Shown here piece after piece: positions 1 to 32,327 of a stretch of DNA of 32,327 bases. The translations under genes and the position numbers were made by a program. Below the pieces are notes generated by a model. The model saw nothing but the letters and a program-made list of their open reading frames with translations, did not search any database and had not been told where the DNA came from. Source of the stretch: Rhodococcus rhodnii NBRC 100604 (lineage in GTDB: Bacteria > Actinomycetota > Actinomycetes > Mycobacteriales > Mycobacteriaceae); contig NZ_BCXD01000037.1 of NCBI RefSeq assembly GCF_001894925.1, positions 1 through 32,327 on the forward strand, read 5' to 3'. Position 1 is the first letter of the stretch; each line of letters begins with the position of its first letter.

Positions 1-725
1 AGTAAGGCCGTCATGGTCGTCGTGGCTGTCACCGAGGCCAGGTCGATCCGCGCTTGGGCGAGCATGCCGTTCGTGAGGGCCCCGAGCGCCGTCGACACCT
101 GATACCACCCGCCGGGTGTCCCCTCGGCGAGGCGGTACCCGACGAGTGCCATCAACCGCTCGAAGGCCTCGGCGCGGCTGCGGGTGAACCGCCGCTCCGT
201 CTCGGCGAGCGCTTCCGCGACCCGGACGCGCAGCGCGTCGTCGCGCAGACCGAGGTGCGCGACGCTCAACGTGCTGTACGTGCGCCACCCGCTCGAGTCG
301 ACCATCGCGAGGAAGTCGACCTCGATGACGATGCGCAGCACCTCGACGAGCAGGTCGTGGCGCCCCTGCGCGGTGTCGAGCACTGCGAGAAACCGGGGGT
401 CCAGCGAGGCGAGCGCTTCGGCGAGCCCGGGGATCTCGCTTCCGAGCTCGGTCGCGCGCGCGATCGCCAGAACGAGTTCCTCGGCGAAGAGGTCCTTCGA
501 CGGCCAGCGCCGGTACGACGACGTTCGGGACACGCCCGCACGATCGATGAGTTCCTCCATCGACACGTGCTCGAGGCTCAGCGACAGGCCGCGTTCGGCG
601 ACGACGTCGAAACCCGCCTGCAGCATCCGCCGCTGGGTCTCGCTGTCGGAGATGCGCGCCCGCCGCCTGCCCCGGGTGCCCGAGTTCGCGTCGCGGCCGG
701 CATCGCCTTGCTCACGATCCACCAC
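1..725 (-). CDS. TetR/AcrR-family transcriptional regulator (C-terminus outside window)
   Basis: This is a DNA-binding repressor-type protein whose 3' end lies beyond the left edge. The N-terminus carries a TetR helix-turn-helix: the segment MLQAGFDVVAERG is followed by SMEELIDRAGVSRTSSYRRW and then PSKDLFAEEL. About 241 codons are visible, longer than many TetR proteins, so little is likely to be missing. The GTG start at 725 is chosen because TAGCCT sits exactly six bases upstream, the usual -10 spacing of leaderless actinobacterial mRNAs, and an in-frame TAG lies just before it; GTG at 722 is the alternative. It is divergent from a flavodoxin gene, and a perfect palindrome in the shared promoter region suggests it controls itself and that neighbour. 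The ligand is unknown. Confidence 0.85.
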   Translation of the reverse strand, partial: MVDREQGDAGRDANSGTRGRRRARISDSETQRRMLQAGFDVVAERGLSLSLEHVSMEELIDRAGVSRTSSYRRWPSKDLFAEELVLAIARATELGSEIPGLAEALASLDPRFLAVLDTAQGRHDLLVEVLRIVIEVDFLAMVDSSGWRTYSTLSVAHLGLRDDALRVRVAEALAETERRFTRSRAEAFERLMALVGYRLAEGTPGGWYQVSTALGALTNGMLAQARIDLASVTATTTMTAL

Positions 726-731
726 GTGTCT

Positions 732-737
732 AGGCTA
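732..737 (-). promoter_or_regulatory. -10 element of a leaderless promoter for the TetR gene
   Basis: On the minus strand the hexamer TAGCCT is followed by six bases and then the GTG start. This spacing places transcription start at or next to the start codon. The -35 position would fall inside the palindrome at 749-767, so a bound regulator would block the promoter. Confidence 0.45.
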
Positions 738-748
738 GCTCGCGGACT

Positions 749-767
749 TTGGTACTCGCAGTACCAA
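749..767. promoter_or_regulatory. Perfect 19-bp inverted repeat, probable TetR operator
   Basis: The sequence TTGGTACTCGCAGTACCAA has two perfect 8-bp arms around a 3-bp spacer. It lies between the divergent TetR gene and the flavodoxin gene, at the expected -35 position of the TetR promoter. Location and symmetry fit the operator of the adjacent TetR regulator; binding itself is inferred. Confidence 0.7.
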
Positions 768-809
768 CTGCGCCGGGCATCTGAACAGAGCAGATCGAGG
801 GGGAAGAGA

Positions 810-1304
810 ATGAGAGCACTCGTCGTGTGGGAGTCGTGCTTCGGCAACACCGCCGCAGTCGCGGACGCGATCGTCACCGGACTACGCGACGCCGGCGTCG
901 ACGTCGAGGCACGCACCGCCGGGGAGGACCCCGAACCGGAAGGATTCGACCTTCTGGTCGTCGGGGCACCCACCCACAACATGGGACTGCCGCGACCGGC
1001 CTCGCGCGCACAGGCCGCCGCCTCGGGCGCGCGTTCCACCGGGGCCGGCGTCGCGGAATGGCTCGATCGCCGAGCGCCCGAAAGGATCCCACCGTGCGCG
1101 CTCTTCGCGACGGTGACCGGAACCGGGGTGTTCTCGGGGTCTGCCGCGAAAGCGATGCGCAAGCGGCTCCGTCGGACGGGCGCCACCGTTCTCGCCCGAG
1201 AGGAGTTCGTCGTCACGGGTCGTGAGGGGCCGCTGCGCGACGGCGAACGCGACCGCGCCCTCGGTTGGGGCGCCTCGCTCGCGCAGACGGCGGCCCATTC
1301 GTGA
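810..1304 (+). CDS. Flavodoxin-like protein
   Basis: A 164-residue single-domain protein with a flavodoxin fold. The N-terminal strand and phosphate loop read VVWESCFGNTAAVADAI, the expected FMN phosphate-binding region. A second conserved turn, VVGAPTHNMGLP, is typical of FMN-ring loops in flavodoxin-like proteins. The ATG at 810 is preceded by the purine-rich stretch GAGGGGGAAGAG, a good ribosome binding site. No signal peptide or membrane segment is visible, so it should be cytoplasmic. It probably carries electrons or acts as a small FMN reductase-like protein; the partner is not evident. The divergent TetR gene and the palindrome at 749-767 suggest it is the regulator's target. Confidence 0.8.
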   Translation: MRALVVWESCFGNTAAVADAIVTGLRDAGVDVEARTAGEDPEPEGFDLLVVGAPTHNMGLPRPASRAQAAASGARSTGAGVAEWLDRRAPERIPPCALFATVTGTGVFSGSAAKAMRKRLRRTGATVLAREEFVVTGREGPLRDGERDRALGWGASLAQTAAHS

Positions 1305-1351
1305 CGGCGACGCCCCGCGCCGACGATTCGGACGCGGGCCTTCCCGCTCGC

Positions 1352-1357
1352 TAGGCT
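1352..1357 (+). promoter_or_regulatory. -10 element, leaderless-type promoter
   Basis: TAGGCT lies six bases before the ATG at 1364, the spacing typical of leaderless transcripts in actinobacteria. No clear -35 hexamer is visible. Confidence 0.4.
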
Positions 1358-1363
1358 GCGGGT

Positions 1364-2473
1364 ATGGGATCGAAGCGGCCGGGCAATCGGGGACAGAAGC
1401 GTTCGCAGAAGGTCGCCGCGCGGCGACGGCGACGGGCGGCGGCAGACTCCGAGGACTTCGATCGCCGCATCGCCTCGCTCATCGGCCGCTTCGACGAGTG
1501 GCTGCGCAGCGAGTTCGACGGGCCGACCGCCCCGACGACGCGTGTCATGAAGTCGATCCTCGTCGAACTCGACCGCAGCACCGACGATTTCGATCCGACG
1601 GCGTGGACTCCCGACGCGGCGCACACGATCGTCGAGGTCGCCGAGAGCCTGCTCGAGCGCGACGACACCGACGCCGGGGAAGCCGCTGCGGTGCATCTCG
1701 TCGCGAGCGCACGGGACTTCCTCGATTTTCTCGTCGACACCGACGCCTGGACGGGAACCGACGACGACCTGAATCACTGCCTCACCGACTTCTCGGAGTT
1801 CGTCGACGACGGCGTCGACCTGCTCCATCCCGACGACATCGAGCTCGAGGATCAGGCCGACGCCGCCGTCGCCTCGGCGATCGCAGACCTTCCGTTCGTC
1901 GCGGCGGTCGACCGGATTCTGGACTGGGCGAACGCAGCACCCGCCGTCAACGCCCAGGAGATCGCGTCCGCTCTCGGTATCGACGTTCCGACATCCCGTT
2001 TCCAAAGCCCGAGCGACGTTCCCGAACTCGCCACGCTGTGGTCGACCGTCGTCCGGGGCGGGCTCGTGCGGGGCGCCGACGGCAACGCCGTCCCGACGGA
2101 CGACGCCGCCGGGTTCCGTGATCGTGATGTCAGCGTCCTCACCCGGGCCCTGTCCGCCTTCGTCGCGACGCGCCTGGCAATCGTCGTCGACGACGACGCA
2201 CCCGACACCGTCGCGCGGCACTTCGCCGCGCAGACGCTCCTCGCCGCGATGACGGAGGAGCCGCCCGTCCGCAACGACGAGGAGGACTACTCCGATCTCG
2301 AGGACGACGATCGCGAGGTCGCGGAGGCGATCCGCACCGTCGTCACGGGATTCGTCGACGACGGCATCCTCGTCGGGGGCGAGACGCTCGCCATCGTGCC
2401 CGAACTGCGCCCCGCGATCCTCGCAGGTGTCCTGGAGTCCGGCCTGTTCGACGACGAGCCCCCGGCGTCCTGA
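1364..2473 (+). CDS. Hypothetical acidic protein
   Basis: A 369-residue protein I do not recognise. A basic N-terminal tail (about residues 1-27, rich in Arg and Lys) is followed by a long, very acidic, mainly helical body with many Asp, Glu and Ala residues. The stretch near residues 300-320 contains runs such as NDEEDYSDLEDDD. There is no signal peptide or membrane segment and no Cys is visible, so it is probably cytoplasmic. Third codon positions are strongly GC, so it is a real coding sequence. The ATG is placed by the TAGGCT promoter hexamer just upstream. It ends 12 bases before the end of the convergent lipoprotein gene, and nothing nearby indicates its job. Confidence 0.75.
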   Translation: MGSKRPGNRGQKRSQKVAARRRRRAAADSEDFDRRIASLIGRFDEWLRSEFDGPTAPTTRVMKSILVELDRSTDDFDPTAWTPDAAHTIVEVAESLLERDDTDAGEAAAVHLVASARDFLDFLVDTDAWTGTDDDLNHCLTDFSEFVDDGVDLLHPDDIELEDQADAAVASAIADLPFVAAVDRILDWANAAPAVNAQEIASALGIDVPTSRFQSPSDVPELATLWSTVVRGGLVRGADGNAVPTDDAAGFRDRDVSVLTRALSAFVATRLAIVVDDDAPDTVARHFAAQTLLAAMTEEPPVRNDEEDYSDLEDDDREVAEAIRTVVTGFVDDGILVGGETLAIVPELRPAILAGVLESGLFDDEPPAS

Positions 2474-2485
2474 CGCGAGTCCGGA

Positions 2486-3466
2486 TCAGCGAAGACCGGC
2501 AGCGATCGCCTCGACGGCCGTGACGTTGCCGAGTGTGCCCGGGAACAGGTCCGAGCCCGGGACGGCGACGAGGCGGTCGTCCCGAACCGCTCGCATGTCC
2601 GGGAACGTCGTGCGCAGATAGTCGAGCGTCGCGTCGCGCTGCGCGTCGTCGGACACCGCGAACACGAGTGCTTCGGGATCGCGGGCGGCGAGTTCCTCGG
2701 GCCCGACGGTCGCGGCGAAGAACGACGAGAACATCGGCTCGTCGGGACGGAAGACGTTCTTCCCACCCGCGCGCGCCACGATGTCGGCCTCGACACCCGC
2801 ACCGATCACCGACAGCGAGTTGCCTTCGACGTAGACCTGCGCGACCGTTCGCTGCGGACCTGCGCTGGTCTGCTCGTCGACGGCGGCGAGGCGTGCTCGC
2901 GATTGTGCGATCAGCTCCTCGGCACGCTCGGTGCGATCGAACACCGCACCGAGACCGTCGATGTCGGTGAACAGATCCTCGACGGACGCGCTGGTGCGGC
3001 GCTCGGCGCATCCGCCGGCCGCGACGTAGACCTGGGCGCCGGCGCCGCCGAGCTGTTCGATGCTCGCGAACCCCTGTTCCGCGGTGAACTCGTACTCGGT
3101 CGGTGACACCACGAAATCGGGTGCGGCGTCGAGCAGCACCTCCCGGTTCGGCGGCGTGTCGGTGCTCAGCACGGGCACGTCGGCGACTTCGGCCGCGATG
3201 CGCGGCGGCAGCGGCGAGGTGTCGGTCTGGCCGAGGCCCACGAGCGCGTCGGCGACGCCCAGTTCGACGAGCAGTTCGGTCTGCGACGGGCTGAGGGTGA
3301 CGACACGCTGCGGCGGCGCGTCGACTCCCACTGTCCTGCCGCAGTTCTCGACGGTCGTGGTGGTCTCGCCCGACGCTCGGGCGGCCTCGACGCCGCTGCC
3401 GCAGGCGGCGACGGTGAGCAGCGACGCAACGGCCGCGGCTGTGGCCGCGAGACGAATCGTGTTCAC
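2486..3466 (-). CDS. ABC importer substrate-binding lipoprotein, metal-chelate (FepB/BtuF) type
   Basis: A 326-residue extracytoplasmic receptor. The N-terminus is a lipoprotein signal peptide ending in the lipobox LTVAAC, so Cys22 or so would be lipidated. The body has the periplasmic-binding-protein fold used for siderophores, haem and cobalamin: PQRVVTLSPSQTELLVELG, then repeated substrate-lobe elements such as VLLDAAPDFVVSPTEY. The GTG start at 3466 overlaps the ATPase stop in the sequence GTGA, so translation is coupled. It is the last gene of a four-gene operon with permease, ATPase and an S9 peptidase. In this context the ligand may be the peptide encoded by the divergent operon, perhaps with a bound metal; that is inference. 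Alternatives are a foreign siderophore, cobalamin, or F420-0 as proposed for related actinobacterial transporters. Confidence 0.85.
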   Translation of the reverse strand: MNTIRLAATAAAVASLLTVAACGSGVEAARASGETTTTVENCGRTVGVDAPPQRVVTLSPSQTELLVELGVADALVGLGQTDTSPLPPRIAAEVADVPVLSTDTPPNREVLLDAAPDFVVSPTEYEFTAEQGFASIEQLGGAGAQVYVAAGGCAERRTSASVEDLFTDIDGLGAVFDRTERAEELIAQSRARLAAVDEQTSAGPQRTVAQVYVEGNSLSVIGAGVEADIVARAGGKNVFRPDEPMFSSFFAATVGPEELAARDPEALVFAVSDDAQRDATLDYLRTTFPDMRAVRDDRLVAVPGSDLFPGTLGNVTAVEAIAAGLR

Positions 3467-4245
3467 GGGAGTGGGGTTTCCTTTCGGTGACGTCCGTCGA
3501 TCACGAGATGTGAGCGACCGGTCTCGGGGTGGACGACGAGCGATCCGTCGACACCGAACACGGTGCGCAGCATCGTCGGAGTCAGGACGTCGTCGGGGGC
3601 GCCGTGCGCGTACACGCGGCCGTCGTGCAGGACGGCCACGGCATCGCAGTAGCGGGCGGCGAGGTCGAGATCGTGCAGCGCGACGATCGCCGTGACACCG
3701 AGTTCGGTGACGGTGTCGAGCAGCGAGTGGCGGTGAGCGATGTCGAGGTGATTGGTGGGTTCGTCGAGTACGAGCACCGGGGTCTGCTGGGCGATCGCGC
3801 GGGCGAGCAGCACACGCTGACGTTCGCCGCCCGAGAGCGTCGCGACGGAGCGGCCCAGCCACTGCTCGCCGTCGACGCACGCGAGTGCGCGTGTCGCGAT
3901 CTCGAGGTTCGCCGGGGCCGTGATGCGCCCGGTGTGCGGGGTGCGGCCGAGCAGCACGGTGTCGAGGACCGACAGTTCGAACTCCCCCGGGGGATCCTGC
4001 GTCATCGCCGCGACGAGGCGCGCCGCCACGCGCGGGGTACACGCATGCACGTCGTCGTCGCCGACGACGATCCTGCCGCGGTCGGGCCGCGCTGCCCGAT
4101 ACAGCGTGCGCAGCAGCGTCGACTTGCCGCTGCCGTTCGCGCCGAGCAGTCCGAGCACCGAACCCGACGGCACGGTCAACGTCACGTCCCGCACGACGGC
4201 CCGTCCGCCCCGCGCGACGGTGAGGTCGTCGAGCAGCACCTTCAT
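3463..4245 (-). CDS. ABC importer ATPase, FepC/BtuD type
   Basis: A 260-residue cytoplasmic ATPase that energises the adjacent FecCD permease. All expected motifs are visible: Walker A GANGSGKST, Q-loop AMTQDPPGEFELSV, signature LSGGERQRVLLARA, Walker B VLVLDEPTNHLD and the switch histidine in VALHDLDLAARYCD. Length and motif set match the iron-siderophore/cobalamin ATPase family. The ATG at 4245 overlaps the permease stop in ATGA, and its own stop overlaps the binding-protein GTG. Expression is therefore tied to the whole S9 peptidase-permease-ATPase-lipoprotein operon. Nothing in the sequence fixes the substrate. Confidence 0.9.
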   Translation of the reverse strand: MKVLLDDLTVARGGRAVVRDVTLTVPSGSVLGLLGANGSGKSTLLRTLYRAARPDRGRIVVGDDDVHACTPRVAARLVAAMTQDPPGEFELSVLDTVLLGRTPHTGRITAPANLEIATRALACVDGEQWLGRSVATLSGGERQRVLLARAIAQQTPVLVLDEPTNHLDIAHRHSLLDTVTELGVTAIVALHDLDLAARYCDAVAVLHDGRVYAHGAPDDVLTPTMLRTVFGVDGSLVVHPETGRSHLVIDGRHRKETPLP

Positions 4246-5366
4246 CGTTCGACTCCCGCCCGGGTCGCGTCGTCGCGGCGCAACAGCCACAGGAAGAACG
4301 GCGCACCGACGACCGCCGTGACGATGCCGATCGGGACCTCGGTGGGCGACGCCGCGGTGCGGGCAACGAGATCTGCAGCGGCGAGGAAGACCGCGCCGCC
4401 CGCCACGCACACGGGAACCATCCTCCGGTGACTCGATCCGACGACGATCCGCGCGATGTGGGGAATCACGAGTCCCACGAACCCGATTCCCCCGCACACC
4501 GCGACGACGGCACCGGTGAGCAGTGCAGCCAGGACGAGCGCGACGACACGCACCCGCGCGGGATCGACACCGAGGGCGGTCGCCTGTTCGTCGCCGACGA
4601 GGAGTGCGTCGAGCGAACGCGTCGAGACCGCGATCCACCCGACGACGACGGCGAGCGCGATCGCGGGAAGCACGAGATGCCCCATCGTCGCGGCCGAGAC
4701 GGATCCCAGCAGGAAGAACATGACGGAGAAGACGTTCTGCGCGTCGGTCGTCAGCGTGAGATAGCTGGTCACCGCGCTGAGCAGTGCGCCGAGCGCGACG
4801 CCCGCCAGAATCAGCCGCGTCGGCGCCAGCCGGCCGCCACGCCGCGCGAGGAGGTAGACGGCCGCCGTGGCGACGAGTGCGCCCGCGAACGCCGCGCCGC
4901 CGAGCAGCAGTGCACCCGCTCCGATGCCGGCGGCGATCACCGAGACGGCACCGACTCCCGCACCCGCCGACACTCCCAGGATGTACGGCTCGGCGAGTGG
5001 ATTGTGCACGACGGCCTGCACGAGCGCACCGGCGAGCGCGAGCCCGGCACCGGCGACCGCCGCGAGGAGTGCACGCGGCAACCGAAACTGCCAGACGACC
5101 TGGTCCTGGAGCAGCGTGTACGTGCCGTCGCTCATCCAGCGGGCGTTCGGAACGAGATGCCCCAGCACGAGTTTCACCGCGTCGAGCGGCGCGACCGTGA
5201 CGGTGCCGACGGCGAGCGACGCGACGAGAAGCGCCACGAGCGCGCCGCACAGCACCCCCGTGAGCAGCGCGCTGCGCCGGTCGCCGCGGCGTGCGAGCGC
5301 GGTGGCACCGGAGTCGCCCGGCCGCGAACGCGCCCGAATTCGAGATCCTGGCCGGATCGTGATCAT
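4242..5366 (-). CDS. ABC importer permease, FecCD/BtuC family
   Basis: A 374-residue integral membrane protein with about ten hydrophobic segments after a basic, roughly 30-residue cytoplasmic N-terminus. Family hallmarks are visible: LRLPRALLA-like FRLPRALLAAVAGAGLALAG, NPLAEPYILGVSAGAG, and the C-terminal GFVGLVIPHIARIVVG loop that couples to the ATPase. It forms the channel for a metal chelate or similar cofactor-sized ligand. The ATG at 5366 overlaps the stop of the upstream S9 peptidase gene in ATGA, so an intracellular peptidase and the import channel are made together. That linkage is unusual for a plain siderophore system and suggests that a peptide enters. Confidence 0.9.
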   Translation of the reverse strand: MITIRPGSRIRARSRPGDSGATALARRGDRRSALLTGVLCGALVALLVASLAVGTVTVAPLDAVKLVLGHLVPNARWMSDGTYTLLQDQVVWQFRLPRALLAAVAGAGLALAGALVQAVVHNPLAEPYILGVSAGAGVGAVSVIAAGIGAGALLLGGAAFAGALVATAAVYLLARRGGRLAPTRLILAGVALGALLSAVTSYLTLTTDAQNVFSVMFFLLGSVSAATMGHLVLPAIALAVVVGWIAVSTRSLDALLVGDEQATALGVDPARVRVVALVLAALLTGAVVAVCGGIGFVGLVIPHIARIVVGSSHRRMVPVCVAGGAVFLAAADLVARTAASPTEVPIGIVTAVVGAPFFLWLLRRDDATRAGVER

Positions 5367-7045
5367 GTGTCCTCCTCGAGAACGCGAGCGACGTACGAGA
5401 GAAACCGCGTACCGAGGTCGCGCAACGCGGTGGGGCTCGCGGGCCCGTGCCCGGCCCCCGCGATCCGGACGTGCTGCGCATCGACTCCCGCACGCCGCAG
5501 CACCTCGGCGAACCGTGGCCCCTGCGCGGCGTCGATGCGGCTGTCGTCGGCCATGTCGAGGACGAGGAACGGAGGCGCTCCCGCAGCACGGCTCCGCGCG
5601 AGCGACATCGGATCGTGTTCGGCGACAGCCGGTTCAGAGTGCAGGTCGCCGAACTCCCCGGCCCAGCGACTCCCCAGCGGGTTGTCGGAGAGCCGGGCGA
5701 GGTCGAGCGGTGCCGCCGTTGTCACGACCGCGGCGGCGATGCCAGGATGGCGCAAGGCCGCAGCAGCAGCGACCGTCCCGCCGAGCGACCCGCCCGTGAG
5801 GACCAGACAGTCGGGGCGGCTCGCTCCGACGGCGACCAGTTCGCGCGCGGCGCACGCGAGATCGTCGACGGCACGTCGCTTCCGGAGCCCGCGACCGTCC
5901 TGCCGCCACCGCTCGTCGCGTTCGCCGCCACCGCGCACCTGGGCGAGAGCGACCGCCCCACCTGCATCGAGCCATGCCGCCGTCGTCGGCTCGAAGTGCG
6001 GGACGTGCGCGACCCCGAAGCCGCCGTAGACGTCGAGCAGGAGCGGCCGTGGCCTGCGCACATCCGGCGGTCGCGTCACGAGAACGTCGATGTCGGCTCC
6101 GTCGTCCGCCCGAGCGACGACGATCTCGCCGGCGGCGGGGATCGCGGTGCGCGGATCCTCGCGCCACGGATAGCGGAACACCTGTGGCGGTGTCGCGACG
6201 CCGTCGAGTCGGACGTGGATCTCACCGTCCGACACCGACAGCGCATCGACGGAACAGATGTCGGTGCCCGCGGCGACGAGCCGTGTGTCGCGGACACGGC
6301 CACCGCGATCGACGAGGGTCAACCGATGCCGTCCCCGATCGACGGTGAGCACCGCGACTCCGCCCCGGCCCGCCGCGGCACCGATCGCAGTTCCGCGCGT
6401 CGGCACGACGCGGCGCCGCGGACTGCCGACCTCGATCGCATCCCGGCGCACGAGCGCGCGTACCCCGTCGTACTCGACGACCGTCACGGTGTCGGGTGGC
6501 AACTCCATGGTGGATCCTCGTGCGAAGTTGCAGAGCAGGACGGTCCCGCTGCGCCGAACGAGTACCCCGCCCGTGGACACCGAGATTCGCCCACGCGGCA
6601 CGTCGCGCGACTCCTGCCATCGACCGTCATCAGCATCGACGACGCCCACGCGCAAACGGCCGTCCGCCGTCAGCACGACTGTGCCGTCCGGCAGCCAGGC
6701 AGCCTGTTCGAGCGCGAACCGGGCCCCGGCGACGGGGACGACACGCCCGTCGGACCGGACGATCTCGACGGCCGCAGACTCGTCTGGGGCGAGCCGGGCG
6801 AGCACGGCACCGCTTCCCGCGCGCGCCGCGAGCACCCGCGCCGGGGCGGCGACACGACGCAGGGCGCGTCCGTCTGCGAGCGCCGTGAGCACGTCGTCGT
6901 CACCGTCCCGTCGCACCCGGTACCCGCCGGTGGGCAGGTGTGGACGCGGTGCGGCGCACTGCCAGTGGGCGTAGGCGTCGAGCAGCCGCGCGGTGGCGTC
7001 GCGGCCGCCGATCGGCGGAGTGGTCCGGGGCACGATCCGGAACAC
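5363..7045 (-). CDS. S9 prolyl-oligopeptidase-like serine peptidase
   Basis: A 560-residue cytoplasmic enzyme: an N-terminal region of short repeated beta elements (a propeller-like lid, about residues 40-300) followed by an alpha/beta-hydrolase domain. The catalytic set is visible as GGSLGG (Ser about 420), DDSRI (Asp about 501) and GAGHGP (His about 533); YGGFG and QVRGGGE are further S9 family elements. It is shorter than typical prolyl oligopeptidases of about 700 residues. GTG at 7045 is the chosen start because a -10-like CAAACT lies six bases upstream; GTG at 7033 is possible, and any earlier start would run into the divergent precursor gene. As first gene of the import operon it may cleave an imported peptide, or alternatively remove the precursor leader. 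Both roles are inferred. Confidence 0.8.
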   Translation of the reverse strand: MFRIVPRTTPPIGGRDATARLLDAYAHWQCAAPRPHLPTGGYRVRRDGDDDVLTALADGRALRRVAAPARVLAARAGSGAVLARLAPDESAAVEIVRSDGRVVPVAGARFALEQAAWLPDGTVVLTADGRLRVGVVDADDGRWQESRDVPRGRISVSTGGVLVRRSGTVLLCNFARGSTMELPPDTVTVVEYDGVRALVRRDAIEVGSPRRRVVPTRGTAIGAAAGRGGVAVLTVDRGRHRLTLVDRGGRVRDTRLVAAGTDICSVDALSVSDGEIHVRLDGVATPPQVFRYPWREDPRTAIPAAGEIVVARADDGADIDVLVTRPPDVRRPRPLLLDVYGGFGVAHVPHFEPTTAAWLDAGGAVALAQVRGGGERDERWRQDGRGLRKRRAVDDLACAARELVAVGASRPDCLVLTGGSLGGTVAAAAALRHPGIAAAVVTTAAPLDLARLSDNPLGSRWAGEFGDLHSEPAVAEHDPMSLARSRAAGAPPFLVLDMADDSRIDAAQGPRFAEVLRRAGVDAQHVRIAGAGHGPASPTALRDLGTRFLSYVARVLEEDT

Positions 7046-7055
7046 TACTAGAGTT

Positions 7056-7070
7056 TGGTTATCGTTTTCA
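7056..7070. promoter_or_regulatory. Zur-like AT-rich operator candidate in the divergent promoter
   Basis: TGGTTATCGTTTTCA (reverse TGAAAACGATAACCA) stands in an AT-rich island within very GC-rich DNA. It resembles actinobacterial Zur sites of the TGAAAATCGTTTTCA type, differing at three of 15 positions as I recall that consensus. It overlaps the promoter of the S9/import operon and lies just upstream of a possible -10 (TATGGT, 7073-7078) for the precursor gene, so one bound repressor could silence both directions. The symmetry is imperfect and the match is by eye. Confidence 0.4.
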
Positions 7071-7072
7071 TC

Positions 7073-7078
7073 TATGGT
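7073..7078 (+). promoter_or_regulatory. Possible -10 element for the RiPP operon
   Basis: TATGGT follows the AT-rich element and lies about 75 bases before the precursor ATG. The rest of 7079-7153 would be a 5' leader, ending in the ribosome binding site AGGAAAGG. No good -35 hexamer is visible. Confidence 0.3.
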
Positions 7079-7153
7079 CGCCGTGTCCACTCGGACCCAC
7101 CGCGTCAGCGGAAACCCGACTCCGCCGGTGGAATTCAGGAAAGGCAGGCACAC

Positions 7154-7264
7154 ATGATCGACAACGCCGAGACCGAGGCCGTGTACACGATCGAGGACAC
7201 CGACCAGCTCGCGCACCTGTCGGCGTCGCACTCGAACGCACTCGTGGAGAACCCGTTCGACTGA
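7154..7264 (+). CDS. Putative azole RiPP precursor peptide (36 residues)
   Basis: A 36-codon gene with a strong ribosome binding site (AGGAAAGG about ten bases before the ATG). The first half is acidic with Thr and Ile, as leader peptides often are (it includes AVYTIEDTDQL). The tail, HLSASHSNALVENPFD, holds Ser23, Ser25 and Ser27 plus His21 and His26, and the whole peptide lacks Cys. With a YcaO cyclodehydratase and a SagB-type dehydrogenase downstream, the tail serines are the natural candidates for oxazoline/oxazole formation. The gene is followed by a strong hairpin and then the maturation genes. I do not recognise it as a named RiPP. The leader/core boundary is not visible in sequence; roughly residues 19-22 is a guess. 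Confidence 0.75.
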   Translation: MIDNAETEAVYTIEDTDQLAHLSASHSNALVENPFD

Positions 7265-7275
7265 CCGTCACCGCA

Positions 7276-7310
7276 CGGGGTCGCCCACGGCCGAGCCGTG
7301 GGCGGCCCCG
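7276..7310 (+). terminator. Strong hairpin between precursor gene and maturation genes
   Basis: The stem 7276-7291 pairs with 7295-7310 over 16 positions (15 Watson-Crick pairs plus one G-U) around a 3-base loop; the core arms are CGCCCACGGC and GCCGTGGGCG. No T-run follows. It sits 11 bases after the precursor stop and 36 bases before the next ATG. This is where RiPP operons often carry a partial terminator or mRNA-stabilising hairpin that gives more precursor than enzyme. Confidence 0.7.
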
Positions 7311-7346
7311 CCGCCACCCTCACGCCGCCACCTGCCGAGGAGTCCG

Positions 7347-8027
7347 ATGACCTCATCCCCTCTCGCGCCCGAGGCGCACGTCTTCGACGTGCCCGGTCGG
7401 GGCCGTGCCATCCGCGCAACGGACGGGACGTTTCTCCGCGTCCGGCCCGGCGCCGACGAATCCGCCGCACGTGCGGGAGTCGCAGTACGTGCCCATCGAG
7501 ATCTGCAGCACCGCTGGACGACTCGCTGCACTCCGGCACGCGTCGTCGGCGACCACCCACTGCTCGACACGCTCCGCGACGTCCTCCCCGACGCCGGCAT
7601 CGACGTCGTCGCGGCGGGCGCAGGCGCGGTGACGATCGGTGCGTGGCTTCCCGGCGCCGCGCGTCCCGACGACACCGTGGTGTCCCCGGCGCTCGAGATC
7701 GCGATCGAGGGAGCGCTGGTCTTCGTCGGCCCGCTGCGGCTCGACGCGACCGACGCGACCCCGTCTCAGGTGCGCCGCCGACGCCACGCCGCCGCGATCG
7801 ACGGACCGGAACTGGCGCACTGGCATCGGACGGTCGACGATCCCCGTCACGACTTCGGCCGAGCCGCACACGCTCTGGTGGCGGCGCGCGTCCTCGACGT
7901 GCTTCGCGCCTGGCAGACCGATCCCGGTGCTGCCGACCGGTTGCGCGACGTCGTCTGGCGCTTCGACGATCACGCACTCACCACGAGCGAGCACGTCGTC
8001 CTCGGCTTCGACGAGCCGCATCCGTGA
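7347..8027 (+). CDS. RiPP cyclodehydratase partner / leader-peptide-binding protein (ocin-ThiF-like)
   Basis: A 226-residue protein that I assign as the partner (C protein) of the YcaO enzyme. The N-terminal third resembles the leader-binding region of such partners (HVFDVPGRGRAIRATDGTFLRVRPG). The middle has an E1-like pattern, ending in VFVGPLRLDATDATPSQVRRR where family members usually read GPL...C..C...R. Here both zinc-ligand cysteines are absent, so the E1-like half looks degenerate and the job is probably to present the precursor and activate the YcaO protein. GAGGAG precedes the ATG. Its stop overlaps the next start in GTGA. The assignment leans on context; sequence likeness alone is modest. 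Confidence 0.6.
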   Translation: MTSSPLAPEAHVFDVPGRGRAIRATDGTFLRVRPGADESAARAGVAVRAHRDLQHRWTTRCTPARVVGDHPLLDTLRDVLPDAGIDVVAAGAGAVTIGAWLPGAARPDDTVVSPALEIAIEGALVFVGPLRLDATDATPSQVRRRRHAAAIDGPELAHWHRTVDDPRHDFGRAAHALVAARVLDVLRAWQTDPGAADRLRDVVWRFDDHALTTSEHVVLGFDEPHP

Positions 8028-8959
8028 TCCGCGCGCCCCATCACTGCGTCGTACGGGACGGCGCCGTACTCGCCGGGCACCGCTACGAACCGGCCACGCG
8101 GCCTCGCGGCACCGTCCTGATGCGCACGCCGTACGACGCCGGTGCGCACGGCACCGCGGCCGCATGGTGGGTACGGCTCGGCTTCCGCGTCGTCGTGCAG
8201 GACGTCCGCGGCCGCTACCGCTCGGACGGCCGCTGGCTCCCCTACCGGAGCGAAGCGGACGACGGTGCGGACACGGCGACCCGGCTGGATCCACCCGTCG
8301 TCGCCGTCGGTACCTCGTACGGCGCGCACTGCGCCGTCGAGCTCGCGCGCGCCGCCCCCGTCGCGGCCGTGGTCGCGATGGTCCCGGCGCTCGGCCTGCA
8401 CGAGACTGCCACCCGAAACGGAACCCGCTGCGTCCGTGACCGTCTCGGGTGGTGGCACGAGCACGGCTTCGGCCGCTTCTCGGCACCGCCCGCGGCGCCG
8501 GAGCGGCTCGACCACGCCACCGAGACGGCTCGGCGTCGCGGCATCGACCGTGCGCCCGCCGCACTCGGCTGGCCCGAGAACCGCGCCGCGGCATGGCGTC
8601 GGCTGTGGGATGCTCCCCCACTCGACTTCACCGACCGGTATGCGGACGCCCGCGCTCCGCTGCTCGTGCTGGGCGGCGACCACGACTTCTTCGCGGCCGA
8701 TGCCGTCCGGCTCGCGCAGTCGTGGCCCGTCGACGCCCTGCACGTGAGTGGGCCGTGGGGGCACCGGCTCCTCGCGGGCGTGCCGGAGCCGATGCGCGAG
8801 GCGCTGCGTGCGCACGGAGGGCCGGGGACGGTCGTCGCGGCGTGGCTCGGCGGAGTCCTCGGCGATCGTCCTGGTCCGCACCCCCGTACCGGAAGTCGGG
8901 TACTCGATCCCGACGCCGGATGGCGACATCACCCGACCCGACCGAAAGAACGTTCGTGA
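8024..8959 (+). CDS. CocE/NonD (peptidase S15-like) alpha/beta hydrolase
   Basis: A 311-residue alpha/beta hydrolase. The N-terminus has the S15/CocE pattern: MRTPYDAG, then VVVQDVRGRYRSDGRW, then the nucleophile elbow VGTSYGAHCA with the active serine. The acid is probably in LGGDHDFFAAD and the histidine in SGPWGHRLL. It lacks the C-terminal jelly-roll domain of full-length X-Pro dipeptidyl peptidases, so only the catalytic part is present. The GTG start and stop both overlap neighbours in GTGA, placing it firmly within the RiPP maturation operon. The likely role is removal of the leader or trimming of the modified peptide; esterase activity on another substrate cannot be excluded. Confidence 0.75.
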   Translation: MIRAPHHCVVRDGAVLAGHRYEPATRPRGTVLMRTPYDAGAHGTAAAWWVRLGFRVVVQDVRGRYRSDGRWLPYRSEADDGADTATRLDPPVVAVGTSYGAHCAVELARAAPVAAVVAMVPALGLHETATRNGTRCVRDRLGWWHEHGFGRFSAPPAAPERLDHATETARRRGIDRAPAALGWPENRAAAWRRLWDAPPLDFTDRYADARAPLLVLGGDHDFFAADAVRLAQSWPVDALHVSGPWGHRLLAGVPEPMREALRAHGGPGTVVAAWLGGVLGDRPGPHPRTGSRVLDPDAGWRHHPTRPKERS

Positions 8960-10335
8960 CCACTCGACGTCTCCTCTCCCCCGACGACCTCGTCGACCCC
9001 GTGACGGGCATCGTCCGCTCCGTCCGCGAGGTACTGCGCCCGCCCGGCGCTCCCGAGCGCTACGTCTCGCTCACGGCATCGGTCGCCGACGCGCGGCGGC
9101 TCGGTGACTGGCCCGCCGACCGCGTGTCGCTCGGGACGAGCTTCGGCGATCCCGCGACCGCACGCATCGCCGCGATCGCGGAGGCGGTCGAACGCTACTG
9201 CGGCAACTGGATTCCCCCGGAGCCCGGGGCGCACCACCGGATCACCACCGCGGCCGCGCTGCGCGGGGCGGGTGAGAACACGCTCGACGAGTTCCCCCGC
9301 TTCGCTGCGTGGCAACTGGAGCGACCCGGCTTCCCGTACCGCGACGTCACCGACGACACCGAGACGCTGTGGGTGCGGTGCAGCGACGAATCGCGAGCCG
9401 GCGATACGGCGCCGATCTGGGCTCCCGCCTCGCTCGTCCTGCTCAACTGGCGGCGATCGTGGCTACGCGAGCTCCCTCGCCTCCATCACCTCAACTACGC
9501 GGGAATCGCGACCGGACAGGGCGTCGCCGACGCTCGCGATCGCGGCATCCTCGAGGTGATCGAACGCGACGCACTCGAAACCTGGTGGCATCTGGACGGT
9601 CCGACACACGGGATCGACCTCGACTCCGTCCCCGGCCTCCGCGAGGATCTCGCGGGAGGCCGCCTCGACGCACACGCCGTCACGATGCCGAGCGAATTCG
9701 CACCGTGCGTCGCCGCACTCGTTCGCGATCCCGACACCGGCATCCGGGCAGCAGGTTTCGCCTCGAGTCTGTCGCCCGAGCGCGCGGTGCGCAAGGCCGT
9801 ACTCGAAGCGATCCACACGTGGGCGTTCACGCTGGGTGTCCTCGAACCCGGCGGATGGGTGTTCCGCGCCGTCGACGCAGGTCTGTCGGCGCCGGGCCTG
9901 TACCTCGGCCATCGGGCCGACGGACGATACCTCGACTCCGCCGGTGCGCACTTCGAGAACGTCGTCGACCTCGGCGCGCACGTCCAGGTGTGGCTCGACG
10001 AGCGAACGCATCGCGAGGAGCGCCGCTTCACCGAACCCGCCCTCGGCGAACGCGCGATCGGCACCGTTGCGGCGACGACGATGCCCGAGGTCCGTCGCCG
10101 TCTCGCCGCACGAGGCCATCGCGTGATCACGTGCGACCTGACCACACGCGACATCGCACGCACGCCGCTGCGCGTCGTGCGCTCGCTCGTGACGGGGCTC
10201 GTCCCCAACGCACCCGCCGCGTTCACGTACTACGGCTGCCCACGTTTCGGGGAGGTGGCGGTCGCGCGCGGCTGGCGGACATCCGTCCCGTCCGGGCCCG
10301 ACGACCTGTCGCTGCTTCCGGCTCCCCACATGTGA
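8956..10335 (+). CDS. YcaO-domain azoline cyclodehydratase (D protein)
   Basis: A 459-residue YcaO enzyme, which uses ATP to activate backbone amides so that Ser, Thr or Cys side chains close to azolines. Key ATP/Mg motifs are visible: EAVERY (residues about 76-81), GQGVADARDRGILEVIERDALE, and the later helix ERAVRKAVLEAIHTWAF. The C-terminus ends LLPAPHM, a partly proline-rich tail in the place where azoline-forming YcaO proteins often have a PxPxP motif. The GTG at 8956 overlaps the upstream stop, which decides the start over an ATG at 8920. It is immediately followed by the dehydrogenase. Because the precursor has no Cys, the expected products are oxazolines rather than thiazolines. Confidence 0.88.
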   Translation: MTTRRLLSPDDLVDPVTGIVRSVREVLRPPGAPERYVSLTASVADARRLGDWPADRVSLGTSFGDPATARIAAIAEAVERYCGNWIPPEPGAHHRITTAAALRGAGENTLDEFPRFAAWQLERPGFPYRDVTDDTETLWVRCSDESRAGDTAPIWAPASLVLLNWRRSWLRELPRLHHLNYAGIATGQGVADARDRGILEVIERDALETWWHLDGPTHGIDLDSVPGLREDLAGGRLDAHAVTMPSEFAPCVAALVRDPDTGIRAAGFASSLSPERAVRKAVLEAIHTWAFTLGVLEPGGWVFRAVDAGLSAPGLYLGHRADGRYLDSAGAHFENVVDLGAHVQVWLDERTHREERRFTEPALGERAIGTVAATTMPEVRRRLAARGHRVITCDLTTRDIARTPLRVVRSLVTGLVPNAPAAFTYYGCPRFGEVAVARGWRTSVPSGPDDLSLLPAPHM

Positions 10336-11309
10336 TGACGGCACACGAGCTCCTCACGCGCGCACTGCGTCCCGGCGACCCGGGACCGCCGCTGCCACCG
10401 GGGCCCCGCGACGGCGGCTGGCTCGGGGTGGGTGCCGAACCCGTCACGGTGCCGCCGGACTGGGACGCACTGCTGGATGCGTTGTGGCGGCCCACCGGAT
10501 TCCATGTCACCGCCGACGGGCAGCCGACCACGATCGCTCGACGGCCGGTTCCGTCGGCCGGCGGGACGTACGGCGTCCGTACCCACCTCGTGATTCCCGC
10601 GCACGCCCGCGGCACCCTCGCGCCGGGTCGGTACGTGCATCTGCGTGAGGACTCGCTGCTGGTGCGTCGCACCGACGGTCCGCCACCACCGGACGGCGAG
10701 CACGCGAGTGTGGTGTTCACCGCCGCTCCCGGACGCGCCTTCGGCCGCTACCGCCACCGTGCGTGGCCGCTGTGGATCGCCGACACGGCATACGCCGTCG
10801 CGACGCTCGAACGACTCGTCGTCACCGGAACCGCGACGCTCGGGTCGCCGGCGACGTGCACGATCGCCGCGCTCGCACCGGCCTCCGACACCGCATGGTG
10901 GGCGCGGTCGGGTGCGCCCGAACTGACGCTCGCGCACATCACGCTGCCGAACGGTCCGCAGCCGGACACGGCTGCCGCGCAGCACTTCTCGCGACGTCGC
11001 TCGCCCTCACATGCACGCTTCATCGCACGAGACGAGAGCAACGATCCGACGTCGCGCGCCGTCGCCGCGGCCTCGCAGCAACAGTGGGTCGCGCACGCCG
11101 CGACGACGGCACTGTGGACGGTCCCCGGGCACTTCGGGGCACACGACGTGTGGTGCACCCACCTCGCGGCGGCGCGACTCGCGGCGAGCGCCGTCCTCGC
11201 GGGACTGCAGGTGCGCGCCGTGTCGGGCATGACCTCGACCGCCCCGCCGTACCCGCTTCATGCGCTCGCCTTCCTCGATCTCCCCGAAGGAGGACTCTCG
11301 TGGTCGTAG
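10335..11309 (+). CDS. SagB-type FMN-dependent dehydrogenase (B protein)
   Basis: A 324-residue protein with nitroreductase-fold features of SagB-type azoline oxidases. The clearest signature is PVPSAGGTYGVRTHLVI followed by LAPGRYVHLREDSLLVR, which corresponds to the PSAGG...Y..V motif and following strand of that family. FGRYRHRAWPLWIADTAYAVATLERL corresponds to the helix that follows. The C-terminal half is more divergent. It would oxidise azolines to aromatic azoles with FMN. The ATG overlaps the YcaO stop by one base (TGATG), and its own end overlaps the ABC gene by ten bases. Presence of a B protein suggests that the mature product contains true oxazoles. Confidence 0.75.
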   Translation: MTAHELLTRALRPGDPGPPLPPGPRDGGWLGVGAEPVTVPPDWDALLDALWRPTGFHVTADGQPTTIARRPVPSAGGTYGVRTHLVIPAHARGTLAPGRYVHLREDSLLVRRTDGPPPPDGEHASVVFTAAPGRAFGRYRHRAWPLWIADTAYAVATLERLVVTGTATLGSPATCTIAALAPASDTAWWARSGAPELTLAHITLPNGPQPDTAAAQHFSRRRSPSHARFIARDESNDPTSRAVAAASQQQWVAHAATTALWTVPGHFGAHDVWCTHLAAARLAASAVLAGLQVRAVSGMTSTAPPYPLHALAFLDLPEGGLSWS

Positions 11310-12937
11310 CAGCCGAGTTGTGGCGCGCCGCCTTCACACATCCGCGACACGCATTCGTCACCGTCGGCACACATCTGGCCGTCGCGTCGACTCATGCTCT
11401 CGGCGCACTCGCCCTCGCGGTCGCGCTGTCCGGAATAGCAACGCGCCATTCCGCCACGATCGCCGCGGGTCTCGCAGCCGTCCTCGGCCTCGCGCTCGTG
11501 CGTGCCGCGTTCGGCGAGGTGGAGGCGAACGCCGCCGGGAGGCTCGGCGCGACCGTGGCCGGGACACTGCGTGATCGCGCACTCGCCGCCACAGCCGTAC
11601 CCACGCGCCTGCACGACGTGAGCGCACGTGACGGCCGCACCCTCACGACCCTCGTCGACGGGGTGGACGGCGTCGACGCCTATGTGACGCGCTATCTCCC
11701 GGTCGCGGTGACGGTCGTCGTCGTCACACCGGCTGTGCTCGTCGCGGTGGCGGTGCTGTCGCCGCTCGCCGGCGCCGCCGCCTTCGTCGGCGTCGCCCTC
11801 GCACTCGCCGGTCCGATGGCGTGGCGACGCGCGATGCGGTCGCGCGAACCACGGCACTGGGACTCCTACGAGCGGCTCGCCGCCGACCTCCTCGACGCAC
11901 TGCGATCGATGGCGACGGTGCGTGCCCTCGGCGCCACCCGCGACCTGCGCGACTCCCTCGGTGCCCGCTCGGACGCGCTGCATCGCGCGACCGTCGGGGC
12001 GATGCGCATCTCGCTGGTGGACACCGCGATCGTCGATCTGGCCGTCCAGGGTGGATACGTCGTCGCCGTCGCTCTCGCCGCCACGGGGGCCGGTGACTCG
12101 CATCCGCTCGCGCTCTACGCGGTACTGCTGCTCGCGTCCGAGGCGTTTCGGCCCGTTCGCGACCTCGCCCGCGAATGGCACGCCGGGTTCCTCGGCATGT
12201 CGGCGTTACCCGGACTGCGCGCCGCTGGAGCATTCGACCCGGTTGCAGAGCCGGCGGCGCCGCAGCAGCCCGGCGCGACGCGCGGTGCCCGACTCGCCTT
12301 CTCCGGTGTGCGCTTCCGCTACCCCGACGCCGCCGAGGACGTCCTCGGCGGCGTGGATCTCGACCTCCGGCCCGGTGCACTCCACGCACTCACCGGCGAG
12401 TCGGGTGCAGGCAAGAGCACTCTGCTCGATCTCGCGCTCGGGCACCTGACCCCCACCTCCGGCACCGTCCTCGTCGGCGACACCGCGCCCGAGGCGGGAT
12501 GCCTCGCGGTCGTGTCGCAACACCCTGTCCTGTTCCACGGCACCGTCCGCGCGAATCTCGCCGCGGGAGCCCACGCCCCGAGCGACACCGACCTGCGCCG
12601 TGCCGCCGCGGCCGCCGGTGCACGAGACGTCGTCGCCGCGCTCGGACTGGACGGCATGATCGCCGAGGCCGGTTCGTCGCTGTCGGGTGGGCAGCGGCAG
12701 CGGCTCGCGGTGGCACGCGCGCTCGCGTCCGACCGACCCGCGCTGCTCGCCGACGAACCGACGAGCGCGCTCGACGACGGCAACGCACGCCGCGTCCTGG
12801 CAGCACTGCGGGACGCCGCGCGCGACCGAGTCGTCGTGGTCGTCACGCACCGCATCGATCTTCTCGAGCCCGAGGACGAGGTGCTGCGGCTGACGGGCGG
12901 GTGCGTCGTCACCGAATGCCGGGAGGCGGCCCGATGA
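11300..12937 (+). CDS. ABC exporter half-transporter, CydD-like, RiPP operon
   Basis: A 545-residue fused membrane/ATPase protein. Roughly residues 1-300 hold about six membrane segments, and residues 330-545 hold the ATPase: Walker A GESGAGKST, signature LSGGQRQRLAVARAL, Walker B ALLADEPTSALDD and switch histidine VVVTHRIDLL. GTG at 11300 is preceded by GGAGG seven bases upstream. It starts inside the dehydrogenase gene and ends in ATGA overlapping the second half-transporter, so the two should form a heterodimer. The overall look is of the CydDC branch, but cytochrome bd oxidase genes are not here. The probable role is export of the mature peptide. Confidence 0.85.
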   Translation: MVVAAELWRAAFTHPRHAFVTVGTHLAVASTHALGALALAVALSGIATRHSATIAAGLAAVLGLALVRAAFGEVEANAAGRLGATVAGTLRDRALAATAVPTRLHDVSARDGRTLTTLVDGVDGVDAYVTRYLPVAVTVVVVTPAVLVAVAVLSPLAGAAAFVGVALALAGPMAWRRAMRSREPRHWDSYERLAADLLDALRSMATVRALGATRDLRDSLGARSDALHRATVGAMRISLVDTAIVDLAVQGGYVVAVALAATGAGDSHPLALYAVLLLASEAFRPVRDLAREWHAGFLGMSALPGLRAAGAFDPVAEPAAPQQPGATRGARLAFSGVRFRYPDAAEDVLGGVDLDLRPGALHALTGESGAGKSTLLDLALGHLTPTSGTVLVGDTAPEAGCLAVVSQHPVLFHGTVRANLAAGAHAPSDTDLRRAAAAAGARDVVAALGLDGMIAEAGSSLSGGQRQRLAVARALASDRPALLADEPTSALDDGNARRVLAALRDAARDRVVVVVTHRIDLLEPEDEVLRLTGGCVVTECREAAR

Positions 12938-14592
12938 TCCGATCCGATCGGCCCGGGGAAACGCGAGGTCCGGTCCGCGACGCGGCGATCGCACTCGGGC
13001 GACTGGTCCCGGTACTGCGGCCGCAGTGGCGGACGGCCGCACTCACCACCGTGGTCGCGACCGCCGGGGGCGCCCTCCTCGTCGCTCTGGTCGTCGCGGT
13101 CGCGGCGATCGTCGGCCGGATCGCCGTCACCGGCACGGCCCCCTCGCTCGGCGCCTGGGCGGCACTCGGCCTGGGCGTCCTCGTGCGCGCGGCACTGACG
13201 TGGTGGGAGATGGACCTGTCGCACTCGCTCGCGTATCGCGTTCTCGCACAGCTCCGTTCCGAAGTCTTCGCGCGCTACACGGTCGCCGTGCCGGGACGGC
13301 AGCCGGTTCGTTCGGGACATGCGGCGACGGTGCTCGGTGACATCGAGAAGCTCGAGTTCTTCTACGCACACACCCTCGCGCAACTCGTCGGCACCGGCGT
13401 TCTCGTGTCGGCGGGACTCGCCGCTCTCGTCGTCGTCGACGGAGCGCTCGCCGCCGTCGCCGCTGCCGGACTCGTCGCGCTCGTCGTCGTCACCGCGATC
13501 GATGCCCCTCGCGCAGCGCGTGCGGGCGCCGACGTCACCGCTGCGCGCAGTGCCCTGTCGGCACGGGTCGCCGACGTTCTCGGGGGCATGCGGGAGGTCC
13601 TCGGCTACGGTCTCGCCGCCCGGATCCGCCGCGACGTCGGTGCCGCGTCCCTCGGCCTGGCCCGCACCCACGCCCGACGCGAGCGCCTCTCCCGGCGTGC
13701 CGACACCATCCGGGACGTCGTCGTCACCGTCTCGGTGGTGGCGGTGGTCGCCGTGGCCTCCGCGGGCACGATCTCGCCGCAGTGGGTGCCGGCGCTGGCC
13801 GCCGGAACGCTCGGAGTCCTGGCGCTCGCCGCGTCCGCGGCGACGACCGTCGCCGCACTTCCGGCACTGGCCGCGTCGGCCGCGCGCGTGGGCGACGCGC
13901 TCACGCTGCCGCCCGCGACCACCCCCGTCACCGCACCGCTGCCCGCCCCGTCCGGCGATCTCGGACTTCGCGTTCGCGGGCTGCGATTCGCCTACGACGA
14001 CGCCGTCGTGCTGGACGACCTCGATCTCGATGTCGCGCCGGGTGAGTTCGTCGCGATCACCGGGCCGTCGGGGGCAGGAAAGTCGACACTCGCGACGCTC
14101 CTGGCACGTCTCGTCGATCCCGACGACGGGACGATCAAGCTCGTGGGGAACGACGCTGCGGCACCGCTCGCCGCGCTCGCCGACGACACCCTGCGCCGCT
14201 GCGTCACGCTCGTCGCCCAGGACTGCGCCGTTCTGCGCGGCACCGTGCGCGAAGCCCTGCTCCACGGAAACGTCCGGGACGCCGAAGACGACGAACTCGA
14301 CCGGATGCTGACGCAAGTCGGACTGAGCGGGGCGATCGACCTCGACGCCACGATCGGGTACGGCGGGCTGCGGCTCTCCGGCGGCCAACGCGCGCGGCTG
14401 TGCCTCGCGCGCGCCCTGCTCCGCAGGCCCCGGATCCTGATCCTCGACGAGATCACCGCCGCACTCGACGATCGCACCGAGGCCGAGGTCGTGCGGTTGC
14501 TCCGCGAGACGGACTGCACGCGAGTGGTCGTGTCGCATCGGCCGGCCACCGTCGCTGCCGCCGACCGGGTGGTGACGATGTCGGCACCATGA
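12934..14592 (+). CDS. ABC exporter half-transporter, CydC-like, RiPP operon
   Basis: A 552-residue partner of the preceding protein. About six membrane segments lie in residues 30-310. The ATPase domain has Walker A GPSGAGKST, signature LSGGQRARLCLARAL, and a Walker B/D-loop that reads ILILDEITAALDD with Ile in place of the usual Pro in DEP. The switch histidine is in VVVSHRPATV. The ATG at 12934 overlaps the upstream stop. This is the last gene of the rightward operon; a new promoter-like element follows. With its partner it probably exports the modified peptide, completing a produce-export-reimport set with the divergent FecCD system. Confidence 0.85.
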   Translation: MIRSDRPGETRGPVRDAAIALGRLVPVLRPQWRTAALTTVVATAGGALLVALVVAVAAIVGRIAVTGTAPSLGAWAALGLGVLVRAALTWWEMDLSHSLAYRVLAQLRSEVFARYTVAVPGRQPVRSGHAATVLGDIEKLEFFYAHTLAQLVGTGVLVSAGLAALVVVDGALAAVAAAGLVALVVVTAIDAPRAARAGADVTAARSALSARVADVLGGMREVLGYGLAARIRRDVGAASLGLARTHARRERLSRRADTIRDVVVTVSVVAVVAVASAGTISPQWVPALAAGTLGVLALAASAATTVAALPALAASAARVGDALTLPPATTPVTAPLPAPSGDLGLRVRGLRFAYDDAVVLDDLDLDVAPGEFVAITGPSGAGKSTLATLLARLVDPDDGTIKLVGNDAAAPLAALADDTLRRCVTLVAQDCAVLRGTVREALLHGNVRDAEDDELDRMLTQVGLSGAIDLDATIGYGGLRLSGGQRARLCLARALLRRPRILILDEITAALDDRTEAEVVRLLRETDCTRVVVSHRPATVAAADRVVTMSAP

Positions 14593-14604
14593 GATAGCGT
14601 CCCG

Positions 14605-14618
14605 GTTGACAATTCAAC
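14605..14618 (+). promoter_or_regulatory. -35-like TTGACA within a small inverted repeat
   Basis: GTTGACAATTCAAC contains a consensus -35 hexamer (TTGACA) and 5-bp inverted arms (GTTGA/TCAAC). It lies 12 bases after the exporter gene and about 80 bases before the esterase start. The -10 region is not distinct. It indicates that the esterase has its own promoter. Confidence 0.35.
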
Positions 14619-14695
14619 TTGCACATCGCTGCGCGAACGGGGGTCCGTGCGGCACGGCCAGACACCACTGGTCGTCGACCCGCCCGAGGATCCCC

Positions 14696-16348
14696 ATGAC
14701 GCACTCGCTCCCCGATGCGCATCGCCGCCCCCGTCGGCTCCGAAGCATCGCAGCCGCATCGCTCGCCGCTCTCGTCACGACTGCAGGAGCGGGGATCTGG
14801 GCGTACAACGCACCCACCGCGACGCACGCAGCCCCCGATCTTCGGGCTTCGGTCACCACGTGTCACGACATGGTCGCGGTGACGATATCCGGTCGTGGCG
14901 GCGGCATGGCGAACCGCGACGATGACGACCCCCGATGGTTGAGGGACGCGAACTCGGCTCCCCTCCCGGCATCCCTCGAATACGGGAACCGGTGGGTCGA
15001 TCCCGTCCTGGGCCCGGCCGGTGACGAACTGGGCGACGGCTTCGCGGCGGTTCACATCGCCTATCCCGCCGACCTCGGAAGCTACGACCGCGCCGTGGAG
15101 ACCGGTGTCGCGAACGCCGAGCAGGTGATGCGTGCCATCGGCGCAGCGTGCCCCGACACCCGGTTCGCGATCGTCGGCTACAGCCAGGGGGCCGACGTCG
15201 CGCGCCGTCTCGCGATGGGAATCGGCAACGATCCGAACGGTTCCGTCGTCGATGCCGCACACGTACTCGGAGTCGTCGTGATCGCCGACCCGGGTCGCTC
15301 GATCGGCGACGGCGCCTTCCCCGGGGCTCGTGACCCGTTCCGCGGCCCGGACGGATTCGACCTCGACTATCGGACAGGGACTGCGACGACACCCGGCTCG
15401 GGCCTTCTCGGTGGCACCGCAGGAAGTTTCGGCGCGCTCGACGGCAGAGTTGCGTCCTTCTGCTCCGACGGGGATTTCACCTGCGCGGCACCGGAGAACA
15501 TCGCCCTGCTACGAGTACTGATCAACATCGGCACCGCGCTCGAGATCGAGTCCCTGCAGACGGACGGCCCGACCCTCGATCACGCCGGCGAGTTCGCGCG
15601 CATTCTCACCCGCACCGTCGTTCTCGCGTTCGCCGACATCCGCTCGCAGCCGGCATGGCTCACGACCGACAAGAGCTTCCTCGACGTACTCGTCAAGGTG
15701 TCGGCGCCGACCTATGTTCCGAGCGAACCTCCAGCCCCCTCGGTCGAACCGACGTTGGGTCGCCTCGCCTCGCTCACTCACCTCCCGCGCAAGACGGCCG
15801 AGGAGATCATCGGTTTCGTCCTCGACAATCGAGGACTCCTCGACGTCGTCCGGTCCGACCCGTACGACACGACGTTCGCGCCCGACGGCGGCATGCACTT
15901 CGACTACTGGAACGACGACACGGACAAGCCACACACCTCCATCGACTACGCCGCCGCATGGCTCGCCCATCTCGGCCGCCAAGTGGCGCAGGGACGCACC
16001 GTCGACAGCGCCGAGCCGGACGAGACGACCCTCGAGGCAACCCTCGTCGCAGCCGAACGAACCCTCGAGCCCGACGCCTCCCCCGCGAACGACCCGGTCG
16101 TGGACGAGACTTCCGCAACCGACACCGCCGTCGCGCCGACGACGACCAGGGAGCGCACCCTCACCTCACCGACCGCGACGCCGGGGCCCGACGCGGCGAC
16201 CACGACGTCGCGGACTCCGTCGAGCGTCGCACCGACTCACGCCGACTCGACGCCCGTCATCACGACACCGGCGGCCCCCACCACCACGAGAGCGACGTCG
16301 TCCGAGGACCCCGACACCGACTCGGTGACAACCCACCGCGGCGAGTGA
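14696..16348 (+). CDS. Secreted cutinase-family serine esterase with large insertion and Thr/Pro-rich tail
   Basis: A 550-residue secreted esterase. A basic start (RRPRRLRS) and a hydrophobic core ending near THAAP form a signal peptide. The cutinase fold shows TTCHDM (Cys56), the nucleophile GYSQG (Ser163), and FCSDGDFTC (Cys256, Asp260, Cys263). The histidine is most likely MHFDYW (His401), so Asp and His are about 140 residues apart; in small cutinases they are close. Residues 264-400 are thus an inserted region. From about 440 the chain is Thr/Ser/Pro/Glu-rich and low-complexity, as in cell-wall-spanning linkers. GAGGA precedes the ATG at 14696; a longer frame upstream is rejected. The substrate may be lipid or polyester, and the gene looks independent of the RiPP operon. 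Confidence 0.82.
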
Positions 16349-16647
16349 CCGACGGAGTCACTCGGAGAGGTGCTCGCGCAACGTCGTTCCGGAGTGGGCC
16401 GTATGCGCGCGGGGTCGGCGAAGACGCCGGCCTCTCGGTCGAGCCGGACGGCGGCGACGCCAGGCACCGCCCGACAACCACGTCGGGGACAGCGACAGTC
16501 CGATGTGCGGTGAAGCCGGGGCGCCGAGCGTCGTCACGAACTCGATCGTGGAGTCGGGCGAGAGCGCCGACGAGTGATCGGCGACACAGCAGGAGGGTAG
16601 GCTCGAATCGTCGACGAGAAGATCCGCCACCGACGAAAGGACATCCC
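16349..16647 (-). pseudogene. Gap of about 300 bases with a possible decayed minus-strand gene
   Basis: No intact gene is visible. On the minus strand a gene-like frame ([20 protein letters not shown], about 16470-16540) loses its GC-rich third positions. A neighbouring frame then looks coding ([20 protein letters not shown], about 16395-16460), and the first frame returns to end in TTLREHLSE at 16358. This pattern suggests a short remnant with frameshifts or sequencing errors. I do not recognise the product, and chance is not excluded. Confidence 0.25.
16598..16603 (+). promoter_or_regulatory. Possible -10 of the xylulokinase promoter
   Basis: TAGGCT lies 44 bases before the ATG at 16648, leaving a short leader with an AAGGA ribosome binding site. 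The -35 position is weak. Confidence 0.3.
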
Positions 16648-18045
16648 ATGCCCCTGGTCGCGGGGATCGATTCGTCCACTCAATCGTGCAAAGTGGTGGT
16701 GTGCGATGCCGATTCGGGCGAGATCGTGCGCACGGGCGCTCACCCGCACCCACCGGGCACCGAGATCGACCCCGCCGCGTGGTGGGACGCGCTGACCCAG
16801 GCGGTCGCGAGCGCCGGGGGTCTCGACGACGTCGCCGCCGTGTCCGTCGGCGGCCAGCAGCACGGCATGATCTGCCTGGCGGAGAACGGCTCCGTCGTCC
16901 GTGATGCCCTGCTGTGGAACGACACTCGCTCCGCACCGGCGGCCGAGGCGCTGGTCACCGAGCTCGGCGGCGGGAAGGCGTGGGCCGAGCGGGTCGGGGT
17001 CGTCCCGGTCGCCGCGATCACCGTCGCGAAGCTGCGTTGGCTCGCGGACCACGAACCCCGCAACGCGGACGCGACCGCGGCCGTGTGCCTGCCGCACGAT
17101 TGGCTCACCTGGCAGCTCGGCGGCGCGGCCTCGCTGGACACCCTCGCCACCGATCGCAGCGACGCCTCCGGGACCGGCTACTTCTCGGCGGCCCGCGGCG
17201 GGTACGACACCGGCCTGCTGACCACGGCATTGCGCGGGCGGTCGCCGCGGCTGCCACGCGTGCTCGGTCCACACGAGGCAGCCGGCGAGACGGACACCGG
17301 AGCGGCGCTCGGGCCCGGGGCCGGCGACAACGCAGCGGCGGCACTCGGGCTGCACGCGGAAACCGGCGACGCCGTCGTCTCGCTCGGCACCTCCGGTGTC
17401 GTCGCCGCGGTCACCGACGCTCCCCCGTGCGATGCCTCCGGTCTCGTCGCGGGGTTCGCCGACGCGACCGGGCGCCAGCTGCCGCTCGTGTGCACCCTCA
17501 ACGGCGCGCCGGTGCTCGCCGCGACGGCGAGGATGCTCGGTGTGGATCTCGAAGGGTTCTCGCGGCTGGCACTGTCGGCGCGGCCGGGGGCCGAAGGCCT
17601 CGTGCTCGTACCCTATTTCGCGGGCGAGCGCTCCCCGAATCTTCCCGCCGCGACGGGAGCGCTGCAGGGCATCACGACCGCCAATCTCACGGCAGCGAAC
17701 ATCGCCCGCGCGGCGGTCGAGGGATTGCTGTGCTCGCTCGTCTTCGCCGCCGATTGCATCCGTGCGGAGGGCACACCGCTCGACCGGATCGTGCTCGCCG
17801 GTGGCGGCGCGCGGTCGGAGGCCGTTGCCCGCATCGCGCCCGCCGTGTTCGAACGCCCGGTGGCCTTGCCCGCGGACGGCGAGTACGTCGCGCTCGGCGC
17901 CGCACGGCAGGCGGCCTGGACACTCACCGGTGAACTGCCGGAGTGGTCAGGGCAGGGGCCGGCGCCGCGCACCTTCGAGGCGAACCCGGAACCGGACGTG
18001 GTCACCCGCTATCGCGAAGCGGCCGCCCTCACCTTCGGTCAGTGA
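16648..18045 (+). CDS. xylB: Xylulokinase (FGGY carbohydrate kinase)
   Basis: A 465-residue cytoplasmic kinase that phosphorylates D-xylulose to xylulose 5-phosphate for the pentose phosphate pathway. The N-terminal phosphate loop is [15 protein letters not shown], the sugar-binding segments are SVGGQQHGM (about residues 67-73) and LWNDTRS (89-95), and the catalytic base is Asp227 in GAGDN. The adenosine motif is [13 protein letters not shown]. The length is normal for bacterial XylB. It converges on and overlaps by seven bases the polyol dehydrogenase gene, so its own promoter must lie upstream. With the two polyol dehydrogenases and the importer, it implies that arabitol, xylitol or a similar polyol is oxidised to xylulose and then phosphorylated. 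Confidence 0.88.
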
Positions 18046-19514
18046 CCCAGCACCAGCGAGAGCGTCCGGCGGGCACCGTCTTTCCGTAGCGACTCGAGCG
18101 CGGCCAGATAGGGAGCGGTGAACTCCTCGCGGTCTGCCAGATCACCGAACAGCGAACGCTCCCGGACGAAGGCGAGAGGCTCGCTGCGAGACCGCAGCGC
18201 GAGTGGCGTGAGCGTCGCGGCCAGTGGGTCGACCACGTCGATCGGCGCGCCCGCCTCGTCGGTTCCCTCGGCGTACCGCGTCCAACTCGCGACGACGGCG
18301 GCGGCGAGCGACACGTCGCCGTCCGCGTCGAGCCGTTCGCGAATCACGGGCACGAGCCATTTCGGGATGCGATCCGACGAGTCCTGGCACAGCCTCGCGA
18401 CGGTATCTGCGATCGCCGGGTTTCCGAAACGGTCGAGCAGCGTCGCCGTGTACTCGTCGAGATCGATGCCCTCGAGCGGCATCAAGGTCGGCCGCGCCTC
18501 CGAATCCCAGTAGCGGCGAAGCAGTTCCGCGATGTCCGCATCGGCTGCGGCGTCGTGGACGTAGCGGTACCCCAGAAGATGTCCGAAGTAGCACAAGCTC
18601 TGGTGTCCGGCGTTGAGCAGTCGCAGCTTCATGAGCTCGTACGGGGTCACGTCCGCGACGACCTGGACACCGACGTCCTCGAAGGGCGGCCGGGGCGACG
18701 AGAAGGAGTCCTCGAGCACCCACTGGGTGAACGGCTCGGCGACGACGGGCCAGCGGTCGTCGACACCGGTGCGCTCGCGAACCTCGGCGCGCAGTTCGAG
18801 TGGTGTCGCGGGTGTGATCCGGTCGACCATCGAGTTGGGAAACGCGGTGTTGTCCGCGATCCACTGTGCGAGTTCGGGATCCTGCGCGCGGGCGAACGCA
18901 CCGAACGTTTCGCGCGCGACGTCGCCGTTGCCGGCGATGTTGTCACACGACACGACGGTGAACGACGCGATGCCCCGATCGCGGCGGCGGCGCAGTGCCG
19001 AGGTGACGAAGCCGAAGACCGTCGTCGGGACGGCGTCCGGCTCGAGGTCGTGCGCGACGTCGGGCTGCGTGAGATCGAACTCGCCCGTCGCGGGCGAGAA
19101 GTTGTAGCCCCCCTCGGTGACGGTGAGCGACACGATCGCGGTATCGGGGTGCGAGAGCACGTCCAGGACGGCGTCCGGATCGTCGGGAGCCAGCAGGAAG
19201 TCGACGATCGACCCGATCACGGAGGTCTGGACGTCGCCGTCGGGATGCTTGAGCGTGAGGGTGTAGAGCCCGTCCTGCGGGACGAGGGCGTCGCGCATCG
19301 CGGCGTCGGCCGGGCGGATGCCGATTCCACAGATGCCCCAGTCGCTTCCGGCGGCGAGCAATCGGTCGACGTACATCGCCTCGTGGGAGCGGTGGAAGCC
19401 GCCGACCCCGATGTGCGCGATCCGGGTACGGACGGCCGCGCGATCGTACGAGGGGACATCCGCGCGTGTGATGTCCGACAGCGTGCCCGAATTCAGTGCG
19501 ATCGCATCGCTCAC
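18039..19514 (-). CDS. Mannitol 2-dehydrogenase / D-arabitol dehydrogenase family (long-chain polyol dehydrogenase)
   Basis: A 491-residue NAD(P)-dependent, zinc-independent dehydrogenase. The nucleotide fold starts [17 protein letters not shown], and the catalytic triad of the polyol-specific long-chain family is in [12 protein letters not shown] (Lys296, Asn301, His304). It oxidises mannitol to fructose or D-arabitol to D-xylulose; sequence alone does not decide, but the neighbouring xylulokinase favours activity at least on arabitol. The GTG start at 19514 overlaps the stop of the sorbitol-type dehydrogenase in GTGA, so the two leftward genes are coupled. Their promoter lies in the divergent region at 20588-20716. 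Confidence 0.88.
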
Positions 19515-20587
19515 GACGTTCCTCCCCGGAGAGTCCGGTCCGCAGGGCGGACGATCACCTTGATCGAGCCCGCGACGCGATCGGAGTCGAGCGCCGCGGG
19601 TACTTCCGCGAGGCCGAACCTACCGGTGACGAGCGAGTCGAGATCCACGGCACCGGACGCGACGAGTGCGATCGCCGTCGGCCAGGTGTTCGCGTACCGG
19701 AAGACCCCGGTGAGGGTGAGTTCGCGGTTCTGGATCAGCGACACGGGCAGCGTCATCTCGTCGGCACCCATTCCCACGAGCACCACGCCGCCGCCGGGGC
19801 GGACGGCGTCGATACCGCTCCGGACCGCGGCGGGGACACCGCTCGCGTCGACGAACGCGTCGATCGGCACTCCCGGGTCGGGCCTGTCCGGCGGCGAGAA
19901 CACGTGTGTCGCGCCGTGGCGTCGCGCCTGCTCGCGACGAGCGTCGTCGGGTTCGGACACCGCGATCACGGTCGCGCCCGCTGCCCGCGCCACCTGCACG
20001 CAGAGCAGTCCGACGGGCCCGGCACCGGCGACGAGGATCGCCGAGCCGAGTCCGACCCGCGCCTTGCGCAGCGCGGCGATCGCAACCGACAGCGGTTCGA
20101 GCAGTGCTGCGGCATCGTCGCCGATCGTGTCGGGAACGGCGTGTGCGAACGCGCTGCCGATCGTCACGTACTCGGCGAACGCGCCGTCGACCGGCGGCGT
20201 CGCGAAGAAGTCCAGGTTCGGCGACAGGTTGTAGTCGCCACGGAGGCTTTCGGCACTCGCCGGGTCGGGGCGCTGCGGCTCGATCGAGACACGCTGCCCC
20301 ACACGGCCCTCCGCGACGCCGGCACCCACGGCGACGATGCGACCGGATGCCTCGTGCCCCAGCACGAGCGGCGTGTCGACGACGAACTCGCCGATGCGGC
20401 CGTGCCGGTAGTAGTGCGTGTCGGACCCGCACACTCCGACCGAGGCGATCTGTACGAGGACATCGCCCGGGCCGGGCGCCGGTATCGGACGCCGCTCCTC
20501 GGTGATGCTCCCGCCGGGGTGTAGGACGCTCACCCGCATCGTGTCGTCTGCTGCGCCACTTTCCGAAGTCGGTGTTGTGTACGTCAC
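19511..20587 (-). CDS. Sorbitol/xylitol dehydrogenase-like medium-chain dehydrogenase lacking the structural zinc site
   Basis: A 358-residue medium-chain alcohol dehydrogenase. Catalytic zinc ligands are Cys53 (GVCGSD), His78-Glu79 (GHEA) and probably Glu164 (EPLSV); the NAD fold shows VAGAGPVGLL. The four cysteines of the structural zinc are replaced by Asp108, Ser111, Ser114 and Ser122 in EPQRPDPASAESLRGDYNLS, while the flanking YNLSP and FFATPP typical of sorbitol dehydrogenases remain. Animal sorbitol dehydrogenases also lack this zinc, so activity is still expected. It would oxidise sorbitol, xylitol or a relative to a ketose. The GTG start at 20587 is supported by a -10 hexamer exactly six bases upstream; an ATG at 20539 is the alternative. 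Confidence 0.88.
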   Translation of the reverse strand: MTYTTPTSESGAADDTMRVSVLHPGGSITEERRPIPAPGPGDVLVQIASVGVCGSDTHYYRHGRIGEFVVDTPLVLGHEASGRIVAVGAGVAEGRVGQRVSIEPQRPDPASAESLRGDYNLSPNLDFFATPPVDGAFAEYVTIGSAFAHAVPDTIGDDAAALLEPLSVAIAALRKARVGLGSAILVAGAGPVGLLCVQVARAAGATVIAVSEPDDARREQARRHGATHVFSPPDRPDPGVPIDAFVDASGVPAAVRSGIDAVRPGGGVVLVGMGADEMTLPVSLIQNRELTLTGVFRYANTWPTAIALVASGAVDLDSLVTGRFGLAEVPAALDSDRVAGSIKVIVRPADRTLRGGTS

Positions 20588-20593
20588 AGTTGA

Positions 20594-20599
20594 ATGCTA
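20594..20599 (-). promoter_or_regulatory. -10 element of a leaderless promoter for the polyol dehydrogenase pair
   Basis: On the minus strand TAGCAT is followed by six bases (TCAACT) and the GTG start. The two nearest ACTGCGCA boxes (20604-20611 and 20623-20630) fall in the spacer and -35 region, so a bound regulator would act directly on this promoter. Confidence 0.5.
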
Positions 20600-20603
20600 G
20601 CGT

Positions 20604-20694
20604 ACTGCGCATCTTCTCCACCACTGCGCATCTGCTCACCGCAGTCGCACCACCCGACTGCGCACCACCCGACTGCGCACCACCCGACTGCGCA
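20604..20694. promoter_or_regulatory. Array of five ACTGCGCA boxes, probable operators of the SorC-type regulator
   Basis: ACTGCGCA begins at 20604, 20623, 20657, 20672 and 20687; its TGCGCA core is palindromic. The boxes fill the region between the divergent dehydrogenase pair and the regulator/importer operon. Such clustering next to a sugar-responsive regulator fits cooperative binding; binding itself is inferred. Confidence 0.5.
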
Positions 20695-20705
20695 CCACCC
20701 GACTG
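20646..20705 (+). repeat. Four perfect 15-bp tandem repeats
   Basis: The unit CGCACCACCCGACTG occurs four times without a mismatch at 20646-20660, 20661-20675, 20676-20690 and 20691-20705. Read as protein it would encode HHPTA repeats in a frame extending the regulator upstream, but the array lies before the GGAGG ribosome binding site and is most likely non-coding. Copy number could vary by slippage. Confidence 0.9.
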
Positions 20706-20716
20706 ACGGAGGATCA

Positions 20717-21706
20717 GTGACGACCCCCTTCGCGACGACCGGCAACGGCACCGACGCCGCCGTCGACGTCCGGTTGCTGGTCCGCGCCGCGACGATGTAT
20801 CACGTCGAGGGCATGACCCAGGCGAAGATCGCCGAGCGACTGGGCGTCTCCCGTGCCACCGCCGGCAGGCTCGTATCGCGGGCCCACGCGCAAGGACTCG
20901 TGACGGTGTCCGTTTCCGCCCCCGCGCACGTGGCCCTCCACCCCGAACTGGAACGCGACGTCGAGCGCGCTTTCGGACTCGACGAAGTGGTGATCGTGGC
21001 GGACGAGGTGGACGGCGGGGTCCTCGGGAACGCCGCGCTCGGCCAGGCCGCGGCACCCGTGCTCGCCCGCCGACTCGGCGCGAACGACACCTTCGGATTC
21101 ACGTGGGGACCCGAACAGCTCGCGGTGGCCGACGCCCTCACCGGTGGGTCGTGTGCGCGCGTCGTCCAGATGGACGGCTCGATCACCTCCGCGAACTACC
21201 ACACCGGGGTCGATCACACCCTCGCGGTCTTCGCCGACCGGCTCGGGGCGCAGCCGCTCCGGCTCGTCGCCCCGCTGTACGCCGATCCAGCCACCGTCGC
21301 TGCGCTGCACCGCGATTCGATCGTCTCCCGCGCCCTCGATGCCGCTGCGGCGTGCGACGTGATGCTCTTCGGCGTCGGATCGGTCTCGACGTCCACGACG
21401 CTGTTCGAGGGCGCCTTCATCGACTCGGCCGTCCTCGCCGAACTGCGCGAGCTGGGAGCAGTCGGCGAGATCGGCGGGCGCTTCTACGACGCCGAGGGCG
21501 CACCCGTCGCCTCGACCCTCGTCGACCGCACCGTGTCGGTGGCGCTCGACCGCGTTCGCGCGTGCCCGGCGTCCGTACTCGTCTCGGGCGGTGACCCGCG
21601 CCACGAATCGATCCTCGGTGCACTGCGCGGCGGCTTCGCCTCGATCGCGGTGACCGACGCCCGCACCGCCCGGTGGCTGCTCGACCGACAGGAAAGACGA
21701 TCGTGA
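20717..21706 (+). CDS. SorC/DeoR-type sugar-binding transcriptional regulator
   Basis: A 329-residue regulator of polyol uptake and oxidation. The N-terminal helix-turn-helix spans about residues 33-53 (MTQAKIAERLGVSRATAGRLV), and the remainder is a sugar-phosphate-binding domain of the SorC type (DTFGFTWGPEQLAVADAL, LFGVGSVSTSTTL). The GTG at 20717 has GGAGG six bases upstream and is preferred to starts within the tandem repeats. Its stop overlaps the binding-protein start in GTGA, so it heads the importer operon and is autoregulated if it binds the upstream boxes. The ligand is likely a phosphorylated pathway sugar, by analogy with the family. Confidence 0.85.
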   Translation: MTTPFATTGNGTDAAVDVRLLVRAATMYHVEGMTQAKIAERLGVSRATAGRLVSRAHAQGLVTVSVSAPAHVALHPELERDVERAFGLDEVVIVADEVDGGVLGNAALGQAAAPVLARRLGANDTFGFTWGPEQLAVADALTGGSCARVVQMDGSITSANYHTGVDHTLAVFADRLGAQPLRLVAPLYADPATVAALHRDSIVSRALDAAAACDVMLFGVGSVSTSTTLFEGAFIDSAVLAELRELGAVGEIGGRFYDAEGAPVASTLVDRTVSVALDRVRACPASVLVSGGDPRHESILGALRGGFASIAVTDARTARWLLDRQERRS

Positions 21707-23061
21707 CCACGATCCGACCACGGCACCTGCGCGCGACCGCTGCCCTCGCCGCCCTGACCCTCGTCACGGCGGGCTGCGCCGGGGCCGGTTCGCTCACCGG
21801 CGGCGGCAGCGACACCGTCACCATCGCGATGGTGTCCAACTCCCAGATGACCGACGCCGTGAGCCTCTCGCACGAGTTCGAGGCCGAGAACCCCGGCGTG
21901 ACACTGAAGTTCGTGACCCTCTCCGAGAACGAAGCGCGCGCCAAGATCACCGCGTCCGTGTCCACGGGTGGCGGCGAGTTCGACGTCGTCATGATCAGCA
22001 ACTACGAGACGCAGATGTGGGCCGAGAACGGCTGGCTCGTCGACCTGCAGCCGTACATGGACGCCTCGGAGGGCTACGACGCCGCCGACTTCGTCCCGAC
22101 GCTGCGTGACGCGCTGTCGTACGAGGGATCGATGTACTCGGCACCGTTCTACGGCGAGTCGTCGTTCCTCATGTACAACAGGGCGATGTTCGAGCAGGCG
22201 GGCGTGAGCCTGCCGGAGAACCCGACCTGGCCCGAGGTCGCCGAGGTCGCCGAGCAGTTGCACTCCGACGACGTCGCCGGAATCTGCCTGCGCGGCAAGC
22301 CTGGATGGGGCGAGCTGCTCGCCCCGCTCAACACCGTCGTGAACGCCTTCGGCGGCCGCTGGTACGACGAGGACTGGAACGCGCAGCTCACCAGTCCGCA
22401 GTTCCGCGACGCCGTGAAGTTCTACGTCGACACCGTCCGCGAGAGCGGCGAGCGCGGCGCGGCGTCGAGCGGCTTCCAGGAGTGCGGAAACCTGTTGTCG
22501 CAGGGCCAGGCCGCGATGTGGTACGACGCGACGTCCGCCGTGTCGGTGCTCGAGAGCCCCGACACCTCGACCATCGCAGGCGATGTCGGCTATCTCCCCG
22601 CGCCCAGCATGGCGAAGGGCGACAACGGCTGGCTCTACACGTGGTCGCTCGGCATCCCCACGAGCAGCGATCGCCAGGACGACGCGTGGAAGTTCATCGA
22701 GTGGATGACGAGCAAGGACTACATCGCGCACGTCGCCGACGAACTCGGCCCGACTCACGTGCCCCCGGGAAGCCGGCTCTCGACGTACGAACTACCCGCC
22801 TACCAGGAGGTCTCGGGCCCCTTCGCACAGCAGACGCTCGACGCGATGCGTACCGCCGATCAGGCGAATCCCTCGCTCGACCCGGTCCCCTACACCGGCA
22901 TCCAGTTCCTCGCGATCCCCGAGTTCCAGGACCTCGGGACACGGGTGAGCCAGCAGATCAGCGCGGCGATCGCCGGACAGACGGCGGTGGACGACGCACT
23001 CGAACAGTCACAGCAGTACGCCGAGGTCGTGGGCGCCAGCTACCGAAACAGCGCGGGTTGA
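21703..23061 (+). CDS. smoE: Polyol ABC transporter substrate-binding lipoprotein
   Basis: A 452-residue extracytoplasmic binding protein for sorbitol, mannitol or a related polyol. The signal peptide ends LVTAGC, a slightly atypical lipobox. The mature part has the carbohydrate-binding (family 1) pattern: FEAENPGVTLKFVTL, FDVVMISNYETQMWAENGWL, SAPFYGESSFLMYNRAMFEQAG and a C-terminal DDAWKFIEWMTSKDYI. These closely recall SmoE-type polyol receptors. It overlaps the regulator stop and is followed 21 bases later by the first permease. The polyol assignment rests on family likeness plus the neighbouring polyol dehydrogenases. Confidence 0.85.
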   Translation: MTTIRPRHLRATAALAALTLVTAGCAGAGSLTGGGSDTVTIAMVSNSQMTDAVSLSHEFEAENPGVTLKFVTLSENEARAKITASVSTGGGEFDVVMISNYETQMWAENGWLVDLQPYMDASEGYDAADFVPTLRDALSYEGSMYSAPFYGESSFLMYNRAMFEQAGVSLPENPTWPEVAEVAEQLHSDDVAGICLRGKPGWGELLAPLNTVVNAFGGRWYDEDWNAQLTSPQFRDAVKFYVDTVRESGERGAASSGFQECGNLLSQGQAAMWYDATSAVSVLESPDTSTIAGDVGYLPAPSMAKGDNGWLYTWSLGIPTSSDRQDDAWKFIEWMTSKDYIAHVADELGPTHVPPGSRLSTYELPAYQEVSGPFAQQTLDAMRTADQANPSLDPVPYTGIQFLAIPEFQDLGTRVSQQISAAIAGQTAVDDALEQSQQYAEVVGASYRNSAG

Positions 23062-23081
23062 CGGAAAGAGGTGAAGAAGCC

Positions 23082-24017
23082 GTGACCACCACCGCCGACA
23101 CCGGACCGGCTGCGCCGCAGCGGGTCCCGGATCGAGTATCGCGAGCGGAGGGCTGGCGGCGCCGCGGGCCGATGCTCCCTGCGCTCGTCTTCATGATCGT
23201 CGTGACGCAGGTACCGTTCCTGTTCACGCTGTTCTACTCGACGCAGTCGTGGAACCTCGTCCGACCGGGTTCGCGCGAGTTCGTCGGCCTCGACAACTTC
23301 GCCGCCGTCTTCCGCGACAGCCAGTTCTGGACGGTCACACTCAACACCGTCGTCCTCATCGTCGGCACCGTCGTGATCTCGGTGGCACTCGGCCTGTTCT
23401 TCGCGTTGCTGCTGGACCGGAAGTTCCTCGGCCGGGGCATCGTCCGCACGCTGCTCATCACCCCGTTCCTCGTCACCCCCGTCGCCGCGGCGCTGCTGTG
23501 GAAGACCTCGCTGCTCTCCCCCACCAACGGCCTCGTCAACTGGCTCCTCTCGCCGTTCGGGGTGCGAGTCGACTTCCTCAGCCAGTTCCCGCTCGCGAGC
23601 GTCATGGCCGAACTCGTCTGGCAGTGGACGCCGTTCATGATGCTGCTCATCCTCGCCGGCCTGCAGTCGATGCCGAAGGACATCCAGGAGGCGGCCCGAG
23701 TGGACGGTGCGACGTCGCTGCGGCTGTTCCGCGAGCTGACGCTCCCGCATCTGCGGCGGTTCATCGAACTCGGCACGGTGCTCGGCGCGATCTACCTCGT
23801 CAACACCTTCGACGCCGTGTACATGATGACGTCGGGCGGGCCGGGCGTCGCGAGCGCGAACCTGCCGTTCTACATCTACCAGCGGGCGTTCCTCGGCTTC
23901 GACATCGGCCAGGCCGCCGCGATGGGCGTCGTGACGGTGGTCGGCACGATCGTCGTCGCGACCCTCGCGATTCGCTTGCTGTTCAAGAGTTTCAGTGTCA
24001 CGGAGGAGGCAGCCTGA
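23082..24017 (+). CDS. smoF: Polyol ABC transporter permease 1 (MalF/SmoF type)
   Basis: A 311-residue inner-membrane protein with about six membrane segments after a 35-residue cytoplasmic start. The ATPase-coupling EAA loop reads EAARVDGATSLRLFRELTLPHLR. The GTG at 23082 is preceded by AGAGGTGA; a TTG at 23058 overlapping the previous stop is possible but lacks a comparable ribosome binding site. It forms the channel with permease 2, whose start overlaps its stop (TGATG). Confidence 0.87.
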   Translation: MTTTADTGPAAPQRVPDRVSRAEGWRRRGPMLPALVFMIVVTQVPFLFTLFYSTQSWNLVRPGSREFVGLDNFAAVFRDSQFWTVTLNTVVLIVGTVVISVALGLFFALLLDRKFLGRGIVRTLLITPFLVTPVAAALLWKTSLLSPTNGLVNWLLSPFGVRVDFLSQFPLASVMAELVWQWTPFMMLLILAGLQSMPKDIQEAARVDGATSLRLFRELTLPHLRRFIELGTVLGAIYLVNTFDAVYMMTSGGPGVASANLPFYIYQRAFLGFDIGQAAAMGVVTVVGTIVVATLAIRLLFKSFSVTEEAA

Positions 24018-24886
24018 TGACCGCGACGACCGTGCGTCCACCGGTATCCGTCGACGTCCCCGACATCCCGCGCAAACGGCGCCCCCGCGCCGCCGCGCTC
24101 ACGGTGTTCACGTGGATCGTCGCCCTCGGCTTCTTCTTCCCTGTGCTGTGGATGGTGCTCACGGCATTCAAGCAGGAGAACCAGGCCGCGACCGATCCAC
24201 CGACCTTCCTGTTCACGCCCACCCTCGATCAGTTCCGGGCCGTCTTCGACTCCGGAATCGGTACGGCGCTGCTCAACTCGGCCTTCGCGACGGTCGTCTC
24301 CACGGCCCTCGTTCTCCTGCTGGGAGTGCCGGCGGCATTCGCGTTGTCGCTGCGGCCGATCAAGCGCACCCCCGACGCACTGTTCTTCTTCATCAGCACC
24401 AAGATGCTGCCCGTCGTCGCCGCGATCATCCCGCTCTACGTGATCGTCGGGCGCATCGGAATGCTGGACAACGTGTGGACGCTCGTCGTCGTCTACACCG
24501 CGATGAACCTGCCCATCGCGGTCTGGATGATGCGCTCGTTCTTCCTGGAGGTGCCGCGCGAGCTGCTCGAAGCGTCGAGTATCGACGGCGCGAGCACGTG
24601 GACGGCGGTGCGCGAGGTGATCCTCCCGCTCGTGTCCCCCGGGATCGCCGCCACCGCGCTGATCTGCGTGATCTTCTCGTGGAACGAGTTCTTCTTCGCC
24701 GTCAACCTCACGGCCGTCAACGCCCAGACGATGCCCGTCGCGCTCACCGGCTTCATGTCGGGCCAGGGCCTGTTCTGGGCGCAACTGTCCGCCGCGTCGG
24801 TGCTCGCGGCTCTTCCCGTCGTCGTGTGCGGCTGGATCGCGCAGAACAAGCTCGTGCGCGGCCTGTCCTTCGGCGCGATCAAGTAA
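24017..24886 (+). CDS. smoG: Polyol ABC transporter permease 2 (MalG/SmoG type)
   Basis: A 289-residue membrane protein with about six membrane segments. The EAA loop reads LLEASSIDGASTWTAVREVILP, and the segment KMLPVVAAIIPLYVIVGRIGMLDN is typical of MalG-type permeases. The ATG overlaps the previous stop by one base, after GGAGG. A 68-base gap with no obvious terminator separates it from the ATPase gene, which still appears to be in the operon. Confidence 0.87.
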   Translation: MTATTVRPPVSVDVPDIPRKRRPRAAALTVFTWIVALGFFFPVLWMVLTAFKQENQAATDPPTFLFTPTLDQFRAVFDSGIGTALLNSAFATVVSTALVLLLGVPAAFALSLRPIKRTPDALFFFISTKMLPVVAAIIPLYVIVGRIGMLDNVWTLVVVYTAMNLPIAVWMMRSFFLEVPRELLEASSIDGASTWTAVREVILPLVSPGIAATALICVIFSWNEFFFAVNLTAVNAQTMPVALTGFMSGQGLFWAQLSAASVLAALPVVVCGWIAQNKLVRGLSFGAIK

Positions 24887-24954
24887 TCCCCGCACCCGGC
24901 CACCCGGCGCCGGCCCACTCGTCCATCCACCGCCCGTTCCGACCAGGAGTCGAC

Positions 24955-26055
24955 ATGGCATCCATCGCCTACCAGCAAGCATGTTGCGTCTACCCGGGGG
25001 CCGAGCGGCTCGCGGTCGACCGTCTCGATCTCGACATCCACGACGGCGAGTTCGTCGTCCTCGTCGGGCCGTCCGGCTCGGGGAAGTCGACCGCGCTGCG
25101 GATGCTCGCGGGGCTCGAGGACATCGATTCCGGTGCCATCGAGATCGGCGGCCGCAGCATGGTCGGCGTGGCGCCGAAGGACCGCGACATCGCCATGGTG
25201 TTCCAGAACTACGCGCTCTACCCCAACAAGACCGTCGCCGAGAACATGGGCTTCGCACTCAAGATGCGGGGCATCGGCATCGACGAGCGGCGCCGGAAGG
25301 TCGAGGACGCCGCACGGCTGCTCGATCTCACCGAGTACCTCGACCGCAAACCGGCGCGGCTGTCGGGTGGTCAGCGTCAGCGCGTCGCGATGGGCCGGGC
25401 GATCGTCCGTGAGCCGCAGGTCTTCTGCATGGACGAGCCGCTGTCGAACCTCGACGCGAAACTGCGCGTGCAGACCCGCACCCAGATCGCCGCACTCCAG
25501 CGACGGCTCGGGACGACGACGGTGTACGTCACGCACGACCAGATCGAGGCGATGACCATGGGCGACCGCGTCGCCGTCCTGCGCGGCGGCGAGTTGCAGC
25601 AGTTCGCGGCGCCGACCGAACTCTACGACCGCCCGCGCAATGCCTTCGTCGCCGGCTTCATCGGATCGCCGTCGATGAACCTGTTCACCGCACCCGTCAC
25701 CGACGGGACACTCTCGGTCGCGGGAAGCCCGCTCGAGCTCGACGCCGCGACCCGCGCACTCCTCTCCGGACGCTCGTCGGTCACCGCAGGTATCCGGCCC
25801 GAGCACCTGACGGTGAGCTCCGACGGCACCGGAATCGACGCCGACGTCGTCCTGCTCGAAGAGCTCGGCAACGAGACCCTCGTGCACGGTGAGGTGAAGG
25901 ATCCAGACATCCGCACGCTCGACGGTGAACCCGTCACGTTCGTCGCGCGGTCGCCGCACCGCGCCCCCGCCAAGCTCGGCGACGGCATCCGGCTGAAGCA
26001 GAGCGCCCCTACCGTGCACCTCTTCGACCCCGAGAGCGGTGACCGGGTGGGGTGA
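24955..26055 (+). CDS. smoK: Sugar/polyol ABC transporter ATPase (UgpC/MalK/SmoK type)
   Basis: A 366-residue cytoplasmic ATPase. Motifs are complete: Walker A GPSGSGKST, Q-loop VFQNYALYPNKTVAENM, signature LSGGQRQRVAMGRAIVREP, Walker B CMDEPLSNLDAKLR and switch histidine VYVTHDQIEAMTMGDR. The C-terminal third (from about residue 240: PSMNLFTAPV, AGIRPEHLTV) is the regulatory OB-like domain of the MalK family. CAGGAG precedes the ATG. Proteins of this type often serve several sugar importers. It is the last gene of the polyol operon. Confidence 0.9.
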   Translation: MASIAYQQACCVYPGAERLAVDRLDLDIHDGEFVVLVGPSGSGKSTALRMLAGLEDIDSGAIEIGGRSMVGVAPKDRDIAMVFQNYALYPNKTVAENMGFALKMRGIGIDERRRKVEDAARLLDLTEYLDRKPARLSGGQRQRVAMGRAIVREPQVFCMDEPLSNLDAKLRVQTRTQIAALQRRLGTTTVYVTHDQIEAMTMGDRVAVLRGGELQQFAAPTELYDRPRNAFVAGFIGSPSMNLFTAPVTDGTLSVAGSPLELDAATRALLSGRSSVTAGIRPEHLTVSSDGTGIDADVVLLEELGNETLVHGEVKDPDIRTLDGEPVTFVARSPHRAPAKLGDGIRLKQSAPTVHLFDPESGDRVG

Positions 26056-26065
26056 CCCGACGCCC

Positions 26066-26096
26066 GGTGACCGCGCGAGTCCACTGGGTGGTCACC
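26066..26096 (+). terminator. Inverted repeat after the importer operon, possible terminator
   Basis: GGTGACC (26066-26072) pairs with GGTCACC (26090-26096) across a 17-base loop. It lies just after the ATPase stop. There is no T-run and the loop is long, so termination is uncertain. Confidence 0.3.
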
Positions 26097-26138
26097 TCGC
26101 TTCTCGTCCCCTCCGCACGCGGCTACGGTCGTCGGACG

Positions 26139-26166
26139 ATCTCGTTGATCGATCGATCAACGAGAT
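26139..26166. promoter_or_regulatory. Perfect 28-bp palindrome, probable IclR operator
   Basis: Each 14-base arm (ATCTCGTTGATCGA and its exact complement TCGATCAACGAGAT) is perfect with no spacer. It ends 27 bases before the ATG of the first IclR gene. The long, perfect dyad directly ahead of a regulator operon indicates autoregulation. Nothing similar was noticed elsewhere in the window. Confidence 0.7.
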
Positions 26167-26193
26167 GCCGCCGGACGGGAGGAGGAGTCGCGC

Positions 26194-26838
26194 ATGGTCT
26201 GCCCCACCGACGCACCCGAGACGGTGCTGGGGCGCGTCACCCGCCTGCTCGACGCCTTCCGCCACGGCGACGGACTCACGCTGTCGCAGCTGGCGCGGCA
26301 CACGGGGTTCCCGCCGTCGTCGACGCATCGCATGCTCGGTCAGCTCGTGGACGCAGGACTCGTCCGGCGCAGCGAGACCCGTTACCACCTCGGCACCGCA
26401 CTGATCGAGCTCGGCGGTCTCGCCGTCGCGTACGACCGCATCCACCGGGCCGCGCTGCCGGTCCTGTTCGGGCTCCGACGCGAACTCGGCGTCGACGTGC
26501 GTCTGACGGTGCTCGACGGCGACAGCCTGCTGTGCCTCGCCGCCGTCGGCCGATCGTTCGACGCGGCCTCGCGCGCGGGCGAACGGCGGCCCGCCTGTGG
26601 GTCCGCCGACGGAGTCGCCGCCCTCGCGCACCGCGCGGGCGAGCCTCGCGAGTTCGTCGCGACGGGCGAACGGATCCGGTGCGTCGCCGCAGCGTTTCCC
26701 GCCGGTGACGGTGAGACCGCGGCACTCTCGGCGAGCGCTCCGCGCGAGCGGGCACCCCGCGAGCTCGGCCGTCGCGTCCGCTCCGCCGCCGACACGATCG
26801 CGGCGCAGCTCACCGGCGCCGCGGCGGGCCCGCCGTGA
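26194..26838 (+). CDS. IclR-family regulator, short effector domain
   Basis: A 214-residue regulator. The winged helix-turn-helix is at about residues 27-70 (LTLSQLARHTGFPPSSTHRMLGQLVDAGLV), followed by the linker RYHLGTALIELG and an effector-domain start (DVRLTVLDGDSLLCLAAVG). The effector domain then departs from the family and is about 35 residues shorter than usual, so ligand binding may be altered or lost. It is clearly similar to the next gene (both contain HRAALPVL/HRAALPAL and LVDAG), which indicates an old tandem duplication. Its stop overlaps the next start in GTGA. Confidence 0.8.
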   Translation: MVCPTDAPETVLGRVTRLLDAFRHGDGLTLSQLARHTGFPPSSTHRMLGQLVDAGLVRRSETRYHLGTALIELGGLAVAYDRIHRAALPVLFGLRRELGVDVRLTVLDGDSLLCLAAVGRSFDAASRAGERRPACGSADGVAALAHRAGEPREFVATGERIRCVAAAFPAGDGETAALSASAPRERAPRELGRRVRSAADTIAAQLTGAAAGPP

Positions 26839-27572
26839 CGACACGCCGCGCCGCTCCCGCCGTCATCCCGCGGCTCGCCGGAATCCTCGACGAGTTCCGC
26901 CGCCTCGACGAGCGCCTGCACGACGGCACGCTCACCCTGTCGGAACTGGCCCACCGCACAGGCCTCCCGCGTTCGTCGGTGCATCGCCTCGTCACGCAGC
27001 TCGTCGACGCCGGCTGGGTCCGGCGCGAAGCCGGTGGCTACGCGCTCGGGCGCACCGTCTTCGAGTGGGGTGCCCTCGCCCAGCACCACGACCGGCTGCA
27101 CCGGGCGGCCCTGCCCGCCCTCGACGAACTTCATTCCGTCACCGGGCTCGTCGTACATCTCGCGGTCCTCGACGGCGAGGACGTGCTCTACCTCGCCAAG
27201 GTCGGGGTCGAGTCGATTCCACTTCCATCTCGCGTGGGTGGCCGGCGTCCGGCGTACCGCACCGCGCTGGGCCGGGCGATGCTCGCCGACGCTCGCCTCG
27301 ACACCCACTGCCGGCTGCGCCGTGATCTCGCCGTGGCGCGCCAGCGTGGCGTCGCGTACGAGCGCGGTGAGTCGGTACGCGGGATCGCCTGTGTCGCAGC
27401 ACCGATCGGCGGTCGAGGATCGTGCGTCGGCGCCGTGTCGGTCACCGGCGAGCTCGACGCGGTCGATCCCCTCCGTCTCGCCACGCCGGTGCGGCTCGCC
27501 GCCCGTGCCGTGTCGCGAGCACTGTCCACGGCCGACACGAGCAGCACGAGCAGCACGAGCAGGAGCACATGA
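26835..27572 (+). CDS. IclR-family regulator
   Basis: A 245-residue regulator of normal family length. The helix-turn-helix reads LTLSELAHRTGLPRSSVHRLVTQLVDAGWV. The effector domain retains the expected features: LAVLDGEDVLYLAKVG, GGRRPAYRTALGRAMLA and ERGESVRGIACVAAPIGG. The C-terminus ends in a Ser/Thr-rich tail. Coupled by GTGA to the shorter IclR gene and by ATGA to the TetR gene, it is the middle of a three-regulator operon. A heteromer with the shorter paralogue is possible. Target genes may include the convergent kshA group; this is inference. Confidence 0.85.
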   Translation: MTTRRAAPAVIPRLAGILDEFRRLDERLHDGTLTLSELAHRTGLPRSSVHRLVTQLVDAGWVRREAGGYALGRTVFEWGALAQHHDRLHRAALPALDELHSVTGLVVHLAVLDGEDVLYLAKVGVESIPLPSRVGGRRPAYRTALGRAMLADARLDTHCRLRRDLAVARQRGVAYERGESVRGIACVAAPIGGRGSCVGAVSVTGELDAVDPLRLATPVRLAARAVSRALSTADTSSTSSTSRST

Positions 27573-28159
27573 TGGACCCGCACGAACGCCGCCGCCAGAT
27601 CCTCGATCGCGCCGCCGAGATCTTCGCCGTGAAGGGCGTCGCCGCCACGTCGATCCGCGACATCGCGAGTGCGGTCGGCGTCCGATCCGGCGCGCTCTAC
27701 CACTACTTTCCGTCGAAAGAGGCGATCGTCACCGAGATCGTCCGGGAGTACATCGACCACATCGCGAGCCGCTGTCGCGCCGTCGCGCTCGGTACGCGGC
27801 CCCCGCTCGACCGGCTCGCCGCGCTCGCGGAGATCGCACTGGACTCCAACGTCCGCTACAGCGGCGCCACGTCGATCTGGCGGCGCGAGGGCGACGCCAT
27901 GCGCCGGCGGGTCGAGGCCGCGGGCCTGGCCGAGCGTGCCGACGAGATGCAGCAGACGTGGCGTGACGCGATCGCCGCGGGCATCGCCGAGGGGACGCTG
28001 CGCACCGACGTCGACCCGGACGTCTTCCGCGAGATGCTCTACGACGTGCTCTGGCAGTCGACCCGCTGGTATCGCGGCGACGGCGACACTCCCCCACGCG
28101 ATCTGGCCGCCACGATCGTCACCGTCTTCGTCGACGGAATGCGTCGCCGCGCACCGTGA
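27569..28159 (+). CDS. TetR-family regulator, KstR2-like
   Basis: A 196-residue repressor-type protein. The N-terminal helix-turn-helix reads SIRDIASAVGVRSGALYHYFPSKEAIV. The C-terminal motif VLWQSTRWYRGDGDTPP resembles the WVSVRWYRPGG segment of KstR2, the repressor of late cholesterol catabolism genes, and the YHYF/SKEE-type region also fits. Because a steroid hydroxylase gene lies next door, a CoA-thioester or steroid-derived ligand is plausible. The ATG at 27569 overlaps the IclR stop; a second ATG follows immediately, and AGGAGC is the ribosome binding site. It is not proposed to be KstR2 itself. Confidence 0.82.
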   Translation: MMDPHERRRQILDRAAEIFAVKGVAATSIRDIASAVGVRSGALYHYFPSKEAIVTEIVREYIDHIASRCRAVALGTRPPLDRLAALAEIALDSNVRYSGATSIWRREGDAMRRRVEAAGLAERADEMQQTWRDAIAAGIAEGTLRTDVDPDVFREMLYDVLWQSTRWYRGDGDTPPRDLAATIVTVFVDGMRRRAP

Positions 28160-28178
28160 CACACCGCGCACCGTGACA

Positions 28179-28199
28179 CCGCCCGCCCGGTGCGGGCGG
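28179..28199. terminator. Hairpin between convergent regulator and kshA genes
   Basis: CCGCCCGC (28179-28186) pairs perfectly with GCGGGCGG (28192-28199) around a 5-base loop. It lies between converging genes and could terminate both directions, although no T-run is present. Confidence 0.5.
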
Positions 28200-28212
28200 G
28201 GCAGTCACTCGG

Positions 28213-29346
28213 TCACCGTGCGGCGGCGATGTTCTCGTCGACCTCCCGATGCCACGACTCGAGGGCCCGTGTCGTGTCGACCTCGAACTCGTAGCGTGCG
28301 GTCATGTCGGGCGTGACGTCGTCGAGGTCGACGTAGAACTGGCTGTACCAGCGCCGCAGCTGATAGACGGGGCCGTCCTCCTCGGTGAGCAGCGGATTCT
28401 CGATGCGCGACTTGTGTTTCCAGATCTCGATGTCCTGGTGGAACTGCTCCTCGAGACCGTCGGTGAACAGGGTCGCCATCTCGCGGGCCTGTTCGTCCGA
28501 CATCACGTCGACCTTCTTCACGATCGTGCCGAACTGGAGCACGAACGAATCCGACGTCACCGGGTAGTGACAGTTCACGAGCTTCGACTCGATCGTCGTC
28601 CCCTCGGCGACCGTCTGGATCGTGTCGAGCATGAAGGACGGTCCGTAGTACAGGGCGTCCGAGACGGTCTGCGCCTCGGGAAGATCCATCTGGACCCCCG
28701 TCTTGATGTCGTCACGGCCGTAGGAGCGCATGTACTGCGCCGCGACGTGCCCCTCGAAGACGTTCTTGAAGAACTCGGGCATCTGGTAGTGCACGTAGAA
28801 GAAGTGCGCCATGTCGACGACGTTGTCCACGATCTCGCGGCAGTGCGATCCGTCGACCCGGATCGTCGTCCACGTCCAGTCGCTCCACTGCCCGTCCTCG
28901 TACCCGTCGATCTCGGGGACGGTCACGTTCGCGGGCGGGGTCGAGCCCTGCGGGCAGTTCCACACGAAGAGAAGCCCGTTGCGCTCCATCGTGAGCCACG
29001 ACTTCGTGCGAGCGAGCTTCGGTGTGCGGCGCGCGTACGGAATCGCCTCGCAACGACCGTTGCCACTCCATCGCCAGTCGTGGAACGGGCATGCGATCGC
29101 ATCGCCCTTGATCTCGCCGTGCGCGAGATTGCCGCCCATGTGCCGGCAGAAGGCGTCGAGCACGTGCAGAGCACCCGCGGTGTCGGCGAAGACCACCAGC
29201 GACGTCCCGAAGACGTCGATCTGGTGGGGCCTACCGTCGCGGAAGGATGCGGCGAGGCCGAGGCAGTGCCAGCCGCGGGCGAAGCGAGTGGGGTTGGTTC
29301 CGGCGTCGATGTCTCGGGTCTCGACGCGATCGAGCTGGGTCGTCAC
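28213..29346 (-). CDS. kshA: 3-ketosteroid 9-alpha-hydroxylase, Rieske oxygenase component
   Basis: A 377-residue terminal oxygenase that hydroxylates C9 of 3-ketosteroids such as androstenedione or 1,4-androstadienedione, a step leading to opening of ring B. The Rieske cluster ligands are Cys67-x-His69 and Cys86-xx-His89 (FCRHMGGN, CPFHDW). The mononuclear iron region is NVVDMAHFFYVHYQ with His181 and His186, the KshA signature. The GTG at 29346 has GGAGGA at an ideal distance; longer frames upstream are rejected. It needs a reductase (KshB) that is not in this window. Rhodococcus strains often carry several kshA copies with different substrates, so this may be an accessory homologue. It faces the three-regulator operon. 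Confidence 0.9.
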   Translation of the reverse strand: MTTQLDRVETRDIDAGTNPTRFARGWHCLGLAASFRDGRPHQIDVFGTSLVVFADTAGALHVLDAFCRHMGGNLAHGEIKGDAIACPFHDWRWSGNGRCEAIPYARRTPKLARTKSWLTMERNGLLFVWNCPQGSTPPANVTVPEIDGYEDGQWSDWTWTTIRVDGSHCREIVDNVVDMAHFFYVHYQMPEFFKNVFEGHVAAQYMRSYGRDDIKTGVQMDLPEAQTVSDALYYGPSFMLDTIQTVAEGTTIESKLVNCHYPVTSDSFVLQFGTIVKKVDVMSDEQAREMATLFTDGLEEQFHQDIEIWKHKSRIENPLLTEEDGPVYQLRRWYSQFYVDLDDVTPDMTARYEFEVDTTRALESWHREVDENIAAAR

Positions 29347-29438
29347 GGTGTCCTCCGTAGGCGTGGTCGGATGATCCGAGGCTAGGAATCGCCCGACGCC
29401 GGGGCCACGACGTTTCACTCCAGCGGGACACCGATGTC

Positions 29439-29456
29439 GGAGGTCCGCGGTCCTCC
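29439..29456. promoter_or_regulatory. 18-bp near-perfect dyad upstream of kshA
   Basis: GGAGGTCCGCGGTCCTCC is symmetrical except for one base pair on each side of the CCGCGG core. It lies 15 bases past the ThDP enzyme stop and about 95 bases before the kshA start. It could be an operator for kshA or a weak terminator of the upstream genes. Confidence 0.35.
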
Positions 29457-29470
29457 GGCGCCTCGCGCCG

Positions 29471-31054
29471 TCAGACCACCACCGCCTCGACGAGCGTCGG
29501 GCCGGGTTCGCAGTGGGCACGAGTCAGCGCTTCCCGAAGCTCTCGTACGGTGCCCGCGCGCACGGCCGGAACTCCGTATCCGCGGGCCGTCGCCTGCCAG
29601 TCGAGTGCCGGGCCCGTCAGGCTCGTCATCCTCTCGGCGACGTGTCCTGGGGCGTGGCCGAGACGCTTCAGCTCCGTCTCGAGGATGCCGTACCGCCGAT
29701 TCGAGACGAGGACGACGGTGACGTCGGTGCTTTCACGTGCCATCGTCCACAGCGTCTGCAGTGTGTACTGAGCACTGCCGTCGGACTGCACTGCCACGAC
29801 ACGGCGTCGGGGCGCCGCGAGCGCGGCGCCGAGCGCGACGGGCAACCCCTGGCCGATCGCCCCACCCGTGTTGGTGAGGACGTCGTGCCGTGCGCCTCCT
29901 GCCGACGCGGTGAAGAAGCCGTGTCCCACCGTGCTGCCCTCGAGCGACACGATCGCGTCGTGGGGCATGGTCTCGGCCACCACCGCCCCAACACTCCAGC
30001 CGTCGAGGGATTGCCCGTCGCTGTACTCGGGGACCACCGGCGCGGCCACTGGACGCCGGGCGACGCGAGGCCGAATGTGAGCGAGCGCCTCGTCCAGCGC
30101 CTCGAGCGCGACGAGAGATGCTTCGTCCTCGGTTGCGAGCGTGAGGCACTCGAGTCCCTCGGCCAACTCGCCCGGTCGTCCGGCGTAACCGAAGAACGCG
30201 ACGGGCGGACGTGCCCCGACGAGCACCAGCGGCGTCGCCGCCACCAGTGCAGCCGCGGCGTCCTCCGGGAAGTAGGGCAGCCTGCCGAACTCGGGAACAT
30301 CGCCGCCGCGCGCGATACGGGCCATCGTCGTCCCCGTGAACGCCGTGCCCCCGGTTCGGTTGCACAACCGCTCGACGACGACGCGCGCCGACACGTCCAG
30401 AGCATCCGCACCGAGAAGAAACAGCGGTCGCGAATCCGGTTGTGCCAGCCGGGCGGCGACGGCATCGACCACCGCGCCGTCCGGTACCGGACGCGCGCGG
30501 GGCCGGCGACTGCCGTACCGCGCGATCGCGTCGGCCGACAGCGGGACCGCAGTATCGGTCTGGTGGTCGGCGGGAACGACGAGCGTGGCGACGTCGCGCC
30601 GATCGGTCGCGGCCCCCCACGCGTCGGCCACCGCGAGATCCACTGCGCCCGGTGAACTCGTTCGCCCCACCCAGCCGGACATCGGCCGGGCGAGACCTTC
30701 GACATCGGTGGTGAGCGGTGCGTCGAGGCGCAGATGACCGGTGGTGTGGTCACCGACCACCACGAGCATCGGACTGCGCGCGCGGTGCGCGTTGTGCATG
30801 TTCGGCAACCCGTACGCGAGCCCAGGGCCGAGATGGAGCAACGTCATCGCCGGTGTACCCGTCAGACGCGCGTAGCCATCCGCCGCGCCCGTCGCGACAC
30901 CTTCGAACAGGACGAGACAGCTCCGCATCGCATCCGACCGGTCGAGGGCCGCGACGAGACCCATCTCGGTCGTACCCGGATTGGCGAGGCACAGCCCCAC
31001 CCCGTGCGCGGCTGCGGCCGCGACCAGACGATCCGCACCGGTCGTGTCGCTCAC
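29471..31054 (-). CDS. Acetolactate-synthase-like ThDP enzyme (IlvX / benzoylformate decarboxylase-like)
   Basis: A 527-residue thiamine-diphosphate enzyme. The catalytic glutamate is Glu51 in LFEGVATGAADGYAR, and the cofactor-binding motif is SDGSAQYTLQTLWTMARE followed by VSNRRYGIL, the form seen in the IlvX-type acetolactate-synthase-like subgroup (classical members read GDG...NN). The early CLANPGTTEMGLVAALD also fits that subgroup. The real substrate of such proteins is often unknown; a 2-oxo acid decarboxylase producing an aldehyde for the adjacent aldehyde dehydrogenase is a reasonable inference. The GTG at 31054 overlaps the dehydrogenase stop in GTGA. No small regulatory subunit gene is present, which argues against a role in branched-chain amino acid synthesis. 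Confidence 0.8.
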   Translation of the reverse strand: MSDTTGADRLVAAAAAHGVGLCLANPGTTEMGLVAALDRSDAMRSCLVLFEGVATGAADGYARLTGTPAMTLLHLGPGLAYGLPNMHNAHRARSPMLVVVGDHTTGHLRLDAPLTTDVEGLARPMSGWVGRTSSPGAVDLAVADAWGAATDRRDVATLVVPADHQTDTAVPLSADAIARYGSRRPRARPVPDGAVVDAVAARLAQPDSRPLFLLGADALDVSARVVVERLCNRTGGTAFTGTTMARIARGGDVPEFGRLPYFPEDAAAALVAATPLVLVGARPPVAFFGYAGRPGELAEGLECLTLATEDEASLVALEALDEALAHIRPRVARRPVAAPVVPEYSDGQSLDGWSVGAVVAETMPHDAIVSLEGSTVGHGFFTASAGGARHDVLTNTGGAIGQGLPVALGAALAAPRRRVVAVQSDGSAQYTLQTLWTMARESTDVTVVLVSNRRYGILETELKRLGHAPGHVAERMTSLTGPALDWQATARGYGVPAVRAGTVRELREALTRAHCEPGPTLVEAVVV

Positions 31055-32327
31055 GACGCCGTGACCGTGTTCTTGACCTCCGAGTAGAAGTCGAAACTCC
31101 ACTCGCCGCCCTCCCGGCCCACACCGGAGTCGCCCGTCCCGCCGAACGGGGCACGCAGATCGCGGACCCAGAAGCAGTTCACCCACACCGTGCCCGCGTC
31201 GAGCCGAGCTGCGACCCGCTCGGCTCGTGCGGTGTCCCCGGTGAGCACCGTTGCCGTCAGTCCATACCGGGTCGAGTTGGCCATCGCGATGGCCTGTTCC
31301 TCGGATACGAACGGCTGCACGGTCAGGACGGGGCCGAACACCTCCTCGGTGACGATCTCGGCATCCGGTTCCATGTCGGCGAGCAGCGTCGGACGGTAGT
31401 AGAGGCTGCCGTCGTCACGGAGCGGACCTCCCCCGAACACCGCGCGCGCTCCGTCGCGACGCGCGCGCTGCACGAAGCCGTCGACGCGCGCGAACTGTTC
31501 GTGATGGATGAGCGGACCCATGTCGGTCGTCTCGTCCCGCGGGTCACCCACGGTGAATTCCGCCATCTCCGCTGCGAAGCGCTCGACGAAGCGGTCGAAC
31601 ACCGATTCCGCGACGAGCAGCCGGCTGCCGATGAGACACACCTGGCCCGCGTTGGAGAACTGCCGCTTGGCAGTCGTCACGGCGACCTCGAGATCGGCGT
31701 CCTCGAACACCAGCAGCGGCGACTTGCCACCGAGTTCGAACGAGCACGGGGTGAGATTCGGTGCCGCCGCGGCGGCGATCGCCCGCGCGGTCGGTACCGA
31801 ACCGGTGAAGCTGATGCGCCGCGCTCGTGCATCGCCGACGAGCGCCGCACCCACCTCGTCGCCGAAGCCCTGTACGACGTTGAGGACGCCGTCCGGAAGC
31901 CCTGCCTCCGCCGCGACGTCGGCGAGCATCGAGGCCGTCAACGGCGTCCACTCGGAAGGCTTGAGCACCACACTGTTTCCGCAGGCGAGAGCCGGAGCGA
32001 CCTTCCACGACTCGAGCAGCAGCGGGCCGTTCCACGGATTGACCAGGACGACGGGCCCCGCGCCCGCGATGCTCGCGCTCGCGCGATAGCCCGGTCCGGA
32101 GAACTCGGGTTCCGACCGTTCGAGCAACATGTCCGCGAAGACGCGGAAGTTCGAGGCGGACCGCACGATTCCACGTTCACCGCGGTAATACGTCAGCAGG
32201 CCACCCTGGTCCGCGCTCTCGACGCGGGCGAACTCGTCGGCACGCTCCACGATCAGATCGTGAATGCGATGCAGGACCGCTGCGCGGTCGGCCGGCGCGG
32301 TGTCCCGCCACTCCGGGAAAGCCTTAC
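31051..32327 (-). CDS. NAD(P)-dependent aldehyde dehydrogenase (N-terminus outside window)
   Basis: About 425 codons of a roughly 480-500-residue aldehyde dehydrogenase; the reading frame continues through the right edge (KAFPEWRDTAP is already in frame there), so the start lies outside. Family motifs are complete in the visible part: NPWNGPLLLESWKVAPALACGN, ISFTGSVPTARAIA, catalytic Glu in FELGGKSPLL, catalytic Cys in SNAGQVCLIGSRLLV, and EEVFGPVLTVQPF. It oxidises an aldehyde to a carboxylic acid. The overlap with the ThDP enzyme suggests that the aldehyde comes from that decarboxylase-like step. The substrate cannot be told from sequence. Confidence 0.9.
   Translation of the reverse strand, partial: KAFPEWRDTAPADRAAVLHRIHDLIVERADEFARVESADQGGLLTYYRGERGIVRSASNFRVFADMLLERSEPEFSGPGYRASASIAGAGPVVLVNPWNGPLLLESWKVAPALACGNSVVLKPSEWTPLTASMLADVAAEAGLPDGVLNVVQGFGDEVGAALVGDARARRISFTGSVPTARAIAAAAAPNLTPCSFELGGKSPLLVFEDADLEVAVTTAKRQFSNAGQVCLIGSRLLVAESVFDRFVERFAAEMAEFTVGDPRDETTDMGPLIHHEQFARVDGFVQRARRDGARAVFGGGPLRDDGSLYYRPTLLADMEPDAEIVTEEVFGPVLTVQPFVSEEQAIAMANSTRYGLTATVLTGDTARAERVAARLDAGTVWVNCFWVRDLRAPFGGTGDSGVGREGGEWSFDFYSEVKNTVTAS

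What the first reader, a model, noticed from the sequence alone, without database searches (positions are those of the whole stretch)
2486..14592. Candidate azole-RiPP produce-export-reimport system, possibly a peptide metallophore
Seen: a 36-codon precursor-like gene, leader-binding partner, S15-type hydrolase, YcaO enzyme, SagB-type dehydrogenase and two half-ABC exporters in one overlapping operon. Divergent from it, sharing about 110 bases of promoter DNA, is an overlapping operon of an S9 peptidase and a complete FecCD-type importer. Known: FecCD/FepB-type systems import metal chelates and cofactors. Inferred: the oxazole/His peptide leaves the cell, binds a metal (zinc is the first guess from the Zur-like site) and is taken back up. 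I do not recognise a described RiPP system with this exact architecture.
Basis: partly seen in the sequence, partly recalled or inferred. Interest (0 to 1): 0.9.

Follow-up and report, generated by a model that had tools for sequence, protein, structure and literature searches.

The report
Zinc-controlled streptamidine-type peptide gene cluster
This is a member of a published family of bacterial gene clusters that make a small modified peptide of unknown purpose (streptamidine), and the DNA switches in front of nearly all examined clusters of the family look like those that respond to zinc shortage, which suggests the peptide helps bacteria obtain zinc.

Summary
The observed genes are really there, but the system is described: gene for gene it is the streptamidine (ami) RiPP cluster of Russell et al. 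2021 (PMC8442711). The predicted core HLSASH is streptamidine's HLSATH with Thr5 changed to Ser; ALVENPFD is follower, so a short amidine peptide is expected, not an oxazole peptide ending ALVENPFD. The window's branch differs in its importer (one permease plus a divergent S9 peptidase). The paper's main text does not mention Zur and reports no metal binding and no metal-starvation phenotype. Best reading: a Zur-controlled zinc-starvation RiPP, exported, re-imported and hydrolysed; chelation is unproven. Bold reading: streptamidine is the spent form of an amidine-plus-azole octapeptide, since the paper's unassigned m/z 414.69 equals HLSATHSN so modified.

The parts
2486..3466 (-). F_BP: FecB-like substrate-binding lipoprotein (lipobox LTVAAC); related below cut-off to the 'F420-0' binding protein TIGR03868
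   Evidence: in 37 distinct ami loci the residues conserved at >=95% include two Cys besides the lipobox Cys, but no His
3463..4245 (-). F_ATP: FecE-like importer ATPase (MKVLLDD...)
   Evidence: open frame; tblastn 45-65% in window-type loci; the family searches were given a wrong frame for it
4242..5366 (-). F_PERM: single FecCD permease
   Evidence: PF01032 1.2e-90; 61-79% identity among window-type loci, 30-44% (mostly 32-40%) to the two permeases of the other loci
5363..7045 (-). S9 prolyl-oligopeptidase-like peptidase, no signal peptide evident by eye; start GTG 7045 tentative
   Evidence: PF00326 2.2e-26; Ser, Asp and His at the triad positions (assigned by eye) conserved at >=95% of 33 aligned homologues
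7056..7070 (.). Zur-type box TGGTTATCGTTTTCA (reverse TGAAAACGATAACCA), 10/14 to TGAAAATNATTTTCA, between the two divergent operons
   Evidence: close relative G002 has TGAAAACGATTATCA (12/14) at the same place
7154..7264 (+). AmiA precursor MIDNAETEAVYTIEDTDQLA-HLSASH-SNALVENPFD (leader-core-follower; borders by homology)
   Evidence: core HLSASH vs streptamidine HLSATH
7347..8027 (+). AmiB: E1-like/RRE-type partner protein
   Evidence: no family hit; AlphaFold model pLDDT 79.6 matches RiPP heterocyclase partners
8024..8959 (+). AmiC: S15/CocE-type alpha/beta hydrolase, expected to free His1 by removing the leader
   Evidence: PF02129 3.9e-17; TIGR00976 65.6 bits against a 66.3 cut-off; role inferred in PMC8442711
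8956..10335 (+). AmiD: YcaO enzyme ending ...LLPAPHM
   Evidence: PF02624 2.5e-37; TIGR03604 173 bits, below the 219 cut-off; 45-72% to AmiD of the other loci
10335..11309 (+). AmiE: nitroreductase-fold dehydrogenase
   Evidence: AlphaFold pLDDT 86.2; nitroreductase, ThcOx and McbBCD chain C matches
11300..12937 (+). AmiT1: half ABC exporter (CydD-like)
12934..14592 (+). AmiT2: half ABC exporter (CydC-like)

Best explanation
The locus is a streptamidine-type RiPP cluster under Zur control. When zinc is scarce, Zur leaves the box at 7056-7070 and both divergent operons are expressed (inferred from conserved sequence). AmiB and AmiD activate and cyclise the HLSASH core, AmiC removes the leader so that the freed His1 amine closes a six-membered amidine on Leu2, AmiE oxidises part of the peptide, and T1/T2 export it (steps by homology to the mutational work on streptamidine; the roles of AmiC and AmiE are the paper's or my inference). 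The peptide, with its strictly conserved His6 and almost always His1, then captures zinc, or zinc held by another ligand, outside the cell (inferred, unproven). The lipoprotein/FecCD/ATPase importer brings it back, and the cytosolic S9 peptidase cuts it to release its cargo (inferred). Likelihoods: streptamidine-type cluster 0.97; Zur control of the family 0.9 (of this window's own box 0.8); zinc-acquisition role 0.55; re-import followed by S9 hydrolysis 0.45.
For: Same gene set as the published cluster; core HLSASH vs HLSATH. 85 of 86 distinct loci have a box of >=10/14 within 130 nt upstream of amiA, against 1 of 86 for the reversed consensus and about 3.5% of shuffles. Streptomyces-type loci carry a second box of >=11/14 ahead of the importer operon, 45 of 52, control 0 of 52. 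In this genome the same pattern hits 6 sites (2 for the backward control); 4 of the 6 lie at an MRF GTPase/rpmG-rpsN-rpsR pair, aztAB, aztD and an ArsR-Fur operon. Unlike importers (30-44% permease identity) serve the same peptide, both with boxes. Importer lipoprotein and AmiD co-occur: 11 with both, 11 lipoprotein only, 7 AmiD only, 365 neither of 394 genomes, Fisher p 2.4e-11 (the two searches are taken to have drawn the same 394). Two Nocardiopsis genomes (genus inferred) lost amiB-E but keep importer, exporter and boxes of 13-14/14.
Against: Published streptamidine bound none of seven metal ions by LC-MS and gave no CAS signal; the null mutant behaved like wild type under metal starvation. 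Deleting the importer genes abolished production, which is odd for a pure uptake system. Importers without AmiD are common (11 of 22), and 4 of those 11 have no box of >=10/14 directly in front of the importer. The window's own box is among the weakest (10/14, P 0.014 alone) and was not among the six sites. No expression or binding data exist here.
Confidence: 0.55

Rival explanations
1. The peptide is a zinc-starvation signal or a public cue, not a chelator: Zur controls its synthesis and the importer senses it, as in peptide signalling by re-import.
For: The paper found no metal binding and no antibiotic activity and itself suggests signalling or development; importer deletion abolished production, as a feed-forward loop would. 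The zinc-type boxes fit equally.
Against: None of the ten window proteins searched hit a regulator or receptor family; the importer is of the FecCD metal-chelate/cofactor class rather than an oligopeptide permease; strict conservation of His6 (97 of 97) and near-strict of His1 (94 of 97) suggests ligands.
Confidence: 0.2
2. The system serves another metal or cofactor (cobalt, copper, manganese, a corrinoid) and the boxes bind another Fur-family regulator.
For: The lipoprotein is nearest, though far below cut-off, to the 'F420-0' binding protein, and the permease to F420-0/BtuC models; FecCD importers carry many chelates.
Against: The box matches the actinobacterial Zur consensus (PMC2823685, PMC5472717; passages), and in this genome the pattern sits at ribosomal-protein paralogues and the Azt zinc importer.
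Confidence: 0.12
3. One reading: an oxazole/His peptide retaining ALVENPFD is exported, binds zinc and is re-imported.
For: YcaO plus E1-like partner plus nitroreductase-fold dehydrogenase is the azole toolkit; Zur boxes.
Against: The characterised homologue is HLSATH with an amidine and no azole; ALV lies outside the core. ALVENPF or ALVANPF follows 97 of 97 core copies read, as expected for a recognition or cleavage element.
Confidence: 0.05
4. An antibiotic cluster in which exporter, importer and peptidase are self-immunity.
For: Klebsazolicin, another amidine RiPP, blocks the ribosome (stated in PMC8442711); S9 peptidase beside the importer.
Against: No antibacterial or antifungal activity of streptamidine; Zur control is not expected for a weapon.
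Confidence: 0.06

Closest known systems
Streptamidine (ami) cluster, Streptomyces albidoflavus J1074 (PMC8442711)
   Same: Precursor with H-x-S-A-[S/T]-H core and ALV follower, AmiB, AmiC, AmiD, AmiE, T1/T2, FecB-type importer; core differs by one residue (T5S).
   Different: Window has one permease plus an S9 peptidase, divergent from the precursor operon; the paper describes four FecBCDE-like genes. Its main text has no occurrence of 'peptidase' or 'Zur'; its supplement was not seen.
Klebsazolicin and bottromycin pathways
   Same: YcaO-made amidine (stated in PMC8442711).
   Different: Antibiotics without a known importer (recalled); klebsazolicin also has azoles. Not compared by sequence here.
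Coelibactin, the Zur-repressed zincophore of S. coelicolor (PMC5472717 passages)
   Same: Actinobacterial biosynthetic cluster with Zur-bound promoters, called a zincophore.
   Different: Described there as enterobactin-type; non-ribosomal (recalled).
Opine-like zincophores such as staphylopine (PMC7438024, start of abstract in the search listing)
   Same: A small zinc-scavenging molecule made by bacteria; make-export-re-import logic (recalled).
   Different: Non-ribosomal metabolites; other transporters (recalled).
Methanobactin (recalled)
   Same: Ribosomal peptide metallophore that is re-imported.
   Different: Copper; other enzymes; no YcaO. Recalled, not tested.

Membership tests
Streptamidine-type (ami) RiPP clusters | Precursor with motif A: short core then ALV follower | tested here: met
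   HLSASH-SNALVENPFD; the same core/follower pattern in 97 core copies of 86 distinct loci
Streptamidine-type (ami) RiPP clusters | Stand-alone YcaO of the AmiD clade | tested here: met
   45-72% to AmiD of the ami loci (45-50% only for L065 and L017), against 29-39% to the distant YcaO loci; no tree was built
Streptamidine-type (ami) RiPP clusters | AmiB (E1-like/TruD-like), AmiC hydrolase, AmiE dehydrogenase, AmiT1/T2 | tested here: met
Streptamidine-type (ami) RiPP clusters | Four FecBCDE-like genes amiF1-F4 (major published subset) | tested here: not met
So: member of the family, not of its major subset as described
Streptamidine-type (ami) RiPP clusters | Product is an N-terminal His1-Leu2 amidine | not testable with these tools
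   Predicted [M+H]+ 633.310 for HLSASH amidine
Streptamidine-type (ami) RiPP clusters | AmiE HY motif | not tested
   Fold tested only
Linear azole peptides (TOMM) | Azole rings in the product | not testable with these tools
   Enzyme set compatible; characterised homologue has none
Linear azole peptides (TOMM) | SagD-type cyclodehydratase at NCBI cut-off (TIGR03604) | tested here: not met
   173.1 bits vs cut-off 219.25
Zur regulon | Zur box in the promoter, conserved | tested here: met
   Family: 85 of 86 loci >=10/14; window box 10/14
Zur regulon | Zinc-dependent Zur binding or expression | not testable with these tools
   Needs EMSA or transcript data
Zincophore | Product binds zinc | not testable with these tools
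   Published result for streptamidine is negative
F420-0 ABC transporter (TIGR03868/03869) | Score above model cut-off | tested here: not met
   125 vs 392 bits and 271 vs 437 bits

The most novel reading that the evidence does not exclude
Streptamidine is not the working product but the spent form. The active compound is a longer, Zur-controlled zinc-binding octapeptide: His1 amidine plus one azole on HLSATHSN (HLSASHSN here), with an azole next to His6 giving an imidazole-azole zinc site. After re-import, peptidases (the S9 enzyme in this branch) cut it to HLSATH, HLSAT and HLSA. This would explain why the dehydrogenase and importer are needed for 'streptamidine' although it carries no oxidation, why it binds no metal, and the unassigned m/z 414.69, which equals the doubly charged amidine+azole octapeptide (414.691). 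Bacteria that lost the biosynthesis but kept the Zur-boxed importer would be users of others' peptide.
Probability: 0.22. Interest if true: 0.85.

Novelty: new variant of a known kind. Interest (0 to 1): 0.66.

Why it matters
[quoted passage not shown] A near-universal Zur-type box at the precursor promoter, and at the importer promoter of the Streptomyces type, gives a specific condition (zinc starvation) and a specific regulator to test, and may explain the failed tests if cultures were zinc-replete or the isolated compound was truncated. If right, it would be a ribosomal, YcaO-made zinc acquisition peptide; I know of no such case (recalled, not an exhaustive search).

Tried and rejected
Undescribed system: rejected; the architecture is published. 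Product ending ALVENPFD: rejected by homology. 'Window box alone proves Zur': rejected; alone its P is 0.014. Uniqueness of the m/z 414.69 assignment: one match among 15,090-18,600 combinations for each of three precursors, but a random doubly charged peptide ion in the same range matches some candidate of the broad list 42% of the time and of the list starting at His1 with an amidine 1.9%, so it is a lead, not proof; the true S. albidoflavus AmiA sequence was not at hand. AmiB search in the order, 397 genomes: apart from the window itself, one hit at 1e-9 and six near 1e-4; AmiB is too divergent to trace by sequence. Own genome's second YcaO (C8:19153-20157): no ami genes or boxes of >=10/14 near it. 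First box count picked start codons inside the box in some loci; redone. First AmiD alignment had wrong strands; redone. In some searches the ATPase was given in a wrong frame; not repeated there. Whether importers beside T1/T2-like exporters without YcaO (L178-L183, L185) form another peptide system was not resolved.

Rows dropped: of 101 loci, 7 had no precursor recognised by the script (L052, L065, L067, L108, L111, L123, L135). Looked at afterwards, L052 does have the precursor and an 11/14 box, L065 has a different motif and boxes of 13/14 and 12/14; the other five are contigs shorter than 12 kb. Eight duplicates were removed (94 to 86). Starts of L063 and L083 were set by eye. The one failing locus is L055 (= L080, Jiangella; 9/14).

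Papers: PMC8442711: parts 1-3 of 5, the Conclusions section and find passages read; supplement and figures not seen. PMC5472717 and PMC2823685: passages only. Others: search listing with abstract starts only. That Zur is not linked to this family in print rests on the searches and the find (0 occurrences of Zur in that main text); most subscription papers are not in that library, and it is said to hold no bioRxiv collection.
Full report
What is in the window. Between 2486 and 14592 lie two divergent operons separated by about 108 nt. Leftward: an S9 prolyl-oligopeptidase-like enzyme, one FecCD permease, an ATPase and a FecB-type lipoprotein. Rightward: a 36-codon precursor, a 226-aa protein, an S15-type hydrolase, a YcaO enzyme, a 324-aa protein and two half ABC exporters. 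The ATPase rests on its open frame and on tblastn, because searches were given a wrong frame for it. The two proteins without family hits were modelled from alignments of their homologues (22 and 25 sequences). The 226-aa protein matches the E1-like parts of RiPP heterocyclases: 4v1u/4v1v (LynD, name recalled), TruD and the McbBCD complex. The 324-aa protein matches a nitroreductase, the oxidase ThcOx and chain C of McbBCD.

What it is. Russell et al. 2021 (PMC8442711; read) described this gene set as the streptamidine family: amiF1-F4 FecBCDE-like importer, amiA precursor, amiB, amiC hydrolase, amiD YcaO, amiE dehydrogenase, amiT1/T2. The product from core HLSATH has a six-membered amidine between the His1 amine and the Leu2 carbonyl, and no azole. 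The window precursor reads ...DQLA-HLSASH-SNALVENPFD: the core differs by one residue and ALV is the family signature. Across 86 distinct loci, 97 core copies were read: HDSASH 31, HLSASH 28, HLSATH 16, HASATH 7, HASASH 7, THSAGH 3, HHSATH 3, HLSSTH 1, HNSASH 1. Ser3 and His6 are present in 97 of 97 and His1 in 94 of 97; the follower is SNALVENPF in 91 and SNALVANPF in 6. Near the window's organism the cluster is rare: of 101 relatives searched with the 36-aa precursor, 5 matched at E<=1, of which three (own, G002, G037) carry the motif.

A second importer type. Two main arrangements appear. Streptomyces-type loci have two permeases, read in the same direction as amiA and upstream of it, and no S9 gene. 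Window-type loci (Nocardiopsis, Streptomonospora, Marinactinospora, Saccharomonospora, Prauserella, Jiangella, Microbacterium, Leucobacter, Brachybacterium, Rhodococcoides and others) have the divergent S9 peptidase plus a single permease. Permease identity to the window is 61-79% in the second type and 30-44% (mostly 32-40%) in the other loci, so unlike importers serve the same peptide. An S9 homologue was found in 34 distinct loci; the Ser, Asp and His taken as its triad are conserved in at least 95% of 33 aligned ones. Three Streptomyces loci (L105, L119, L134) carry a window-type importer downstream as well, and in L061 the importer lies downstream too.

Zur boxes. The consensus TGAAAATGATTTTCA (7-1-7) comes from papers, not from these loci (PMC2823685, PMC5472717; passages). 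Scored over 14 positions within 130 nt upstream of amiA, 85 of 86 distinct loci reach at least 10 and 79 of 86 at least 11. For the reversed consensus 1 of 86 reaches 10 and none 11; in 1,720 shuffles about 3.5% reach 10 and 0.3% reach 11. In 52 loci without the divergent S9 gene, a second box of at least 11 was sought 3.0-5.2 kb upstream of amiA: 45 of 52 have it, at 4.0-4.4 kb, control 0 of 52; in the six loci inspected a lipoprotein gene follows it. Of the seven without it (L017, L063, L064, L081, L105, L119, L134), L081 has a 12/14 site just outside the region scanned, and L017, L063 and L064 have 11-12/14 sites about 1 kb upstream of amiA. Sites of at least 11 elsewhere in these loci number 27 in 1.48 Mb. 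In the window's own genome the pattern with up to 3 mismatches hits 6 sites (2 for the backward control). Four of them lie at an MRF GTPase/rpmG-rpsN-rpsR pair, aztAB, aztD and an ArsR-Fur operon, which is the expected Zur regulon (recalled pattern from actinobacteria); the other two are unclear. The window's ami box scores 10 and was not among those six; its relative G002 has TGAAAACGATTATCA (12), the commonest importer box of the Streptomyces type.

Beyond the ami branch. Of 12 distant YcaO loci (29-37% to AmiD), 8 have a site of at least 11, against 1 of 12 (L197) for the reversed pattern; 11 of the 12 have a FecCD-type permease within the 20 kb, 9 of them at 42-55% identity. Zur control may thus extend to the wider family; site positions relative to genes were not checked there, and the L193 site is far from its YcaO gene.

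Importer without the peptide. In 394 genomes of the class (two searches taken to have drawn the same set), 22 have the importer lipoprotein at E<=1e-40 and 18 have AmiD at 48% identity or more; 11 have both, Fisher p 2.4e-11. Two of the 11 importer-only genomes (G540, G578) have a distant YcaO of 35-37%. Of the 11 importer-only loci, 7 have a box of at least 10 in front of the permease or operon (L176, L179, L181, L183, L184, L185, L186; in L186 it lies some 700 nt ahead of the permease, beside the decayed precursor) and 4 do not (L177, L178, L180, L182; L180 has a 10/14 site about 650 nt upstream that I did not count). L184 and L186 keep importer, exporters and boxes of 13 and 14 of 14 but have no match to amiB-E or S9; L186 still holds a decayed precursor with an in-frame stop. 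Their genus tag g137 is shared with named Nocardiopsis loci. This looks like loss of synthesis with retention of uptake.

How it may work, and what speaks against it. Regulation by Zur is strongly predicted. Zinc binding is not shown: the published tests with streptamidine were negative for seven metals, and the null mutant had no phenotype under metal starvation. Three published oddities fit a longer active form: the dehydrogenase and the importer are needed for a compound that carries no oxidation, the products form a C-terminal ladder (HLSA, HLSAT, HLSATH), and m/z 414.69 was left unassigned. The last equals doubly charged HLSATHSN with one amidine and one azole (414.691), with a chance match rate of 1.9% for candidates that start at His1 with an amidine, and 42% for the unrestricted list. 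Against this, importer deletion abolished all pathway compounds rather than letting a longer form accumulate, and m/z 414.69 was seen only in some heterologous cultures and never in S. albidoflavus.

Verdict. The locus is a new variant (single-permease, S9-peptidase branch) of a known RiPP family; whether that branch is in the paper's supplement could not be seen.

Noticed in passing
   Followed up: partly
L178-L183, L185: The same importer directly beside CydDC-like exporters (about 34-43% to T1/T2) but without an AmiD match or a recognised precursor; L179, L181, L183 and L185 have Zur-type boxes of 10-11/14. Possibly another secreted ligand system.
   Followed up: partly
L188, L190, L191, L195, L199: Distant YcaO clusters (35-37% to AmiD) with FecCD importers also carry Zur-type boxes of 11-12/14, with two boxes close together in L188, L190 and L199.
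   Followed up: partly
own genome C19:93412, C6:262379, C6:264636, C10:12628 (L146, L148, L149, L150): Likely Zur regulon of this organism: MRF GTPase, ribosomal proteins L33/S14/S18, AztAB/AztD zinc importer, ArsR-Fur operon.
   Followed up: yes
own genome C8:19153-20157 (L002, L187): A second YcaO gene (PF02624 6.8e-25) with no ami genes or Zur-type boxes nearby; role unknown.
   Followed up: partly
G521 (contigs C1, C4, C5; L033, L062, L173-L175): Three AmiD matches and three importer lipoprotein matches in one 3.5 Mb genome.
   Followed up: no
window 810-1304: Small flavodoxin-like protein.
   Followed up: no
window 14606-16348: Cutinase-family protein directly downstream of the cluster.
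   Followed up: no
window about 16.6-26 kb: Sugar/polyol genes: FGGY kinase, mannitol-type dehydrogenase, sugar-binding regulator, MalK-type ABC ATPase.
   Followed up: no
window 27422-31186: TetR regulator, KshA-type Rieske oxygenase and a thiamine-diphosphate enzyme; KshA suggests steroid breakdown.
   Followed up: no
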